Source of the DNA: Flavobacterium channae
GTDB taxonomy: Bacteria; Bacteroidota; Bacteroidia; Flavobacteriales; Flavobacteriaceae
Direction of reading: 5' to 3'
Assembly (NCBI RefSeq): GCF_021172165.1
Contig: NZ_CP089096.1
Location: forward strand, 930,001-994,000
DNA: 64,000 nt
Positions within the stretch are counted from its first letter, which is position 1; every line of letters starts with the position of its first letter. The translations under genes and the position numbers were made by a program. Positions 1 to 64,000 of this stretch are shown here, one piece after another. The notes under the pieces were generated by a model, which saw only the letters and a program-made list of their open reading frames with translations, had not been told where the DNA came from and made no database searches.

Positions 1-465
1 TGGGATGCAGAATTATTTGATGACATTTTAGAATCGTTGTTGAAGAAAACACGCGAATTTCATTATACAATTAAAGGCTACGATAAAGCGCCAAGTGCTG
101 TTTCTAAAGCAAAAGATAATGTTAGAAATGCCAATTTAGATGAATACATTAGTATTTCAAATGAAAACTTTTTCGATTCTAAAAAAGAAACAGAAGGTCC
201 GTTGCATATGGTATTTAATCCACCTTATGGAGAACGTTTGGATATTGATATGGAACGTTTTTATAGAGAAATTGGCGATACATTGAAACAAAATTATTCT
301 AATACCAATGCATGGTTCATAACAGCTAATTTAGATGCGTTGAAATATGTTGGTTTAAAACCAAGTAGAAAAATTAAACTTTTCAATGGTAAGCTAGAAG
401 CACGTTTGGTAAAATACGAAATGTATGAAGGAAGTAAAAAAGGAAAGTATTTAAATGATAAGTAA
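1..465 (+). CDS. RlmL-type 23S rRNA (guanine-N2) methyltransferase, 3' part
   Basis: Open in frame from the first base, so this is the C-terminal part of a longer gene starting outside the window. It carries the motif NPPYGER, the SAM-methyltransferase motif IV (N/D-PPY) of N2-guanine and N6-adenine RNA methyltransferases. The preceding GYDK and NV-NANL segments fit the acidic and adenine-binding loops of a Rossmann fold. The family (THUMP plus MTase, RlmL/YcbY N-terminal half) methylates G2445 of 23S rRNA. Flavobacterial versions are about 385 aa, so roughly 230 residues are missing. A short intergenic region with AAAAGT-like repeats separates it from the next gene. Family sure; exact target base inferred. 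Confidence 0.8.
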   Translation, partial: WDAELFDDILESLLKKTREFHYTIKGYDKAPSAVSKAKDNVRNANLDEYISISNENFFDSKKETEGPLHMVFNPPYGERLDIDMERFYREIGDTLKQNYSNTNAWFITANLDALKYVGLKPSRKIKLFNGKLEARLVKYEMYEGSKKGKYLNDK

Positions 466-517
466 AAAGTAGAAAGTTTAAAGTAAAAAGTAATTTCAAC
501 AATAAAACATTAATACA

Positions 518-751
518 ATGAGCAAAAAGGTAAAAGCATTTTTATATAATTTATTAGGGTTTGTAATTATTTATTTACCAACGTTATATTTAGTTGATAA
601 GTACACCCATTTAAATGGATTGTGGATTCCAATGACGGCATTTATGGTAGCATTGATTTTGGCACCAAAATTTCAAGCAATTAAAACCCACAACGGTGAA
701 AAAATCTACATGAAGTGGTTCTTTATAAAAGGCGTTAAAGAAGTAAAATAA
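518..751 (+). CDS. Small two-helix membrane protein, unknown function
   Basis: A 77-residue protein with a basic N-terminus (MSKKVK) and two hydrophobic stretches, about residues 9-26 and 35-50, followed by a basic C-terminal tail. It is probably a double-pass inner-membrane protein. It follows the methyltransferase gene by about 50 bp on the same strand and is closed by a strong terminator, so it may be the last gene of that transcript. I do not recognise a family. Its composition matches its resident neighbour, so it is unlikely to be cassette-borne. Confidence 0.6.
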   Translation: MSKKVKAFLYNLLGFVIIYLPTLYLVDKYTHLNGLWIPMTAFMVALILAPKFQAIKTHNGEKIYMKWFFIKGVKEVK

Positions 752-755
752 TAAA

Positions 756-785
756 ATCCCGAATGTGAGTTCGGGATTTTTTTTC
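756..785 (+). terminator. Rho-independent terminator
   Basis: Stem ATCCCGAA / TTCGGGAT with a 6-base loop and a following run of T. It ends the resident operon just before the first attC-like site. Confidence 0.85.
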
Positions 786-837
786 TTTATACTTTAAAAA
801 TGGCGAGTAGCCATAAACAACTTTTTGAGTTTTGAGA

Positions 838-1001
838 TTAACGTCCCGCCGGCTTTATGAAGTGGCGGATTTTTATTACTGATGTTTACAAATATACCGA
901 AAAGACTGAAAGAAAAAACCTCTTTCGGAGAAAGAAAAATATTCACTGACCATTACCGAAAAAAACTGAACTAAGCCATTTTATAAAACCGCTGTTACCA
1001 G
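838..1001. repeat. attC-like site A
   Basis: Imperfect palindrome from TTAAC to GTTACCAG. Its arms CGGCTTTATGAAGTGGCG and CCATTTTATAAAACCG pair. Its right end GTTACCAGAT is the exact inverse of ATCTGGTAAC in site B, bounding one cassette. It belongs to the same sequence subtype as sites I and U. Confidence 0.8.
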
Positions 1002-1010
1002 ATGTTTCTT

Positions 1011-1781
1011 TCATTTGTAATTTTGACTTTCGAGGGAAATATAATCTTTTAAATTTTCAAATTTTCTATCGATACTAATTAACATCATAAAGAAATTAGT
1101 GATTGTGAAAAACAGAACTATAGAACTCCATTCTTTACCATCACTTAAATCGTATTTATTTCTCTTAAATTCCATTTCTGCATTCGGACCGCCATGAATA
1201 TATGAAGATAAAGTATTGTATTTTCCAAGTAAAATAGGAATTAACTCCTTGTTCACTTTGTTGAAATGATTGTCTGGTAATGGATTTTTGATTAAAAAAT
1301 TTTGTATTTTTTTTATATCAAATTGTTTGCCTTCTCGATTAAAATTGTCGTATTCAGTTTGAGTCAAATCATCAAAATCAGGAGATAATTTCTTTTTTAA
1401 ATTTTCAAAAGTAGCATTATTAGCTTCGCCTGTTAGCATTCCGTCGACACCAAGTTGATACATGTCTTTTTTAAAGCATTCAGTAACAAAATAATCGGTA
1501 TAATATTTTTTTCCAACGTCATCATTATTATCAAGGTGAAAGCGATAAAAAATATAATAGCTTACGAGAAAATGTTCAACAATAGTTCTTAAAAGACAAT
1601 TTGCTGTATAATTAGATTTTATATTTTGTATGTCAGATTGAAGAGCTTTAATCTTTTCAATAAAATTTAATGTTGCAGATAATACTTTTGGGTATTTTGA
1701 ATTATTTATATAATCCTCTAAATTTTCGATTCCATCTAGTTGTTTTTCTACAATTATGATATGTTTTTCTGTAATCATCAT
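1011..1781 (-). CDS. Cassette protein of unknown function, possibly DUF5677/HEPN-like
   Basis: A 256-residue, mainly helical cytoplasmic protein that is the only gene of a cassette bounded by two attC-like sites (838-1001 and 1821-1958). The first half contains a conserved-looking Arg-Thr-Ile-Val-Glu-His segment and the second half LSSYIHGG, a pattern I associate with DUF5677-type, HEPN-like proteins. This assignment is by eye only. Two adjacent ATG codons (1781 and 1778) could start it. It is AT-rich like the other cassettes. No membrane segment is clear. A role in defence or RNA cleavage would be inference. Confidence 0.6.
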   Translation of the reverse strand: MMITEKHIIIVEKQLDGIENLEDYINNSKYPKVLSATLNFIEKIKALQSDIQNIKSNYTANCLLRTIVEHFLVSYYIFYRFHLDNNDDVGKKYYTDYFVTECFKKDMYQLGVDGMLTGEANNATFENLKKKLSPDFDDLTQTEYDNFNREGKQFDIKKIQNFLIKNPLPDNHFNKVNKELIPILLGKYNTLSSYIHGGPNAEMEFKRNKYDLSDGKEWSSIVLFFTITNFFMMLISIDRKFENLKDYISLESQNYK

Positions 1782-1820
1782 TAGGAAGATTGGTTTGTCG
1801 TGCAGTTTTTTTGAAATATC

Positions 1821-1958
1821 TGGTAACGTTCTGTGGCTTGCTCTCAGTGGCGTTGCACCAACACCAAGCCATTACAAATATAACAAAACATTCCATTCAG
1901 CAGAGGATTTTCCGTAGGAAAATCCGGAAGTAGCCATTGAAGCAAACCGCTGTTATCT
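1821..1958. repeat. attC-like site B
   Basis: Core TGGTAAC to GTTATCT with arms around GTGGCTTGCTCTCAGTGGCG and CCATTGAAGCAAACCG. Nearly the same sequence as sites K and L near 38.4 and 39.9 kb. It contains CAAATATA (TATATTTG on the minus strand), a Bacteroidota -7 box. Confidence 0.8.
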
Positions 1959-2191
1959 CTATAATAATTCCGCAAGTACCCTTTTGCACTTAAAGTACTG
2001 TATTTATTGACTTTATAAAAAATACTAAAGCAAATTTAAGCATAAAAAAGCATCAAAATACTTGATTTGTTGTACCAATTGTTGTACCTTAGTACTCCGT
2101 TGCACTAGAATGAAACACTAGTAAAATCGATACTTTCACTCGTTTGCACCGCTTTACAAATATAGTACAACATTTCTAATATTCTATAATT
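1959..2191. other. AT-rich region before the element integrase
   Basis: No gene seen. It contains the direct repeat TTGTTGTACC / ATTGTTGTACC at about 2068-2088. Repeats like this close to an integrase gene could be arm-binding sites, but that is only inference. No tRNA gene or clear attachment repeat was found. Confidence 0.3.
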
Positions 2192-3409
2192 ATGGCATCT
2201 ATTAAATTAATACTACGCACCAACCAGAAAGATCAAACAGGTAAAAGCCCTTTGTACATTAGAATTATAAAAGATAGAAAAACGAAATTTATCACTGCCG
2301 GACTCAAACTTAAAGAAAGTGATTGGGATGAAGCAAAGCAGAGAGTAAAGAAAAGCTATCCTAATAGCGCGCGAATGAATGCTGCACTTGCTCAAAAAAT
2401 TGCCGATGCTGAAGGACAAGTTGCCGACATGGAACGAAAAGTAAAAACCGTTTCCATTAAAAAACTAAAAGAAGCCATAAAAGGTAAAGAAGTACCAAAT
2501 TTCTTCGAGTACTCACGTAAACATTGTGAACGAATCAAAAACAACGTTTCCATTTCAACCTATAAAAATTACCATGCCTATTTAGATAAGTTCGAAAAAT
2601 GGGTAGGAACCAAGGAGGTTTATTTTGATGACATTACAGTTTCATTATTAATGGACTATATGAGTTATCTAAGCAACGAACTAAAAAACGGAAATACAAC
2701 ACAACGTTATTCGATTATGATTTTGGCGATTATGTTTAAAGAAGCTATCAAAGAAGACTTAATTCCTGAATACATGTATCCGTTTAGTAAGTTGAAATTA
2801 AAGAAAGACCCAAGCAGAAGACAGTTTTTAAAGAAAGAGCAATTCGAAGCGATTATCAATTATAAACTAGATGAAAAATCAAAAGCGAGTGTATATCGCG
2901 ATATGTTTATCTTTTCAATTTTCGCTGGAGGATTACGATTCAGTGATGTATTAGAATTTCAAGTAAAACACTTCAATGAAGAAGAAAGAAGAATACAAAA
3001 AGTAATTCGCAAAACAGGAAGAATGCATCAGTTTAAAATTGGTCAGTTAGCATTGGACATCATCAACAAGTACAAAAAGGAAGATGCAGAACAAGACGAC
3101 TTTATATTCCCTGTAATCACAAATAAAGAGCTGTATTTAAAGAATGATGAATACCGTTATACTTTTATTGAAAGTGCCAATAAAGCAGCTAATTTTCAAT
3201 TACAGCGCATAGCAAAGAAATTAGAAATTCCAGTAAAAGTAACATTTCACATAAGCCGCCATACCTTTGCAACCAATGCTTTAAATAACGGAATGAGAAT
3301 TGAGCACGTTTCAAAACTAATGGACCACCGCGATATTAGCACAACCCAGGTATATGCTAAAATCATTTCAGAAGAATTAGACAAAGCGGTTGACAACTAC
3401 ATCTACTAA
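2192..3409 (+). CDS. Tyrosine recombinase (integrase of an integrated element)
   Basis: A 405-residue Bacteroidota-type integrase. The N-terminal ~90 residues form an arm-type DNA-binding domain (start MASIKLILRTNQ). Residues ~110-205 form a SAM-like core-binding domain. The catalytic domain shows Arg in AGGLRFSD (~R252), HISRH (His-x-x-Arg), LMDHR and the nucleophile in TTQVYAK. All catalytic residues are present, so it should be active. It precedes RteC-like, HTH and VirE/VapE genes, a layout common to Bacteroidota integrative elements. It probably integrated the island carrying the downstream defence genes. The attachment site was not found. Confidence 0.92.
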   Translation: MASIKLILRTNQKDQTGKSPLYIRIIKDRKTKFITAGLKLKESDWDEAKQRVKKSYPNSARMNAALAQKIADAEGQVADMERKVKTVSIKKLKEAIKGKEVPNFFEYSRKHCERIKNNVSISTYKNYHAYLDKFEKWVGTKEVYFDDITVSLLMDYMSYLSNELKNGNTTQRYSIMILAIMFKEAIKEDLIPEYMYPFSKLKLKKDPSRRQFLKKEQFEAIINYKLDEKSKASVYRDMFIFSIFAGGLRFSDVLEFQVKHFNEEERRIQKVIRKTGRMHQFKIGQLALDIINKYKKEDAEQDDFIFPVITNKELYLKNDEYRYTFIESANKAANFQLQRIAKKLEIPVKVTFHISRHTFATNALNNGMRIEHVSKLMDHRDISTTQVYAKIISEELDKAVDNYIY

Positions 3410-3416
3410 AACAGAA

Positions 3417-3458
3417 CGAGAGTAATTACTTCAAAAAATTACTCTCGTTTTCTTTTTC
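3417..3458 (+). terminator. Rho-independent terminator after the integrase
   Basis: Stem CGAGAGTAATT / AATTACTCTCG followed by a T-rich run. The 3459-3735 stretch after it holds no clear gene. Confidence 0.85.
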
Positions 3459-3735
3459 GAAGGTAAATTTTATCCTTTTTTACTCCTGAATTCCAAAAAC
3501 CTAGCAAATACAAGCCCTCGCAATTTTGTTGAAAACTTGTACGAAAAACAACGCAAAGCGGTACTGAATTTGTTCTAATTTTAGGCATCCCAAATATTAA
3601 AAAAAATCCAAAATCATATTGAAATCAACTTGAAGTATACCTGAACTTCAAGCAACTATACCATTTCAAGTAGTGACATTGGAAAAAGTGTAACCAAATA
3701 ACAAATAATGAACAAATTTAACACCGGCAAAAAAC

Positions 3736-4644
3736 GTGAACTTGAAAGGGCAAAACATCAAAAAATCATTATTCTCAGAATGGAGAACTATCGACACAGC
3801 ACAAAGTGCAGCTTCTATTTTTGACATTACGCACGACCAGGAACCCACACTGGAAAACTATTGTATTGCTTTACTTGAAAAAGTATTTACAATCCCACAA
3901 TCCCAACTACCCGAATTCATTAACTACCAACTCCAACTTGCCCAAGACGGAAACACTTGGTTAAACAAATTCGAAAAATTATTAGCCAACAATGAAGAAC
4001 TATTCTTTAGCCAAAAAGCATTGAGTAGATTCAATAAATTGTACAACATCATCGAGAAAAAACGAACAGAGCTGCAATCTTCGAGCGTAAAAGAAACCAA
4101 ACAAATAACTCCGAAAAGGTTAATCAATGCCGAATCGGAAGATCGTTATTTTTCATTTTTTGAAATCAAACATCAGGTTGAAAAAATGGAATCGTTCAAT
4201 GAAAAAATAATCTTTTTGAACGAAGAAATTTTCGAATACCGACAAGCCGACATCATTTCAATCAACAACAAGCTGCAAGCTTATGACCAGCAATGCGTAC
4301 AATTCATCGAAAAATTACAAACGCTTCGCAAAATGCGTTCGGAAATTGAGAAAGAAAAAGAACTAGAACTGGAGAAAAAACTAATAACTAAAAAACTAAA
4401 ATTTAACGGAAACCTAAACCAATTAGTAGATATATTCTACCAACTAAGTCGCGAACTATTTGTTGATGGAAAATCATTTATTGATGCTTCCAATGGCGAC
4501 ATAGTAAATATGATCGTCAATAACTTTATCGACAAAGACAACAACGAAATAAGTCCCCAAACAGTCGAAACCATCCTCAAACCATCACGAGGCGATAAAC
4601 GACCAAAGACCCACAAACGAATAGACCTCGATAACTTACTCTAA
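3736..4644 (+). CDS. RteC-like / element-borne helical protein
   Basis: A 302-residue, Lys/Glu/Asn-rich protein. Residues ~135-215 look like a coiled coil. The C-terminal ~85 residues (from LKFNGNLNQLVDIFYQL) resemble the winged-helix end of RteC, a regulator of Bacteroides conjugative elements. That resemblance is by eye and weak. The frame opens after a stop at 3709-3711, and the only start candidate near the N-terminus is GTG at 3736. An ATG at 3708 lies in another frame and gives only 38 codons. A strong terminator follows. It lies between the integrase and an HTH gene, as in many Bacteroidota mobile elements. Confidence 0.6.
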   Translation: MNLKGQNIKKSLFSEWRTIDTAQSAASIFDITHDQEPTLENYCIALLEKVFTIPQSQLPEFINYQLQLAQDGNTWLNKFEKLLANNEELFFSQKALSRFNKLYNIIEKKRTELQSSSVKETKQITPKRLINAESEDRYFSFFEIKHQVEKMESFNEKIIFLNEEIFEYRQADIISINNKLQAYDQQCVQFIEKLQTLRKMRSEIEKEKELELEKKLITKKLKFNGNLNQLVDIFYQLSRELFVDGKSFIDASNGDIVNMIVNNFIDKDNNEISPQTVETILKPSRGDKRPKTHKRIDLDNLL

Positions 4645-4652
4645 AAAATAAT

Positions 4653-4693
4653 AGTCCCTTGGGACCCGATTGGGACTAAGGGACTTTTTTTTA
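4653..4693 (+). terminator. Rho-independent terminator
   Basis: Stem AGTCCCTT / AAGGGACT followed by a T run. The loop holds a second small hairpin (GGGACCCGATTGGGAC region). Confidence 0.85.
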
Positions 4694-4733
4694 CTTCACA
4701 ATTTTGCTCCATAAACTTTTAAAAACTACGAAA

Positions 4734-5015
4734 ATGGAAGCAATTATTTTAACAAAAGACCAGTACAACGACTTAATGGCAAAATTAGATGCAATTCAAA
4801 GCCAACTAAACGCCAAGCCAGACCCAAAGAAAGAAACCTTCTTAGACAATCAAGAATTCATTATGCTGATGAAAGTCTCAAAACGCACCGCACAAACCTG
4901 GAGAGATGAAGGCAAAATTTCATTCAGTCAAGTAGGAAGTAAAATCTACTACAAACTTTCTGATGTTGAAAAACTACTACAAGAACACTACAACAAATCA
5001 TTCAAAGGAAAATAG
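4734..5015 (+). CDS. Helix-turn-helix (excisionase-like, HTH_17) protein
   Basis: A ~93-residue protein. The N-terminal ~30 residues are helical. An excisionase/MerR-type winged helix follows, with the turn KVSKRTAQTWRDEGK and the wing ISFSQVGSKIYYKLSDVEKLL. Such proteins control excision or replication of Bacteroidota elements and usually lie directly upstream of VirE/VapE genes, as here. ATG 4734 was chosen over an upstream TTG at 4704 because it begins the recognisable protein (MEAIILTKDQ). Confidence 0.85.
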   Translation: MEAIILTKDQYNDLMAKLDAIQSQLNAKPDPKKETFLDNQEFIMLMKVSKRTAQTWRDEGKISFSQVGSKIYYKLSDVEKLLQEHYNKSFKGK

Positions 5016-5016
5016 T

Positions 5017-5088
5017 ATGAAACAGTGCAACGGAACATGTGAGGTTTGTGACTGTAAAACAGGAACAACCACAAAAACTATTCACTAA
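5017..5088 (+). CDS. Possible 23-residue Cys-rich peptide
   Basis: An ATG one base after the preceding stop opens 23 codons with four cysteines spaced C-x3-C-x2-C-x-C (MKQCNGTCEVCDCK). The spacing could bind a metal, but the peptide is short and coding cannot be shown without homologues. It lies between the HTH and VapE genes on the same strand. Confidence 0.25.
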   Translation: MKQCNGTCEVCDCKTGTTTKTIH

Positions 5089-5112
5089 TCACTAATCACT
5101 TTTCACTCAAAC

Positions 5113-7338
5113 ATGATAACAATCTTCAAAAACTTCAACGAAGTAATAGAACACAAAACAATTCCCGAAATCCTGCACGAAATCAAAACAGGAAAGTACA
5201 GACCAGGGATAACCTATTTGCGTAAATCATTAGCCGAAAACAAACTAGAAGCCTATGAAAAAGCCAAAAAATCATTACCTGCATTCACACCTTCAGGAAA
5301 ATTCGTGGGTGGAAGAAAAATGGAATTTCTGGAAGCATACTCCAATTTCATAATCCTAGACATCGATAAATTAAGTCAAACCGATTTACAAAACGCAAAG
5401 CACAAAGCCAACCAATCCGAATACACCTATGCAAGTTTCATAAGTCCATCAGGTAATGGATTAAAGATTTTAGTAAAAGTAAACACCACAAAAGAAGACC
5501 ACAAAGATACTTTTTTGGCCATCCAAAAACACTATGAAACCCTATTAAACCATGAAATAGACAAATCCGGAAAAGACATAACCCGACTATGTTTCTACTC
5601 ATTCGATGATAACCTCTATCAAAACGAAGCTGCAAAGACATTTGTCACATCGAGCGAAGTCGAGATGAGTTTGAGTGCAACATACTCAAACCAATCCAGT
5701 CACACTGAGCCTGTCGAAGTGCCACAACTACCAACTGCCACTGCGACTGCGACTAACAGCGAAGCTGTGTATAATCACTGCATCCGCTTCACCGAAAAAA
5801 AAGTGCAATACGCGACAGGTAGCCGAAACGTATTCGTACACCAACTCGCGTGCAACCTAAATCGAAAAGGCATTTCATTAAACGAAGCACTAAGCTTCAT
5901 ACTAACAGACTTTGGTTATGATGAAAAAGAAGTAACACAAACCGTTCACAGCGCCTACGGAAACATTCACGAATTCGCTAAAGATTCCCATCCTCTGGAG
6001 GGGTGGCCGAAGGTCGGGGTGGCTAACAACAAGTCAAAGAACAACAATAAAGTAGCAGCTAATAACAACAATCAAAACCTGTCACCTCGAGCGGAGTCGA
6101 GAGGCGACTTCTATGAGGACGAAGAAGAAGAAAAAACAAGAATAACACCAATCGACAAACTTGAAAACTTTTTAACATCACGATACAATTTCCGTCACAA
6201 CATAGTATCAGGTAAACTAGAATATCAACAGCTTTCAAGCTCCTCCCTTTCGGGGAGGTCGGGTGGGGCTAAAAAGAAATGGCATGTAATGAATGACTTT
6301 ATAGAAAACTCAATGCTCAGAGAATGTTTAAAAGGAAGAATCAAAACAAATCTTTCTTCTTTGCGAAACCTATTGTATTCCGATTTCTGTGAATTGTACA
6401 ATCCATTCGAAGATTACTTTTTCAATCTACCATCGTATGATGAAAAAACAGATTACATTTTAGAGTTGGCAAACACCATAACCACAACAAAACAAGAACT
6501 TTGGCAAGAGTGTTTTAAAAAATGGATAGTGGCAATGGTGGGTTGTGTTCTAGATGACAAAGTTATCAATCACACGGTAATTGTATTTAGTGGAAAACAA
6601 GGATTAGGAAAAACCACTTGGGTAGAAAAACTAGTACCTAGAAAATTAAAAGAGTATTTGTTCTCAGGAACCATAAACCCAAACAACAAAGACACTTTAG
6701 TGCAGCTTTCAGAATGTATGTTAATCAACCTGGACGAATTAGAAAACCTAAACCGTTCCGAAATTGGAAGCTTAAAAGAAATCATTACAAAGACACAAAT
6801 CAGAATGAGAAAAGCCTACGGACACAACAACGAAACCATGCCAAGACGCGCATCATTTGCCGGAAGTGTCAACACAGCGCAATTCTTAAACGATAGTACA
6901 GGAAGCAGACGATTCCTTTGTTTTGAAGTGGAAAACATCCAATACCAACACGAAATCAACATTGACAATGTATTATCACAAGCCTTGTATTTATTTAAAA
7001 CAGGATTCAGACATTGGTTCGACCAAGAAGAAATCAAAAACATAACCGAAAACAACGAACAATACCAACTACGAAGCCCAGAAGAAGAATTGCTTTTAAC
7101 ATGGTTTGAACCTTGCGATAGAGAAAATACCACCCACTATTTAAATGCTTCTCAAATAGCGGCAAAACTAGCCGAAAGAGCAAAAATCACCATCACCGAT
7201 GGAACAATAAACAAAATCGGAAAAGCTTTAAAAAAACACAATTTCACAAGACTAATGCGAAAAGGAAGTCCAGTCTACGCAGTAAAAGAATTTACCTACG
7301 AAGAAGTAGATCAAGCCAACCGACAATCCGAAATATAA
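5113..7338 (+). CDS. VirE N-domain / VapE-type primase-helicase of the element
   Basis: A 741-residue protein. Residues ~1-180 form a VirE_N (BT4734-like) domain (motif ILDIDKL, then SPSGNGLKILV). Residues ~220-290 resemble a PriCT-like helical domain. A long Asn/Ser-rich linker follows, then a VapE/DUF5906-type SF3 helicase core with Walker A GKQGLGKTTW (~493-502), an acidic INLDE motif (Walker B) and a SVNTAQFLND segment. The family supports replication of phage satellites and integrative elements. The linker is built partly from translated palindromic repeats (5648-5721, 5988-6022, 6085-6104, 6240-6269), all in frame. A terminator follows at 7352. Confidence 0.85.
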   Translation: MITIFKNFNEVIEHKTIPEILHEIKTGKYRPGITYLRKSLAENKLEAYEKAKKSLPAFTPSGKFVGGRKMEFLEAYSNFIILDIDKLSQTDLQNAKHKANQSEYTYASFISPSGNGLKILVKVNTTKEDHKDTFLAIQKHYETLLNHEIDKSGKDITRLCFYSFDDNLYQNEAAKTFVTSSEVEMSLSATYSNQSSHTEPVEVPQLPTATATATNSEAVYNHCIRFTEKKVQYATGSRNVFVHQLACNLNRKGISLNEALSFILTDFGYDEKEVTQTVHSAYGNIHEFAKDSHPLEGWPKVGVANNKSKNNNKVAANNNNQNLSPRAESRGDFYEDEEEEKTRITPIDKLENFLTSRYNFRHNIVSGKLEYQQLSSSSLSGRSGGAKKKWHVMNDFIENSMLRECLKGRIKTNLSSLRNLLYSDFCELYNPFEDYFFNLPSYDEKTDYILELANTITTTKQELWQECFKKWIVAMVGCVLDDKVINHTVIVFSGKQGLGKTTWVEKLVPRKLKEYLFSGTINPNNKDTLVQLSECMLINLDELENLNRSEIGSLKEIITKTQIRMRKAYGHNNETMPRRASFAGSVNTAQFLNDSTGSRRFLCFEVENIQYQHEINIDNVLSQALYLFKTGFRHWFDQEEIKNITENNEQYQLRSPEEELLLTWFEPCDRENTTHYLNASQIAAKLAERAKITITDGTINKIGKALKKHNFTRLMRKGSPVYAVKEFTYEEVDQANRQSEI
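5648..5721. repeat. Palindromic repeats inside the VapE gene (first cluster)
   Basis: CATCGAGCGAAGTCGAGATG (5648-5667), a second inverted repeat TTTGAGT...ACTCAAA (5670-5690) and CACTGAGCCTGTCGAAGTG (5703-5721). The TCGAG-CGAAGTCGA type is a short dispersed intergenic repeat of flavobacteria; here it is translated. Confidence 0.75.
5988..6022. repeat. GC-rich flavobacterial repeat inside the VapE gene
   Basis: CCATCCTCTGGAGGGGTGG followed by CCGAAGGTCGGGGTGG, encoding HPLEGWPKVGV in frame. Far more GC-rich than its surroundings. Confidence 0.7.
6085..6104. repeat. Palindromic repeat inside the VapE gene
   Basis: CCTCGAGCGGAGTCGAGAGG, inverted repeat of the same family as the 5648 copy, encoding PRAESRG in frame. 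Confidence 0.75.
6240..6269. repeat. GC-rich hairpin repeat inside the VapE gene
   Basis: CTCCTCCCTTTCGGGGAGG then TCGGGTGGGG, encoding SSLSGRSGGA in frame just before the helicase part. Confidence 0.7.
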
Positions 7339-7351
7339 ACTCAAAAAAATC

Positions 7352-7384
7352 AAAAGTGGTAAACGAAAGTTGCCACTTTTTTTT
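7352..7384 (+). terminator. Rho-independent terminator after VapE
   Basis: Stem AAAAGTGG / CCACTTTT followed by T. Confidence 0.8.
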
Positions 7385-7831
7385 CTGCCAACTGACCACC
7401 TTTTATTCCCCCTTTGGGGGTTAGGGGGCTCGGGGTGTAAGGGGTGTAACCAAATTTCCACACAAACATTTTGAATTTTTTTACTTTTCAAATTTTCTAG
7501 CAACATCGGCACAATCAAAAGCAAATCAATAAAGGACTAAGTGTAGTTTGCACCCAATTCCTCAAATAAATCTGTTTTTTTAAGTTCTGAAAAAATAAAA
7601 ATCTTTTACTCGTTTTTTCCCTACACCCTACACCCTGCGGTATTTTGCAGTATTTTTCATCAATTTTAACGTAAATACGGTTTTCCACATTTTTCTTTCC
7701 GTTGGATTTTTATATATTTACGTCCAATAGTTAAAACTTAATCTCATTAGGATACTTTTAGCTATTAATCATATTTTTTAAAGTATAAAATTCTAAAGAG
7801 ATAGACATAAAAACTATCCAAATAATAACCC
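7385..7831. other. Gene-free region with inverted GGGTGTA pairs
   Basis: No gene found. It contains a GC-rich hairpin (CCCCCTTTGGGGG near 7409), two tandem GGGTGTA (7433-7439, 7442-7448) and, 180 bp on, two tandem TACACCC (7622-7628, 7629-7635). The span between is AT-rich. Iteron-like pairs next to a primase-helicase gene could mark a replication origin of the element; this is inference. The right end should hold the mod promoter (TATATTTA near 7714). Confidence 0.35.
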
Positions 7832-9640
7832 ATGAACAAACAAGACCTTATCTCAAAAATAAAACAGCTCGATGGCATTTCGCAAGACGAACGTGCTTAC
7901 CTAATCAATTTAGTAAATACTAAAAAGAAATACGGTTTGGTTTGGGAAGACAAACCAGAAGCTGTGGAAGAACAATTACGAGATAATTTACCAGTTTTAA
8001 AGGAAGTTAAAGACAAAGCAATTATCAATGGCGAGGACAATCCTAACCATATTTTAATAGAAGGCGACAATTTACACGCTCTTACTGCATTAACCTTTAC
8101 TCACGAAGGTAAAATTGATGTAATCTACATAGATCCTCCTTATAACACAGGAAATAAAGATTTCAAATACAACGACACTTTTGTAGATAAAGAAGACAGC
8201 TACCGTCACAGCAAATGGTTATCTTTTATGGATAAACGTTTGCGGATTGCAAAACGATTGCTAAGTGATAAAGGGGTTGTTTTTATTAGTATTGATGATA
8301 ATGAACAAGCACAACTTAGACTATTATGTAATGAGGTTTTAGGTGAAGATAATTTTATTACAAATATTATTTGGCAGAAAAAAACAGGTGCTTCAGATGC
8401 AAAAACTATTGATACTATTACTGAATATATTTCAGTATTTACTAAATCAAATTCATATCAAACAGAAATTTTTAATAGAAATAGAGACTCATATGATTTA
8501 AAACGATACAGAAATCAAGACGAATATTTTGAACATAGAGGTCCTTACTATTTAGACAGTTTAGATAGAGGTGGTTTACGATATAGTGATTCTTTAAATT
8601 ATGGGATTAAATGCCCTGATGGAACAATTTGTTTTCCAAATGGAAGAACTGAATTTATAAATGATGGTTGGACTTGGAAGTGGGGTAAATCCAAGTTAGA
8701 ATGGGGTATAAAAAATAAATTTATAGACTTTAGAAAAGCTGATAAAAAGGCTTCTGGATGGACTGTTTGCTACAAAAATTATCTCAATGTTGATAACGAG
8801 AATAATTTAATTGATCGTTCTGCACCGCTTAAAAATATGATAATTGATATTAAAAATGCTGATGCAGCTGCTGATATAAAAGAAATTTTCACTGATAATA
8901 TTTTTAAATATACTAAACCAGTTAAATTAATTCAGCGTATAATTAATTTTTCTAATAATTCTAACTCTATAATCCTCGACTTCTTTGCAGGCTCTGGTAC
9001 AACGCTTCATGCAACTATGGCATTGAATGCAGAAGATGGTGGGAATCGTCAGTGCATTTTAGTAACCAACAACGAAAACAATATTTGCGAAGAAGTAACT
9101 TACGAAAGAAACAAACGCGTTATTCAAGGATATACCAATGCCAAAGGAGTTGCTGTAGAAGGTTTAAAAAACAATAATTTGCGCTATTACAAAAGCGAGT
9201 TTGTAAGTCGTGATACCTCGTTAAAAAACAAACGCGAATTAACCTATTTAGCTACAGAACTATTATGTATCAAAGAAGATTGTTATACAGCGTTTCCTTC
9301 AAAAGAAAAATGGTTCAAAGCTTTTACTAGTAAATCAACTCAATTTATTGTGATCTATGATGAAATGCGTATTGAAGATAGTTTCGAAATCATTGAAGCA
9401 TTGCATACTCAAAAAACAAACGATAACCCTGTAAAAGTATATGTATTTAGCCATGGTCAATATCCTTTCACGGAAGACTTTGAAGAGGTTTTGCCATTAA
9501 TTACCCTTTGTGCATTACCAGATGCTATTTACAAAGCGTATCAAAATGTGTTGCCTAAAAAGAAACGTGAAGTTGTTCCTGTGTTAGAGGAAGATGCAGT
9601 AGGCGAAGAAGAAAATTTGTTCAATCAAGACGCCCATTAA
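7832..9640 (+). CDS. mod: Type III restriction-modification methyltransferase (Mod)
   Basis: A 602-residue N6-adenine DNA methyltransferase of the beta class. DPPYNTG (~residues 101-107) precedes the SAM-binding motif FFAGSGTT (~383-390), with a ~200-residue target-recognition region between them. Mod of type III systems methylates one strand of a short asymmetric site and gives specificity to the Res subunit. The central region (8.36-8.95 kb) is more AT-rich than the conserved ends, as expected for an exchanged specificity domain. The gene is complete. It lies upstream of abi and res on the same strand. Confidence 0.93.
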   Translation: MNKQDLISKIKQLDGISQDERAYLINLVNTKKKYGLVWEDKPEAVEEQLRDNLPVLKEVKDKAIINGEDNPNHILIEGDNLHALTALTFTHEGKIDVIYIDPPYNTGNKDFKYNDTFVDKEDSYRHSKWLSFMDKRLRIAKRLLSDKGVVFISIDDNEQAQLRLLCNEVLGEDNFITNIIWQKKTGASDAKTIDTITEYISVFTKSNSYQTEIFNRNRDSYDLKRYRNQDEYFEHRGPYYLDSLDRGGLRYSDSLNYGIKCPDGTICFPNGRTEFINDGWTWKWGKSKLEWGIKNKFIDFRKADKKASGWTVCYKNYLNVDNENNLIDRSAPLKNMIIDIKNADAAADIKEIFTDNIFKYTKPVKLIQRIINFSNNSNSIILDFFAGSGTTLHATMALNAEDGGNRQCILVTNNENNICEEVTYERNKRVIQGYTNAKGVAVEGLKNNNLRYYKSEFVSRDTSLKNKRELTYLATELLCIKEDCYTAFPSKEKWFKAFTSKSTQFIVIYDEMRIEDSFEIIEALHTQKTNDNPVKVYVFSHGQYPFTEDFEEVLPLITLCALPDAIYKAYQNVLPKKKREVVPVLEEDAVGEEENLFNQDAH

Positions 9641-9695
9641 AATGTTAAATTCTTAAAAAAATGAATTTATATTATAAATACATAAAAAATAGTTG

Positions 9696-9703
9696 TACTT
9701 TTG
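9696..9703 (+). promoter_or_regulatory. Promoter -7 box for the Abi leader RNA
   Basis: TACTTTTG is a perfect TAnnTTTG box about 55 bp after the mod stop. No perfect -33 TTTG was seen. It would start transcription near 9710, at the 5' edge of a hairpin. Confidence 0.6.
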
Positions 9704-9707
9704 CCGG

Positions 9708-9765
9708 TAATAATACCTGCCATGCCTCTCTACGATGCACACTTTGGCAGGTTTTCGATTTTTAT
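9708..9765 (+). ncRNA. Probable abiF-type structured RNA upstream of the Abi_2 gene
   Basis: An 8-bp perfect stem ACCTGCCA (9715-9722) / TGGCAGGT (9745-9752) encloses a 22-nt loop that can form a smaller ATGC/GCAT pairing. TTTCGATTTTT follows, like an intrinsic terminator. It lies between a consensus promoter and an Abi_2/AbiF gene. A conserved abiF RNA motif upstream of such genes is known from comparative genomics. The structure is seen; family membership is inferred. Confidence 0.6.
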
Positions 9766-9790
9766 ACTGTATCCTTAAATCCTACAAGCC

Positions 9791-10684
9791 ATGCAGTATA
9801 AAAAAGCACCCATCACCATTACCGAACAAATAGAAAAATTACAAGCTAGAGGGCTTGAGATTGCTAATCCAGAAAAAGCAGCACACTATTTATCTAACAT
9901 CAGCTATTATCGTTTACGAGCTTACACCTATCCATTTCAAGATAACGAAGCAGAAAACCATCCCTTTAAAAAGAAAATTTCATTTGAAGAAATCATTCAT
10001 TTATACGTTTTTGATAGACAATTACGCTTGTTGATTTTTAATGCTATCGAAAAAATTGAGGTATCCTTCAGAACACAAATTATCTATCAATATGCTTTGG
10101 TTCATGGAAGTCATTGGCATTTAAAACCAGAATTGTATAACAACCCAGTGTACTTTGCTGAACATATAGCCAGTTTAGAAAAAGAAATAGACCGTAGTAA
10201 TGAAACGTTTATAAAACATTACAAAAATAAATATACAAAACCTACAAGTCCGCCAAGCTGGATGAGTCTTGAGGTTAGCAGTATGGGATTACTTTCCAAA
10301 CTATTTAAGAATTTAAAAAAAGATGCTACTAAAACTAGTGTAGCAACTTATTATGGTTTAAAAGATGTAGATGTATTATGCAACTGGATGTTTTGTTTTA
10401 GTATTTTAAGAAATACTTGTGCACACCATGGTAGAGTTTGGAACCGTAGGTTACCAGAAATAACCATTCCAAGAAAGACACTTTATCCATATGTAGAAAA
10501 CAAAACTTTTTACACAAATAAAACCTATGCTATACTTTGTAATATTATGTATATACTAAACAATATTAGTCCAAATCATAACTTTAAAGCAAATTTAGTA
10601 GCATTAATGAGTAATTGCCCTTTGGCACAAGAAAAAGAAATGGGTTTTCCAAAGAACTGGAAACAAGAACAATTTTGGAAGTAA
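9791..10684 (+). CDS. Abi_2 (AbiD/AbiF-like) abortive infection protein
   Basis: A 297-residue Abi_2 family protein. It begins with the typical TITEQIEKLQARGL segment and continues with YLSNISYYRLRAYTYPF. The HEPN-like centre includes FDRQLRLLIFNAIEKIEVSFRT, and near residues 210-222 it has the signature FSILRNTCAHHGRVWNR, an R-x4-6-H HEPN motif. HEPN Abi proteins act as RNases that stop growth on phage infection. It sits between mod and res, 8 bp before res, so it is likely co-transcribed with res, and it has a structured leader RNA that may restrain it. Confidence 0.9.
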   Translation: MQYKKAPITITEQIEKLQARGLEIANPEKAAHYLSNISYYRLRAYTYPFQDNEAENHPFKKKISFEEIIHLYVFDRQLRLLIFNAIEKIEVSFRTQIIYQYALVHGSHWHLKPELYNNPVYFAEHIASLEKEIDRSNETFIKHYKNKYTKPTSPPSWMSLEVSSMGLLSKLFKNLKKDATKTSVATYYGLKDVDVLCNWMFCFSILRNTCAHHGRVWNRRLPEITIPRKTLYPYVENKTFYTNKTYAILCNIMYILNNISPNHNFKANLVALMSNCPLAQEKEMGFPKNWKQEQFWK

Positions 10685-10691
10685 ATAATTT

Positions 10692-12992
10692 ATGATACAT
10701 TTAAAAAATTACCAAGAAGAAGCCGTAAACGACCTTACGAAAAACCTATATAAATTATTAAAAAAACCAGGTGCAAGACAAAATTTAATTTTCAAAGCAC
10801 CCACAGGTTCAGGTAAAACCGTAATGATGGCATCATTACTTAACAAGTTTTGTGAAGAATTACCAGAACGCTATGAATTAGAAAAACGAAAAGCAGCTTT
10901 TATTTGGATAGCACCTAACAAATTGTACATTCAAAGTTACAACGCTATGAAAGGCTTTTTTGCCGAAATGCGTTCCATAAAACCTATTTTCTTTGAAGAT
11001 GTTTCAAATGATGAATTACTACCAAACGAAGTGTTGTTTGTAAATTGGGAAAGCATCAATAAAGAGAAAAACACGATGATTAAAGAAAATGAAACCAATA
11101 AAAATCTTTATAGTTTCATTAATAAAGCCAAATTAAACGATACAGAAATCATTGTCATTATAGACGAAGAACACATGTTTGCGAATACAAAAACAGCAAA
11201 ACGTGCCAATGAAGTATTACAAAAAATATATCCAAAAGTAGAAATTAGGGTATCGGCAACACCTACAACTAGTAGTGATTACAGAACTTTGGTAGAGCGT
11301 CAAGACGTTATTGCTGAAGAAATGATTAAAGAAGGAATTATTTTAAATCCAGCTTTAGATACCATACAACAACAAGGACGTTCATTAGAAGAAATTTTAT
11401 TAGAGCAAGCGTTAGCAAAAAGAGAAGAATTACGTCAAGCCTATGAAAATTTAGGTGTAAAAATCAATCCTTTATTGTTAATCCAGTTACCAAACGATTC
11501 TAGTGATAACAACACAGCCGATGATGAAAAATATATCGATATAGTATTACAAAACTTAGAAGTCAAATACAATATTACCGTTAATAATAACAAACTAGCG
11601 GTGTGGTTATCAGGGAGAAAAGACAATGTAGCCGATATTGAAAAACCAGATAATATGGTGGAAGTATTATTATTCAAACAAGCCATAGCTTTAGGTTGGG
11701 ATTGTCCTCGTGCAGGAGTTCTTTTAATTTTTAGAGAATTAAAAAGTACCACATTCACGATTCAAACGGTAGGTAGAATTTTGCGTATGCCGGAACAGAA
11801 GCATTATCCTAATCCATTATTAAATCAAGGATATGTTTTTACCAATTTAAGTAAAAATCAAATAGAAATAGTTCAAGATGATATGAGTTATATCACCATG
11901 AACAAGGCTCGTAGAATTGAAAACTACATGCCAGTTTATTTAGATTCTACTTACATCAATACTCGTATTGTTAGAAATCGTTTAGGGGCAAAATTTAGAA
12001 CTGCTTTGTATGAAATTGCAGAATTAAATTGGGAAGTAAAAAGAGAAATAGGTTCAGACCATTTTTTCGAAATCAATAAGCAATTACTAAAAAAGCGATT
12101 CATCAACACGGATATTAATACCATAGAAATTGTAATTCCTGAAAATGTATTACTAACTGGTGAGGTGGAAACACAATTAGTTACAGAAACAGCTCGTTTT
12201 GCCAAAACGCCTAGTGAATTAGCGCGTTTGTTTAGAGATTTTTGTCGTTCATTAACGGCTCCTTATGCAGCGGTCGATAGTACTCCTGTTTTAGAAGGAG
12301 CTATGAAATATTTCTTTGAAGATTATTTTGGTATCATCGAGTATGATGCTATTAAAATAATGTTGTTTAACGATAACCAACCTATTTTCATCGAGTTAAT
12401 TGAAAAAGCAAAGGAGCGTTATCAAGAAATGCAAGAAGAAAAAGCAAACAAAGCCACAAAAGATATTCAAAATTACAAATGGGAAGTTCCTGTTGAAAGA
12501 ATCTATAATGAATTATATGATGAAAAAGAGAATGTAGAAAAACATGCATTAGAACCTTTTTATGAATACAAAAGAGCTTCTTCACCTGAGGTTAGATTTG
12601 CTGCATATTTAGAGGAACAAAAAGAAAATCTACATTGGTGGTATAAAAATGGAGAAAAAGCAAAAGAGCACTTTGCTGTACCTTATGAGGATTATCTAGG
12701 CAAACAAAGTTTGTTTTATGTTGATTTTGTGATACTAAATAAAGCGGGAATTACTTGTTTATTCGATACCAAAACAGCAGGTAGTGACCCAGCCAATGCT
12801 CATTTAAAACACAATGCACTAATAGATTTTATTGCAGAAAGAAATGAAAAAGGACATAAAACAATTGGAGGAATATTAATTCCTAAAGATAATAATGGAA
12901 CAACAACTTGGTGGTATTGTAAAAACAAAATCACCAATACAAAAGATACGAACGGTTGGGATAGATTTGACCCTGTTAACGCAAAAGAATAA
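10692..12992 (+). CDS. res: Type III restriction enzyme Res subunit (helicase-nuclease)
   Basis: A 766-residue SF2 translocase-nuclease. Motif I APTGSGKT (~36-43), motif II IIDEEH (~157), motif III SATPTT and motif VI VGRILRMP are present. The C-terminal region has a PD-(D/E)xK core (VDFVILNKAG then LFDTKTAG, ~677-695). It cuts DNA beside two inversely oriented unmethylated Mod sites after ATP-driven movement. It is shorter than classic EcoP1I-type Res (~970 aa) but has all core parts. It forms an operon with mod and abi. Confidence 0.92.
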   Translation: MIHLKNYQEEAVNDLTKNLYKLLKKPGARQNLIFKAPTGSGKTVMMASLLNKFCEELPERYELEKRKAAFIWIAPNKLYIQSYNAMKGFFAEMRSIKPIFFEDVSNDELLPNEVLFVNWESINKEKNTMIKENETNKNLYSFINKAKLNDTEIIVIIDEEHMFANTKTAKRANEVLQKIYPKVEIRVSATPTTSSDYRTLVERQDVIAEEMIKEGIILNPALDTIQQQGRSLEEILLEQALAKREELRQAYENLGVKINPLLLIQLPNDSSDNNTADDEKYIDIVLQNLEVKYNITVNNNKLAVWLSGRKDNVADIEKPDNMVEVLLFKQAIALGWDCPRAGVLLIFRELKSTTFTIQTVGRILRMPEQKHYPNPLLNQGYVFTNLSKNQIEIVQDDMSYITMNKARRIENYMPVYLDSTYINTRIVRNRLGAKFRTALYEIAELNWEVKREIGSDHFFEINKQLLKKRFINTDINTIEIVIPENVLLTGEVETQLVTETARFAKTPSELARLFRDFCRSLTAPYAAVDSTPVLEGAMKYFFEDYFGIIEYDAIKIMLFNDNQPIFIELIEKAKERYQEMQEEKANKATKDIQNYKWEVPVERIYNELYDEKENVEKHALEPFYEYKRASSPEVRFAAYLEEQKENLHWWYKNGEKAKEHFAVPYEDYLGKQSLFYVDFVILNKAGITCLFDTKTAGSDPANAHLKHNALIDFIAERNEKGHKTIGGILIPKDNNGTTTWWYCKNKITNTKDTNGWDRFDPVNAKE

Positions 12993-13041
12993 CATTTATA
13001 TACTAATCACTATAATTTCAATTGTTATGGGGTTTAGAAAC

Positions 13042-13110
13042 TCATGTTAAAAAAAACGGAAAAAGTTAACACGTTCAAAAGTTCATGTTAAAAAAACAGT
13101 AAAAATTACC
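13042..13110. repeat. Tandem ~28-bp repeat upstream of the helicase operon
   Basis: TCATGTTAAAAAAAACGGAA (13042 on) and TCATGTTAAAAAAACAGTAA (13083 on), start-to-start 41 bp (about four helical turns), each followed by an AGTTAAC/ATTACC tail. It is the only notable content of the 222-bp gap 12993-13214. It could be an operator pair for the operon downstream. Confidence 0.5.
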
Positions 13111-13214
13111 CATGTAATAAAAGCCAGGAGTAAAAAAGAGGAAAATTTATACAGGGGTAATGTAATATAAATTAAAAATAAGAGCCAATTAAAAACACAA
13201 ATTAATTAAACCAT

Positions 13215-16200
13215 ATGGCTATACTACACGAAGATATTTTTGGAGGAGGAAAAGCAATCGAAATCATTGTTAGATGGCACGATATTTTAATTACCGATTT
13301 TAATAGAAGCAACACCACAACAATAGAACAGATAAAATCACTTCTAAAAGATGTTGAATATAAGACCTACTTTTTAAAAGTAAATGACAAAGAACAAAAA
13401 ATTGTTATTCCTTTCGAAGCTGAGGGGTTTCAATTAGACCTTGTTGTAGTATGGGATGCACAAACTTTTAGTTATAAGGCAGCTGTTAAAAGTAAAAAGA
13501 AATCAAAGATTGTTCAACCTATTGCATTACCTCAAGATAGTAAATACTATATCGAAGAAGTTTGTAAATTGATTTTTATAGATCAAAACGAATCTCGTTT
13601 TCCTATTATTGAACAAAAAAATCTCTACGAAAGAATCAATAACTTAGAAATTGCTCCTATTGCTAAATTAGAAAACGATAGAGAAATTTGGTACAAATGG
13701 ATTGAAGCACAAGACTTGTTATTACAACGAAATGCCCAACCCTTTAAAGTTAGAAAATACCACCATCCAGTTGAATTCAATAATGAAAAAGGAATTACAA
13801 CAAAATACAAGTTCAAAGTTGATTTAGAAGTTAAAGAAAGTAGAGAATACAAAGAGGTTGAAGAAGAATTACTAAATGAATTTAGTATCAAAGAAACATT
13901 TGATAAAGAAGGAAACATCTTTTTAAAATTTGATGACATCTACCGTGGTTTAGATGCGGTAATTCATAAAAAATTCAACCAAATAATTGAAAGAGAAAAA
14001 TCAATTGGGGCAATATTAAAATTAAAGCCAATATCTATTTCAACAAGATTTAAAAATGTTTTCAAGGCGCTAAACTATGATATTGATTGTAAAACAGTAG
14101 AAATTGAAAAGAAAGAAAGAAAAACAGTTCTATTAGAAGTTACGGCTAACAAAGTCCCTTTTGAAACACTTCAATCTTATTTTGATAGTCAAAATTATGA
14201 GCTAAAAGAAGTGGTGGGTGAATTTTTAGTACTTTGTAATTCAGACGTATTAGAGAGTAAAAGAAATGAACTTTTGGAAAAAGGTCAAGTACTGCCTAAA
14301 CCAAGCAATAATGTTTTCAAAATCACTACTGAAAACGAAGAAGATTTGACAGTTTTTAATTGGACATTGAAAAAGATTTTTGGAAAAGATAAAGTTAGAA
14401 TTAGAAAAAAATACTACTATCAAAAAAAACGAGTTGAATCAGAAAATAAAGTAATTTCAAAATTCACAGAGGAATTCTGGAATGATATTAAAAGAGATTT
14501 ATATTTTTTAGATTTTAATGTGGTTGTAAACGAACTTTCTGATACTATTTCATTTGATTTTGAAACAAATGAAGAATTTTTCGAAAAGTTTAAAAAAATA
14601 AGAGAGATAAATAAATTTGATTTTAGTTTATCTCCAACAGATCCTGAATTTAAATTTAAAGTAAAAACCAATTTGGTTAAAACCAAAACAGAAAAACAAG
14701 TTTTACAAGACAGAATTCACGAGTTAGCCAATGTAGAATTTCTAATTGATACTTCTAAAAGTGAAAAAAATAATAGTTACCTATCAATTGGTAAATTAAA
14801 TGCGTATGAATCTGACACAACAAGCTTAACATTTTCACTGGCATTACGCGGTAAAGAAGATAAAAAAATAGTAGCTAAACTATTGGACTATTTAGAGGAT
14901 AATAAACCAATTCGTGAAGTATTTCCTAATTTGAAAGGAGACCAAGCAAAAACAAATTGGTTAAAACAAGCTATGGCTAAAATTGTAGCACCTACAGATA
15001 GACCAAATGGCAAATCAGTAAACCCTCGATTGGGTGAATTTATTTTTGATTCAAGCAAATCAGAAGAAATTTTTAAAGATCTAACACCGCAAAGTGAAGA
15101 GTGGGAAGCAATAAGAAAAAATGAACTATTAAAATTAAACGATTCCCAGCGTAAAGCTATTCTAGCAGCTTTACATGCAAGAGATTTATGCTTGTTGCAA
15201 GGTCCTCCAGGAACAGGAAAAACCACCGTTATAGCAGAATTGATTTGGCAAATGATTAGTAAAAATCAAAACCAAAAGATATTGCTTACCTCTGAAACAA
15301 ACTTAGCGGTAGATAATGCGTTGGAAAAATTATTGAACAAAGACCATACGTTAGTTAAACCTCTTCGTTTTGGAAAAGATACCAAATTTGAGGAAGAAGG
15401 AAAAAAATATTCAATCAACAGAATAATGAAATGGTTGGATGATAATTTCGTTCCAGTTGAGTTTGAAGATGACTCATTAGAAGAAAATGATGAGGAAGAA
15501 GAATTGATACAAGACAACCCATATAACAATGCTATCCAAATTTGGATGAATCGTATTGCTGAGAAATCACATCAAACAAGCAATCATAAGTATGAAGCAG
15601 CTTTAAAAGATTGGGCTTTTGAATTGTCACAACCAACAGCTTCAGTGAAAAGGTTATTTAAAGATAAGTACTTTAAGTATGCTAATGTTATTGGTAGTAC
15701 ATGTAGTTCAAGTGGTAGTAATGATTTTGCTAAAAGTTACCAATTCATTTTCAATACTAAAGAGGCGTTCAAAATAGATGCAGGCGATAAACGTAATTGG
15801 ATAAATGTAGAATTTGATACGGTAATTATGGACGAAGCGAGTAAAGCAACTCCACCAGAAATGTTATTACCGCTGTGTTTTGGGAAAAAATCAATCGTTA
15901 TTGGCGACCATCGACAATTGCCACCAATGCTTAATGAAAAAGAATTTAAAGAAGCATTATTAGAATTGAATACGGAAAGAGCTTTAAAATTAGCGGAAGA
16001 AATTGATAAAGATTTTGTTGAAACAAGTCAATTTGAACGTCTTATTTTGAATCCAAAAGTGCCAAAATCAATTGCAGCTCGTTTAAATATTCAATATAGA
16101 ATGCATCCAAAAATTAATAATGTAATCAAACAATTTTATACGGGTGAAACAGATGAAGGTTTAGAACCTGCTCAAGAGTTAATTACACATGCCGATTCGG

Positions 16201-16853
16201 AAGATTTATCAAATCCTTTCTCAAGATATCACGGACTAATAAATCAAGGCTTTATAAAACCAGACGTGCATACTATTTGGATTAATGTAGACGAACCTGA
16301 AGAGTTAGTAAGTACTTCTAGAGTAAATGAAAAGGAAGTGGAAGCGGTAAAAAGAGCACTTACTTATTTGAAAAATGCAGAAGGTTTTGAGGAATATTTT
16401 AACCATTTTAACAGCATCAAAGACGAAGATAAACGACTACAAGAACAAGAAATTGGAATAATTAGTTTTTATGGTCAACAATTAAAAAAATTGATTGATG
16501 TTAAAAAATATGCTCAAAAAGATTTAAACATCCCTATCAGACTTAAAACAGTAGATAAATTCCAAGGAATGGAGAGAAATATTGTAATTGTCTCAACGGT
16601 TAGAAGTAATAAAATTTTAAAGGCAGGACTAATTGAAAAAAATCATGACATTGGTTTTGCTAAAGCTCCAGAACGTTTAAATGTGGCACTATCAAGGGCA
16701 AGAAGACTATTAATCGTTGTAGGTAATTTGAAGTTTTTCGAATCGTATAAAGACAAAAACGGAAATGCTATTTACAAAAACGCTATTGAAATTATTCGTC
16801 AAGAAGGATTAATAATTGATGATTACAAAAAACTTAACAAATACAATGCATAA
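13215..16853 (+). CDS. Large SF1 (UPF1/COG1112-like) helicase
   Basis: A 1212-residue protein. The first ~600 residues are a charged, coiled-coil-rich region of unknown fold. The rest is an SF1B helicase: motif I LQGPPGTGKTT (~661), motif II VIMDEASK (~871), motif III GDHRQLPP, motif IV QYRMHP, motif V VDKFQGMERN and motif VI NVALSRARR. All ATPase motifs are intact. COG1112-like helicases occur in several bacterial defence systems. It starts the seven-gene operon and overlaps the next gene by 8 bp (ATGCATAA), implying translational coupling. Its function here is unknown; defence is inferred from context. Confidence 0.88.
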   Translation: MAILHEDIFGGGKAIEIIVRWHDILITDFNRSNTTTIEQIKSLLKDVEYKTYFLKVNDKEQKIVIPFEAEGFQLDLVVVWDAQTFSYKAAVKSKKKSKIVQPIALPQDSKYYIEEVCKLIFIDQNESRFPIIEQKNLYERINNLEIAPIAKLENDREIWYKWIEAQDLLLQRNAQPFKVRKYHHPVEFNNEKGITTKYKFKVDLEVKESREYKEVEEELLNEFSIKETFDKEGNIFLKFDDIYRGLDAVIHKKFNQIIEREKSIGAILKLKPISISTRFKNVFKALNYDIDCKTVEIEKKERKTVLLEVTANKVPFETLQSYFDSQNYELKEVVGEFLVLCNSDVLESKRNELLEKGQVLPKPSNNVFKITTENEEDLTVFNWTLKKIFGKDKVRIRKKYYYQKKRVESENKVISKFTEEFWNDIKRDLYFLDFNVVVNELSDTISFDFETNEEFFEKFKKIREINKFDFSLSPTDPEFKFKVKTNLVKTKTEKQVLQDRIHELANVEFLIDTSKSEKNNSYLSIGKLNAYESDTTSLTFSLALRGKEDKKIVAKLLDYLEDNKPIREVFPNLKGDQAKTNWLKQAMAKIVAPTDRPNGKSVNPRLGEFIFDSSKSEEIFKDLTPQSEEWEAIRKNELLKLNDSQRKAILAALHARDLCLLQGPPGTGKTTVIAELIWQMISKNQNQKILLTSETNLAVDNALEKLLNKDHTLVKPLRFGKDTKFEEEGKKYSINRIMKWLDDNFVPVEFEDDSLEENDEEEELIQDNPYNNAIQIWMNRIAEKSHQTSNHKYEAALKDWAFELSQPTASVKRLFKDKYFKYANVIGSTCSSSGSNDFAKSYQFIFNTKEAFKIDAGDKRNWINVEFDTVIMDEASKATPPEMLLPLCFGKKSIVIGDHRQLPPMLNEKEFKEALLELNTERALKLAEEIDKDFVETSQFERLILNPKVPKSIAARLNIQYRMHPKINNVIKQFYTGETDEGLEPAQELITHADSEDLSNPFSRYHGLINQGFIKPDVHTIWINVDEPEELVSTSRVNEKEVEAVKRALTYLKNAEGFEEYFNHFNSIKDEDKRLQEQEIGIISFYGQQLKKLIDVKKYAQKDLNIPIRLKTVDKFQGMERNIVIVSTVRSNKILKAGLIEKNHDIGFAKAPERLNVALSRARRLLIVVGNLKFFESYKDKNGNAIYKNAIEIIRQEGLIIDDYKKLNKYNA

Positions 16854-19005
16854 AGAGTTAGACATAGAAATATACAAGCATTTAGAAAATGTCATGTCAA
16901 CAGGTGAAATCTACATAGGTCACCTAAATTATGATTTTATTTTTTCTAAAGTCAATTATTTAGCTACTTGTACAGAGGCTATTCCTTTTACTCCTTTTGA
17001 TAAAGTAATTTGTCAATTATTAACAATAGATGAACAATTGAGCTTTGAGCAAATTGGTGATATTTTGGGTATGAATGTTTATGAATCTTCAAATCCAAAA
17101 CGATATTTAGATGTTGCTGAAAAAGAAATTTTAATGGAAGCATTACAGTCTCTTGCTTCAGGTGAGTTTGGTAAAATGATTGAAGGTGGTGATATCAATT
17201 TTTCAAGATGCAGACTTACACCTACTGGAAGAGAATATGCTAAAATGAAATCTAAATTTAAAGTTACAATCAATAAACCCTTTGAATTATACTTTGATCA
17301 CACAACAGGTGATAATTTGAAGGCAAAAGAAAATTTTGAATTTACTAAAGGAATCGCAGTACATAACTATCTTGGAATTTCAATCGATTTTGAAGATGAA
17401 GATTTTATAAAAGAGATTGCAGCTACGCAAATCCCCGATATATACAATATTGAAAAGAAAAATTCTTTTACTGATGCAATAGTTGTAAGTAAACAAGATT
17501 TTTACAAAACATACCCCATTGCAATAACTTATGATAGTAACGAAAAGATTTTTAAGGCTTATTGTTTTGATGAGAAAAATAAAAAAATACAAAAATCATT
17601 TAGCCAATGGATAAATAATGACAGCTATGTCAAAGATGAAATCCTAGCAGCTTTAGATAGTAAGGAAACTGTAAAAACGGAAGTAAAATATAATGAAGTT
17701 TATGAAGAAGCTATAAGGCATATTGATAAAAACAATCCTTTAATTCAAGTAAAAAATGAGTTGTTAACTAAAGATATATTTGATGAATATTTCTTTTTAA
17801 ATAATTTTAGTTCTTTAGTCCCGCATCATAGCAAATATGATTTGTACATATGTTTAACATTTTGTTCTGAATCTATTTTTGACCAAATTTTTCAAATTTT
17901 ACAAAAAATTGAAAACATCGAATCTAAAATATTTATTGTATTTCCAGAAATTTTGAAAGATGAAGATGATGCTAGATATGAAAGTTTACTCGCTCTAGCA
18001 AATGATTCTGTTAATTTATTCATTACTAAAAAGAATGTAAAAAATTCGTTTTTCATAGTTGAAACAGATGAGGATGCAAATTATTATGAAATTGTAATTG
18101 GGCAAATAGGAAAATATTCCAAATCATTTTTCAATAAGAACAAATGGGATGATAGAGGAATTAAAATAAAAGATTACATCAAAACCGAGTTTTCTAATGA
18201 TTATGCACTAACAATCTGTGATGAAATAAATAGAAGTATTCAAAACGACATGGAAGAAGATATAGCATCAATTGAACAAATTGAAGAACTAGATTTTTAC
18301 AATGTAAAACTAAGAGTATTTGAAGGTTTAGGCATGTATGAAGAAACTATTGACGAAGCACTTCAATTGTTAGAGAGTTTTAAAGAAAACCGATTAGAAA
18401 GACTTGAAGAACAAATAATTGATAGTTTTGATGAAATTGAAGAAGATTTAGAGACGATTACTAATGAAAAAGAAGGATATAATCTAAAGAAAAAACTAGA
18501 AAAAATAAAAAATCAAATTAATAGCAACAATCAAAAGCTAATCAATCGTTTTGAACAAATTAAATTAAATATTGATAATAAAATTGAAGAATTTGAAGAA
18601 GCTAAAAGGGTATATCCTTTCATAATTGACACAAATATTTTCATAAATGATCCAGGCATAATTTCAAAAATTAATAAGAAACATAAAATAATCATTGCTG
18701 CCAAAGTATTGGATGAATTAGATGGTTTTAAAGCCAATCCACAACTCAAAGAAACGGCAACAAAAATTATTAGAAGTATATCTTCTTCAAAGAGTCATAA
18801 TATCCACAGAGCAAAAGCAAATTTAAATTTGTTACCACCAGATTTTAATAAAAGATCATCGGATAACATGATATTGGCTACGGCCTTAATGTATCAAGAT
18901 CAAAAAGGTTACTTAGTGACTGAAGATAAAGGACTAATTGAAAAAGCCAAAACAGTAGAAATGAAAGTCTTAAATTATCAAGAATTTGCAAATAAATTTT
19001 TATAA
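16846..19005 (+). CDS. PIN-domain protein of the helicase operon
   Basis: A 719-residue protein with no family I recognise in its first ~590 residues, apart from a Glu-rich coiled coil at ~500-590. The last ~125 residues are a PIN domain: IIDTNIF (first Asp), VLDELDG (Glu), SSDNMILATA (Asp) and TEDKGL (last Asp), the full acidic set of an RNase. ATG 16846 is chosen because it overlaps the helicase stop; an upstream in-frame non-ATG start at 16816 is unlikely. It probably cleaves RNA, in concert with the helicase; this is inference. Confidence 0.8.
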   Translation: MHKELDIEIYKHLENVMSTGEIYIGHLNYDFIFSKVNYLATCTEAIPFTPFDKVICQLLTIDEQLSFEQIGDILGMNVYESSNPKRYLDVAEKEILMEALQSLASGEFGKMIEGGDINFSRCRLTPTGREYAKMKSKFKVTINKPFELYFDHTTGDNLKAKENFEFTKGIAVHNYLGISIDFEDEDFIKEIAATQIPDIYNIEKKNSFTDAIVVSKQDFYKTYPIAITYDSNEKIFKAYCFDEKNKKIQKSFSQWINNDSYVKDEILAALDSKETVKTEVKYNEVYEEAIRHIDKNNPLIQVKNELLTKDIFDEYFFLNNFSSLVPHHSKYDLYICLTFCSESIFDQIFQILQKIENIESKIFIVFPEILKDEDDARYESLLALANDSVNLFITKKNVKNSFFIVETDEDANYYEIVIGQIGKYSKSFFNKNKWDDRGIKIKDYIKTEFSNDYALTICDEINRSIQNDMEEDIASIEQIEELDFYNVKLRVFEGLGMYEETIDEALQLLESFKENRLERLEEQIIDSFDEIEEDLETITNEKEGYNLKKKLEKIKNQINSNNQKLINRFEQIKLNIDNKIEEFEEAKRVYPFIIDTNIFINDPGIISKINKKHKIIIAAKVLDELDGFKANPQLKETATKIIRSISSSKSHNIHRAKANLNLLPPDFNKRSSDNMILATALMYQDQKGYLVTEDKGLIEKAKTVEMKVLNYQEFANKFL

Positions 19006-19020
19006 CTAAAAAAATAGAGT

Positions 19021-19659
19021 ATGTCTTGTTTTGAATCCTCAAAATTTCTTAGAAATCCACAAGTAATGAATCAAGAAGTGCTTATGAAAGCCTGTGATAA
19101 TTTGGGATGGAAATATGAAATAATAAATAACGAATTAGTGGTACTTAATGCCAATCAAAAAGAAAATTTAAGAGGCGAATACCTTTTAAAAGTTAAAGGT
19201 GATATGGTCAGCTACAACAATTATTACATCAAAAATGCTAAAGAATTTGTACTCGAATTACAAGATACTTTTTATGAATTAAACAGAATATATGCAAAAG
19301 AAACAATTCTAAAGGAGTTTGAAGCAGCAGGCTTTACATTCAAGAAAGATTATGATTTTATTGCTAATTCTGATGAAGTAGAACGTTTTTATATGGTGGG
19401 TTATTCTAAAATTGAAAATGAAGATGAAAAACGCACCGAAATTCAATTTACAATTTTAAATGATGGTACTGTAATAACAGATTCTAATTATATACCAGAA
19501 GATTTACATAAATTAGCAGATGAAGCAATGTCAAAAATTGATCATTCATTTGGTACAACAAGACGTGAAGGAATAGAAATTAAAAGGAAAGAAGTTCCAG
19601 AACGATATAAAACAAAATCATATTGTACAATCAATAATAAAATAATCGCTAAAAACTAA
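19021..19659 (+). CDS. DUF1257 / Ycf35-like protein
   Basis: A 212-residue soluble protein. Its N-terminal ~110 residues follow the DUF1257 (Ycf35) pattern: MSCFESSKF start, an LGWKYE turn, a strand-rich middle, and a YAKETILKEFEAAGF end that matches the Tyr-Ala...Ile...Gly-Phe close of the family. The C-terminal part is specific to this locus. In cyanobacteria and plastids Ycf35 is often linked with the AAA ATPase Ycf46; here the next gene is a Ycf46-like ATPase, 4 bp downstream. The biochemical role of the family is unknown. Assignment is by pattern. Confidence 0.65.
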   Translation: MSCFESSKFLRNPQVMNQEVLMKACDNLGWKYEIINNELVVLNANQKENLRGEYLLKVKGDMVSYNNYYIKNAKEFVLELQDTFYELNRIYAKETILKEFEAAGFTFKKDYDFIANSDEVERFYMVGYSKIENEDEKRTEIQFTILNDGTVITDSNYIPEDLHKLADEAMSKIDHSFGTTRREGIEIKRKEVPERYKTKSYCTINNKIIAKN

Positions 19660-19663
19660 TAAC

Positions 19664-21274
19664 ATGGACAATACATTTGAAGATATTAAAGATATGTTGA
19701 AAGCAAACTACCCTTTGCTTTATTTGACCACTTCTGAGTATGGTCGTGTTATGCAAAAATTAAGAAGAATTGCTTTTGAATTAGATTATTCATTTTATTC
19801 TTGGGATAATGTTGATGGTTTACAAACACATTTAAAAACACAAAACAATAGACTTGAAAAAGTAGAAAGACACAAGGCGTATGGAGAAACTAAGGGCTAT
19901 CAAGAACTTTTAGAATTCATAAAAAGAGATGCTGAGAGTACCGATAATAAGACCAAAGAAATTTATATTGTAGAAGATTTCCATAAATATTTTAGAGATG
20001 ATAAAGTAATTGTTTACTTGCGTAAACTATCTTCCATATTAAAAGCGTATGACAAACATTTAATTCTACTTTCTCCTTTTCTAAAATTACCAGATGAGTT
20101 AGAAAAGTATCTTACAATTGTCAATGTTCCACTACCGGACAAGGATGATTTAAAAACTAGATTATCTACTATCATTTCAAATGAAAATGTAAATCCCGAT
20201 TTAGAAAACTTTCTAATCGATTCTGCTTTAGGAATGACAGATATGGAAGCAGATTTAGCTTTCAGGTTAGCCAAAGAAAAAGTAGGATTAAATAGTAAAG
20301 AAGCAGCGAGAATTATAGCTAATGAAAAAGAACAGATAATTAAAAAAAGTGGAATTTTAGATTACTATCAAGTAAATGAGGAACTTGAAAAAAGTGTTGG
20401 AGGATTAAATAATCTAAAAAATTGGTTAAAACAAAGAAGTAAAGCTTTCGAAAGAAAAGCAAAAAACTTTGGTTTAAAAGAACCAAAAGGAATACTTCTA
20501 TTAGGGGTTCCAGGTTGTGGTAAGAGTTTAACAGCTAAATGTGTGGCTACTGAGTGGAAACAACCATTATTAAGATTGGATATTGGAAAAGTATTTCAAG
20601 CTGAAGTAGGAAGTAGTGAGAACAATATACGTTTAGCAATTGCTACAGCCGAAGCTGTTGCTCCATGTGTTTTATGGATTGATGAAATTGAAAAAGGACT
20701 GAGTGTAGGCGGTGGTGAAAAAGATGGAGGAACTAATTCAAGAGTTTTTTCTACAATTTTAACTTGGATGCAAGAAAAAACAAAACCAGTTTTTGTTGTG
20801 GCAACAGCAAACAATATAAGTGATTTACCACCTGAATTATTGAGAAAAGGACGATTTGATGAAATTTTCTTTGTGGATCTACCTTCAAAAGAAGAAAGAA
20901 AAAATATCTTAAAAATACACTTAGATAAAAATGGTCAAACAAACATTACCGACTTTGATAATTTAGCAGATAAAACAAAACATTTTAATGGTGCTGAAAT
21001 TGAAGAAGTTGTAAAAGAGGCTATGTTTCTTTCTTATATAGACAACCCAGAAAACCATCAAATTTCTATTATTCATTTAGAAAAAGCAATCGAACAAATT
21101 GTACCTCTTGCACAAACAATGAAGAAAAAAATTGATGGATTAAGAGAATGGGCTTCAACTAGAGCTAGATTAGCAAGTGCTGAGAAAAATAATGAAAAAT
21201 TTGAAGTCGCAGAAAGTGATTCTGAAAATTTAATAATTCAAACAAAACGAGAAAAAGAAGAAGATATTTTCTAA
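19664..21274 (+). CDS. Ycf46-like AAA+ ATPase
   Basis: A 536-residue protein. The N-terminal region has the YPLLYLTTSEYGRV segment typical of Ycf46 (positions ~17-30). The AAA+ core has Walker A GVPGCGKS (~282-289), Walker B LWIDEIEKG (~336), sensor-1 ATANN and an RKGRFDEIFFV arginine-finger region. The ~60-residue charged tail is locus-specific. AAA+ proteins of this type remodel other proteins; a partner is likely the adjacent Ycf35-like protein. It is co-directional and tightly packed with its neighbours. Confidence 0.88.
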   Translation: MDNTFEDIKDMLKANYPLLYLTTSEYGRVMQKLRRIAFELDYSFYSWDNVDGLQTHLKTQNNRLEKVERHKAYGETKGYQELLEFIKRDAESTDNKTKEIYIVEDFHKYFRDDKVIVYLRKLSSILKAYDKHLILLSPFLKLPDELEKYLTIVNVPLPDKDDLKTRLSTIISNENVNPDLENFLIDSALGMTDMEADLAFRLAKEKVGLNSKEAARIIANEKEQIIKKSGILDYYQVNEELEKSVGGLNNLKNWLKQRSKAFERKAKNFGLKEPKGILLLGVPGCGKSLTAKCVATEWKQPLLRLDIGKVFQAEVGSSENNIRLAIATAEAVAPCVLWIDEIEKGLSVGGGEKDGGTNSRVFSTILTWMQEKTKPVFVVATANNISDLPPELLRKGRFDEIFFVDLPSKEERKNILKIHLDKNGQTNITDFDNLADKTKHFNGAEIEEVVKEAMFLSYIDNPENHQISIIHLEKAIEQIVPLAQTMKKKIDGLREWASTRARLASAEKNNEKFEVAESDSENLIIQTKREKEEDIF

Positions 21275-21293
21275 TTTTCAAAAACATAGAACT

Positions 21294-21506
21294 ATGAGTA
21301 AAGGTTTAGATACAGCATTCATTCATTACGGCATCCGTAAAGAAGATATGGATATCATTAAAAATCTAACAGAAGAACAAGGCTTAGATTTTGAATGGTT
21401 ACAAGAAAATATATTAAAAGAATTCCACAATCTAAAAATCAATAACGAAGATATTGACAGTAAAAAGATTGAAAAAATCATCGAAAAGGCGTTAAACAAA
21501 ATATAA
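21294..21506 (+). CDS. Small acidic protein of the ATPase operon
   Basis: A 70-residue helical protein with motif GLDFEWLQENIL. It resembles the small proteins annotated as DNA modification system-associated small protein beside DndD-like ATPases. It lies 5 bp before the DndD-like gene, so the two probably act together. Function is unknown. Confidence 0.65.
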   Translation: MSKGLDTAFIHYGIRKEDMDIIKNLTEEQGLDFEWLQENILKEFHNLKINNEDIDSKKIEKIIEKALNKI

Positions 21507-21511
21507 GGATT

Positions 21512-23515
21512 ATGCTAATTACCAGAATTATTGCCAAAAACTTTAAAACCTATCGCGAGCTCGATTTAGACTTAACGGTAAACGAAGAGCAGCCTATTAT
21601 TTTAATTGGTGGTGAAAATGGTGGTGGTAAAACCACCTTGTTTCAAGCCATTTACTATGCCCTTTACGGTTTAAAAGTGAAAGACTTTGAACACTTCAAC
21701 AAATTACAAAACGCAGGAGAAAGAGCAAAAAATGAAGGAAATAGTTCTAATAAAATCGAACTTGAAATTCACTTCACAGGTAAAGTGCTTCATAATGATT
21801 ACAAATACATAATCAAGCGTTTATACACCATCAATGCACAAAACAGCCCAGTTGAAGCAGTAACACTAAATCTTAACGGTGATATATTTCAATATGGTAC
21901 AGCAACGCCTCATGCAGAAAGAGTAAAAAAAGAAGCCGAAGTAAATAAAATCATCAAAGCCAATCTGCCACAAGAATTGAGTAAATATTTCTTGTTTGAT
22001 GCTATGGAAGCAGGTAATTTATTAAAAGACGAATACCTGAACAGAGTCATCAAAGAAAATATTGAAAACGTAATGGGGTTCAATAAATACATTCAATTAG
22101 GCAATGCAACTAATATTTTAACACAAGAATACATTGCACAAGGCATTGAAATTGAAGAAGAACGTAATCAATACAAAAATCTATTAGAAGAAAAGAAGAA
22201 AATTGAAGAATTAATAGTAGCAACCAACACGCATTACGAACGTGCGTTAAGCTATTCATTAAGTCAAAAGGAGTTCTATGAAAGTGCTAAAGAAGGTAAA
22301 AATCTACAAGCAAACATCAAAGAGCAAATACAACTGGTAGAAAGAAAAATAGAAGACATTCTCAACAGGGAAACATTATTTATAGAACAATCGGAAAGAT
22401 TCTTAAATGATATAGAAATTCAGGTATTTATACCTAAACTCATTTCCATCATTCAAAACGAAATCGAGTTAATCTTAGCAGAAAAAAGTCAAGAAAACAA
22501 CAATGATTTTATTGAACCAGAGCATATTACTAAAATTTCAGAAAAAGTAATCGCATTCTTAAAAGAAAACAATTTAATAGAATCAGAACTAACAAACGAA
22601 CAAAAAGGATTACTTAAAGAATACATCATAAAAAAATCAAATCAAGACAATACCAAAACCGATTATGATTTTATCGATAAAAACGATGTAACTAATTTGG
22701 AACAATTACTAGGTTGGTCTAGCATCAATCAATTTAACATAATAGAACAGCAAAAAGAAAGTTTGGAAAAAGAACTAGCTACTTTACCAAATTTAAAAAT
22801 TCAGTTGTTAGATTTAAGAAAAAGTGATGTTGGCGGTGGCGATGAAATCATTCAAAGCTTCGAAGCAAACGAGCTCAAAATAAAAGAGCTTAAAGAAACC
22901 ATCAAAGGTTACAAATCCGATATTGAAAAATTAGATACTAAAATCAAAAAATTCGACTTATCAGATGAAGAAGTTCCTAATCCAAAATTAGAATTACTTA
23001 AAAAATTAGGGCCATTATTTACAAAAGTATCAAACGCGCTATTGGTTAACAAAAAGTCACGTATTGAAGAAGCCATGAAAAATGACTTAAATACAACATT
23101 GGTGGCTTATGAAAATCAAATTGATCGTGTAGAACTATCAGAAGATTTAAGTAATCTTTCCTTCAAAATTTACCACAAAGCAGGTAACGAAATCTATTTA
23201 GAGGAATTGAATGCAGCATCAAAACAAATTATTATCCAGGTACTTTTAAAATCTTTACATTATTTCGGAGACTATAATCCACCTGTAATGATTGATACAG
23301 TAATGGGATATTTAGATGAAAGTAGTAGAGCTTCTCTTTTAGAAAACTATTTCCCTAAGTTATCACATCAAACCATTTTGTTAAGTACCGATAGCGAAAT
23401 AAGAAAACATATTGATTTAGAAAAAATTGAAAATTTTATTGCAAAAAAATTCACATTAGTTCGCGATAAAGAAAATCAATTAACAGAAGTAGTTGAAGGG
23501 TATTTCCCAAATTAA
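21512..23515 (+). CDS. DndD-like SMC/Rad50-type ATPase
   Basis: A 667-residue ABC ATPase of SMC/Rad50 layout. Walker A is GGENGGGKTT (~33-42), followed by long coiled-coil arms (~210-500). The C-terminal half-site has signature-like LNAASKQI and Walker B PPVMIDTVMGYLDE. DndD nicks DNA and drives phosphorothioation in Dnd systems. No DndA/IscS or DndC (PAPS-reductase-like) gene is seen here, so it more likely acts as a sensor or effector ATPase. The helicase, PIN and AAA+ genes upstream support a composite defence complex. Confidence 0.82.
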   Translation: MLITRIIAKNFKTYRELDLDLTVNEEQPIILIGGENGGGKTTLFQAIYYALYGLKVKDFEHFNKLQNAGERAKNEGNSSNKIELEIHFTGKVLHNDYKYIIKRLYTINAQNSPVEAVTLNLNGDIFQYGTATPHAERVKKEAEVNKIIKANLPQELSKYFLFDAMEAGNLLKDEYLNRVIKENIENVMGFNKYIQLGNATNILTQEYIAQGIEIEEERNQYKNLLEEKKKIEELIVATNTHYERALSYSLSQKEFYESAKEGKNLQANIKEQIQLVERKIEDILNRETLFIEQSERFLNDIEIQVFIPKLISIIQNEIELILAEKSQENNNDFIEPEHITKISEKVIAFLKENNLIESELTNEQKGLLKEYIIKKSNQDNTKTDYDFIDKNDVTNLEQLLGWSSINQFNIIEQQKESLEKELATLPNLKIQLLDLRKSDVGGGDEIIQSFEANELKIKELKETIKGYKSDIEKLDTKIKKFDLSDEEVPNPKLELLKKLGPLFTKVSNALLVNKKSRIEEAMKNDLNTTLVAYENQIDRVELSEDLSNLSFKIYHKAGNEIYLEELNAASKQIIIQVLLKSLHYFGDYNPPVMIDTVMGYLDESSRASLLENYFPKLSHQTILLSTDSEIRKHIDLEKIENFIAKKFTLVRDKENQLTEVVEGYFPN

Positions 23516-23527
23516 TACTAGGAAGTT

Positions 23528-24208
23528 ATGGCAGCAATAGAAACAGGTTTAAGACAAGCGGAGGCACTAAATTCAAAAATGAATGATTTGCGTGAACGTT
23601 TAGAAAAATATATCAATTTAAAACACTATACAGACAATCATAAAAACGTGACCCCTAAAGGTAATGCTAAATTGATGCGTATGTGTTTAATCGCAGGTTT
23701 GTCCGATACAGAAAAAAGAACAAAAGACGATTTGAACATGCAAATGTCTTCAAATAGTATTCACCCAACGCTATTTACAGTTCATAATTTAAACGGAATA
23801 CTAGCATCGTTAATCAAGTTAAGATACCACGATTTAGATATCAATTGGGAAGATAATATCTCAAAAAGTAAAGTGGTAAATGCTGAAATATTTAGAGGTT
23901 TTGACATTCTGATGAAAGGTGATACTTTACATGATTGGTTAAAAGTAAGTACTGCAGCGTCTATAAAAGCAGGTCAAATCCCATTCTTAAATTTAAATAT
24001 CGGTAGTTATGATGGCGACATCAATGCCTATTTAGATATGAATAGTAAAAATGTAACCAATACACAAATTTTGGTGGCAGGTACAACAGGTTCTGGTAAA
24101 TCAAATTTATTAGCAGTATTAATGAACGAAATGCGTTCACTATCTGTAGAAAGTAATTATCCGGTTAACTTCCTATTCTTTGACTACAAATGTACGTCTT
24201 CAAACTAA
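23528..24208 (+). pseudogene. DndE/HerA-like ATPase, truncated by an insertion sequence
   Basis: The first ~120 residues are helical and contain VTPKGNAKLMRMCLIAGL, reminiscent of DndE. The rest opens as a HerA/FtsK-type ATPase with Walker A GTTGSGKS (~184-191) and LFFDYK. The insertion sequence begins at 24191, so the last codons and the stop are IS bases. HerA-type proteins need several hundred more residues, including Walker B, so this copy should be dead. No recognisable 3' part appears beyond the IS, which implies a deletion as well as an insertion. Confidence 0.8.
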
Positions 24209-24236
24209 AGTGGACTTTTCCTAAGAGAGTATTTAG

Positions 24237-25247
24237 TTAATAATTCAAAGATAAATGTTTTTTTTGATTTGTTGTTAATTTTAATTTTTGGTACTCATTT
24301 CTTCGGCCAATAATAGCCATTTTCTTTAATCGTTCACGTTCTTTTAAAATCATTTCACCTCTTCCAAAATAGACATCTGCTGGGGTTAAGTTGTTTAATG
24401 ATTCATGATAGCGTTCATTGTTATAGCGATAAACAAACTTTTCTAAAGCAGCTTCTAATTCTTCGGGAGCAAAGTAATTATCAAGTTTTACAACATTTTT
24501 CATGGTTCTGTGATAGCGTTCAATTTTTCCTTGTGTTTGTGGATGATTGGGTCTTCCATGTACTTGTTGCATTTGATAATTGTCTTTTAAATACGATTTT
24601 AATTCGTTTGCAATGTAGCACGAACCATTGTCGGACAAGAGTTTTGGTTTTTGTTTAGTTATCAATTTTGCTTTCTTAATGGCTGTATCAACAGTTCTTT
24701 TTACATCATCGGCTTTCATGTTTGAGCAAAGTTCCCAGTGTACAATGTATCGGCTGTAATCGTCCAAAACCGTACTCAAGTAATACCAACCCCAACCCAA
24801 TATTTTAAAATAGGTAAAATCCGTTTGCCACATTTGATGAACAAAGCCTGTTTTGTCTGTAAATTCATTACCTGCACTCAGAAAAATATGAGCTGGAGCT
24901 GTAATTAAACCTCTTGACTTTAAAATCCGATAAACACTTGATTCTGATAGGAATATCTGTTGTTCATCAGTGATTTTATAGGCTAATTCTCGAGAAGACA
25001 AATCAGGATAATCTAAAGCTAATTTTACAACCAAATTCTTCTGCTCTTGTGGAATGCTATTCCATTGCCTGTTTGCTGCTCTTTTGGTTGGAAGCAATCC
25101 TTCAACACCATTTTCGCTGTAAGCATGATACCAATTGTAAAACGTACTTTTATTGATTCCAATCTCCCGAAGTGTTCGATTTACGCCAATTTCTGAACGA
25201 GTAACCATGTGAATGATTTCTTGTTTTTCGGATACTGTAAGTCGCAT
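24237..25247 (-). CDS. IS3-family transposase OrfB (DDE integrase core)
   Basis: A 336-residue protein. The N-terminal HTH (NKSTFYNWY) and HTH_21-like region are followed by an rve catalytic domain with QTDFTY (Asp), LLSDNGS (Asp) and GKIERYHRTMK (Glu), completing the DDE triad. It looks intact and full-length. It starts 20 bp after orfA, without the overlap usual for IS3 programmed frameshifting, so it may be translated separately. Confidence 0.92.
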   Translation of the reverse strand: MRLTVSEKQEIIHMVTRSEIGVNRTLREIGINKSTFYNWYHAYSENGVEGLLPTKRAANRQWNSIPQEQKNLVVKLALDYPDLSSRELAYKITDEQQIFLSESSVYRILKSRGLITAPAHIFLSAGNEFTDKTGFVHQMWQTDFTYFKILGWGWYYLSTVLDDYSRYIVHWELCSNMKADDVKRTVDTAIKKAKLITKQKPKLLSDNGSCYIANELKSYLKDNYQMQQVHGRPNHPQTQGKIERYHRTMKNVVKLDNYFAPEELEAALEKFVYRYNNERYHESLNNLTPADVYFGRGEMILKERERLKKMAIIGRRNEYQKLKLTTNQKKHLSLNY

Positions 25248-25267
25248 ATATTTCTTAAACTTTTCAG

Positions 25268-25621
25268 TTAATCCAGCATGTCCAAGCTTTTTTTTACAAT
25301 ATCGTAGCGTAAAACTAAATCGGCAATCATTACTTTTAAAGACTGATTTTCTTTCTTGAGCTCTGATACTTCATCACTCGTAGCTTCTCTTGTTACATCG
25401 CCTGCTAAACGCTTTTTACCTGCTTCCAAAAATTCTTTGTTCCACTTATAAAACTGAGATTCATTAATGGAATACTTACGACACAATTCTGCAACTGACA
25501 TTTCTGCTCGTAAAGCTTCCATAACAATCTGAATTTTCTGTTCGGAACTAAAGATTCTTCGTGTATTTCTACGAATGTCTTTGATGAAATTCTCTGCTGT
25601 TTTTTTCTTAGGTGTTTTCAT
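25268..25621 (-). CDS. IS3-family OrfA
   Basis: A 117-residue protein with a basic N-terminus, a transposase_8-type HTH (MSVAELCRKYSINESQFYKW) and a C-terminal leucine-rich coiled coil (ELKKENQSLKVMIADL) that normally dimerises with OrfB. Intact. Confidence 0.9.
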   Translation of the reverse strand: MKTPKKKTAENFIKDIRRNTRRIFSSEQKIQIVMEALRAEMSVAELCRKYSINESQFYKWNKEFLEAGKKRLAGDVTREATSDEVSELKKENQSLKVMIADLVLRYDIVKKSLDMLD

Positions 25622-25723
25622 ACTATTTCAAAGTTAATAATTTTTGAAAACACTCTCTTAGTTTTGAACTAAATCAGTCCACTTTTTGCTGACGATTTAC
25701 AGGAACTGATATAGCATGAACAG

Positions 25724-25752
25724 ACGGCGGATTTTTCCGCCGTTACTTTTTC
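25724..25752 (+). terminator. Hairpin with T-run beyond the IS
   Basis: ACGGCGG / CCGCCGT stem with an ATTTTT loop, followed by TACTTTTTCC. Probably the original terminator of the interrupted operon. Confidence 0.65.
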
Positions 25753-25807
25753 CATGACTAACTAAACGGACAGGGAGAAAAAGTAACAAAAAGCCTATTA
25801 AATAAAC

Positions 25808-25836
25808 AATCCGAAACTTTTGGTAGGTTTCGGATT
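25808..25836. terminator. Hairpin between the IS and a small gene fragment
   Basis: Stem AATCCGAAAC / GTTTCGGATT, 10 bp. It has no long T run on either side and could serve either strand. Confidence 0.5.
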
Positions 25837-25858
25837 GACAATTATGCTGTATAAAAAA

Positions 25859-26071
25859 CTATTCTGTCGTTATAGTTTCAAATAATTTAATCCACTTGTC
25901 TTTTAAGTCTGTGGGTATAGATTCCATCGTTTTTTCAAAACGATTTTGGATTGCACGAGCAATCTCAACTTTCCAACCATCATTTAATGTTACATTATAT
26001 TTTTTAGCCCAATCTTCTATTTGATTCACAATGTATGTATCCGAGAAATTGTAATAGCTGCCACAAAACAA
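25859..26071 (-). pseudogene. C-terminal fragment of an unknown protein
   Basis: About 70 codons without an ATG. The open frame reads through from NLAELF after an upstream stop, and the only start is TTG. The sequence (WAKKYNVTLNDGWKVEIARAIQ) looks like a real protein end. It probably remains from a gene lost during rearrangement beside the IS; a genuine small gene is the alternative. Family unknown. Confidence 0.4.
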
Positions 26072-26100
26072 CTCAGCTAAATTATATTATCGATAGAAAT

Positions 26101-26141
26101 AGTGCCTATATATTCTTTGGATATATAAGCACTGTTTTTTA
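26101..26141. terminator. Terminator after the HxlR gene
   Basis: Stem AGTGCCTATATAT / ATATATAAGCACT with a T-rich run on the plus side and an A/T-rich tract on the other. It separates the resistance genes from the fragment to the left. Confidence 0.6.
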
Positions 26142-26153
26142 TTTAAAGTCCAT

Positions 26154-26513
26154 TTAGTCTTCATCTTCAGCATTAAACAACTCCTCATAGAACTTTCTAT
26201 TTTCCTCGCCCCATTGGTCCAATGCGTCTAGAATAGGAAATGCGGAACGACCTAAATCAGTCAGAAAATACTCAGTACGAGGTGGTTGTTCTGCATAAAT
26301 TTTTCTATCTATAATCTTATACTCCAACAATTCTTTAAGTTGTTGATTTATTACACGTTCTGTTGCATCAGGCACCTCCTTGAATATCAGACTTGGGCGT
26401 AGTGGCTTATCTCGAAGTGCTTCTATGATGCAAATTTTCCACTTTCCGCCAAGCACCTGCATAGCAATGCTATAACCACATTCTAGATATATAGGGATTT
26501 TTCTTTCAGACAT
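26154..26513 (-). CDS. HxlR-family winged-helix regulator
   Basis: A ~119-residue regulator with the HxlR hallmarks: CGYSIAMQVLGGKWKICII, RPSLIFKEVPDATERVINQQLKEL (recognition helix) and PPRTEYFLTDLG (wing). ATG 26513 is preferred to an upstream TTG at 26540 because the family begins with MSERKIP-like residues. It lies 80 bp downstream of the tet(Q)-like gene on the same strand, so it may be co-transcribed with it. Its target and ligand are unknown. Confidence 0.88.
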   Translation of the reverse strand: MSERKIPIYLECGYSIAMQVLGGKWKICIIEALRDKPLRPSLIFKEVPDATERVINQQLKELLEYKIIDRKIYAEQPPRTEYFLTDLGRSAFPILDALDQWGEENRKFYEELFNAEDED

Positions 26514-26593
26514 AATTGTATAGTTAATTTGTAGGAACAAGATACAAAAATAGTGCGAGAATGCATTCTTTGATTATTTTGCTTATCATTCTC

Positions 26594-28513
26594 TTATCCT
26601 AATTCCTTCTCAAACATATACATCAATTTATCTTTTTCATTCAGTTCTACACTTCTGCTTACCTTTTTATTGGTGATTTGATAGCCCGAAAATCGAGTAA
26701 CAAAAATGCCCAAGCCTTGAGTGTAGGAGCTGACTTCTGCTGAGTATTCTTTACTAGTATCTAAAGGAATTTCACCCAAAATAGTAGTCCAATCACCATC
26801 TGAAGTAATAGTAGATATTTCGCCTTGCATCTTGTTGATGTCTGTAATAGCCCTAGCATTCACAGCTATTGGAATTTGCAATTTAAAATCTAAGATTGGC
26901 TCCAACAACTCAACATCAGCTTGTTGTAAAGCCAATCGAAAAACATAGGGAGCTAAACTTCTAAAGTCGGCAGGTGTGCTCACTGGACTATAATAGATTC
27001 CGTGAGAAAAAGTGACTTTAAGGTCGGTTACTTCCCAGCCATACAAACCCGATTCACAGGCTTTCTTGACTCCATCGAATACTGCATTCTGAAAAGATTG
27101 ATTCAAGTAGCCCAATGAAATATCGCTCTCTATCGTAAGTCCCGCACCGATTGGCAAAGGTTCTATAATCAAGCCAATAGATGCCCAATAAGGATTAGGT
27201 GGCACTTCGATATGAATGGTGTATTCCGATTTCGTTTTCAGACGTTCCTTATAAATCGTTTTCACCTCTTCAAAGTAAGCATCTACCGAAAATCGCTCCT
27301 CCAACAAAGTCAAAATAACTTCCCGTTGAGTTGCTCCATAAAGAGAAACTTCTAGCTCATTATTATCAGCATTGATACCAAACGTTAAAGATGGATCTTC
27401 TACCGATAATACATTCATAGCAGAAATTAATTTACTCCTATCCTCTACTTTGGCAGGATGTATAGATGATTTGAGAGCAGGACTAGGAATATTCAATTTA
27501 TCAAATAAACTTGGCATTGTTCCTAAATAATCACCTACCATCAGACTTTCGGCATGGTCTAAAATTGCAATATCGTTTGTAGAAACTTCATCTACATCTA
27601 TTTCGTTTCCAGCGTAAAAGGTCTTTAAACTTCTTATTTTCAGATTCTCATCTGAGCCATTGAGGTTGTATGATTTTCTTGTTCTAAGGCTTCCCCCTAT
27701 AATCTTTAGATAGGCTCGTTTCTGTTCCTTCTTATTATGCTCAATTTTATAGACATAGGCAGATAAATCGTTCTCTTGAGGTAGAGATGTTTCAATAAAA
27801 GTAGTGATTGAGTTTAGCAAATCTTCGATACCAATGCCATACATTGCTGAGCCATGGTAGATAGGATGTAGTTTAGCGAATTGAACAAGATGAATCATTG
27901 AACTCCAATAGTCTGAATTTGAGAGTTGCGTATCGCTTAAGTATTTTTCAAGCAAAGAATCATCTTTCTCCAAAATTGTTTCTCTGTCCTTTTCTGATAT
28001 GTTGTGTATTGTACAGCTAGAAGTTAAAATCTTGCCATCAACGGATTGCATAAGAAGAATATCTTTTGAAAGGCTATTTTGTATTTCGAAATAAAGCTGA
28101 TTTAGATTTACTCCCTCTCTATCTATTTTGTTGATAAATAGAATGGCTGGAATTTCTAGTTGTTGCAAGACTTTGAACAACAATCTCGTTTGAGCTTGAA
28201 TACCCTCTTTAGCAGACACCACAAGAATAGCACCATCTAGCATTCTAAAAGTGCGTTCCACTTCTGCTAGAAAGTCCATGTGTCCAGGAGTGTCGATAAT
28301 ATTAATCTTTGTATCGTTCCATTGAATAGACGTTGTAGAAGCTCTAACGGTGATACCTCTTCGTTTTTCAATATCCATCGAATCGGTTGTGGTATTACCT
28401 TTGTCCACACTTCCACGTACCTCAGTTGCTCCACTAGCAAATAGCAAGTTCTCAGTAATGGAGGTTTTTCCTGCATCAATATGTGCAAGAATACCTATAT
28501 TTATAGTTTTCAT
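26594..28513 (-). CDS. Tet(Q)-like tetracycline ribosomal protection protein
   Basis: A 639-residue translational GTPase of the Tet(M/O/Q) group, close to Tet(Q) in length (about 641-657). G1 is AHIDAGKTS, the switch region [14 protein letters not shown]3 DTPGHMDF and G4 NKID. The C-terminal part keeps VSTPADFR and [10 protein letters not shown]. These proteins bind the ribosome and dislodge tetracycline. The gene is complete with a consensus promoter and a ~130-nt leader. It differs at many positions from Tet(Q) as I recall it, so it is a related but distinct allele. The HxlR gene and nearby IS suggest acquisition. Confidence 0.9.
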
Positions 28514-28646
28514 TTGATTTTGTAAATAATATAGCGGATGCTTTGTAGAAATGCATCACATAAAAAATACATCCTTGATGGTAGAATGTACCACAAGAAC
28601 TTGAATTCGTATTTCTAATTATATTATTTACTGCCGCATAGTGTGA

Positions 28647-28676
28647 CAAAGGTAGAAAATAAATTTTAAAATCAAA
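28647..28676 (-). promoter_or_regulatory. Promoter of the tet(Q)-like gene
   Basis: Minus strand TTTG (28673-28676), about 18 bp, then TACCTTTG (28647-28654): a full TTTG / TAnnTTTG Bacteroidota promoter. The transcript would begin near 28640, leaving a ~130-nt leader with a small GATGC/GCATC hairpin near the start codon. Confidence 0.75.
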
Positions 28677-29232
28677 GTGAAAAATCTGCTTGACTAACAA
28701 AAGCGAAATAAGAAATACAAGGAGTACCGGAAAATGGCGTTTTTGGTATATCTATATGAACATGATACACATCTTCCTCTTGCCAACCGAAAGCAGCACC
28801 TTTAATAATAGGGTTATTCCCAGCTTTAAAAAAATTGTTTACTTCTTCCTCATAAGCATAAACAATTGGAGTTTGCCGGGCAAAACCATCGTTTGCAACA
28901 TCGGTGATAGTTGTTGAGTTCGGTGAAATGTCTGATTGACTTTCAACTACTTCTAACTCACCTGTCTGTGGATTAAATGCAACCTCCTTTCCAGAACTTC
29001 CATCATTAATATTTGCAATTTCATCTTGTACTTTAACAGGTCGCTTATCAGAAGCAAATCCGTCGTTTGCCACATCGGTGATTGTTGTTGAATTGGGTGC
29101 AATGTCAGATTGACTATCTACAACCTCTAATTCGCCAGTCTGCGGATTAAATGCTACTTCCTTTCCAGAATTACCATCATTAATATTGGCAATTTCTTCT
29201 TGTACCTTCGTCGGTGTTTTAAATGTTCCCAT
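28672..29232 (-). CDS. Tandem-repeat protein of the JAB/E2 operon
   Basis: A 186-residue protein. Two ~57-residue repeats (about 4-60 and 61-117) are nearly identical: KVQEEIANINDG, GKEVAFNPQTGELEVV and NSTTITDVANDGFA occur in both. A distinct ~68-residue tail with YHVHIDIP follows. No beta-grasp ubiquitin signature or C-terminal Gly-Gly is evident. It is the third gene of the operon, 12 bp after the E2-like gene, in the place where a ubiquitin-like or substrate protein might be expected. I do not recognise the family. Confidence 0.75.
   Translation of the reverse strand: MGTFKTPTKVQEEIANINDGNSGKEVAFNPQTGELEVVDSQSDIAPNSTTITDVANDGFASDKRPVKVQDEIANINDGSSGKEVAFNPQTGELEVVESQSDISPNSTTITDVANDGFARQTPIVYAYEEEVNNFFKAGNNPIIKGAAFGWQEEDVYHVHIDIPKTPFSGTPCISYFAFVSQADFSL
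28880..29220. repeat. Intragenic tandem repeat (2 units, ~171 bp)
   Basis: Two in-frame direct repeats whose proteins are almost identical while many third codon positions differ, for example GGATTAAATGCAACCTCC versus GGATTAAATGCTACTTCC. This points to an old duplication kept by selection. Confidence 0.75.
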
Positions 29233-29244
29233 AATTCTTATTAT

Positions 29245-29679
29245 TTATTGGTGTTTTAAATAGTGGTCAATTGGTTGCCCAGTTCTTAGGTGTCCATCAT
29301 AACAGTTAAGCCAAACCAAGCATTTTAAAGCTACTTTATACAGCGTTACATTTCCATGCCATTTATCGCCGTAATGACAGAGTTTAATATTGCCTTGTGA
29401 ATCTGGACCTAATAAATGCATTGTTGCACTTACTCCGTAGTCCTTTAATAGCTTCCCATTGTAATCTTTGAGGTTGGTGGGTTGAAAAACAAAGACTTCC
29501 GGACATTTTAAAGGGAAATCATCTAATAATATTTTTAACCGATACGTCTTTCCGGCATTTGTTCTCAAGCCAACTTCTAACCATTCGCTTCCACTGCCCA
29601 GATTATGGAATACATATCTTTTGGGAAATCCAAAATCGAGAGCTTGTTGTTCAATTTTTAATCTTTGAGTTGTAATCAT
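29245..29679 (-). CDS. E2-like (UBC-fold) conjugation protein
   Basis: A 144-residue protein of E2/UBC-like layout: strand-rich start, FPLKCPEVFVF (the FPxxxPxV segment of E2s), MHLLG with His88, then catalytic-type Cys101 in NIKLCHYGDKW, followed by the C-terminal helix (TLYKVALKCLVWLNCYDGH). Bacterial E2-like proteins act with E1 and JAB proteins in ubiquitin-like conjugation, including antiphage Bil/CBASS-type systems. Here it is next to a JAB gene, but no E1 (ThiF) gene is seen. Assignment is by motif. Confidence 0.75.
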   Translation of the reverse strand: MITTQRLKIEQQALDFGFPKRYVFHNLGSGSEWLEVGLRTNAGKTYRLKILLDDFPLKCPEVFVFQPTNLKDYNGKLLKDYGVSATMHLLGPDSQGNIKLCHYGDKWHGNVTLYKVALKCLVWLNCYDGHLRTGQPIDHYLKHQ

Positions 29680-29680
29680 A

Positions 29681-30733
29681 TTATTCTGGTTTAAATTCGT
29701 TATTCAAGTTTTGCTCAGAATCTATTTTAATATTTGTTTCCTTAGTTAGGATACTTTCATGCTGTGTTTCATTTGTATCTAATGAAGTTCCATCTTCTTT
29801 TTTTACATTATGAAATTCATCAACTTTGTAATATTCTCGTGATTTTATTTTCAATATTCCATCCAAATAATTGGTAATGTCTTTGGCACTACTGTACAAG
29901 AAATAATTTCCATTTTTTTCAATCGTATTTTCCGAAATTATGGTAGGATATACATTAGGGAAATTATTTGAAAATATTATTTTGAAGCTATTTGATTCTA
30001 TAGTTAAATCATTTGAATCGTTAACAAACATCTTTGATTCTGGTGCTTTTTTTAATAACCAATCAAAAACATATTTGAGTTCATCCCGACCTTTTTTACT
30101 TCCTAACCATTTTTCAGGTTTAAAATCTAAGGTGTACAATTCTTCATTTATCGGATTTACGGTTTTTAAATTAACAAGTCGTGCTCTTTTTGTCTTAGGA
30201 ACATATACATCTGAAGAAAAGAACTTAAATTTCCTGTTTAAATGATTATTAATACTGTCATTAAAAGGATTTTCCCTATTTATAATGCGCCATTTTGTTT
30301 CATAATAGCTACTACCGTTTTCTTTATCAAAGAGAAATCCGTTAATAGTAGTACTATCCTCTCGTATATTCCCTAAAATCATAAAGAATTGATTTAAATT
30401 ATTGTTTCTTATAGCATTTGCCATTGTTTGGCAATCATGTCCACTCGGTTGAGCCAACCCTAACTTGTGGTGAGAATGCCATGAACCAATATGTTGCATC
30501 CCAAAACATTTATATGCTGCATCTCCTGCTTTTTGCAGAAAATCAATATCCTGCTTAAAAAAGGCAATATTATGATAGCTATTTTCTCCGGGACCCGTTA
30601 TATATTGTATTACTGGCAACCCAAGATTATTCCAAAAACCAAAAAAGTCACCTCCTGTTTCGATATCAGGATAGTCCAAAATACATTTTGAAATGTATTC
30701 TAAATCTGATTTGAAGATTGTTGCAAATTTCAT
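29681..30733 (-). CDS. JAB/MPN metallopeptidase (JAMM) protein
   Basis: A 350-residue protein. The N-terminal ~150 residues are a JAB domain: ETGGDFFGFW with catalytic Glu25, and SWHSHHKLGLAQPSGHD holding His86, His88, Ser97 and Asp100, a full zinc-binding JAMM motif. The remainder contains a region like a second UBC/RWD or C-terminal adaptor (WLLKKAPESKMF...). JAMM proteins remove or trim ubiquitin-like proteins. The gene begins the operon and ends 1 bp before the E2-like start, so the two are coupled. Confidence 0.82.
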   Translation of the reverse strand: MKFATIFKSDLEYISKCILDYPDIETGGDFFGFWNNLGLPVIQYITGPGENSYHNIAFFKQDIDFLQKAGDAAYKCFGMQHIGSWHSHHKLGLAQPSGHDCQTMANAIRNNNLNQFFMILGNIREDSTTINGFLFDKENGSSYYETKWRIINRENPFNDSINNHLNRKFKFFSSDVYVPKTKRARLVNLKTVNPINEELYTLDFKPEKWLGSKKGRDELKYVFDWLLKKAPESKMFVNDSNDLTIESNSFKIIFSNNFPNVYPTIISENTIEKNGNYFLYSSAKDITNYLDGILKIKSREYYKVDEFHNVKKEDGTSLDTNETQHESILTKETNIKIDSEQNLNNEFKPE

Positions 30734-31025
30734 ATTAAATAAAATTTTCTGCGTTAGAATAAATTACACTTTACTTTTTTATAACTTTTTATACATGTCG
30801 GCAAGAATTGGTTCTTTGACTTTTGCGAAGCGTTGGCTTGTGTGTCGGGCAAAAGGCAATGTGCCAAATGTGGGGCGGCTCTTAAAAAACAAAAAATGTG
30901 TATCGGCAAAAAATAAAACTTTTTCGGGTCGGCTGGTGCGGTCGTCTGTCAGTCCGATTTGATTTTCTTTGTCTTTGTATGTCGTCTTGTCAATTTTCAT
31001 GTCGCTGTCTTTTTTCTTAGGCTTG
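30734..31025. other. Gene-free region at the distal end of the first array
   Basis: No convincing gene. A 73-codon minus-strand frame (30779-31000) holds TLPFARHTSQRFAKVKEPILAD, a translation I recall as a recurrent spurious one upstream of Bacteroidota mobile genes. The DNA is unusually GC-rich in patches (GGGGCGGCTC, GTCGGCTGGTGCGG). It may hold the JAB operon promoter or a conserved untranslated element. Confidence 0.4.
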
Positions 31026-31160
31026 TTGGTAACGTCTCGTGGCTTTAAGAAGTTGGGGATTTTGTAAGCCCAAACTTTCGGTTAATCACGAACTTCAAAA
31101 GTACAAAACAAAGTTTAAATTAATGACTAAACCCCCAATTTCTTAAAACCGCTGTTAGTG
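31026..31160. repeat. attC-like site C, last of the first array
   Basis: TTGGTAAC to GTTAGTG, arms GTGGCTTTAAGAAGTTGG and CCAATTTCTTAAAACCGC. Right end GTTAGTGGC is the inverse of GCCACTAAC at site D. Holds TACTTTTG on the minus strand. Confidence 0.85.
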
Positions 31161-31169
31161 GCTGTATTT

Positions 31170-31844
31170 TTATTCGAACATCGTTTTACAATTTAAAAAG
31201 TTCTCTATTAATTTTGAAGGATTTTGTTCATCGAACTCGTCAAAACCTAATATAAACGAAGGTTCAGGCATAAGAAATCTTGTTAATTCATTTATTGAGT
31301 TTACATAATTCGTAGCGTGTCCATTTAGTGCAATTTGAATGTTTAGTTCTAAATCCCATTTTGGTTGTTCTTCACTTTTATAAACTAAAAAAGGAATTAT
31401 GAATGGCACATATTTACTGAATATTGGATTTTCTTCATATGTTAATCGTGTATCTGGCCAAACATTTATTTCATTAAAAGTTTTTTCCAAATCAACTAAA
31501 TATTTAGCGTTTTCATTAATTATAGATTTAAAAACTTCATCTTTATTTTCGTTAACATAAAGTTTTACATAACTCGCCTGCCAAATTGTTGTTCCTTTAG
31601 GATTAACAATTTGATAAGGATGAAATGAATTTCCAATTATTATACCGCCATTTTTTCCAATTACATTTTCATAAAGTTCGTTAAATGATTTAGAGTCTTT
31701 TGAAGTTCTATTTGGATTGTCAGTTAAACCAAATAAATAATAACATTCAAAATTTACCATAGAATCATTTACTTTTTCATTCTCTGAATTCTGATTTTTA
31801 GAATGTATTTTGTCTTTATTTTTAAAAATATCAAATATTCCCAT
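31170..31844 (-). CDS. Cassette protein of unknown function
   Basis: A 224-residue protein with a basic, disordered N-terminus (MGIFDIFKNKDK then Asn/Ser/Glu-rich) and a mixed alpha/beta body. No signal peptide or membrane segment. I do not recognise the family; DUF-type immunity proteins have similar size, but nothing specific supports that. It is the last gene of the first array, between attC-like sites C and D. Confidence 0.6.
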   Translation of the reverse strand: MGIFDIFKNKDKIHSKNQNSENEKVNDSMVNFECYYLFGLTDNPNRTSKDSKSFNELYENVIGKNGGIIIGNSFHPYQIVNPKGTTIWQASYVKLYVNENKDEVFKSIINENAKYLVDLEKTFNEINVWPDTRLTYEENPIFSKYVPFIIPFLVYKSEEQPKWDLELNIQIALNGHATNYVNSINELTRFLMPEPSFILGFDEFDEQNPSKLIENFLNCKTMFE

Positions 31845-31870
31845 TTTCTGTTGATTTCGGTTAATATAGC

Positions 31871-32010
31871 CACTAACGGTCCTCGGCTATAAAATTGTGG
31901 CGAAAAACCACAGACCGAGCGTTTCCAAATATAGAATTTAATTTCGAATTTTCGGAGAAAATTCGGAAAATATGCGCAAACCCAGCCATAATTTATAACC
32001 GATGTTGTGC
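31871..32010. repeat. attC-like site D
   Basis: CACTAAC to GTTGTGC, arms CTCGGCTATAAAATTGTGGCG and CAGCCATAATTTATAACCGA. From 31874 on it is identical to site F. Contains CAAATATA. Confidence 0.88.
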
Positions 32011-32018
32011 GTAGTGTT

Positions 32019-32531
32019 TTATTTTATATCATACAATTCACTTACTTTTTTCAAATCTGTTGTTTCATTAATTTCAAAAAAGTAATTAAGTTGCCATTTT
32101 TGAGTTTTTTCTGCTTGTTTACTCTTTGTTTTATCCCAGATCGGATAAACTCTAAAACCTCTTTTTCCTTCCTTTTTTTCAGAAGATATATAACTTTTGT
32201 TGATTAATTCTGATTTTGGAAATACAAATTGTCCAAAGCGATCGCCTGATTTTGTATTAATCACATAGAAATCAAATATTTCATTTTCAGAATACGGTTC
32301 AGTTTCTCCGTTTTGATTACGCTTCCAAAATGTTACAAATTGTCCAATTTTTTTAGGTGTTATTTTTGAACTTCTTGAAATAATTTTCATTTCGTTTAAG
32401 TGAAATTGACAAGCATCATATTCGGTTCCTTCAAGCTCATTATTGACTTTAGAAAAGTTTAATGATAATTTATCATAAATTTTTGTTTTAACCTCAATAA
32501 GATTTTTATTCAGAAAATCAATTTCAATCAT
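32019..32531 (-). CDS. MepB-family protein, copy 2
   Basis: A 170-residue MepB-like protein with IGQFVTFWKRN, GQFVFPKSEL and RGFRVYPIWD motifs. MepB was first seen in the mepRAB multidrug operon of Staphylococcus; its activity is unknown. The gene and its whole cassette are identical to those at 33295-33807. It is a single-gene cassette between sites D and E. Confidence 0.85.
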   Translation of the reverse strand: MIEIDFLNKNLIEVKTKIYDKLSLNFSKVNNELEGTEYDACQFHLNEMKIISRSSKITPKKIGQFVTFWKRNQNGETEPYSENEIFDFYVINTKSGDRFGQFVFPKSELINKSYISSEKKEGKRGFRVYPIWDKTKSKQAEKTQKWQLNYFFEINETTDLKKVSELYDIK

Positions 32532-32585
32532 TTTTCAATTATTATCTTATGTTTAAAATTTTTACGGTTGCTTTTTTAACATTAC

Positions 32586-32719
32586 GCACAACGGTTCTTG
32601 GCTAGCTGATGTTGTGGTGTTTTGTTACTAACCAAACCAAATATACGAATACTTTCGGATTTTCGGAGAAAATTCGGAAGTAGGCGAGAAGCCACAATAA
32701 CAGCTAACCAATGTTAACA
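32586..32719. repeat. attC-like site E
   Basis: GCACAAC to GTTAACA, arms TTGGCTAGCTGATGTTGTGG and CCACAATAACAGCTAACCAA. Right end GTTAACAGTA is the inverse of TACTGTTAAC at site F. Confidence 0.85.
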
Positions 32720-32728
32720 GTAGGCTTT

Positions 32729-33124
32729 TTAATTCGCTATAAGATTTAGTCGGATTTTTTGATTTTCGGGATTTTCTAATTCAAGCACACAATTATTTTC
32801 TGCAAAAGAAATTACTTTAAGCTTCATTTCAAACTTATAATTGTCATCAACTACGATAAGAATTCCGTTTTCTTTGTCAAAATTCCACGTTCCAATTTGA
32901 GAAATTCCATTATTTATAGAATTCGCTTTATGATCTTCAGTAAAAATCATTTTGTCTGATTCATGACCAGATTTTGGCGGAAGTATTTGTCCGTTGATTT
33001 CGTAGCTTTCCAGTTTCCATTCTTTTACGATATGTTTTTCAAAGTTTTCGTATGTCTGAGATTTAACAAAGTTCGGACTTAGAAATAAAAAAAATGTAAA
33101 AGTTAGTTTTAAAATAATTTTCAT
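32729..33124 (-). CDS. Secreted lipocalin-like protein
   Basis: A 131-residue protein with a signal peptide (MKIILKLTFTFFLFLSPN, cut near VKSQ) and a ~110-residue beta-rich body with WKLESYEING and GTWNFDKENGILIV. This pattern fits small lipocalin-like/DUF4923-type proteins that check or bind hydrophobic ligands outside the inner membrane. Single-gene cassette between sites E and F. Confidence 0.75.
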   Translation of the reverse strand: MKIILKLTFTFFLFLSPNFVKSQTYENFEKHIVKEWKLESYEINGQILPPKSGHESDKMIFTEDHKANSINNGISQIGTWNFDKENGILIVVDDNYKFEMKLKVISFAENNCVLELENPENQKIRLNLIAN

Positions 33125-33146
33125 CGTAGTGTTTTTTTAAGCTTAC

Positions 33147-33286
33147 TGTTAACGGTCCTCGGCTATAAAATTGTGGCGAAAAACCACAGACCGAGCGTTT
33201 CCAAATATAGAATTTAATTTCGAATTTTCGGAGAAAATTCGGAAAATATGCGCAAACCCAGCCATAATTTATAACCGATGTTGTGC
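33147..33286. repeat. attC-like site F
   Basis: TGTTAAC to GTTGTGC. Identical to site D from its AAC core on; it begins the second copy of the 720-bp duplicated cassette. Confidence 0.88.
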
Positions 33287-33294
33287 GTAGTGTT

Positions 33295-33807
33295 TTATTT
33301 TATATCATACAATTCACTTACTTTTTTCAAATCTGTTGTTTCATTAATTTCAAAAAAGTAATTAAGTTGCCATTTTTGAGTTTTTTCTGCTTGTTTACTC
33401 TTTGTTTTATCCCAGATCGGATAAACTCTAAAACCTCTTTTTCCTTCCTTTTTTTCAGAAGATATATAACTTTTGTTGATTAATTCTGATTTTGGAAATA
33501 CAAATTGTCCAAAGCGATCGCCTGATTTTGTATTAATCACATAGAAATCAAATATTTCATTTTCAGAATACGGTTCAGTTTCTCCGTTTTGATTACGCTT
33601 CCAAAATGTTACAAATTGTCCAATTTTTTTAGGTGTTATTTTTGAACTTCTTGAAATAATTTTCATTTCGTTTAAGTGAAATTGACAAGCATCATATTCG
33701 GTTCCTTCAAGCTCATTATTGACTTTAGAAAAGTTTAATGATAATTTATCATAAATTTTTGTTTTAACCTCAATAAGATTTTTATTCAGAAAATCAATTT
33801 CAATCAT
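33295..33807 (-). CDS. MepB-family protein, copy 1
   Basis: Identical in sequence to the 32019-32531 gene, including the sequence upstream as far as the attC core. The 720-bp identity (33150-33869 = 31874-32593) starts and stops at the core sites, so the whole cassette was copied or re-inserted very recently. The product is a 170-residue MepB-like protein of unknown activity. Confidence 0.85.
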   Translation of the reverse strand: MIEIDFLNKNLIEVKTKIYDKLSLNFSKVNNELEGTEYDACQFHLNEMKIISRSSKITPKKIGQFVTFWKRNQNGETEPYSENEIFDFYVINTKSGDRFGQFVFPKSELINKSYISSEKKEGKRGFRVYPIWDKTKSKQAEKTQKWQLNYFFEINETTDLKKVSELYDIK

Positions 33808-33861
33808 TTTTCAATTATTATCTTATGTTTAAAATTTTTACGGTTGCTTTTTTAACATTAC

Positions 33862-33994
33862 GCACAACGTTTTGCGGCTTGGCGTAGTGGCGGATTTATA
33901 GCACAAAAGCTCAATTGAAGAACTGCACTTGAACCTACCACAAAACTGTCATACGAAGCACTTCACTCGCCATTACGCCAAGCCGCTGTTAGCG
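33862..33994. repeat. attC-like site G
   Basis: GCACAAC to GTTAGCG, with nearly perfect arms CGGCTTGGCGTAGTGGCGG and CGCCATTACGCCAAGCCG. Its left core is the inverse of the right end of site F. Confidence 0.9.
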
Positions 33995-34024
33995 GTTCGT
34001 TGTTTAGTCCTCAACAATTCATTT

Positions 34025-34396
34025 CTATACACCTACTTTAATGTCTTGTCCGAATTGCAATAAATATCCATTATTGTCATATATAGCGAATTCCCTCATT
34101 CCATAGTCAAAGTTCTCAATCGGATAGCACACTTTTGCATTTTCGTTGACCTTGTTCCAAATCTCGTCAACATTGTCTGTGTTTAAATAAAATGAACCTG
34201 TGAAATTTGATTTCTCAAATGGGAGATGGTCGTTAGGTTTGCTTATCATAAGGTCTGCATTGTCAAGCTTTACTCTTGCCCAACCCCATTCGGGTTCGTT
34301 AGCTAAACACTCAAATCCAAGTGTCTTAACGTAAAAGTCAACCGTGCCTTGTATGTCGGTTGTGTAAATCATTGGTGTTAAACTGTTTACTTTCAT
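34025..34396 (-). CDS. VOC / bleomycin-resistance-like protein
   Basis: A 123-residue vicinal-oxygen-chelate protein: LTPMIYTTDIQGTVDFYVKTLGF start, GFECLANEPEWGWARV, GSFYLNTDNVDEIW and YDNNGYLLQFGQ end. Members bind bleomycin or act as metal-dependent dioxygenases or glyoxalases. Second gene of a two-gene cassette with the DUF3052 gene. Confidence 0.85.
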   Translation of the reverse strand: MKVNSLTPMIYTTDIQGTVDFYVKTLGFECLANEPEWGWARVKLDNADLMISKPNDHLPFEKSNFTGSFYLNTDNVDEIWNKVNENAKVCYPIENFDYGMREFAIYDNNGYLLQFGQDIKVGV

Positions 34397-34427
34397 GATT
34401 ATGAGTTTTTAATAAAATTACTGAATA

Positions 34428-34808
34428 TTATTTACCAAATTTATCAATTGGTCGTAACCGCAATGCACTCCAGGTGTCGTTGATAGAAATTAGGGATACA
34501 GCTGTAATACCGTATTCTGCTCCAGTTATCCGAAGTGTATCCCTATTAATGTCAGTTTTAATTTTTGATGTGCCTTTGGGATAAGCAAACCATAAAATGC
34601 TATCTCGTTCAATGTTCTTCAAATTTTTGTTCAGAAAGTCCAGATACTCTTTATTGTTATTAACGAATACAAGGGTGTTTTTACTTTTTTCATTCTTGTC
34701 AAAAGATGTCTTGAAACCGTTCTTTTTAAACTCTGCTCCAAGGTCGGCTGGTGCATTGACTACTACTCCTGTGTCTTTGAACTTTAATTTCTTTATGACT
34801 TCTTTCAT
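34428..34808 (-). CDS. DUF3052-like protein
   Basis: A 126-residue protein whose pattern (KDTGVVVNAPADL, ILWFAYPKGTSKIKTDINRD, SINDTWSALRLRP) matches DUF3052. Such proteins have no established activity. It lies 31 bp upstream of the VOC gene in one cassette between sites G and H. Confidence 0.8.
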   Translation of the reverse strand: MKEVIKKLKFKDTGVVVNAPADLGAEFKKNGFKTSFDKNEKSKNTLVFVNNNKEYLDFLNKNLKNIERDSILWFAYPKGTSKIKTDINRDTLRITGAEYGITAVSLISINDTWSALRLRPIDKFGK

Positions 34809-34884
34809 ACTTGTTTTATTTAGTTGTTGTCGAAAACTTATCTATATTAAGTTGTCCGTGTTACTGATGTCGTCCAACAATGAC

Positions 34885-35015
34885 CGCTAACGGTTTCGGC
34901 TATGAGTAGTTGCGTGGTTTAGCACTTAACTTTGCAAGTACACACCAAGCTGAAAATCCGCAAGGATTTTCAGAAGTAGGCGAGAACAAGCAATTACTTA
35001 TAGCTATTGTTGTGC
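34885..35015. repeat. attC-like site H
   Basis: CGCTAAC to GTTGTGC, arms TTCGGCTATGAGTAGTTGCG and CAATTACTTATAGC. Left end ACCGCTAAC is the inverse of GTTAGCGGT at site G. Confidence 0.85.
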
Positions 35016-35026
35016 GTTCGGTTTTT

Positions 35027-35449
35027 TTATTTCAGGTTATTGTCCGATTTAGTTTTTTCAATGTGATAATAAACCTTATCGAATGTTTGGTCAATTTTTG
35101 TTAGTTTCTCCGAGCTTATATTAGTCAGTTTTGTATTCATTTTATAAAGGTTGATTATATGGCTCATTAAAAGATTATACACCAAAGAAATACAAATTAT
35201 TATGAATAGAGCAATATTTTTAAAAGTCGGTTCAGTGTTTTTATCAATGATTAAAAACGCAATACTTCCTAATGGTAGGATATATGCCAAAATAAACCAC
35301 AAAACTTTGATAGCTTTAATTTTTTTAAGCTTCTTTATTGGGCGAGTTTCTGCATATTTTCTTTTGATAAAATTCCATAGTTCCGCAACGACAACTCCAA
35401 CTATCGCAGAAATCATTATTTCAGAAGGATTAATGTCCGTTACGTTCAT
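35027..35449 (-). CDS. Cassette membrane protein, unknown
   Basis: A 140-residue protein with three hydrophobic segments (~10-25, 47-68, 76-97) and a charged C-terminal tail. Probably an inner-membrane protein. It is the second gene of a two-gene cassette between sites H and I. No family recognised. Confidence 0.6.
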   Translation of the reverse strand: MNVTDINPSEIMISAIVGVVVAELWNFIKRKYAETRPIKKLKKIKAIKVLWFILAYILPLGSIAFLIIDKNTEPTFKNIALFIIICISLVYNLLMSHIINLYKMNTKLTNISSEKLTKIDQTFDKVYYHIEKTKSDNNLK

Positions 35450-35505
35450 AATTTTTTTGAATCTTTTGGTTAAGGTTTATGTTGATATTTTTATTGAGAA
35501 ATATT

Positions 35506-35859
35506 TTAAGTAAAAATGAATATCGTTGCACTTATGGTATATCCAATCAACTCCATTATCAATATAGTTTTTTCATAGGTTGGATTTGGTCGTGTTTTTA
35601 TCCGCTTTACATTATTAAAAATCGTTAATACAATCATTATTATATAAATCCAAAATGAAACTTGAACATCTAACCATTCAAAAAATAGAACATAGCACCA
35701 AAGCAATAAAAATGAACCTACTAAAGCTGATAAATAAGACAACTTTACCTTGTCAAGTCCAATAAATTGAAATATTGAAAGAGGTATCATACAAATTATC
35801 ATAAAAATTCCACCTAAAAATGGTGTCAGTATCAAAGTCAAGTAAGCTAAAATTGTCAT
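35506..35859 (-). CDS. Cassette membrane protein, unknown
   Basis: About 118 residues with at least four hydrophobic stretches, so a multi-pass membrane protein. The frame stays open upstream through site I, but ATG 35859 (MTILAYLTLI) is the likely start because the upstream part would translate the attC. It precedes another membrane-protein gene by 56 bp in the same cassette. Confidence 0.6.
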   Translation of the reverse strand: MTILAYLTLILTPFLGGIFMIICMIPLSIFQFIGLDKVKLSYLSALVGSFLLLWCYVLFFEWLDVQVSFWIYIIMIVLTIFNNVKRIKTRPNPTYEKTILIMELIGYTISATIFIFT

Positions 35860-35895
35860 TTTAATAATTTTGGTTGATGGTTTGGTCAAACTGAC

Positions 35896-36060
35896 GCACA
35901 ACGTCCCGCCGGCTTTGTGAAGGCGGGGATTTTTGTTACTTATGTTTACAAATATACCGAAAAGCCTGAAAGAAAAAAGTTGAAAGATTGCAGAGAAGTG
36001 CAAACACTGACCTTTACCGATAAATCCTAAAACCCCGCTTTCACAAAACCGCTGTTAGTA
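35896..36060. repeat. attC-like site I
   Basis: GCACAAC to GTTAGTA, arms CCGGCTTTGTGAAGGCGGGG and CCCCGCTTTCACAAAACCG. From 35900 on it is identical to site U. Contains CAAATATA. Confidence 0.88.
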
Positions 36061-36064
36061 GCCG

Positions 36065-36973
36065 TTATAATTTTCCTTCTTCAGAAATTTTATTGATTAC
36101 TAAAATTGGAAATCGTCTAGGTGTAAATATGTCCCATCCAAAAAAGAAGAATAAAATCAACGGAGTCCTAGTAATATTCTTTAAGCGTGAACCACTACTA
36201 GAGCCAAATATGAAGTTTGGTAATTGATATTTACCGCAAATTTCTACCATTTTTTTTATAAGTGAATTCCAGTCTCCTGTTTTACTTGTATCAAAATCTT
36301 GACCATCTCTACCTGAAATCATGCCCATAATCAAATCTCCTAATGAATCATTGCATACAGCAGTATGAGAGGGCTCTCCTACATACCATTTTTTTTGGTA
36401 GAAACCAGCAAATTTGGCATTTGGCTTTGTTCTATCTAAATTGACATTTGTCAATAATGGATTTGTTGATTTGGATGTTTGATATAAATCAAATTCAGGC
36501 CATTTGCTCAATAATGCTAGTTCCTTACTAGTTGAATTGACTTTGCTTGAATAAATTTGGCCTATAGGAACTAATGGAAAAGCCTTGTCAGCAATTTTTG
36601 CTTGAACTATTGCAGCTCTATTTTGTATTGCATTATTTTGAATTCCTTTATCAGTGGAGAATTTGTTGTTATGAGTATAAATTAAAAGTAAATCTCCTAA
36701 TTCCATTTTTCCAGTTATTCGATTTCCATTTATATCATTTATAGTGCTAGTAAATTTAGCAAGTGGAATTTTATCAATCCAGCCACAACTAACCTCAAAT
36801 CTCTCCTTATAATATGGTTCATTTCGGCTATTAATATTTAAAATTGTTTCTAAATCTTCTAAAAATTTATTCTTAAATAGTTTTGAAAGCGCAGCAAGCT
36901 CACCATAGTTTCCAGATAAATATTGTTTCTCTACTAAATTATTAATTGCTTGAATTTGTTGTGTTAAGGTCAT
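36065..36973 (-). CDS. Possible PD-(D/E)xK-type cassette protein, copy 1
   Basis: A 302-residue soluble protein of unknown family. Residues ~90-130 contain ELGDLLLIYTHNN followed by AAIVQAKIAD; the Asp...Gln-x-Lys arrangement resembles the core of PD-(D/E)xK nucleases. The C-terminal half has a Gly-rich FIFGSSSGSR segment. The gene and its cassette are duplicated exactly at 58712-59620. A nuclease or defence role is inference. Confidence 0.65.
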   Translation of the reverse strand: MTLTQQIQAINNLVEKQYLSGNYGELAALSKLFKNKFLEDLETILNINSRNEPYYKERFEVSCGWIDKIPLAKFTSTINDINGNRITGKMELGDLLLIYTHNNKFSTDKGIQNNAIQNRAAIVQAKIADKAFPLVPIGQIYSSKVNSTSKELALLSKWPEFDLYQTSKSTNPLLTNVNLDRTKPNAKFAGFYQKKWYVGEPSHTAVCNDSLGDLIMGMISGRDGQDFDTSKTGDWNSLIKKMVEICGKYQLPNFIFGSSSGSRLKNITRTPLILFFFFGWDIFTPRRFPILVINKISEEGKL

Positions 36974-36990
36974 AGTTTTGAAATAATGGC

Positions 36991-37124
36991 TACTAACGTT
37001 CCCAGGCTTTGCGAGGTTGCGGACTAAAGAAGCCGAAACCTTCGATTAAACACTGAACTCAAAGATATAAAACTAATTTTAAATTATGTCCAAAACCCGC
37101 AATCTTGCAAAACCTGTGTTAGCA
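36991..37124. repeat. attC-like site J
   Basis: TACTAAC to GTTAGCA, arms AGGCTTTGCGAGGTTGCGG and CCGCAATCTTGCAAAACC. Left end GGCTACTAAC is the inverse of the right end of site I. Holds TATCTTTG (minus) preceded by a TTTG 23 bp upstream. Confidence 0.85.
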
Positions 37125-37131
37125 GATGTAA

Positions 37132-38025
37132 TTATTTTTTCAGTTGCATTACTTTTTCTAATAAAGGTGCTAATCCATTTTCTGTTATTGTGTCATTATT
37201 CCAAAAACTCATACAACAACTAACATAATTTTCTCTCACTTTACAAGCTACATAATATATTGTTAGTGTTTTTCCGCCTGACATGCCAGCAAGTAAGGAT
37301 TTTGCACCTGTGAAATCATAAATTACTTTTTTAGCTGTTGTTTCTGTTCCTTCAAATATTACTGCAACTTCTTCTTCTGAAAGAACTTTTCCTCCTTTTT
37401 TACTTTTTGTAACATTAAATTGGTTGTCAACTGAGTTTTTAGCACTTTCAATTGTTTTGTGTACAGACCAATTCATTTCTCCGTAGTATGGACATTGAAC
37501 AGTGTTTATGTTTGTCCAATAACAACTATTCCCAAGTTCTATTTTTCGACCTGCAAAATCGATGCTTTCAATTGACATTGGTTCAAAAACTTCTTTTGGA
37601 ATTTCATCGTTCAATATCAAATTTACATATTTTCTTTCAAACTCTTGATTTTGTTTACCATAATAACCAAACCAAAAAACAGAAACTGTTTTGTTTTTAT
37701 TTTCAACAAAATAGTATGAACTAATCTGATTAATGTTTTCCGTAACAATTTCAGATTTAGTGACGAATAAATTATTGTATTTTAATGTTTTGTCTTTTGT
37801 TTTAATATCACTTTCTTTAATGGAATATTTTCTGTAAAGTTTTTTTAATCCTTTTTCAGAAAATTCATTACTGAATGTTTGACTTGAAAAATCAACACCA
37901 TCAACATTATAAAAAATAATAGTTTGGTTGTTAATGGCTTTAAGTCGTTTAGATAAATCATCATTATCTTGGCCAAATGAAAATGTCGAAATTAGAGTAA
38001 AGATTACAAAAAACAATGCTTTCAT
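37132..38025 (-). CDS. Secreted cassette protein, unknown
   Basis: A 297-residue protein with a signal peptide (MKALFFVIFTLISTFSFG, cut near QDN). The body has no family I recognise; it contains several Cys (CYWTNINTVQC, CKVRENYVSCC) that could form disulfides. It follows the lipoprotein gene by 5 bp, so the two are co-expressed as a two-gene cassette between sites J and K. Confidence 0.6.
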   Translation of the reverse strand: MKALFFVIFTLISTFSFGQDNDDLSKRLKAINNQTIIFYNVDGVDFSSQTFSNEFSEKGLKKLYRKYSIKESDIKTKDKTLKYNNLFVTKSEIVTENINQISSYYFVENKNKTVSVFWFGYYGKQNQEFERKYVNLILNDEIPKEVFEPMSIESIDFAGRKIELGNSCYWTNINTVQCPYYGEMNWSVHKTIESAKNSVDNQFNVTKSKKGGKVLSEEEVAVIFEGTETTAKKVIYDFTGAKSLLAGMSGGKTLTIYYVACKVRENYVSCCMSFWNNDTITENGLAPLLEKVMQLKK

Positions 38026-38030
38026 TTATG

Positions 38031-38402
38031 TTATTTTACAATGTTAAAAGTATAGATTGGTTTTCCATCTTTTCCAATAGTTTTTACCCAATTTTGCGGA
38101 TTTTTTGGGTCGTTAAATTCTAAACTATCTGTTGGAAAAATATTGAATTGAGTAAACCATTTTTCTGGACTCACATCATTTCTCATAGAAACTTTTCTCG
38201 CTAATACACTATCATTAGGTTTTACGGTAAAGCTTTGATTTACATCATACGGACCACTTTGTGAAAATTTCATAACCGAAGCATCAAAGCTAACTGGTTT
38301 GTCAGAAGTATTTTTTACATAAAATGTACTCATTGTATAACTTCCACAACTCACAAGAGTTAAAAGTAAAAAAAGTGTTGTTAATTTTCTCATTTGCGTC
38401 AT
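38031..38402 (-). CDS. Cassette lipoprotein, unknown
   Basis: A ~120-residue lipoprotein: signal MRKLTTLFLLLTLVSCG with the lipobox LVSC. Start may be ATG 38402 or ATG 38393. The mature part has a beta-strand-rich YVKNTSDKPVSFDASV segment. Co-cassette with the secreted protein downstream. Confidence 0.7.
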   Translation of the reverse strand: MTQMRKLTTLFLLLTLVSCGSYTMSTFYVKNTSDKPVSFDASVMKFSQSGPYDVNQSFTVKPNDSVLARKVSMRNDVSPEKWFTQFNIFPTDSLEFNDPKNPQNWVKTIGKDGKPIYTFNIVK

Positions 38403-38417
38403 TTTTGGGATTATATC

Positions 38418-38555
38418 TGCTAACGTTCCGCGGCTTGCTCTCAGTGGCGTTGCATCAACACCAAGCCATTACAAATATAACAAAACATTCCATTCGGCAG
38501 CGGATTTTCCTACGGAAAATCCGGAAATAGCCATTGAAGCAAACCGCTGTTAGCA
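38418..38555. repeat. attC-like site K
   Basis: TGCTAAC to GTTAGCA, arms GCGGCTTGCTCTCAGTGGCG and CCATTGAAGCAAACCGC. Nearly identical to sites B and L. Left end ATCTGCTAAC is the inverse of GTTAGCAGAT at site J. Confidence 0.9.
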
Positions 38556-38561
38556 GATGTT

Positions 38562-39812
38562 TTATTTAAGTGGCGTACTCCTCGACAACTTTTTTACATA
38601 AATCAATCCATCAAACATTTCTGAATATTTTTCTGATGCTATCTGAAATTTCAAATATTTAGGATTGAAGCCATATCCACCTATAACAACATAGTTTCGT
38701 TTTTGCTCAATAAAATTCTTCATCGAAAGATTCAATTTTGCGATATTGAAATCGAAATAAAATACTTCAGATTCGGAGGTAAATAAAAAATCTGAATTGG
38801 TATTTTTTACGGGTTCATTAAGTACATTATTCTCCCACTTTTTTTCTTTTTGATTATAACCTAATAAAGTTCCAATTCCAAACTCAAAACCCATCGAATA
38901 GTAATTGCTACTGTATTTTTTAGAAAGATGATTTCCCATTGATGGAACATTCTCTTTGAATAATGAAGTTTTTTTTATGTGTTCATTATGTGCCCAGATG
39001 AATATTTTTTCATCACTTTTTTCATAAATTTTTTCTATTAATCTGGCCATACACTTATCTCTTGTGGTTTGTGTAGGATTTACCAGAAAGTCTAAATAGT
39101 TTGAAAAGCTTTCGACAACCAGTATTAAATCACTGTTACTGTTTGAATTTGATTTTATATCAGATACTAATTTTCTGGCTTGTGAAATTGTAGAATTATC
39201 GAAGTTTGAATAATCTTTAAGCGAGAATATCTCCTTTGAAAAATATTCTAGGACTTCATTTTGCTGCTCATCTGTTGCTATTTTACATTCTTGAAGTTTT
39301 TCTTTTATTATTGTTGCCAATCTATAATTGAACATGCAGTCATTTCCATAAAAACAGATCCGGTTGTTTGAAGGTTGGGAAGAATTGTAGTTTTTCATCC
39401 ACTCAATAAGTGTAAACATTTCTTCTGTTTTCCAAATGTGTTGTCGAAAATCTTTTATTAAGTTCCGGAGATTACCCTCTTTTCCGTTTATATATTCATT
39501 AATATCATGAGTTGCACCAAAACTTTCTTCCAAAACGAATATTCTTACACCTTGATTAAGAACCAAATATTTAAAAAACATGGATTTGAGGTCGAAAAAT
39601 TCTTTGTTATGATGTGTTGCTTCACCAAATCCAAAAATTTTAGCATTGCGGAATTCTTTACTCAATAATTTTTCGTCAATTTTGAACTCTTGATTTACGT
39701 TCAATTTTTCAAGATTGATGGAATTTTGATTCAACCAATTTTTAACATCTATATTTTGGGCATCAGCAAAAAAGTTTAAAAATAATAGGGGAATTGTAAG
39801 TAAAACTTTCAT
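38562..39812 (-). CDS. Erythromycin-esterase-like protein
   Basis: A 416-residue protein with a signal peptide (MKVLLTIPLLFLNFFADA) and an erythromycin esterase (PF05139) domain: IFGFGEATHHNKEFF (Glu and His of the active site), FVLEESF, ICFYGNDCMF and WAHNEHIKK. EreA/B hydrolyse the macrolide ring; distant members have other substrates. This member is exported and shorter of N-terminal motifs, so macrolide resistance is possible but not shown. Single-gene cassette between sites K and L. Confidence 0.85.
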   Translation of the reverse strand: MKVLLTIPLLFLNFFADAQNIDVKNWLNQNSINLEKLNVNQEFKIDEKLLSKEFRNAKIFGFGEATHHNKEFFDLKSMFFKYLVLNQGVRIFVLEESFGATHDINEYINGKEGNLRNLIKDFRQHIWKTEEMFTLIEWMKNYNSSQPSNNRICFYGNDCMFNYRLATIIKEKLQECKIATDEQQNEVLEYFSKEIFSLKDYSNFDNSTISQARKLVSDIKSNSNSNSDLILVVESFSNYLDFLVNPTQTTRDKCMARLIEKIYEKSDEKIFIWAHNEHIKKTSLFKENVPSMGNHLSKKYSSNYYSMGFEFGIGTLLGYNQKEKKWENNVLNEPVKNTNSDFLFTSESEVFYFDFNIAKLNLSMKNFIEQKRNYVVIGGYGFNPKYLKFQIASEKYSEMFDGLIYVKKLSRSTPLK

Positions 39813-39838
39813 TTTGGTTTGTAGGTTTTAAAAATATC

Positions 39839-39977
39839 TGCTAACGTTCTGCGGCTTGCTCTCAGTGGCGTAAATCCAACACCAAGCCACTACAAATATA
39901 ACAAAAACATTCCATTCAGCAGCGGATTTTCCGCAGGAAAATCCGGAAGTAGCCATTGAAGCAAACCGCTGTTGTGT
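39839..39977. repeat. attC-like site L
   Basis: TGCTAAC to GTTGTGT. Same subtype as B and K. Left end ATCTGCTAAC is the inverse of the right end of site K. Contains CAAATATA. Confidence 0.9.
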
Positions 39978-39984
39978 ACTGGTT

Positions 39985-40530
39985 TTATTTAAACTCGTTT
40001 ATGTTTTTTCTAACATAATCTAAAACTAATCCGCCAATATTTTCTTCATAAAGATAAAATTTATCTTCAAGTTGTGTCCATTTTTCGGAAGTTTGCTCAT
40101 CAATATTTTCTAAAATTTCACGTCTTTTTTCGTTATTTTTCGGGATTGGATTTTCAGGAAAGTAACTGTAAGCTTCTTCAACTATTTTAGCGTTTTTTGT
40201 TGCTCCAATTCTTTTCAAAGCTTCTAAAGTTTCTTTTGCATAATCACCACTTGAGTTAAAGAAAAACTGGTCAAAACCTCCATTATTGATTTCGGCTTCC
40301 AATATCTCAACGTAAAGAAATGTTTTTTCGGCTTCATTTAAGTTTTCAAAATCTTCGAACAATTCAGTTTTTTTCCAAAGTAATTCCTGAATTTTCAATA
40401 TAGATTCTGTTTCATCTTTAATTAATAAAGCTTTTTCTATTTCAGACATTTGATTGCAATTAGTAAATGAGAAAAGTATTAATATGTAAACTATTTTTTT
40501 CAAGATTTCGTTCGGTTTAAACTTGTACAC
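39985..40530 (-). CDS. DUF4375 / DMP19-like lipoprotein
   Basis: A protein of ~172-181 residues with a DUF4375 core: LYVEILEAEINNGGFDQFFFNSSGDYAKETLEAL read in short pieces (EINNGGFDQFFFNSSG is diagnostic). The N-terminus is a lipoprotein signal ending FSFTNC. The longest frame starts at GTG 40530 inside the attC core; TTG 40503 would give a cleaner signal (then KKIVYILILFSFTNC). DUF4375 includes the DNA mimic DMP19. Single-gene cassette between L and M. Confidence 0.78.
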   Translation of the reverse strand: MYKFKPNEILKKIVYILILFSFTNCNQMSEIEKALLIKDETESILKIQELLWKKTELFEDFENLNEAEKTFLYVEILEAEINNGGFDQFFFNSSGDYAKETLEALKRIGATKNAKIVEEAYSYFPENPIPKNNEKRREILENIDEQTSEKWTQLEDKFYLYEENIGGLVLDYVRKNINEFK

Positions 40531-40658
40531 AACGTTTTGCAGCTTGGCGAAGTGGCGGATTTTGAAGCACTTACTTTCAATTTAGCACTAAACTTCATTT
40601 GAAAACTGAATGTTCATTTTAGCACTGAACCCGCCATTTTGCCAAACTGCTGTTATGT
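40527..40658. repeat. attC-like site M
   Basis: ACACAAC to GTTATGT, arms CAGCTTGGCGAAGTGGCGG and CCGCCATTTTGCCAAACTG. Left end GTACACAAC is the inverse of GTTGTGTAC at site L. Confidence 0.9.
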
Positions 40659-41819
40659 GCCGTATTTTTTAATTATTTCTTGTAATTCCATTTCTGTTAG
40701 TATTTTAATTTCTGTTTTTTTGTTTTCATTAAGGTCGTTTATTTTTTGAATTTTTGACCAACCATAATCTTCACCAATAATTACAAAGTTTATTTTGCTT
40801 GTAATTCCGGGTTTTAAAATACCTCCTTTTTTCAATATGAAATTCTCTACATTTTCTCTTCCAAAAGCAAATTTTCCTGTTACAACAAAATTGTTGTCTT
40901 GAATTTCCATTTCGTTTAGTTGTGCTGATGAAATTTTATATTTATTAACAAAATCCACGTTTTCTGATTTCACTTCTTCAGTTGCTTGTTTTGCAAAATA
41001 ATTGTCAACGGCTGAAATAGATTTAAAGTTGTTTAATGTTCTTACTAAATCTTTATGTTTTGGATAAATATCAATAAGTTCATTATAAATCATTGCACAG
41101 GCTTTTGCGTCTGAGATTGGGTCGTGATGATTTTCTATTTCAATACCAAATTTTTCGGCAAGTTCGGTTAGTTTTTTTGGATTACCACTTTTTTCTGCTA
41201 GTTGCATAGTGTCAATATAGTCAATGTCAAAGTTTTTAATTGAAAAATGTTCAAACAAGTTTTTTAAAATACTTAAATCCATACTTGCATTATGTAATAC
41301 AATTAAATTGTCATTAAAGTATTTTGAAAATTCATCTTCCCAAAGTTCTTCAAAAGTAAAACTGTGTTCAACGTCTTCTTCATAAATTTTATGAATGTTG
41401 GAATGGAATGATGAAAATTCTTCACCTTTTGGTGGTTTTATAAAATGTTTTTTTGAAAATACAATTTTGAAGTCTTTGATAAAAACTAAACCAATAGCAC
41501 AAGCACTAATTCTATTTTTGTTTGCAGTTTCAAAGTCAATTGCAATAAAATCAAATTTATTTTCAAAATACTCTGGAAATGAATGAGGATTTTTAAAGTT
41601 ATTGTATTTCACTTTTTGTTGAATTGCATATTCATATTGAGGTTTAAATTTCAAACCTGTCTGTTTTGCTTTTTCAAACCATTTTTCTAAATGCGGTGCA
41701 TATTCTCTTTCTACGAAATCATAAAATAAGAATTCGTTTTCTGTTTGAGGATTAATTCCCGTTATTGAAATCTCGATTGGATTTTCAATTCCTTTTTCTT
41801 TTTTAAACCAATTAAACAT
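40653..41819 (-). CDS. DEDDh exonuclease with BRCT domain
   Basis: A 388-residue protein. Residues ~90-250 are a DnaQ-type DEDDh 3'-5' exonuclease (AIDFETAN, VLHNASMDLS, ENHHDPISDAKA). Residues ~310-385 are a BRCT domain (NFVVTGKFAFGRENV, GGILKPGITSKINFVIIG). The ~85-residue N-terminal region is unknown. The fusion resembles DNA polymerase III epsilon-like proteins used in repair. Carried as a single-gene cassette between M and N; its last codons overlap site M. Confidence 0.88.
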   Translation of the reverse strand: MFNWFKKEKGIENPIEISITGINPQTENEFLFYDFVEREYAPHLEKWFEKAKQTGLKFKPQYEYAIQQKVKYNNFKNPHSFPEYFENKFDFIAIDFETANKNRISACAIGLVFIKDFKIVFSKKHFIKPPKGEEFSSFHSNIHKIYEEDVEHSFTFEELWEDEFSKYFNDNLIVLHNASMDLSILKNLFEHFSIKNFDIDYIDTMQLAEKSGNPKKLTELAEKFGIEIENHHDPISDAKACAMIYNELIDIYPKHKDLVRTLNNFKSISAVDNYFAKQATEEVKSENVDFVNKYKISSAQLNEMEIQDNNFVVTGKFAFGRENVENFILKKGGILKPGITSKINFVIIGEDYGWSKIQKINDLNENKKTEIKILTEMELQEIIKKYGT

Positions 41820-41851
41820 AGTTCTTTACGTTTTCGTTCTAGTAATATGGC

Positions 41852-41983
41852 ACATAACGTTTTGCCGCTTTGCGAAGGCGGGGATTTTTAGCACTAAACT
41901 TCATTAAATGCACTAAGCATTAATTTAGCACTTCAATGTCATAGAAGCACGAAAACCCCGCTTTTGCAAAACGGCTGTTAGCG
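41852..41983. repeat. attC-like site N
   Basis: ACATAAC to GTTAGCG, arms GCCGCTTTGCGAAGGCGGGG and CCCCGCTTTTGCAAAACGGC. Left end GGCACATAAC is the inverse of GTTATGTGCC at site M. Confidence 0.9.
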
Positions 41984-42136
41984 GTTCGTTGTTATTTCGA
42001 AATTTTGATTTTTAGTCAAAATCCTATTTTCTATTTTCACTTTTGAGTTATTTTGGTTACTATTTCACTCCGTAATTTTAAAAATTTAAATACAGTTTAG
42101 TTTTTAATTTAATGGATAAAATTTGTGTCTTAATAA

Positions 42137-42412
42137 TTAAAAGAAACTACCAATTGTTATAAACGTACAAATAGTCAATGCTAAAACACTAACTAATGTT
42201 AAGAAATCCTTTTGGTTTTTTATTAAAAATATTATTCCGATGATTAAAAAGACTATTTGTGCAAGTAAAAATGGTATTGTCAGTAATTCTCTAAAAACAC
42301 CTATTAAAACAAAGTCTATTTTATAAAAGTTAATAAAGTAAATAAGGATGAAATAGAATACAATTCCAAAATTTATAATTGTCAAATTTCTGTTTGTTAT
42401 TAATTTATTCAT
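42137..42412 (-). CDS. Cassette membrane protein, unknown
   Basis: About 91 residues, three hydrophobic helices (FGIVFYFILIYFI and LTIPFLLAQIVFLIIGI are clear). ATG 42412 (MNKLITNRN) is chosen because the longer frame translates site O. Single-gene cassette between N and O. No family recognised. A ~150-bp AT-rich tail (41984-42136) before site N holds nothing clear. Confidence 0.6.
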   Translation of the reverse strand: MNKLITNRNLTIINFGIVFYFILIYFINFYKIDFVLIGVFRELLTIPFLLAQIVFLIIGIIFLIKNQKDFLTLVSVLALTICTFITIGSFF

Positions 42413-42445
42413 ATTTTCTAATTTAGTTATTTTTGTTACAATGAC

Positions 42446-42578
42446 CGCTAACGTCCCGCGCACAGGCGACGTTGCGACCAAAGCGGAAATGAGTATTTTC
42501 CGCTAAGATAGAATTTATTCGTGAAAATAGAGCCGAAGCTACTGGAAACCAGCAATGATCGCTTGTGCGCTGTTAGGC
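42446..42578. repeat. attC-like site O
   Basis: CGCTAAC to GTTAGGC, the classical core of proteobacterial integrons. Arms GTCCCGCGCACAGGCGA and TCGCTTGTGCGC pair. Confidence 0.9.
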
Positions 42579-42604
42579 GTTCGTTCTTCTTTTTTTGCAT
42601 TATT

Positions 42605-43255
42605 TTATTTTGTCAAAGAAATAAATTCCGTCTTTGTTTTTTCGTCCTGAAATTTGCCCGAGTAGTGAGCTGTTATTGTGCTTGTTTTCGTGTCTTTAAT
42701 ACCTCTTGAAGAAACACAAAGATGTGTTGCATCAATTATTACAGCAACATCATCAGATTCCAACGCTTCTTTTAGTCCTTCGGCAATTTGGTTGGTTAAT
42801 CTTTCTTGAACTTGTGGTCGTTTAGCATAATATTGTACAAGACGATTTATTTTTGACAAGCCAATAACTTGCCCATTTGAAATGTAAGCAACGTGTACTT
42901 TTCCAATAATTGGCACAAAATGATGTTCACAATAAGAATATAATGTGATATCTTTTTCTATTAGCATTTCATTATATTCATACTTGTTTTCAAATAGTTT
43001 GGTTTCTGGTTTATTTACAGGATTTAAACCACTAAAAACTTCTTTAACATACATTTTTGCTACTCTAAATGGAGTTCCGCTTAAACTATCATCATTTAAA
43101 TCAAGACCTAAAATATGCATTATTTCTTTAAAATGGTTTTCAATCAATTCAATTTTCTTTTCGTCATTTATCTCAAATGCATTTGCTCGCATTGGTGTTT
43201 CTAATGAAGTTCCAATATGGTCTTCGCCTATTAAATCTATTGGAATTGGATTCAT
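42605..43255 (-). CDS. folE: GTP cyclohydrolase I
   Basis: A 216-residue GTP cyclohydrolase I, which makes dihydroneopterin triphosphate for folate or pterins. Motifs: VKMYVKEVFSGL, SYCEHHFVPIIGKVHVAY (zinc-binding Cys-Glu-His-His), VIGLSKINRLV, RPQVQERLT and THLCVSSRGI (second zinc Cys). Full-length and intact. The start overlaps the stop of the sigma-factor gene by 4 bp (ATGA). Last gene of a three-gene cassette. Confidence 0.93.
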   Translation of the reverse strand: MNPIPIDLIGEDHIGTSLETPMRANAFEINDEKKIELIENHFKEIMHILGLDLNDDSLSGTPFRVAKMYVKEVFSGLNPVNKPETKLFENKYEYNEMLIEKDITLYSYCEHHFVPIIGKVHVAYISNGQVIGLSKINRLVQYYAKRPQVQERLTNQIAEGLKEALESDDVAVIIDATHLCVSSRGIKDTKTSTITAHYSGKFQDEKTKTEFISLTK

Positions 43256-43908
43256 ACTTTATCTTTTTTTAATTTACTCATCACATTTTCTACCATTCTG
43301 TCGCAATAAATTAGATTAAATTCAAAAATATCTTCAGTGGAATAAGATTTTTCAACTTCTTTTCGCAACATAGATTTAGCTCTATTTAATCTTACTTTAA
43401 CATTGGCTTCACTAATATTCAAAGCATCGGCAGTTTCTAAAACATTTAATCCATTGACTTCTCGTAAGGAAAAAACCATTCTGTAATCTATTGGAATTTG
43501 TTGCAATGCATTTTCGATAACATAATTCAACTCTTTATTCATAACCGTTTTGCCGGTATCTGTATTTTGATTATTTGAATACATTGGTGTCGATTTTTCG
43601 TTTATCTCGGCTGTAATTATGTTTTTTGAACTCCATTTTTGTTGTTTTTTATAACAATTATTGAGCATTATTTTTATAATCCAAGTTTTGAATGTCGAAC
43701 GATTTTCAAACTTTGATAAACTGGTAAAAGCATCAATGTAAGTATCTTGCATTAAATCTTGTGTGTCTTCGTGGTTGTAATTGTACGAACGACCAACTTT
43801 ATATAATGACGGATTGTTTCTACGAATTATAATTTCAAACAATTCTGCTTCTCCTGCAACTATTTTTTGTACAATTTCTAAATCGGTGTATTGCTCAAAT
43901 GCTTTCAT
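43252..43908 (-). CDS. ECF-type RNA polymerase sigma factor
   Basis: A 218-residue sigma-70 family protein. Region 2 shows NYNHEDTQDLMQDTYIDAF and FKTWIIKIMLNNCYKK. Region 4 shows PIDYRMVFSLREVNGLNVLETADALNISEANVKVRLNRAKSML read in parts. No anti-sigma gene is adjacent. A mobile sigma factor with FolE and a DoxX-like gene is unusual. Its targets are unknown; it could drive its own cassette. Confidence 0.9.
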   Translation of the reverse strand: MKAFEQYTDLEIVQKIVAGEAELFEIIIRRNNPSLYKVGRSYNYNHEDTQDLMQDTYIDAFTSLSKFENRSTFKTWIIKIMLNNCYKKQQKWSSKNIITAEINEKSTPMYSNNQNTDTGKTVMNKELNYVIENALQQIPIDYRMVFSLREVNGLNVLETADALNISEANVKVRLNRAKSMLRKEVEKSYSTEDIFEFNLIYCDRMVENVMSKLKKDKV

Positions 43909-43928
43909 TGATGCTTTTTGTTGGTTAT

Positions 43929-44312
43929 TTAGGCTACAAATTTAGCTATTCTTGCCATAGAAAATGCTGAAATCGCCATTACAAGGTCACGAACGGCAAC
44001 ATCGACAGAACTGAAACTTCCCAAAAGAGTTAATGCAATTAATGTTAACCAAGCGGCAACAATATAACCACCAATTTCTGTTTTTTTCAAGACAATTATT
44101 CCCGCTACAATTTCAATAACACCAACTATCATCATAAACGTATGTCCTGAAAATGGTAGCATTCCTCCAATACTTGGATTGATATATTGTTCCCAATTGG
44201 TTAATAAATTTGTAAATTTATCTAATCCTGCAACAATAGGAACTAATCCAAAAGTGAGTTTTAGTAAATTGAATGTTGGTTTGATTGCTTGTTGTAAATT
44301 TGTACTTTCCAT
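43929..44312 (-). CDS. DoxX-like membrane protein
   Basis: A 127-residue protein with four predicted helices and the DoxX-like FGLVPIVAGLDKFTNLLTNW start, then HTFMMIVGVIEIVAGIIVL. DoxX proteins act in redox or sulfur metabolism, mostly undefined. First gene of the three-gene cassette (DoxX-like, sigma factor, folE), 20 bp before the sigma gene. Confidence 0.75.
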   Translation of the reverse strand: MESTNLQQAIKPTFNLLKLTFGLVPIVAGLDKFTNLLTNWEQYINPSIGGMLPFSGHTFMMIVGVIEIVAGIIVLKKTEIGGYIVAAWLTLIALTLLGSFSSVDVAVRDLVMAISAFSMARIAKFVA

Positions 44313-44439
44313 TTCTTTTTAATTTTAAAATTATTTAAACCAATATCGGCTAATATAACATTAGAGTTTGTCTGAAATAAAAAGGTTACAAAAGATGGGT
44401 TTTTATGAAGCAGTTTCTTCGGCGGTTACAAAGAATGAC

Positions 44440-44570
44440 GCCTAACGTTTCGCGGCTTGGCGAAGTGGCGACTTCGTAACCGCTTATTTTCTTGCTAAGA
44501 TAAGATTTCTTGCGAAGAATAAATGTGATTTTCTTACAAATTTAGCCATTTTGCCAAACCGCTGTTATAG
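44440..44570. repeat. attC-like site P
   Basis: GCCTAAC to GTTATAG, arms CGCGGCTTGGCGAAGTGGCG and AGCCATTTTGCCAAACCGC. Left end ACGCCTAAC is the inverse of GTTAGGCGT at site O; right end GTTATAGGC is the inverse of GCCTATAAC in attI1. Confidence 0.9.
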
Positions 44571-44581
44571 GCTGTGCTTTT

Positions 44582-45298
44582 TTATTTATTATCAAATTCA
44601 ACAATCAGTGGTTTATGGTCACTATGTAAATGCCAATCTTCATATTTTCCAATTTCAACAGATTTTAAATTTTCTATGAAATCTACGGAAGCAAAACAAT
44701 AATCTATGTGGTAAGGTTTGTCTTTATGTCTATACATGAATAGAGTAGGATGCTCTTCTTTTCCTTGTGTTTGATTATAGAATTTATGATAAGTGCTAAA
44801 TATTTTTTTTTCTTCTAATTTGGCGACAACAGTTGAATGGTTTCCTTCTCTTCTTGGTTTGTCCCAAATAGTATTACTATTAAAATCTCCAATTAAAATT
44901 GTTTTACTTTCAGTTATCAAATTATCATAATAACTCAATGCTTTCCATATTTGCGTTATATATGCGCCATCTTTGTCTTCAGGATTATTTGCCCAAATTG
45001 CAAACAGAATAAAATTGGTTTTTCCATTTGTTACTGAAATTGGTAAAATGTTTTTGAACTCTGGATTGTGGCAGTCAAGTAATTTTAATTTGTAATTATT
45101 GAACGAAAAAATCCCAATTCCTTTATGTTGATTTTTACCATACCAAATAATATCAGTTGGAACTTTTAATTTTTCTGCAAACTTTAGTTTTTCTTGATTT
45201 TCACATTCAGGAATAACCAAAATATCAGGATTATGAGCAAAAATATATTCCGCTTTTTTTCGGAAAACCATATTACAATTCCATGTTATAATTTTCAT
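44582..45298 (-). CDS. Endonuclease/exonuclease/phosphatase-family protein
   Basis: A 238-residue cytoplasmic EEP-fold protein: IITWNCNMVFR, ILVIPECEN (metal-binding Glu), ILIGDFNSN, HIDYCF and HSDHKPLIVEF (Asp-His pair). All catalytic motifs are intact. The family includes AP endonucleases and lipid or nucleotide phosphodiesterases; the substrate cannot be told. It is the first cassette after attI1, so probably the most strongly expressed and the most recently captured. Confidence 0.88.
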   Translation of the reverse strand: MKIITWNCNMVFRKKAEYIFAHNPDILVIPECENQEKLKFAEKLKVPTDIIWYGKNQHKGIGIFSFNNYKLKLLDCHNPEFKNILPISVTNGKTNFILFAIWANNPEDKDGAYITQIWKALSYYDNLITESKTILIGDFNSNTIWDKPRREGNHSTVVAKLEEKKIFSTYHKFYNQTQGKEEHPTLFMYRHKDKPYHIDYCFASVDFIENLKSVEIGKYEDWHLHSDHKPLIVEFDNK

Positions 45299-45331
45299 TT
45301 TTCTCTTTTTATGCGGATGTTCTTTAGCATT

Positions 45332-45422
45332 GCCTATAACTTGTTTATATGCGCTACATTATAGCGCCTATCTACCCAGTTTTGGGTGTATATGCGCTAT
45401 AAACTAGCGTTTTTCAAATATA
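45332..45422 (-). promoter_or_regulatory. attI1: integron primary recombination site and array promoter
   Basis: Between the integrase stop and the first cassette. Core GCCTATAAC (45332-45340) matches the inverse end of the first cassette. Nested inverted repeats follow: TAGCGC (45362) / GCGCTA (45394) around ACCCA / TGGGT, with TTTTGGGT at 45380-45387. At its outer edge TATATTTG (minus, 45415-45422) with TTTG at 45446-45449 (23 bp apart) forms a likely array promoter reading leftward. A matching structure occurs at 63744-63842. Confidence 0.75.
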
Positions 45423-45434
45423 GTTTTTTTATTA

Positions 45435-46478
45435 TTATAAATCATCAAATGGACTTTTTATTTGTTGAATGCTTTTTGTGCTCACATGGGTATATATCTC
45501 AGTCGTTTTACTGCTATTGTGTCCTAATAATTCTTGAATGTATCTCAAATCAGTTCCGCTTTCTAACAAATGTGTAGCATAACTATGACGCAACCAATGT
45601 AGTGTCACAGGTTTTTTAATTCCTGTTTTTTGAAGTGCTTGCTTTAATACTTGTTGTAAACTTCTTGCATCATAAGGTTGACCAGCATTTAGCCCTTCAA
45701 ATAAATAAATTTTAGGTTTGTAAACTTTATAATAGTCTCTTAATAGTTCTAGTATTTTAGGACTAAGCGGAACAATTCTATCCTTTTTCCCTTTTGAATT
45801 TTTCAATAAAACAATATTTCTTTTAGAATCAATATGATGCGGTTGTAATGCTAATAATTCACCACATCGTAAACCGCATGAGTAAATTAAACTTAGCATT
45901 GTTTTATGTTTTAAGTTGGTTGGAGAATTTATAATTAGTTTTATCTCTTCTTTACTCAAAACATTGGGTAAAACTTTCTCTCGTTTTGGTCGATGTATTT
46001 TATCGATTTCAATTGCAGTATCTTTTACAATTTTAAAATACAGTTTAATAGCATTAACAATCTGATTTTGATACGAACTTGAAAATTTATTTTTTAAAAT
46101 AAAGTCGTTATTAAAGATAATTACATCTTCATTAGTAATGTCTTTAATTATTTTGGTATTGTAAAAAGTTAAAAAAGATTTTAATGCATCACTGTAAGTT
46201 GCAATTGTTTTAGGGCTGTAGCGTTTTGATAAAAGATATTTTTTAAATGTTTCAATGCTTGCAATTCCTTCTTCGGTTGGAACTAATGTATGAGCTAATG
46301 GAAGTTTAAAATGCAATCTATTGGCTTCAGTATCGGGTAAATGCCAATATTTGTTTGAAGCACTCCAGCGAGCATCCTCAAAGGATTTGATACGTGCAAT
46401 TAATGTTGCATTTTTTTCAAAATATATTGCAATTCGTGGCACTTTTTTGTATAGTACTATTTTGGCTTTCCAATTCAT
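45435..46478 (-). CDS. Integron-associated tyrosine recombinase (IntI-like, Xer-length)
   Basis: A ~347-residue integrase. N-terminal ~70 residues are a Bacteroidota-specific region (WKAKIVLYKK, KYWHLPDTEANR). Residues ~75-160 form a SAM-like domain with YSPKTIATYSDALKSF. The catalytic domain has Arg in SCGLRCGELLAL, LHWLRHSYATHLL, LLGHNSSKTT and YTHV. The end KSPFDDL resembles the IntI ending. The ~20-40 residue IntI-specific insertion before the H-x-x-R motif is missing; that interval is Xer-sized (~62 residues). ATG 46478 is preferred to 46520 because a TATATTTG box lies at 46499-46506. Gene and array share one orientation. Confidence 0.85.
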   Translation of the reverse strand: MNWKAKIVLYKKVPRIAIYFEKNATLIARIKSFEDARWSASNKYWHLPDTEANRLHFKLPLAHTLVPTEEGIASIETFKKYLLSKRYSPKTIATYSDALKSFLTFYNTKIIKDITNEDVIIFNNDFILKNKFSSSYQNQIVNAIKLYFKIVKDTAIEIDKIHRPKREKVLPNVLSKEEIKLIINSPTNLKHKTMLSLIYSCGLRCGELLALQPHHIDSKRNIVLLKNSKGKKDRIVPLSPKILELLRDYYKVYKPKIYLFEGLNAGQPYDARSLQQVLKQALQKTGIKKPVTLHWLRHSYATHLLESGTDLRYIQELLGHNSSKTTEIYTHVSTKSIQQIKSPFDDL

Positions 46479-46498
46479 AATTAATGGCTTATATGAAA

Positions 46499-46506
46499 CA
46501 AATATA
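46499..46506 (-). promoter_or_regulatory. Integrase promoter -7 box
   Basis: TATATTTG on the minus strand, 21 bp before the chosen start codon. No clear -33 TTTG. Upstream (46530-46620) lie several GTGTATG/AGTATGC near-repeats of unknown role. Confidence 0.5.
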
Positions 46507-46639
46507 TAAAAAAATAACATTTTAATACATTTAGTGTATGGGTAATGTATGAGGAGTGTATGCTTTAAGTATGCTTAGTGTATGCCAGAAGTATAGATAC
46601 AGTATAGTTGTAGTAGGTTTAAGTTTTTATAAAAGCAAA

Positions 46640-46662
46640 AAAGCGTCACTATCGTAACGCTT
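46640..46662. terminator. Bidirectional terminator
   Basis: Stem AAGCGT / ACGCTT, flanked by A-rich and T-rich runs. It ends the DUF6048 operon on the minus strand. Confidence 0.7.
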
Positions 46663-46668
46663 CATGTA

Positions 46669-47385
46669 TTATTTTTTCTCTGCCGTTTTTTTATTCTTCT
46701 TGTAAATCGGGATGAAATAACTCAACGTGTAATTAAATCCTGCACCAAATTTTCCATCATAGGTTCGGTTGTAACCTGGAATAAACAGATTATCAAATCC
46801 ATCAGGTCTTTTGTTGGAAACTAAATAATTCAAACGTACCGAAAAACCTAAATACAGATTGTTGAATAATTCGGCTTTAATTCCTCCAATAACTTCAATC
46901 CAACTCGCATTTAAACCGCTAAATTTTTCTCCCGAAATCACAGTGTTTTCACCATAATAATTAGTTGGATCATAAATAGTATAACTGTTTAAAGTTTGGC
47001 TAAAACTACTAATACCATAACGCATACCAGCATAAATCATGTTTTCCATGTCGAGCCAGTTTTCAAACGAGTTATAATCAAAACCTACTTTAAAATAAGT
47101 TCCCTTAGTAGTGAAATTCAAACGGTCATCATCAACAGTTTTGTCTTCGTTACCAATTTCACCAGCTAAATAAAAACGTTTTGTTAAACGATAATCTCCT
47201 ACAACTTCAAAACCGCGATAATCTTTTTCGTAGAAAGCTCTTGCAATTTTATGCAAATCAAGCCCTACTCGCAATCCATATCGTTCAGGAAACAATACTT
47301 TTGCTGTATCTTTAGTTTGTGCATTTCCTAATAACGAAAAACACAACAAGCTCAGACTAAAAATAAATCTTAACATGTACTTCAT
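46669..47385 (-). CDS. DUF6048-family outer-membrane-type protein
   Basis: A 238-residue protein with a signal peptide (MKYMLRFIFSLSLLCFSLLGNA) and alternating beta strands ending in an aromatic (FNYTLSYFIPIY), as in small outer-membrane barrels. The DUF6048 assignment comes from the GLRVGLDLHKIARAF and NEDKTVDDDRLNF pattern and from its usual partner DUF6452, which overlaps it upstream by 29 bp. Conserved in Flavobacteriaceae, so resident. Function unknown. Confidence 0.82.
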   Translation of the reverse strand: MKYMLRFIFSLSLLCFSLLGNAQTKDTAKVLFPERYGLRVGLDLHKIARAFYEKDYRGFEVVGDYRLTKRFYLAGEIGNEDKTVDDDRLNFTTKGTYFKVGFDYNSFENWLDMENMIYAGMRYGISSFSQTLNSYTIYDPTNYYGENTVISGEKFSGLNASWIEVIGGIKAELFNNLYLGFSVRLNYLVSNKRPDGFDNLFIPGYNRTYDGKFGAGFNYTLSYFIPIYKKNKKTAEKK

Positions 47386-47887
47386 TTTCGTTTTCTATAT
47401 TAGGTTGTATCACTTCTATATCTTGAATCCAATATCCTGAAGTAGGAAAAGTATTTGGATCGTTATCGGTTAAATTAAAAATTGTTTTATATCCGCAAGC
47501 ACGTGAAATATAAATATCTTCTTTATCATAACTAAATGAAACCGCATCAGCGTTTTCAGAAGGATTTCCATAATTCAATATAAAATCAAATTTTGAATTA
47601 ATATCGAATGTTTTCAATGGAATAGCAATTTTATTACTGTTTGATAAATATCTAGCAGGTAAAGTCTCATCTATATTCTCATTAAAAACAACTCCGTTAT
47701 CAGTTGCAAATTCTTCAACTCTTAAATCAGTTACATTCTTTAATTCTGTACGATCTGTAGCATCATAAAACTCAATAATTAATCGAGGCGTTACAGGCGT
47801 TCCTTCGGCACAAATATCATCTTTTTCGCAATTCCAAAATGAAAGTGCTAAAAGCGTAGAAAGGGTTATTAAAACTATTTTTTTCAT
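47357..47887 (-). CDS. DUF6452-family lipoprotein
   Basis: A 176-residue lipoprotein: signal MKKIVLITLSTLLALSFWNC with lipid Cys at position 20, then CEKDDICAEGTPVTPRLIIEFYD, the characteristic start of DUF6452. Paired with DUF6048 and located 3 bp after rlmD. Resident, function unknown. Confidence 0.85.
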   Translation of the reverse strand: MKKIVLITLSTLLALSFWNCEKDDICAEGTPVTPRLIIEFYDATDRTELKNVTDLRVEEFATDNGVVFNENIDETLPARYLSNSNKIAIPLKTFDINSKFDFILNYGNPSENADAVSFSYDKEDIYISRACGYKTIFNLTDNDPNTFPTSGYWIQDIEVIQPNIENENEVHVKIYF

Positions 47888-47890
47888 AGG

Positions 47891-49303
47891 TTATCTTTTT
47901 TCTAAAAGAACTACGTTTTCAACATGATGTGTTTGAGGAAACATATCTACTGGACGCACACGAACTACTTTGTATTTTTCGTCCATTAAAGCTAAATCAC
48001 GAGCTTGTGTTGCCGAATTACAACTTACATAAACAATTCTCGGAACATTAGTTTTTAATAACATTTCTACAACATCTTTATGCATTCCATCTCTTGGTGG
48101 ATCGGTAATGATAACGTCTGGTTGTCCGTGTTTGCTTATGAATTCGTCGTTGAAAACATTTTTCATGTCACCCACATAAAACTCACAATTGTTAATGTTA
48201 TTGCGTTCTGCATTTGCTTTTGCATCAATAATTGCTTCTGGAACTGCTTCTACACCAATTACTTTTTTCGCTTTTTTAGATACGAATTGCGCAATAGTTC
48301 CTGTTCCAGTATACAAATCGTAAACTGTTTCGTTTCCTGTTAAACCAGCAAATTCTCTAGTTATTTTGTATAATTCGTAGGCTTGATCCGAATTGGTTTG
48401 ATAGAAAGATTTTGCATTAATACTAAAATGCAAACCTTCCATTTCTTCCAAAATATAATCGCGACCTTTGAATAAAATAATCTCTTGGTCGTACAAAGTG
48501 TCATTCAATTTTTGATTGATAACATATTGTAACGATGTAATTTGTGGAAAACGTTCTGCTAAGAAATTCATCATCAATTCGATTCCGTTTTTATCATTTT
48601 CAAAAAACTGAATCAACACCATGATTTCTCCTGTTGAAGCAGTACGAATCATTAATGTACGTAACAAACCTTCAGTCGCTCTTGCATTAAAAAACGTTAA
48701 GTTGTTTTCGTTTGCAAAGCGTTTAATTTCATTACGAATTTCATTTGAAGGATCTTCTTGTAAGTGACATTTTTCAATATCTAAAATCTTATCCCACATT
48801 CTTGGTATATGAAATCCTAAGGCATTTTTATTGTCAAATTCGGCTCCCGATTGAATTTCAGCATCGGTCATCCAACGAGCGTTAGAGAAACCAAATTCCA
48901 TTTTATTTCTGTAAAACAATTGCTTTTCAGAACCTAAAATTGGTTCGAATTCTGGTAATTCAATTTTACCTATTCTTTTTAAATTATTAAAAACTTCCTG
49001 ATTTTTAAAGAATAATTGTTGGCTGTATTTCATGTTTTGCCATTTACAACCACCACAAGAGCCAAAATGTTCGCAAACTGGATCTACTCTATGTTCAGAA
49101 AATTCATGAATTTTAATTGCTTTTCCTTCGTAGTAGGCTTTTCTTTTCTTCATGGTTTGCACATCTACTACATCACCAGGAACTACGTTTGGAAGAAATA
49201 TTACTTTACCATCTGGCGCTTTCGCTACCGATACACCTTTTGCACCTGCATCAAGGATTTTTACGTTTTCGAATACGATTTTTTCTGTTCTCTTTTTTCC
49301 CAT
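47891..49303 (-). CDS. rlmD: 23S rRNA (uracil(1939)-C5)-methyltransferase RlmD
   Basis: A 470-residue RlmD-type enzyme. N-terminal TRAM domain (FENVKILDAGAKGVSVAK), 4Fe-4S cysteines (CEHFGSCGGCKWQ, later Cys at KCH), the SAM site YDLYTGTGTIAQF, DPPRDG and catalytic Cys in VYVSCNSAT. It methylates U1939 (or its flavobacterial equivalent; RlmCD types exist). Housekeeping; it heads the rlmD-DUF6452-DUF6048 transcript. Confidence 0.93.
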   Translation of the reverse strand: MGKKRTEKIVFENVKILDAGAKGVSVAKAPDGKVIFLPNVVPGDVVDVQTMKKRKAYYEGKAIKIHEFSEHRVDPVCEHFGSCGGCKWQNMKYSQQLFFKNQEVFNNLKRIGKIELPEFEPILGSEKQLFYRNKMEFGFSNARWMTDAEIQSGAEFDNKNALGFHIPRMWDKILDIEKCHLQEDPSNEIRNEIKRFANENNLTFFNARATEGLLRTLMIRTASTGEIMVLIQFFENDKNGIELMMNFLAERFPQITSLQYVINQKLNDTLYDQEIILFKGRDYILEEMEGLHFSINAKSFYQTNSDQAYELYKITREFAGLTGNETVYDLYTGTGTIAQFVSKKAKKVIGVEAVPEAIIDAKANAERNNINNCEFYVGDMKNVFNDEFISKHGQPDVIITDPPRDGMHKDVVEMLLKTNVPRIVYVSCNSATQARDLALMDEKYKVVRVRPVDMFPQTHHVENVVLLEKR

Positions 49304-49419
49304 GGAGCAAAAATAAGAATTGTTCAGTGGATTTGATACTATTTTTTTGTTTTAAGATAATTTTAAAGTCAATTACAAGGTTTAATCGTAAATTAGCTAA
49401 ACATTTATTCTAGAAAACA

Positions 49420-50112
49420 ATGAGCAAAACATTTATAAGCGCGATTTCAAATATCGAATTTCCTGAAAAAGAAAGAGTAATTGGAACTACAATTCGAACT
49501 TCTATTTTAAATTTGATTTTGAAGGATTATCCTGATTTTAAACGTGAAGATTCTATTTCTATTGAAGAGTTGAATGTTTACAGAGAAAAGTACATTTCGA
49601 AGTATTTGCAAACTGAAATTTCTGAATTATCCGATTTGGAAAAGAATGTCATCAATTCTATAGGAAATGATACTTCTTTTGTAGCGAAGATTGAAGATGA
49701 ACCAGATGTTAGAAATTTTGGTCAAATTGTAGCGGATAAAGTGGCGGCATTTGGCGGAAGCTGGACATTTATAATTTCCTTCTTCATTTTTATTTCCTTT
49801 TGGATAGGTTCTAATGTTATCATTTTTACCAATAAAGAGTTTGATCCTTATCCGTTTATATTGCTGAATTTAATCTTATCGTGTATAGCTGCTTTGCAAG
49901 CACCTGTAATTATGATGAGTCAAAATCGTCAGGAAGAAAAAGACAGAGAACGTGCAAAAAAAGATTATATGATTAATTTAAAATCGGAACTAGAAATTAG
50001 AATGTTAGATGATAAATTAGACCATTTAATTATGCACCAACAACAAGAATTAATTGAAATTCAAAAAGTGCAAATTGAAATGATGAACGATATTTTAAAT
50101 CGAATTAAATAG
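49420..50112 (+). CDS. DUF1003 membrane protein
   Basis: A 230-residue protein of the DUF1003 family: ADKVAAFGGSWTFIISFFIFISFWIGSN (helix 1) and PYPFILLNLILSCIAALQAPVIMMSQNRQ (helix 2), read in parts, then a coiled-coil tail ending in basic residues. N-terminal ~100 residues are cytoplasmic. Divergent from rlmD across a 116-bp gap. Resident; function unknown. Confidence 0.88.
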   Translation: MSKTFISAISNIEFPEKERVIGTTIRTSILNLILKDYPDFKREDSISIEELNVYREKYISKYLQTEISELSDLEKNVINSIGNDTSFVAKIEDEPDVRNFGQIVADKVAAFGGSWTFIISFFIFISFWIGSNVIIFTNKEFDPYPFILLNLILSCIAALQAPVIMMSQNRQEEKDRERAKKDYMINLKSELEIRMLDDKLDHLIMHQQQELIEIQKVQIEMMNDILNRIK

Positions 50113-50145
50113 GAAAGACTATTTTTGTTGAAATTTTAATTTTAT

Positions 50146-50685
50146 ATGAAAACGCACTTAGCTTTACTTCGCGGAATCAATGTTTCGGGACATAACATGA
50201 TAAAAATGGATGTTTTAAAATCGGTATTAGAAAAAGCTGGTTTTCAAAATGTGCAAACGTATATTCAATCGGGAAATGTTTTTGTGGATTCTGAAGAAGA
50301 AAACGGAGCAAGTGTAGGTTTTAAAATTAAGCAAGAAATCTTCAAGGAATTAGGACTTGAAGTTCCAGTAGTAGTAATTTCAAAAGAAGATTTAGAAGCT
50401 TGTTTTACAAACAATACTTTTCTTAGTGAAAAAGATTGCGATACTAAAAAGTTGTATGTAGCTTTTATTTCTAAAGAATTGCAAGGAAGTGCTATAAACG
50501 ATTTAAAGATAAGTCAGTTTAAACCCGATGAAGCCACGATTGATAAAAGCAGAATTTACATTAAATATGCTGTTGGAGCAGGGAAAACACGATTGGACCA
50601 AAAGTATATTGAAAAGAAATTAAATGTTGTGGCGACCATTCGTAATTGGAATACAGTAACAACATTGTTGGAAATGTTTTCTTAA
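50146..50685 (+). CDS. DUF1697 protein
   Basis: A 179-residue DUF1697 protein. It starts with the hallmark HLALLRGINVSGHNMIKM and has FQNVQTYIQSGNVF and a final TVTTLLEMFS. Soluble, role unknown. Same strand as DUF1003, 33 bp downstream. Confidence 0.9.
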   Translation: MKTHLALLRGINVSGHNMIKMDVLKSVLEKAGFQNVQTYIQSGNVFVDSEEENGASVGFKIKQEIFKELGLEVPVVVISKEDLEACFTNNTFLSEKDCDTKKLYVAFISKELQGSAINDLKISQFKPDEATIDKSRIYIKYAVGAGKTRLDQKYIEKKLNVVATIRNWNTVTTLLEMFS

Positions 50686-50827
50686 AATTATCAAATTCAA
50701 AATTTAGAAACCCATTTGTTGAAAATTTTTGATTTTAGGGTTGGTATTTTGTATTTTTGACAAATAATTGGTTGATTTCTCACCACTAAGAAGGAATTGC
50801 GATGTAACAATCAATAAAAAACAATTT

Positions 50828-52072
50828 ATGTCAGTTTTAGAAAAAATGAGTTCGGCTGAAGCAATTGCATTGGAAGACAAACACGGTGCACACAATTATC
50901 ATCCACTACCAGTAGTTTTAAGTAGAGGAGAAGGAGTTTATGTTTGGGATGTTGAAGGGAAAAAATATTACGATTTTCTTTCAGCTTATTCTGCTGTTAA
51001 TCAAGGGCATTGTCATCCTAAAATTGTAGGAGCAATGGTGCAACAAGCGCAAACATTAACCTTAACATCAAGAGCGTTTTACAATGATAAATTAGGAGTT
51101 TACGAGCAATTTGTAACCAACTATTTTGGATTTGACAAAGTATTGCCAATGAACACAGGAGCAGAAGCAGTGGAAACCGCTTTAAAATTGTGTAGAAAAT
51201 GGGCTTATGAGAAAAAAGGAATTAATGAAAATGAAGCGCAAATTATAGTTTGTGATGGTAACTTCCATGGAAGAACCACTACAATTATTTCGTTTTCAAA
51301 CGACGAGAATGCACGTAAAAACTTCGGCCCATATACGGCTGGTTTTATAAGCATTCCTTATGACGATATTGATGCTTTAGAAAAAGCAATTGCATCATCA
51401 AAAAATATTGCAGGATTTTTAGTTGAGCCAATTCAAGGTGAAGCTGGAGTATACGTACCTTCTGAAGGATTTTTATCTAAAGCAAAAGCTATTTGTGAAG
51501 CAAACAATGTATTGTTTATTGCAGACGAAGTACAAACAGGAATTGCGCGTACTGGAAAATTATTAGCGGTTCATCATGAAAATGTACAACCTGATATTTT
51601 AATTTTAGGTAAAGCATTGTCTGGTGGAGCATATCCAGTATCGGCTGTTTTAGCAAATGATGCTATTATGAATGTAATTAAACCAGGACAACACGGATCT
51701 ACTTTTGGAGGAAATCCAATTGCGGCGGCAGTTGCAATTGCAGCTTTAGAAGTTGTTTCTGAAGAAAAATTAGCTGAAAATTCGGAGCGTTTAGGAAAAA
51801 TATTCCGTTCTGAATTAGCAAGTTTTATCGAAACGTCAAATATTGCAACTTTAGTTCGTGGAAAAGGATTGTTAAATGCAGTTGTAATTAACGATACAGA
51901 AGAAAGTGATACAGCTTGGAACATTTGTGTTCGTTTAGCTGAAAATGGTTTGTTAGCAAAACCTACTCACGGAAATATTATTCGTTTTGCACCACCATTG
52001 GTTATGAATGAAGAACAACTTAGAGAATGTGTTGCCATAATTATCAACACACTTAAAGAGTTTGAAAAATAA
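50828..52072 (+). CDS. rocD: Ornithine--oxo-acid transaminase
   Basis: A 414-residue class III PLP aminotransferase. It carries [44 protein letters not shown] and the PLP lysine in [18 protein letters not shown], then GSTFGGNP. It converts ornithine and 2-oxoglutarate to glutamate semialdehyde and glutamate. ATG 50828 is chosen over an upstream TTG at 50768. A strong terminator follows. Resident gene at the left border of the second array. Confidence 0.93.
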
Positions 52073-52078
52073 GATAAA

Positions 52079-52105
52079 AGTCCCGAGCAATCGGGACTTT
52101 TTTTA
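52079..52105 (+). terminator. Terminator of rocD
   Basis: Stem AGTCCCGA / TCGGGACT followed by a T run. Confidence 0.9.
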
Positions 52106-52148
52106 TTTGTTATTTTGTGGTTTATTTTAACTAATGTCAAGTGTGTTT

Positions 52149-52337
52149 TTATTTAAAAACTTCATTTACAACATTCCTAACGTATTTCTCCAAATCTTCA
52201 CTATTTATTTGATCATCTTTAATGTAATCTAATATCATTTCATACGCTAAACCAGAGCGTTTTATTGTAAAAACATTATATTCTTGAATAGATAATTCTC
52301 TACAAAGTCTTCTTTGTAGTTCATCTACAATTATTTT
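52149..52337 (-). pseudogene. Open frame following the stop of the 52338 gene
   Basis: Directly after the TAA of the preceding gene (52338-52340) and in the same frame, 62 codons remain open to the next stop at 52149-52151. They read like protein (VDELQRRLCREL, IKDDQINSEDLEKYV) and have no own ATG near the start. Either a nonsense mutation split one ~209-residue gene, or this is a remnant of a separate gene. Confidence 0.5.
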
Positions 52338-52775
52338 TTAAAAAACTTTGTCGAAATCATCATTGTTGCTTTTTTTAAAGCAGATTTTGATGAAATTTTG
52401 ATCATTAAACTTTATGTGACGTTCAAACTCTTTTATCTCTAGGTGAAACGCAATGTGATAAACGATATCTTCATTTAGGATGCTTTTTATTGCTAAAGCT
52501 TCAAAACTTTCTTTTGATTGGTAAAAACTATTTGTGGGCTCATCATAAATAAGTATTTTGAATTCTCTTTTCGATTTAAAACCAAACAGTCCAGTTTTTT
52601 TTGAACCAACATATTTAGAAAATACTACTCTAGATTTATCTAGTGATAGTTTTTTATTATCAGCTAAAAATTTACCGTCAAGTAATTTACCTTTAAATTC
52701 AAGTTCACCAATGTATGGTCCACCCATTCCAAATGATTCTTGAACATTATTATATTTTATTTCTTTAAAATCCAA
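52338..52775 (-). CDS. Unknown protein beside the hydrolase gene
   Basis: A 145-residue soluble, beta-rich protein (YIGELEFKGKLLDGKFL, GLFGFKSKREFKILIYD). No family recognised. Its start overlaps the hydrolase stop by 19 bp. It may be the 5' part of a longer gene whose frame continues beyond its TAA stop. Confidence 0.55.
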   Translation of the reverse strand: MDFKEIKYNNVQESFGMGGPYIGELEFKGKLLDGKFLADNKKLSLDKSRVVFSKYVGSKKTGLFGFKSKREFKILIYDEPTNSFYQSKESFEALAIKSILNEDIVYHIAFHLEIKEFERHIKFNDQNFIKICFKKSNNDDFDKVF

Positions 52776-53752
52776 TTTATTATAACTTTAAGTGGTTCTT
52801 GGTCCATTTGGTATAACGAAGAACCAACAACACCTTTTCTATCTGTTAAATAGTGATTTAAATCTTCGAAAACTTTAATTTCAATATTTGGATTTTGAAA
52901 AGACTTGACTGTCGTAATTTCATCTTCATGATTAATTATTTTATCTAGAGTTCCAGTAAGAAATAATGATTTTATATTTGTGTTTTTTAAAGTTTCCTCT
53001 AAATTAATCGTGACCATTTCCATTAAAAAAGGATCGTTTAATAAAGCAATAAAACGTTTGTTGAATCCTTTTTCTTTAATGTATTTTTTGATTTCTTTTT
53101 CTAATGAATTGTTGTTATTTCGTATAATCTGAAAATAACCTTCTAAAAATGATAATATTTCTTCTTTGGTTTTTCCTTCACGCATTACTTGCGGAAGACT
53201 ATTCTCGTAATTCATTTTAATTTGATTTAAAACAAAAGCACCATTTTTTGCAATAGGAGTTTCTATGAATACAATAAAATCTGGATTACATTTTTTTTCA
53301 ATTATTTTAAGAGTTGCAATTCCTCCAAGACTATGTCCAATAATTCCAATTTTTTTTGAACTATATTTTTTTTGTAAGTCTTTGAATGCAAAGTTTAAAT
53401 CATTTGATAAATCCGCAGCTAGTTCTGAATGTTTACCTTCTGATTTTCCAACTCCGCGTTCATCAAATCGATAAACAGCAATGTTTTCTTTTAGAAGTTG
53501 TTCTGCCAAAATATAATGGGAATGCCTGGTGTCTTTTTCACTGCCTGGAACAATAATAACAATTTTATCAAAATCAAGTTTTGGTTTTATAAGAGTACCA
53601 GAAAGTTTAATTTGTGCATCAAGATTTTGAAAATCAATTTCTTCAAAATCATATAGCTCTGGATTATTTATCTCTTTTTCATATTTGAAAATATTTTGAG
53701 CACTTGTGAAGAGTGAAACAATTAAAAGAAATATTGAAAAAATTTGTTTCAT
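52757..53752 (-). CDS. Secreted alpha/beta hydrolase
   Basis: A 331-residue protein with a signal peptide (MKQIFSIFLLIVSLFTSA) and an alpha/beta-hydrolase fold. VIIVPGSEKDTRHSHY is the oxyanion region, KIGIIGHSLGGIATL holds the nucleophile Ser in G-H-S-L-G, GTLDKIINHED carries the Asp and FEDLNHYLTD the His, completing a triad. Likely a periplasmic esterase or peptidase. It begins right after site Q, but no attC follows before rocD, so its cassette has lost its distal attC. Confidence 0.87.
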   Translation of the reverse strand: MKQIFSIFLLIVSLFTSAQNIFKYEKEINNPELYDFEEIDFQNLDAQIKLSGTLIKPKLDFDKIVIIVPGSEKDTRHSHYILAEQLLKENIAVYRFDERGVGKSEGKHSELAADLSNDLNFAFKDLQKKYSSKKIGIIGHSLGGIATLKIIEKKCNPDFIVFIETPIAKNGAFVLNQIKMNYENSLPQVMREGKTKEEILSFLEGYFQIIRNNNNSLEKEIKKYIKEKGFNKRFIALLNDPFLMEMVTINLEETLKNTNIKSLFLTGTLDKIINHEDEITTVKSFQNPNIEIKVFEDLNHYLTDRKGVVGSSLYQMDQEPLKVIINWILKK

Positions 53753-53758
53753 AATTGT

Positions 53759-53922
53759 GGCTAACGTTTTGAGGCTTTAAGAAGTGGCTAAAATTTGTCA
53801 CTGTCCATTACAAATATACCGAAAAGGATTTTAAGAAAAACTTTACTTCGAAGAAGAAATGCAAACACAGACTCTTCCTATTATGAACCGGCGTTAGCCA
53901 TTTCTTAAAACCGCTGTTAGCA
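53759..53922. repeat. attC-like site Q, last of the second array
   Basis: GGCTAAC to GTTAGCA, arms GAGGCTTTAAGAAGTGGC and GCCATTTCTTAAAACCGC. Same subtype as site C. Contains CAAATATA. Confidence 0.88.
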
Positions 53923-53926
53923 ACAG

Positions 53927-54724
53927 TTAAATTAGACCTCTTGCTTTTAAATCAGTCATTATTTCATTTACAGTTTTTATACAAAGAGAAAGTAAATCTT
54001 GAGCTTCATCAGATGAATATGTTAATTGAGGATGTTGGGTTTTATTCCTGTAATATTTACGAATACTTCCAATATTAATCATTAAGTGTTCAGATGGGTG
54101 TGGTGTAATTGTATTGGCAGTGATTGCATTTTTTAAAGCAGTTTCAAATGTTCCCCATGTATCATTTTCAGTGGGAGTTATTGAAAGTGTTAAACTATAA
54201 TACCATTTTAATACATCTTCTGTTCCTCTTAGAGAGTGAAATGCACAGGCAGTATATCTATCAAAAGCTAAACATAATCCACTTTCTTTAAAATCATATT
54301 GTGCAATAGTTGGGAGTGCTTCGTAATAACATTTATTAAAGAGTTTGTCGATATTTTCTGTTAAAATTTCATTTGAATGCCTTTTTTCGTCTAATATATA
54401 CCCAATTTTTGTACCAAGTTCCGCATCTAAAACAGTATCTATTTTTAAAACTTTGGAATTAAGTGAGTCATGCAAAGTCTTATCGACCGTTAGTGATTTA
54501 GTTTTTGCTGCTTTCGCTAATTTTTTTAATTTTTCAATTTCAACATTAAGTTTTGTCTGTTTAATTGCATTCTTTGTGACGTTTAAATGTAAATCATCGA
54601 TAAATTCTAGATATTCTTCAAATCTTCCAAAAAGTACTTCATTACTTAAATTTATGTTATTGTCATGAAGAATTCTGTAGTTGAAACCAAATCTATAGTA
54701 TTGAAATATTGTTATTTTATCCAT
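53927..54724 (-). CDS. Cassette protein, possible HEPN-like
   Basis: A 265-residue, all-helical soluble protein. Near the C-terminus SIRKYYRNKTQHPQ contains Arg-Asn-Lys-Thr-Gln-His, an R-x4-H arrangement as in HEPN nucleases, followed by a helix. The centre has YTACAFHSLRGTEDVLKWYY. A coiled coil is likely at ~50-75. Family not certain. Single-gene cassette between sites Q and R. Confidence 0.62.
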   Translation of the reverse strand: MDKITIFQYYRFGFNYRILHDNNINLSNEVLFGRFEEYLEFIDDLHLNVTKNAIKQTKLNVEIEKLKKLAKAAKTKSLTVDKTLHDSLNSKVLKIDTVLDAELGTKIGYILDEKRHSNEILTENIDKLFNKCYYEALPTIAQYDFKESGLCLAFDRYTACAFHSLRGTEDVLKWYYSLTLSITPTENDTWGTFETALKNAITANTITPHPSEHLMINIGSIRKYYRNKTQHPQLTYSSDEAQDLLSLCIKTVNEIMTDLKARGLI

Positions 54725-54742
54725 TTCGTTTTTTTTAATTGT

Positions 54743-54880
54743 TGCTAACGTTCTGCGGCTTAAAAATGTGGCGAAAATGCAACACCAAGCCTTTACAAAT
54801 ATACATAAAACTTTAAATTGAGCAACTTCGCCATTTCAAAAATTCCCGAAACTAGCCATATTTTTAAACCGCTGTTGTAT
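54743..54880. repeat. attC-like site R
   Basis: TGCTAAC to GTTGTAT, arms TGCGGCTTAAAAATGTGGCG and GCCATATTTTTAAACCGC. Left end GTTGCTAAC is the inverse of GTTAGCAAC at site Q. Close relative of site Y. Confidence 0.9.
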
Positions 54881-55140
54881 ACAGTATAATATTTTCGGAA
54901 CTTAAAAACTCAACGCAACGTTTATCCGCAAAGTTCGGATTGTCACGCAAAGCATATTTTCACGCAACGTTTAGTTTCAGGTTTTAGTTTCACAGCGAAT
55001 TTTCCCGAAAACGTAATTTCAACACAAAGTTTATCGACAAAGTTCGGTTCAGTTTTAAATTTTCACGTAAGATTTTCGGTAATAATTATTCAGAAAAAAT
55101 AGGAGAGAAGCGTTCAGCGTAAGTTCGGAAAATATATTGT
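54881..55140. other. Gene-less cassette, copy 1
   Basis: About 260 bp between sites R and S with no open frame of useful length. It contains repeated CGCAAAGTTCGG, CACGCAACGTTT and CGACAAAGTTCGG units. Its ends GTTGTATACA / TGTATACAAC are perfect inverts. Nearly the same sequence recurs at 62018-62269. Confidence 0.75.
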
Positions 55141-55275
55141 ATACAACGTTTTGCAGCTACAAGAAGTTGCGTACTTCATTAACTGTCAATTACAAATATA
55201 GACAAAACTTTGATTCAACAATTATCAATTCTGATAAATCCCATGCCTAGCAATTTCTTGTAACTGCTGTTGTGT
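55141..55275. repeat. attC-like site S
   Basis: ATACAAC to GTTGTGT, arms TGCAGCTACAAGAAGTTGCG and GCAATTTCTTGTAACTGC. Contains CAAATATA. Confidence 0.88.
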
Positions 55276-55293
55276 GCTGTTTTTTTTCTTTTT

Positions 55294-55935
55294 TTATTCT
55301 TTCTTTAAACCAACAGCATCTTTTCTGATTTCTGTCAGCCAAGTTTTTTTATATTTCTTTTTAAGATATTTAAAAGTTAATTTATTGTATTTTTTTAAAT
55401 AATCGTTTTTGTAACTACCAATCAAAGAATATTTTACATTATATTTTTGTTCAAATTCTAAATCTACTTTGTTTAAATCGTATGAAGTCAATTCCGAAAC
55501 AAAAATGAGAAAAACATTGTTTTTAGCATTCTTCTTAAAATTGTATTTTGGATTTTCTGCGTTTTCAATATCTTTTTTTGATACTGTTGTTGTTGCTTCA
55601 AGTCTTTTCGGTTTTGGATAATATGCAGGACCAAAAACTACTTCTATTTCTTCTTCTTCCTCTAATTCAATATTTATTTCTGTTTTATCAACTTTAACTT
55701 TCTGCATTATCATTCCTACGTGACTAAAAACTAAAGTATCATTTAATGTAGTTTTTAGTGAATATTTTCCATCAAAATCAGTTGTTATTCCATTTTGTGT
55801 TTTATTAATAAGAACTTTTGCTCCGGCAAGTGGTTCGCCTGTTTTTGCATCAGTAACATTACCACTTACAACAATTACTTGCCCAAAAGACAAAATAGAA
55901 TAAAATAAAATTGATATGTAAATGATTTTTTTCAT
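55294..55935 (-). CDS. Secreted protein with carboxypeptidase-regulatory-like domain
   Basis: A 213-residue protein. Signal peptide (MKKIIYISILFYSILSFG), then a CarboxypepD_reg-like beta domain at ~20-90 (VSGNVTDAKTGEPLAGAKVLI, TTDFDGKYSL), the N-terminal module of SusC/TonB receptors. No barrel follows; the rest is Lys-rich. Second gene of a two-gene cassette between S and T. Confidence 0.8.
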   Translation of the reverse strand: MKKIIYISILFYSILSFGQVIVVSGNVTDAKTGEPLAGAKVLINKTQNGITTDFDGKYSLKTTLNDTLVFSHVGMIMQKVKVDKTEINIELEEEEEIEVVFGPAYYPKPKRLEATTTVSKKDIENAENPKYNFKKNAKNNVFLIFVSELTSYDLNKVDLEFEQKYNVKYSLIGSYKNDYLKKYNKLTFKYLKKKYKKTWLTEIRKDAVGLKKE

Positions 55936-55943
55936 CTATTAAA

Positions 55944-57635
55944 TTATTGTTTGATTTCTTTATCTAAAATCAATATCTCGTCTTCGCTACTGAGATATAC
56001 TTTAAAATGATGTTCACTAACAACTATTTTTAATTTATGTAAATAATTTTTATATATTGTGATGTCGTTGAACTTTGCATCATTTGAAAATCTTCCAGAC
56101 AAATATATTTCTAAATCAAAATCTCTTTTTTCAAATTGTATATTTTCAATATAAAATTCTACCTTATTTTTTATTTTAATATTTTTTTGAAAATCATAAG
56201 ATACTAATATTTTTTTGGGAAATTCAATGCAAATAGCATTCTCAGAAATTTCTCTGTCGTTGGCTCGATATGACTTAATTTTAAATTTATTGTAATTATA
56301 TTTTAATATAATATTTGAATTTAAAAAATTAAATTTTTCAATTTTAGAATTTATTTCAAAACCACTTTTGTTACTGGAGCCATCAAATCCATGTGACTTA
56401 TAACTTTGAATTGATAAATTATTCATGACTCTACTCAACTCTTTTACAAAATAATTTAAACCTTTGTGTAAAATATATGAGCGATCATCAAAAAAATCAT
56501 AGAACTTTTCTGGAGTTAAAATGGTGTCTTTTTGTATAAAATTTTTTGGACTAAATGGAGTATCGTTTATTATAATTAATTTTTTATTTAGTTCCTTTTC
56601 TAATTTTTTTATTCCCTCATAGTCTTCATCTGTATATTCATTAGAACTTGTAATTGCATATCCGTTTTCTGCATCTATATCGTTATATTTTATGTTACCA
56701 TCAAAAAGATTTTCATTAACCAGTGTCTCAGAATTATCATCTTTTATAATTAGTATTCTATTATCAATAGTTTCATTTCTTTTAATTGAATAGTTTATTA
56801 ACCATAAATTCCCATAATTTGTATCATATAACTTTACAACCTTATTTTCTTTAAAAACATTTAAAATATCAACTATATTATCATTATCATTATTATTATT
56901 ATTAGATATGTTTTGATTATAATTATAAAGCTTTTTTATGTCTGTTGATTTGATTTTAAATTCTTTTTCTAAATTAATTTCTTTAATAATTTTTCCATTC
57001 GGACTGTATAAACCATAATGTCCTACTAATTCTTTCATTGGATAGTCATAATAATAGCTGTAAATCATTCTAACTTTGCCATTGTTATAATAATTAATAA
57101 CTGTTTTTATTTCATCTTCATACTCACTTGTATAAATTATGCTTAGTGGTGTAAATTTGATTGTTTCTTTATCTGTATTTAGTGCGATTTTTATAACTAA
57201 ATTATCGTTGAACTTTAGTATTATGACATTTTTGTCTCTGAAAAAACTTGATTTTGACATATTAAAATCACAATATTTTGTTTTTGGTAGAACTTTGAGT
57301 AATGTTTTTTTTAATTTATTCTCATTTTCAGTTACACCATATTTTGATAAAAGTATTTTGTCTCTTTCAAATTCGTTTCCTAAAGTGTCTAATGTTGATG
57401 AATTTAACGCATCTAAATAACCTTTATATGAATTACAATAATTAATTATATCGGATTTTAACTGTGATATTGTTTTAAATTTTAATTGATATTTTTTGTA
57501 ATCTATAATTGGTGATTTACCATATCTTGATTCAATTTGCCCAATAATTGATTCATCAAGACATTCTTTCTGCCCAAAACCATAAATGGATAAAAAGTAG
57601 ATAATAAACAATAAAATTTTATTTAAATATTTCAT
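55944..57635 (-). CDS. Large secreted cassette protein, unknown
   Basis: A ~563-residue protein starting at ATG 57635 (MKYLNKILLFIIYFLSIYG, signal peptide). The body is Asn/Lys/Ile-rich, with a poly-Asn tract near the middle and YYNNGKVRMIYSYYYDYP resembling MORN/antitoxin-like repeats. Very AT-rich. It precedes the CarboxypepD-like gene by 8 bp, so both products probably act in the envelope. Family not recognised. Confidence 0.6.
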   Translation of the reverse strand: MKYLNKILLFIIYFLSIYGFGQKECLDESIIGQIESRYGKSPIIDYKKYQLKFKTISQLKSDIINYCNSYKGYLDALNSSTLDTLGNEFERDKILLSKYGVTENENKLKKTLLKVLPKTKYCDFNMSKSSFFRDKNVIILKFNDNLVIKIALNTDKETIKFTPLSIIYTSEYEDEIKTVINYYNNGKVRMIYSYYYDYPMKELVGHYGLYSPNGKIIKEINLEKEFKIKSTDIKKLYNYNQNISNNNNNDNDNIVDILNVFKENKVVKLYDTNYGNLWLINYSIKRNETIDNRILIIKDDNSETLVNENLFDGNIKYNDIDAENGYAITSSNEYTDEDYEGIKKLEKELNKKLIIINDTPFSPKNFIQKDTILTPEKFYDFFDDRSYILHKGLNYFVKELSRVMNNLSIQSYKSHGFDGSSNKSGFEINSKIEKFNFLNSNIILKYNYNKFKIKSYRANDREISENAICIEFPKKILVSYDFQKNIKIKNKVEFYIENIQFEKRDFDLEIYLSGRFSNDAKFNDITIYKNYLHKLKIVVSEHHFKVYLSSEDEILILDKEIKQ

Positions 57636-57658
57636 ATTTAAGTGTTTCGGTAAAATAG

Positions 57659-57791
57659 CACACAACGTTTCGCGCAGTTACGCAGGAGCGGAAAAGCGGA
57701 CTGAGTACTCTCTGCCAAGATAAGACTTTCTTCGTGAAGAAAAAACGTCCGGCCACGAAAAACCAGCTCTTGCTTAACTGCGCTGTTAGCT
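57659..57791. repeat. attC-like site T
   Basis: GCACAAC to GTTAGCT, arms TTTCGCGCAGTTACGCAGGAG and TCTTGCTTAACTGCGC. Left end AGCACACAAC is the inverse of GTTGTGTGCT at site S. Confidence 0.88.
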
Positions 57792-57803
57792 GCTGCCCTT
57801 AGT

Positions 57804-58277
57804 TCAGATAAAGTCATAAACATATGTTTCAATTTCTTTCTCTGTCAATGATTTTTCAATTAATGGTTCTATTTTGTCCCAAGTTCCACCAGCAAGTCCA
57901 CAACCGATTCTTGGCATGTGCACGGAAGCATTTTTGTCTGAAGCAAATTTTCCAATGAATTCAAGTCCGGTTAAAACTGCATCATAACGAATTGGTGCGT
58001 TTCCCTTTTCATCTTTGTTGATTTTATGCTGTCCGATTAAATTTGCAATCCAAAGCTTATCTTCGACTTGTACAAACTGAACTTGACCAAGTTTGAAATT
58101 TTCTTTAGTCTTAAACCATTCTCTATATTTTAGTTCTGGTTCTGCCCAACGTTTAGAAATTGCCATTACAAATCCTTTTCCCCAACCGCCAATGTCATTG
58201 CAAATGTGAACAATGATTTTATTTCCGTCAGTTTTGGGATTTGTTGCATCACCAGTTAAATAGTTCACTTTTGCCAT
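57804..58277 (-). CDS. Macro-domain protein (ADP-ribose binding/hydrolase)
   Basis: A 157-residue stand-alone macro domain: VNYLTGDATNPKTDGNKIIVHICND, GWGKGFVMAIS, and MPRIGCGLAGGTWDKIEPLIEK, the ligand loops of Appr-1''-p/OAADPr hydrolases (ALC1/Poa1p-like). It would bind or hydrolyse ADP-ribose derivatives. Its start overlaps the end of the 89-residue gene by 13 bp, implying joint action. Confidence 0.9.
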   Translation of the reverse strand: MAKVNYLTGDATNPKTDGNKIIVHICNDIGGWGKGFVMAISKRWAEPELKYREWFKTKENFKLGQVQFVQVEDKLWIANLIGQHKINKDEKGNAPIRYDAVLTGLEFIGKFASDKNASVHMPRIGCGLAGGTWDKIEPLIEKSLTEKEIETYVYDFI

Positions 58278-58534
58278 TGATATTCAAAATCGCTTTTATT
58301 TATCTCAAAATTTTTGAATTCAGAAACCTCAATTGGTTGGTCAGCAAGAAATCCGAATTCGTCTTCTAAGAATTGTTTGCTATACTTTAGTTTTTTTCCA
58401 TTTTTATAAACTTCTATTTGTCTAAGTATTTCTCCGTTCTGATCAATTTCAAAGTAATAATCGCAAGTTCCCCATTTCTCGGAATTTTCAAATCGGATTT
58501 CGTCAAAATGCCTTTTGTAATAGTGTGTTTTCAT
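58265..58534 (-). CDS. Small partner protein of the macro-domain gene
   Basis: An 89-residue soluble protein (TCDYYFEIDQNGEILRQIEVYKNGKKLKY has a DUF6881-like look, weak). It precedes and overlaps the macro gene in a two-gene cassette between sites T and U. Function unknown; an ADP-ribosylation-linked pair is conceivable. Confidence 0.55.
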   Translation of the reverse strand: MKTHYYKRHFDEIRFENSEKWGTCDYYFEIDQNGEILRQIEVYKNGKKLKYSKQFLEDEFGFLADQPIEVSEFKNFEINKSDFEYQWQK

Positions 58535-58542
58535 AGGGTTGC

Positions 58543-58707
58543 AGCTAACGTCCCGCCGGCTTTGTGAAGGCGGGGATTTTTGTTACTTATGTTTACAAAT
58601 ATACCGAAAAGCCTGAAAGAAAAAAGTTGAAAGATTGCAGAGAAGTGCAAACACTGACCTTTACCGATAAATCCTAAAACCCCGCTTTCACAAAACCGCT
58701 GTTAGTA
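58543..58707. repeat. attC-like site U
   Basis: AGCTAAC to GTTAGTA. Left end GCAGCTAAC is the inverse of GTTAGCTGC at site T. From 58547 identical to site I. Confidence 0.9.
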
Positions 58708-58711
58708 GCCG

Positions 58712-59620
58712 TTATAATTTTCCTTCTTCAGAAATTTTATTGATTACTAAAATTGGAAATCGTCTAGGTGTAAATATGTCCCATCCAAAAAAGAAGAATA
58801 AAATCAACGGAGTCCTAGTAATATTCTTTAAGCGTGAACCACTACTAGAGCCAAATATGAAGTTTGGTAATTGATATTTACCGCAAATTTCTACCATTTT
58901 TTTTATAAGTGAATTCCAGTCTCCTGTTTTACTTGTATCAAAATCTTGACCATCTCTACCTGAAATCATGCCCATAATCAAATCTCCTAATGAATCATTG
59001 CATACAGCAGTATGAGAGGGCTCTCCTACATACCATTTTTTTTGGTAGAAACCAGCAAATTTGGCATTTGGCTTTGTTCTATCTAAATTGACATTTGTCA
59101 ATAATGGATTTGTTGATTTGGATGTTTGATATAAATCAAATTCAGGCCATTTGCTCAATAATGCTAGTTCCTTACTAGTTGAATTGACTTTGCTTGAATA
59201 AATTTGGCCTATAGGAACTAATGGAAAAGCCTTGTCAGCAATTTTTGCTTGAACTATTGCAGCTCTATTTTGTATTGCATTATTTTGAATTCCTTTATCA
59301 GTGGAGAATTTGTTGTTATGAGTATAAATTAAAAGTAAATCTCCTAATTCCATTTTTCCAGTTATTCGATTTCCATTTATATCATTTATAGTGCTAGTAA
59401 ATTTAGCAAGTGGAATTTTATCAATCCAGCCACAACTAACCTCAAATCTCTCCTTATAATATGGTTCATTTCGGCTATTAATATTTAAAATTGTTTCTAA
59501 ATCTTCTAAAAATTTATTCTTAAATAGTTTTGAAAGCGCAGCAAGCTCACCATAGTTTCCAGATAAATATTGTTTCTCTACTAAATTATTAATTGCTTGA
59601 ATTTGTTGTGTTAAGGTCAT
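58712..59620 (-). CDS. Possible PD-(D/E)xK-type cassette protein, copy 2
   Basis: Identical to the 36065-36973 gene; the 1099-bp identity (58547-59645 = 35900-36998) spans exactly one cassette including its attC. The frame stays open upstream through site V (to 59749), but ATG 59620 is the shared start. Features ELGDLLLIY and IVQAKIAD suggest a nuclease core; unproven. Confidence 0.65.
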   Translation of the reverse strand: MTLTQQIQAINNLVEKQYLSGNYGELAALSKLFKNKFLEDLETILNINSRNEPYYKERFEVSCGWIDKIPLAKFTSTINDINGNRITGKMELGDLLLIYTHNNKFSTDKGIQNNAIQNRAAIVQAKIADKAFPLVPIGQIYSSKVNSTSKELALLSKWPEFDLYQTSKSTNPLLTNVNLDRTKPNAKFAGFYQKKWYVGEPSHTAVCNDSLGDLIMGMISGRDGQDFDTSKTGDWNSLIKKMVEICGKYQLPNFIFGSSSGSRLKNITRTPLILFFFFGWDIFTPRRFPILVINKISEEGKL

Positions 59621-59637
59621 AGTTTTGAAATAATGGC

Positions 59638-59765
59638 TACTAACGGTCGAAGGCTTTGTGTTCGGCGTTAGAAATTCGGCAGAATTTCGGACGATGAACC
59701 AAGCCGATACAAATACAAAAGAATTATTCACCAAGCCTAACGCTGACACAAAACCTTTGTTAGCG
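59638..59765. repeat. attC-like site V
   Basis: TACTAAC to GTTAGCG, arms GAAGGCTTTGTGTTCGGCG and CGCTGACACAAAACCTT. Left end is the inverse of the right end of U. Confidence 0.85.
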
Positions 59766-59787
59766 GTTCGGTTTAATTTTAGACAAA

Positions 59788-60153
59788 ATGAGAAAAATAA
59801 AATTTAGAATTTGGAATGGTTCAGATATGAAATACCCAACAAATTTACAAGTTTATAACAATTTGGAATTACATACTGGATACGCAAAAGATTATGACGA
59901 TAAAGGAAATTTAATACCTCGAAATATATTCAAATGTGTTTTGATGCAGTTTACCGGATTAACAGCAAAAAACGATATTGATATTTATGAAGGAGATGTT
60001 TTGGAATTACCAAACGGAACAATAGGAATTGTAGAATGGTTTGAATGCGGTTTTGTTTTAAGATTAAAGAATGAAACTGTTTGGCAAAATCTACTTTTCA
60101 ATGTAGCTAATCATTACTCCGTAGTTGGGAATATTTACGAACGACAAAACTGA
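59788..60153 (+). CDS. YopX-family protein
   Basis: A 121-residue YopX-type protein: MRKIKFRIWNGSDMKYP start, VLMQFTGLTAKNDIDIYEGDVL and HYSVVGNIYE end. YopX proteins are small beta-rich phage proteins of unknown role. It is encoded on the plus strand, opposite to most cassette genes, between sites V and W, and so is inverted in the array. Confidence 0.87.
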   Translation: MRKIKFRIWNGSDMKYPTNLQVYNNLELHTGYAKDYDDKGNLIPRNIFKCVLMQFTGLTAKNDIDIYEGDVLELPNGTIGIVEWFECGFVLRLKNETVWQNLLFNVANHYSVVGNIYERQN

Positions 60154-60154
60154 C

Positions 60155-60286
60155 CGCTAACGGTTCTCGGCTTGGCGATGTGGCGGATTTTTAGCACAAA
60201 AGTTCAATAGGATTACTGCTGTTGAACCTTGCACTAATGTATCACAGAAGCACTTCAGCCGCCATATTGCCAAACCGATGTTAGCG
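60155..60286. repeat. attC-like site W
   Basis: CGCTAAC to GTTAGCG, near-perfect arms CTCGGCTTGGCGATGTGGCGG and CCGCCATATTGCCAAACCGA. GTTAGGCG follows directly after the right core. Confidence 0.9.
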
Positions 60287-60337
60287 GTTAGGCGTTCTTC
60301 TAGTTTATTCAATTTCAGTTTTTGTCTGTTGTCAAGA

Positions 60338-60802
60338 TTAGTCTATTGCTTCCCAAAGTTGAATTTTGTTTCCTTCTCCGTCAAGAATATGGATAAATTT
60401 TCCATAATCATATGTTTCCATTTTATCCACAATGGTTACGCCTTCTTTTTTCAATTCTTCAACAAGTGCTTCCAAGTTTTCTACTCGGTAATTTATCATA
60501 AAATCCTTGTCAAAGTATTTTGAGTCTTGTGCAAATGGTGTCCATTGCGTTTGAGCTTTTGTTGTGCTGTCTGCTTTTTCATACCACTCAAATGTTGCAC
60601 CATATGGGTTTGTATCAAGTCCAAGGTGTTTTTGATACCATTCTGTTGTCGCTTTTGGGTCTTTGCATTTGAAAAATACGCCCCCAATTCCTGTTACTCT
60701 TTTCATTTTGTTGTCTTTATTTATTGTTGTTACTGATTTAAATGCGAAACCAAGAAAAAAGGTTGTCGCAAGTGTCAAAGTTATTAAAATTGGTCTCTTC
60801 AT
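60338..60802 (-). CDS. Exported VOC-family protein
   Basis: About 154 residues from ATG 60802 (MKRPILITLTLATTFFLG, signal-like) with a VOC domain: VTGIGGVFFKCKDPKATTEWYQKHLG, WTPFAQDSKYF, FMINYRVENLEALVEEL and HILDGEGNKIQLWE. The longer frame reads through site X and is rejected. Glyoxalase- or dioxygenase-like; an unusual N-terminal signal for this family. Confidence 0.85.
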   Translation of the reverse strand: MKRPILITLTLATTFFLGFAFKSVTTINKDNKMKRVTGIGGVFFKCKDPKATTEWYQKHLGLDTNPYGATFEWYEKADSTTKAQTQWTPFAQDSKYFDKDFMINYRVENLEALVEELKKEGVTIVDKMETYDYGKFIHILDGEGNKIQLWEAID

Positions 60803-60856
60803 TTTAGTCAAATTTAATTTTATTGTCTCTTGTTTGTGTCGGTTCTCTACGCTTAC

Positions 60857-61052
60857 CGCTAACGGGAAACGCATTGGCGAAGTGGCGGATAAATTGAGCC
60901 GAAAGTTCAATTTAGCAATAACGTAGCCGATGTGTTTCCAAAGAAGCTAATTTATTAAAAAAAAGCTGAATGTGGAACACATTCGGCGGATAAAAAAGCA
61001 CGAAAGTTCAGTTTTGCACTTAACCCGCCATTTTGCCAATGCGATGTTATGT
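60857..61052. repeat. attC-like site X
   Basis: CGCTAAC to GTTATGT, ~195 bp, the longest of all. It appears to have an extended loop with extra GAATGTGGAACACATTC inverted repeat. Arms GCATTGGCGAAGTGGCGG and CCGCCATTTTGCCAATGC. Confidence 0.87.
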
Positions 61053-61064
61053 GTAGTTTTTTTG

Positions 61065-61072
61065 TATATTTG
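61065..61072 (+). promoter_or_regulatory. Promoter -7 box of catB
   Basis: TATATTTG, 12 bp after the attC core and 115 bp before the catB start; the cassette carries its own promoter. Confidence 0.6.
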
Positions 61073-61186
61073 TCAGATGAAATTATCAGATTAGCATATT
61101 TACTTTACGCAACGTATAGGAAGAGAATAGTTTAGTACTATTCTTTGTCTCCTTATTGTCTTATTGTAAATTAAATATGTTAAATA

Positions 61187-61816
61187 ATGAAAAATTTCTT
61201 CGAAAGTCCTTTTAAAGGAAAAATAATCAAAGACCACATAACTAATCCCAATATAATTTCGGGTAAATATTCTTATTATTCCGGTTATTATCACGGTCAT
61301 TCATTTGATGATTGTGCTCGTTATCTGTTTCCGGACAGGAATGATGTCGATAAACTAATTATCGGTTCTTACTGCTCAATAGGGAGTGGTGCAAGTTTCA
61401 TAATGGCAGGTAATCAAGGTCATAAATATGATTGGATTTCCAGTTTTCCATTTTTTTATATGTCTGAATTTGATGTTTTCAGTAAAAGCCAAGATGGATT
61501 TCAAAAAGCAGGAGATACAGTTGTTGGGAATGATGTTTGGATTGGTAGTGAAGCTATGATAATGCCAGGAGTTCAGATAGGAGATGGAGCTGTTATTGGC
61601 AGTCGTGCTTTGGTTACAAAAGATGTTGAACCTTATTCAATTGTAGGGGGAAATCCAGCCAAATTAATAAAAAAGAGATTTAGCGATGATGACATCCAAA
61701 AGTTGCAGGAAATGAAATGGTGGGAATGGGATGAGGAAAATCTTTTTGAAGCAATGCCAATTCTTTGTTCAAATAAAATCGATTTGTTGTACAAGTTTTT
61801 TAGAAAAATGAAATGA
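61187..61816 (+). CDS. catB: Type B chloramphenicol acetyltransferase
   Basis: A 209-residue hexapeptide-repeat (left-handed beta-helix) acetyltransferase. Segments [42 protein letters not shown] (catalytic His), [16 protein letters not shown] and [15 protein letters not shown] match CatB/XAT enzymes very closely. These acetylate chloramphenicol; relatives act on streptogramins. catB genes are classic integron cassettes in proteobacteria. Here it is on the plus strand, inverted relative to the array, between sites X and Y, with its own promoter and terminator. Confidence 0.93.
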
Positions 61817-61823
61817 TAAAAAG

Positions 61824-61849
61824 AAGGTTCCGGAATTCGGAGCCTTTTT
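61824..61849 (+). terminator. Terminator of catB
   Basis: Stem AAGGTTCCG / CGGAGCCTT (one wobble) followed by TTTTTG. Confidence 0.8.
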
Positions 61850-61878
61850 GTTTTAACTGCGTTTGCGGCTAAAATTAC

Positions 61879-62017
61879 ACATAACGTTTCGCGGCTTAAA
61901 AATGTGGCTAAAATGCAACACCAAGCCTTCACAAATATAACCAAAACTTTAAATTAAACAACTGCGCCATTTCAGAAAATTCCGAAAACTAGCCATATTT
62001 TTAAACCGCTGTTGTAT
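61879..62017. repeat. attC-like site Y
   Basis: ACATAAC to GTTGTAT. Left end CACATAAC is the inverse of GTTATGTG at site X. Close relative of site R (shared arms GCGGCTTAAAAATGTGGC). Confidence 0.9.
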
Positions 62018-62269
62018 ACAGTATAATATTTTCGGAACTTAAAAATAAAAATCAACGCAAAGTTCGGATTGTCACGCAAAACATATTTTCACGCAACGTT
62101 TAGTTTCAGGTTTTAGTTTCATAGCGAATTTTCCCGAAAACGTAATTTCAACACAAAGTTTATCGACAAAGTTCGTTTCGGTTTTAAATTTTCACGCTAG
62201 ATTTTCGGTAATAATTATTCAGAAAAAATAGGAGAGAAGCGTTCAGCGTAAGTTCGGAAAATATATTGT
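62018..62269. other. Gene-less cassette, copy 2
   Basis: About 250 bp with no useful open frame. Nearly identical to 54881-55140 with a few substitutions and indels (e.g. AAAAATAAAAATCAACGC versus AAAAACTCAACGC). It has the same inverted ends GTTGTATACA / TGTATACAAC. Confidence 0.75.
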
Positions 62270-62400
62270 ATACAACGGTCAAGTATAAGCGTAGTGCGGG
62301 ATTAGAAGCACTTCACTTTCGATTTAACCTAATGTTTGTTAATATTCAATTCGTTTAAATTTAGTACTTTAACCCGCATTACGCTTATACAATGTTGGCG
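62270..62400. repeat. attC-like site Z
   Basis: ATACAAC to GTTGGCG, arms AAGTATAAGCGTAGTGCGGG and CCCGCATTACGCTTATAC. Right end GTTGGCGGTA is the inverse of TACCGCCAAC at the second attI-like site. Confidence 0.9.
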
Positions 62401-62410
62401 GTAGTTATTT

Positions 62411-63724
62411 TTAGAGCAATTTTCCAGAAAGAAACAGTGCTGCAATTGAAAAGTAAATAATCAGTCCTGTTACATCCACCAATGTCGCTACAAAAGGAGC
62501 AGAAGCTGTGGCAGGGTCAAGCCCAACTTTTCGTAATAAAAATGGAATCAATGAGCCAGAAAGCGTTCCCCACAAAACAATGAATAGCAAGGAAATTGAT
62601 ACTGTCATTGCCACCCAGAACCAATAAATGCCATAATCATAAATGCCAACTTGTTGCCATATCGTTATTCTCATGAACCCGATTATTCCCAATATAGACC
62701 CCAAAAGCAATCCTGAAAAAATCTCCTTTTTCATTACATACCACCAGTCTTTTAGCGTTAGTTCCCGCAAAGCCATAGCTCTAATGATTAACGAAGCCGC
62801 CTGTGAACCTGAATTTCCACCACTAGAAATTATCAAGGGGACAAATAGCGCTAAAACAACCGCTTTCTGTATTTCCCCATCAAAATAACCCATAGCCGAT
62901 GCGGTAAGCATTTCGCCCACAAAAAGGATAATGAGCCATCCCGCTCTTTTTCTTACCAATTCGAGCAAAGGGGTTTTAGTATAGGATAAGTCCAAACCTT
63001 CCACACCACCAAATTTTTGGATGTCCTCGGTATCCCTTTCTTTCATTTTGTCAAGGATATCGTCAAAGGTTACGATGCCTACCAAGGTGTTGTTTTCTGT
63101 GATAATGGGTAAAGCAGAACGGTCATATTTATCAAATGTATTGAAGGCATCTTCTATATTGATTGTGGTTTTTATGGCTATAAATTCTTCGTCCATCAAA
63201 TCGGCTATTTTGGTATCAGCGTCTGCCATAAGTAATTCTCCAATGCGTAAATCGTCAATTAAATGACCTTTTGCATCAATGGCGTAAATAAAATTGAGGG
63301 TCTCTGCTTTTTTTCCAAACTTCTTTATTTGGTCAAGCACTTTTCTAACCGTCCAGTTTGGTTGGGCTTGTATGTAGTGAGGGGTCATTAAACGTGCGAT
63401 ACTGTCCTTTTCATAACCAATGAGGTTCAAAGCAATATTTTTTTCAGTATCGTTTAATAGGTTTACCAAATATTTTATGAGTTCGTCAGGAAAATTTTCA
63501 AATAAACCGGTCCGGTCGTCCGGACTCATATTATTGATAAGGATGGTAAGGTCATTGTCGCCTAGGCTCTTAATGATTTCCTCTTTGGTTTGGTCGTCAA
63601 AATAACTGAAGACTTCTGTTTTTTTGTCTCCTAACAACAAGAAAGAAATATCGCGTTCTTTTTTGTCTAAAATCGCTAGTTGCTCGGCTATATCTGCAGG
63701 ATGCTTATCTTGTATTTGAATCAT
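62411..63724 (-). CDS. mgtE: MgtE-family magnesium transporter
   Basis: A 437-residue MgtE. N-domain superhelix at ~1-120 (KHPADIAEQLAILDKKER), two CBS domains at ~125-245 (RSALPIITENNTLVGIVTFDDIL), then a five-helix pore domain with SGGNSGSQAASLIIRAMALREL (Mg2+ selectivity loop) and KVGLDPATASAPFVATLVDVTGL. It imports Mg2+ under control of cytosolic Mg2+. Complete. Its inverted flanking cores show it is the first cassette after the attI-like site, although mgtE is normally a housekeeping gene. Confidence 0.92.
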   Translation of the reverse strand: MIQIQDKHPADIAEQLAILDKKERDISFLLLGDKKTEVFSYFDDQTKEEIIKSLGDNDLTILINNMSPDDRTGLFENFPDELIKYLVNLLNDTEKNIALNLIGYEKDSIARLMTPHYIQAQPNWTVRKVLDQIKKFGKKAETLNFIYAIDAKGHLIDDLRIGELLMADADTKIADLMDEEFIAIKTTINIEDAFNTFDKYDRSALPIITENNTLVGIVTFDDILDKMKERDTEDIQKFGGVEGLDLSYTKTPLLELVRKRAGWLIILFVGEMLTASAMGYFDGEIQKAVVLALFVPLIISSGGNSGSQAASLIIRAMALRELTLKDWWYVMKKEIFSGLLLGSILGIIGFMRITIWQQVGIYDYGIYWFWVAMTVSISLLFIVLWGTLSGSLIPFLLRKVGLDPATASAPFVATLVDVTGLIIYFSIAALFLSGKLL

Positions 63725-63743
63725 TTTTTTTTATTTCATAATT

Positions 63744-63842
63744 ACCGCCAACTTGTAAATATGCGTTATAAAACTTCGCATATACATCTAATTTTGGGTA
63801 GATTGACGAAGTTTTGTTTCGCTTTTTAGTTATTCAAATATA
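63744..63842 (-). promoter_or_regulatory. Second attI-like site with promoter box
   Basis: Core ACCGCCAAC (63744-63752), then AACTTGT-ATATGCG as in attI1. The outer stem is AACTTCG (63772) / CGAAGTT (63807) and the inner stem ATCTA / TAGAT around TTTTGGGT (63792-63799). TATATTTG (minus) lies at 63835-63842. Order and spacing match 45332-45422 while the stem sequences differ. No integrase gene is adjacent inside the window. Confidence 0.65.
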
Positions 63843-63890
63843 TTGAATTTTTCTTACAAAGTATTAGTTTATTAGTTGGTACAATAAAAA

Positions 63891-63917
63891 AAGTCCTGAT
63901 TGCTCAGGACTTTTTAT
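63891..63917. terminator. Terminator of the gene at the window edge
   Basis: Stem AAGTCCTGA / TCAGGACTT with A- and T-runs on both sides; bidirectional. Confidence 0.85.
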
Positions 63918-63933
63918 TTTTATTAAGGTTCAA

Positions 63934-64000
63934 TTACATACCACCCATTTGTTTTTGGAATTCTTCCATTGTTACTTTGGTATAACCTTCGCCAACTTTG
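63934..64000 (-). CDS. C-terminal end of an unidentified gene
   Basis: 22 codons ending ...EFQKQMGGM-stop on the minus strand, running off the window. Too short for a family. Terminator follows. Probably resident. Confidence 0.5.
   Translation of the reverse strand, partial: KVGEGYTKVTMEEFQKQMGGM

What the first reader, a model, noticed from the sequence alone, without database searches (positions are those of the whole stretch)
13215..24208. Candidate undescribed defence operon: helicase, PIN, Ycf35, Ycf46, DndD, HerA
Seven co-directional, tightly packed genes beside a type III R-M operon encode an SF1 helicase, a PIN nuclease, a Ycf35/Ycf46 pair, a small protein, a DndD-like SMC ATPase and a DndE/HerA-like ATPase. 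DndD/DndE-like parts occur without DndA or DndC, so phosphorothioation is unlikely. I do not know a named system with this set.
Basis: partly seen in the sequence, partly recalled or inferred. Interest (0 to 1): 0.85.

Follow-up and report, generated by a model that had tools for sequence, protein, structure and literature searches.

The report
Mobile four-gene helicase-nuclease defence operon
The seven genes are really two units: a conserved, intact four-gene set (a UPF1-like helicase, a nuclease with a swappable cutting domain, a small protein and an AAA+ motor) that moves between Bacteroidota, partly as an unusually large integron cassette, and a separate DndD/HerA-like unit that an insertion sequence has broken.

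Summary
Core: SF1 helicase, PIN protein, Ycf35-like, Ycf46-like AAA+. This order is kept in 12 of 12 loci fetched with the PIN gene and in 2 of 2 further genomes. The small gene/DndD/HerA tail follows in 1 of the 10 loci with at least 2 kb downstream, the near-identical Flavobacterium urocaniciphilum block, where HerA is intact and UvrD, DarT and ADP-ribosylglycohydrolase genes follow. In the window an IS3-type element cuts HerA after about residue 221. The core is under purifying selection and mobile: its block is 99.7% identical in Lutibacter and Lacinutrix, with breaks in attC-like sites, and in L003 it lies between two textbook attC hairpins as an 8.6-kb cassette. The window itself is an integron array (23 attC-like hairpins). 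Gene B shows nuclease exchange: three of four PIN-less relatives compared carry a PLD (HKD) motif, which eight PIN members lack. Best reading: an undescribed helicase-nuclease anti-invader system that works like Mokosh but lacks its kinase. Anti-phage activity is inferred, not shown. The Ycf35, DndD and DndE labels failed their model tests.

The parts
13215..16853 (+). core gene A: SF1 helicase, UPF1/SMUBP2-like, 1212 aa; helicase motifs look intact (read from sequence)
   Evidence: PF13086 2.3e-44, PF13087 5.9e-40; PADLOC MkoA 1.4e-103; PDB NAM7/UPF1/SMUBP2
16816..19005 (+). core gene B: conserved N-terminal domain, degenerate PLD-like domain, C-terminal PIN_4 nuclease; likely start about 16846
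   Evidence: PF13638 1.8e-20; D605 and E634 in 27 of 27, D683 and D704 in 24 of 27 aligned sequences; HxK and GSxN absent
19021..19659 (+). core gene C: 212-aa Ycf35-like small protein; C-terminal part weakly DUF2997-like
   Evidence: AlphaFold2 model mean pLDDT 84.2, fold search could not be run
19664..21274 (+). core gene D: Ycf46-like AAA+ ATPase, 536 aa
   Evidence: PF00004 1.1e-30; several homologues named SpoVK/Ycf46/Vps4 family
21294..21506 (+). 70-aa small protein, first gene of the tail module
   Evidence: 100% identical in L002; not scanned for families
21512..23515 (+). tail: DndD-like ABC/SMC ATPase, 667 aa
   Evidence: TIGR03185 181.3 bits, cut-off 245.85; PADLOC DndD 5.8e-58; dN/dS 0.024 against L002
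23528..24208 (+). tail: truncated HerA-like ATPase, 226-aa ORF of a protein that is 526 aa in L002
   Evidence: PF01935 6.8e-07; intact copy in L002
24191..25690 (-). IS3-type insertion (OrfB 24237-25247, OrfA 25268-25621) that ends the operon; outer ends approximate
   Evidence: family read from sequence
7832..12992 (+). type III methyltransferase, AbiD-like gene, type III restriction subunit upstream
   Evidence: PADLOC and Pfam
840..1954 (.). two attC-like hairpins left of the operon
31031..62396 (.). integron array: 21 attC-like hairpins
45435..46520 (-). integron-integrase-like tyrosine recombinase, 361 aa
   Evidence: NF040815 217.5 bits (cut-off 220), TIGR02249 198.9 (cut-off 265)

Best explanation
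The conserved unit is a four-gene helicase-nuclease system. Shown: the fixed gene order, kept active-site positions, purifying selection, two nuclease types on one chassis, and horizontal transfer, including as an attC-bounded cassette. Inferred: it protects the host against phages or other invaders. In the likeliest mechanism the UPF1-like helicase travels on single-stranded RNA (or DNA) of the invader, and gene B, tethered through its conserved N-terminal domain, cuts it with its PIN domain (a PLD site in relatives). The Ycf46-like AAA+ ATPase with its Ycf35-like partner loads, remodels or restrains the helicase-nuclease pair so that it fires only on infection. The small gene, DndD-like and HerA-like genes belong to a second, neighbouring module (with UvrD, DarT and ADP-ribosylglycohydrolase in F. 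urocaniciphilum) that is broken here by an insertion sequence.
For: Core order in 12 of 12 loci (gene A runs off the contig end in L004, L010, L011) and in L024, L025. Tail only in L002 of these 14. Block transfer: window 10692-24190 is 97.7% identical to F. urocaniciphilum, while one 16-kb region of the genome matched that genome in pieces, the ten longest at 70-86%. L005/L012 99.7% over 8.7 kb in different genera, with breaks at AAC/GTT of attC-like sites. L003 core between attC hairpins 1410-1533 and 10073-10196. PIN acidic positions kept. HKD-type motif in 3 of 4 PIN-less relatives compared (L024, P0108, P0115; P0105 has neither nuclease), absent in 8 of 8 PIN members compared. dN/dS 0-0.36. 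Defence neighbours: L002 GmrSD + type III RM, L013 type II/IIG + GmrSD, L025 type IIG, L012 TIR protein, L024 DUF4007/SspB-like. Rare: 3 of 395 phylum genomes, own counted.
Against: No phage challenge exists. For L003, L005, L006, L008, L009 and L010 I could assign no defence neighbour, so defence context is not universal. The random-region control still had matches to 8 PADLOC families, probably 3 of 78 proteins. The RNA target is inferred from relatives; relatives in the PDB list also include DNA2. Three of 27 aligned gene-B sequences lack D683 and three lack D704. Seven regions around Ycf46 relatives of 31-46% identity showed no core partner, so the ATPase type is not specific to this system. 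The flanking repeats of L005, L012, L025 and L006 do not reach the hairpin threshold used for the window.
Confidence: 0.6

Rival explanations
1. The seven genes (plus UvrD, DarT and ADP-ribosylglycohydrolase in F. urocaniciphilum) are one defence system, in which DndD/HerA scan DNA and the core cuts.
For: Same strand, gaps of 4-19 bp after gene B; transferred together as one 13.5-kb block between two Flavobacterium species.
Against: Tail in 1 of 10 loci with at least 2 kb downstream; a DndD-HerA-like pair without the core in L028 and HerA relatives without DndD in L026, L027; the core travels without the tail.
Confidence: 0.08
2. It is a Mokosh subtype in which the kinase was replaced by a Ycf46-like AAA+ pair.
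For: Helicase best PADLOC match is MkoA, 1.4e-103, and MkoC matches at 5.1e-34; a PLD-type gene B exists in L024; a paper states that Mokosh degrades viral transcripts (PMC11291487, passage).
Against: No kinase among the window genes scanned, and none in the first 25 of 55 Pfam families of 78 neighbour proteins; the PADLOC match covers helicase residues 449-1196 only; models of other systems match the same helicase (PLuB, ProA, Hhe).
Confidence: 0.15
3. It is an RNA surveillance, RNA repair or stress-tolerance cassette of the host, not an antiviral system; integrons carry many stress genes.
For: A UPF1-like helicase plus PIN nuclease recalls mRNA decay (EST1A PIN is a weak profile match, E 0.018); IF2_N-like N-terminus in L024 gene B (my reading of unnamed ORFs of about 900-1100 aa); several loci without an assigned defence neighbour.
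Against: Patchy presence (3 of 150 relatives, 3 of 395 phylum genomes, own counted), recent transfer, two nuclease types and faster evolution of gene B fit conflict better than housekeeping.
Confidence: 0.17

Closest known systems
Mokosh (MkoA/MkoB, MkoC)
   Same: UPF1-like SF1 helicase with a long N-terminal part; a nuclease partner (PLD recalled for MkoC)
   Different: no kinase found; PIN or PLD on a separate gene B; Ycf35-like and Ycf46-like genes that Mokosh does not have (composition of Mokosh recalled, not read here)
Dnd / PbeABCD / DndFGH (Rakesh, Aravind, Krishnan 2024, PMC10853773: abstract, outline and passages seen)
   Same: DndD-like ABC ATPase followed by a HerA/FtsK-type ATPase in the tail module
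   Different: DndD below its curated cut-off, no DndE match and no DndA/DndC among the genes scanned; in F. urocaniciphilum UvrD, DarT and ADP-ribosylglycohydrolase follow instead
Ycf46-DUF1257-DUF2997 gene sets on plasmids (Geminocystis, Bacillus licheniformis, Planktothrix, Manganitrophus)
   Same: Ycf46-like AAA+ (35-42% identical) with small partner proteins
   Different: no helicase-plus-PIN pair annotated with them (the Manganitrophus stretch has a UvrD helicase and an HNH gene a few kb upstream); here gene C is one 212-aa protein
Integron-borne phage defence (Kieffer et al., Darracq et al.; seen only as references in PMC13092281)
   Same: defence genes carried as attC-bounded cassettes
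   Different: four genes and about 8.6 kb in one cassette, in Bacteroidota; cassette sizes in those papers not read

Membership tests
Mokosh | MkoA/MkoC-type helicase | tested here: met
   PADLOC MkoA 1.4e-103 over residues 449-1196; domain-level match only
Mokosh | Ser/Thr kinase partner or domain (recalled) | tested here: not met
   no kinase match for the window genes scanned at 7832-24208, the 70-aa ORF excepted
Mokosh | PLD nuclease (recalled, type II) | tested here: inconclusive
   motif present in L024/P0108/P0115, absent in the window protein
Dnd phosphorothioation system | DndD equivalog TIGR03185 | tested here: not met
   181.3 against 245.85 bits
Dnd phosphorothioation system | DndE | tested here: not met
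   no family named DndE in the lists for the fragment or the intact relative (Pfam and PADLOC)
Dnd phosphorothioation system | DndA/DndC elsewhere in the genome | not tested
   only genes at 7832-24208 were scanned for this
Ycf35 (DUF1257) | PF06868 match | tested here: not met
   12.4 bits, cut-off 22.2; 4 of 35 homologues match weakly, best 0.0057; hhalign score reached by 10 of 150 shuffles and by the reversed profile
DUF2997 | profile similarity of the C-terminal part of gene C | tested here: inconclusive
   hhalign score 26.5, 0 of 150 column shuffles reach it, probability only 29%; the Pfam model gave no match there
Ycf46 | AAA+ domain behind the Ycf46-type N-terminal domain | tested here: inconclusive
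   PF00004 met, some homologues so named, near full-length tblastn matches to plasmid genes beside DUF1257; no dedicated model used
Chromosomal integron (window) | array of attC sites | tested here: met
   23 hairpins at -26 kcal/mol; 0,0,0,0,1 in 5 shuffles; 1 in ten random 16-kb regions; at -19: 36 against 6, 5, 4
Chromosomal integron (window) | integron integrase | tested here: inconclusive
   TIGR02249 198.9 of 265, NF040815 217.5 of 220
Integron cassette (core operon in relatives) | attC directly on both sides | tested here: met
   L003; in L005, L012, L025 weaker AAC..GTT repeats with matching breakpoints; L010 has one site after gene D, its other side is off the contig
Integron cassette (core operon in the window) | attC directly on both sides | tested here: not met
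   nearest sites at 1825-1954 and 31031-31156

The most novel reading that the evidence does not exclude
A new immune system in which Ycf46, an AAA+ ATPase known as an unexplained plastid/cyanobacterial reading frame, is the regulatory motor of a helicase-nuclease complex. Its nuclease is exchangeable (PLD or PIN) on a conserved tether, and the whole four-gene system travels through Bacteroidota as a single 8.6-kb integron cassette. In F. urocaniciphilum it sits beside a DndD-HerA module whose modification step may be DNA ADP-ribosylation (DarT with ADP-ribosylglycohydrolase) in place of phosphorothioation.
Probability: 0.35. Interest if true: 0.8.

Novelty: new variant of a known kind. Interest (0 to 1): 0.62.

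Why it matters
If it is antiviral, it adds a helicase-nuclease system with an AAA+ controller, gives a function-suggesting setting for a Ycf46-type ATPase, and offers a natural PLD/PIN exchange for testing what the effector must do. The cassette finding suggests that integrons in Bacteroidota can move whole multi-gene systems, not only single small genes, so defence searches that rely on defence islands would miss such copies.

Tried and rejected
Rejected: one seven-gene system (see rivals). Rejected: Ycf35 as a tested label. Tried: DUF1257 search in 148 phylum genomes gave 2 marginal matches that look like chance. Tried: gene B in viral contigs, none of 37 candidate stretches encodes a relative; SF1 helicase in phages at 1e-20, 1 distant record, and on plasmids, 43 records, none covering 80% of it; DndD-like and HerA-like proteins on plasmids, no match at 1e-20. 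Tried: seven regions around Ycf46 relatives: no core partner by blastp in any; in L092 the Ycf46 ORF itself was lost to my ORF filter, and four of the seven were read by eye in part. Of five plasmid hits of the helicase looked up: beside DarT in Hymenobacter, beside DarT and ADP-ribosylglycohydrolase inside a BREX locus in Nostoc, beside Qat genes in Aliarcobacter, and two cyanobacterial records; these are distant and not the core.

Hairpins: a first, ungapped scan failed (3 hits). The threshold of -26 was set after a scan at -19, and the R'-box pattern was taken from the sites themselves, so both describe rather than discover them. At -26 the sites beside the core in L005, L012, L025 and L006 are not flagged, and none is found in L002, L005, L007, L008, L009, L012, L013 and L029; at -19 L008 and L013 are at shuffle level. 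The L005, L012 and L025 sites are called attC-like from repetition, AAC/GTT ends and breakpoints. The L006 repeats recur between genes but do not fold as attC, so L006 is not counted. The L030 site 17944-18080 was set aside as a terminator-like palindrome.

Defence-neighbour control: 89 neighbour proteins of 90 aa or more from 11 loci (core matches set aside by the script); 78 were scanned together, the 11 dropped being three L013 restriction proteins and the L013 DNA polymerase (scanned apart) and seven others. PADLOC families matched at 1e-8: 78 for neighbours (25 shown), 8 for 78 proteins from ten random regions of two genomes. I count at least seven neighbour proteins behind the first and probably three behind the second; the tally does not name members, so the contrast is modest.

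A fold comparison of the gene C model and a model of gene B were not obtained.
Full report
Observation. Seven ORFs lie head to tail on the plus strand at 13215-24208, gaps -38, 15, 4, 19, 5 and 12 bp. Pfam, NCBIfam and PADLOC give: gene A, an SF1 helicase (AAA_11/AAA_12), closest in the PDB to NAM7/UPF1 and SMUBP2; gene B, PIN_4 at its C-terminus; gene C, nothing; gene D, an AAA ATPase; a 70-aa ORF (not scanned); a DndD-like ATPase; a HerA-like ATPase. Upstream are a type III methyltransferase, an AbiD-like gene and a type III restriction subunit. The last gene is a fragment: a 226-aa ORF of a protein that is 526 residues long in F. urocaniciphilum. An IS3-type element follows, and the genome search matched only query residues 1-243.

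Host. The window is at 930001-994000 of a 2.81-Mb single-contig genome.

Two modules. With an alignment of 27 gene-B proteins, a scan of bacterial genomes gave 12 loci in Bacteroidota. All 12 carry A-B-C-D in this order; gene A is cut by the contig start in L004, L010 and L011. Two further genomes found through gene C, G029 (L024) and G368 (L025), carry all four. Several loci are close to one another (L005, L012, L025, L013; L006, L008), so independent cases are nearer ten than fourteen. The tail (small gene, DndD, HerA) follows only in L002. Of the ten loci with 2 kb or more beyond gene D (L002, L003, L006-L009, L012, L013, L024, L025), one has it. In L002 the tail goes on with UvrD, DarT and ADP-ribosylglycohydrolase genes. 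A DndD-HerA-like pair without the core is in L028, and HerA relatives without DndD in L026 and L027. Gene C is rare: 3 of 150 relatives and 3 of 395 phylum genomes, the window's own counted.

Gene B carries two kinds of nuclease. PIN positions D605 and E634 (assigned by me as the acidic site) are kept in 27 of 27 aligned sequences, D683 and D704 in 24 of 27. In L024 gene B has no PIN (sequence). It has an IF2_N-like start (weak matches to other ORFs of about 900-1100 aa, read by me as IF-2), the conserved N-terminal domain and a PLD-type SPWI...HxKN...GSxN motif. Of four PIN-less relatives compared, three have the motif (L024, P0108, P0115) and one has neither (P0105); it is absent from 8 of 8 PIN members compared. 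The same chassis thus carries one nuclease or the other. Only L024 of the PLD type was seen in its operon.

Profile comparison with DUF1257 proteins from plasmid Ycf46 gene sets was equalled by 10 of 150 shuffles and by the reversed profile; with DUF2997 it was not equalled in 150, at a probability of 29%. Annotated DUF1257 and DUF2997 genes sit beside Ycf46-like genes in plasmids of Geminocystis, Bacillus, Planktothrix and Manganitrophus; three other plasmid hits looked up did not show the pair (Rhodococcus has DUF2997 alone).

Selection and mobility. dN/dS over four pairs is 0-0.11 for A, C and D and 0.16-0.36 for B; for DndD, one pair, 0.024. Window 10692-24190 is 97.7% identical to F. urocaniciphilum, whereas one 16-kb region matched that genome in separate pieces, the ten longest at 70-86% identity (only one region compared). 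L005 (Lutibacter) and L012 (Lacinutrix) share 8.7 kb at 99.7%.

Integron. Repeats beginning ...AAC and ending GTT... separate genes in L005, L012 and L025. Identity between L005 and L012 starts at the GTT of unlike sites; L012 and L025 share the site after gene D and part right after its GTT. These sites are weak hairpins (about -19 to -24 kcal/mol) and are not flagged at the stricter threshold. L003 is clearest: the core at 1860-9843 lies between hairpins 1410-1533 and 10073-10196, with two more at 717-840 and 11267-11455. L010 has one about 250 bp after gene D. The window has 23 such hairpins at -26 kcal/mol or better (2 at 840-1954, 21 at 31031-62396); five shuffles gave 0,0,0,0,1 and ten random 16-kb regions gave one in all. 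A pattern taken from their ends occurs 24 times against 1.45 expected, 20 of them at such sites by my count. An integrase-like recombinase is at 45435-46520, below the integron-integrase cut-offs. The array surrounds the operon, but in the window the core is not a tidy cassette: the nearest sites are about 11 kb left and 10 kb right of it.

Context. Defence-type neighbours were found at L002 (GmrSD, type III RM), L013 (type II and IIG, GmrSD), L025 (type IIG and specificity), L012 (TIR-related PDC-S73), L007 (viperin-like, 2.1e-12) and L024 (DUF4007; SspB/SspC assigned by me from the tally). For the others I assigned none. The PADLOC contrast with random regions is described in Tried and rejected.

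Literature. PMC10853773 (abstract, outline, passages) treats DndD/DndE/HerA systems; its main text has no Ycf or DUF1257. PMC12839542 (listing; six search terms absent from its text), PMC11291487 (passages), PMC12278908 (one passage), PMC9503650 (passages), PMC8618304 (passages: integrons known in Bacteroidota, phage-resistance cassettes known), PMC13092281 (passages and references). Of searches I saw the capped listings; judged by titles, abstract starts and term counts none shows this gene set. Subscription papers and preprints outside the library are not covered.

Mechanism. Best reading: the helicase engages invader RNA or ssDNA, gene B cuts, AAA+ and gene C control. Parts, order, active-site positions and mobility are shown; target, trigger and protection are inferred. 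It works like Mokosh in its helicase-nuclease logic, but is not filed as Mokosh because no kinase was found.

Noticed in passing
window 840-1954 and 31031-62396, recombinase 45435-46520: The window lies in a chromosomal integron array of a Flavobacterium, with 23 attC-like hairpins and an integrase-like tyrosine recombinase.
   Followed up: partly
window 28672-30733 (minus): Gene trio resembling a bacterial ubiquitin-like operon: a repeat protein, an E2-like protein and a JAB protease (PADLOC JAB 8.9e-14; the other two had no PADLOC match, and are read from sequence).
   Followed up: partly
window 26594-28513 (minus): Elongation-factor-like protein that reads like a tetracycline ribosomal protection protein, next to the insertion sequence; label read from sequence, no model run.
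   Followed up: no
L002 16713-22066: HerA-like ATPase, UvrD helicase, DarT and ADP-ribosylglycohydrolase in a row after DndD: a possible DndD-type system using ADP-ribosylation.
   Followed up: partly
L035 (Nostoc plasmid pC052_C) 7322-14070: SF1 helicase, DarT and ADP-ribosylglycohydrolase inside a BREX locus, between pglX and pglZ.
   Followed up: no
L082, L085, L086, L087: Ycf46-like AAA ATPase with DUF1257 and DUF2997 genes on plasmids of unrelated phyla, function unknown.
   Followed up: partly
L006 3632-20400: Seven copies of a 192-nt repeat (eight of a 106-nt one) between genes around the core, 10,079 bp between the two copies that flank it; it does not fold as attC.
   Followed up: partly
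window 31874-33449: A direct repeat of at least 300 nt with 100% identity, 1276 bp apart, over the ends of two 170-aa genes: probably a recent cassette duplication.
   Followed up: no
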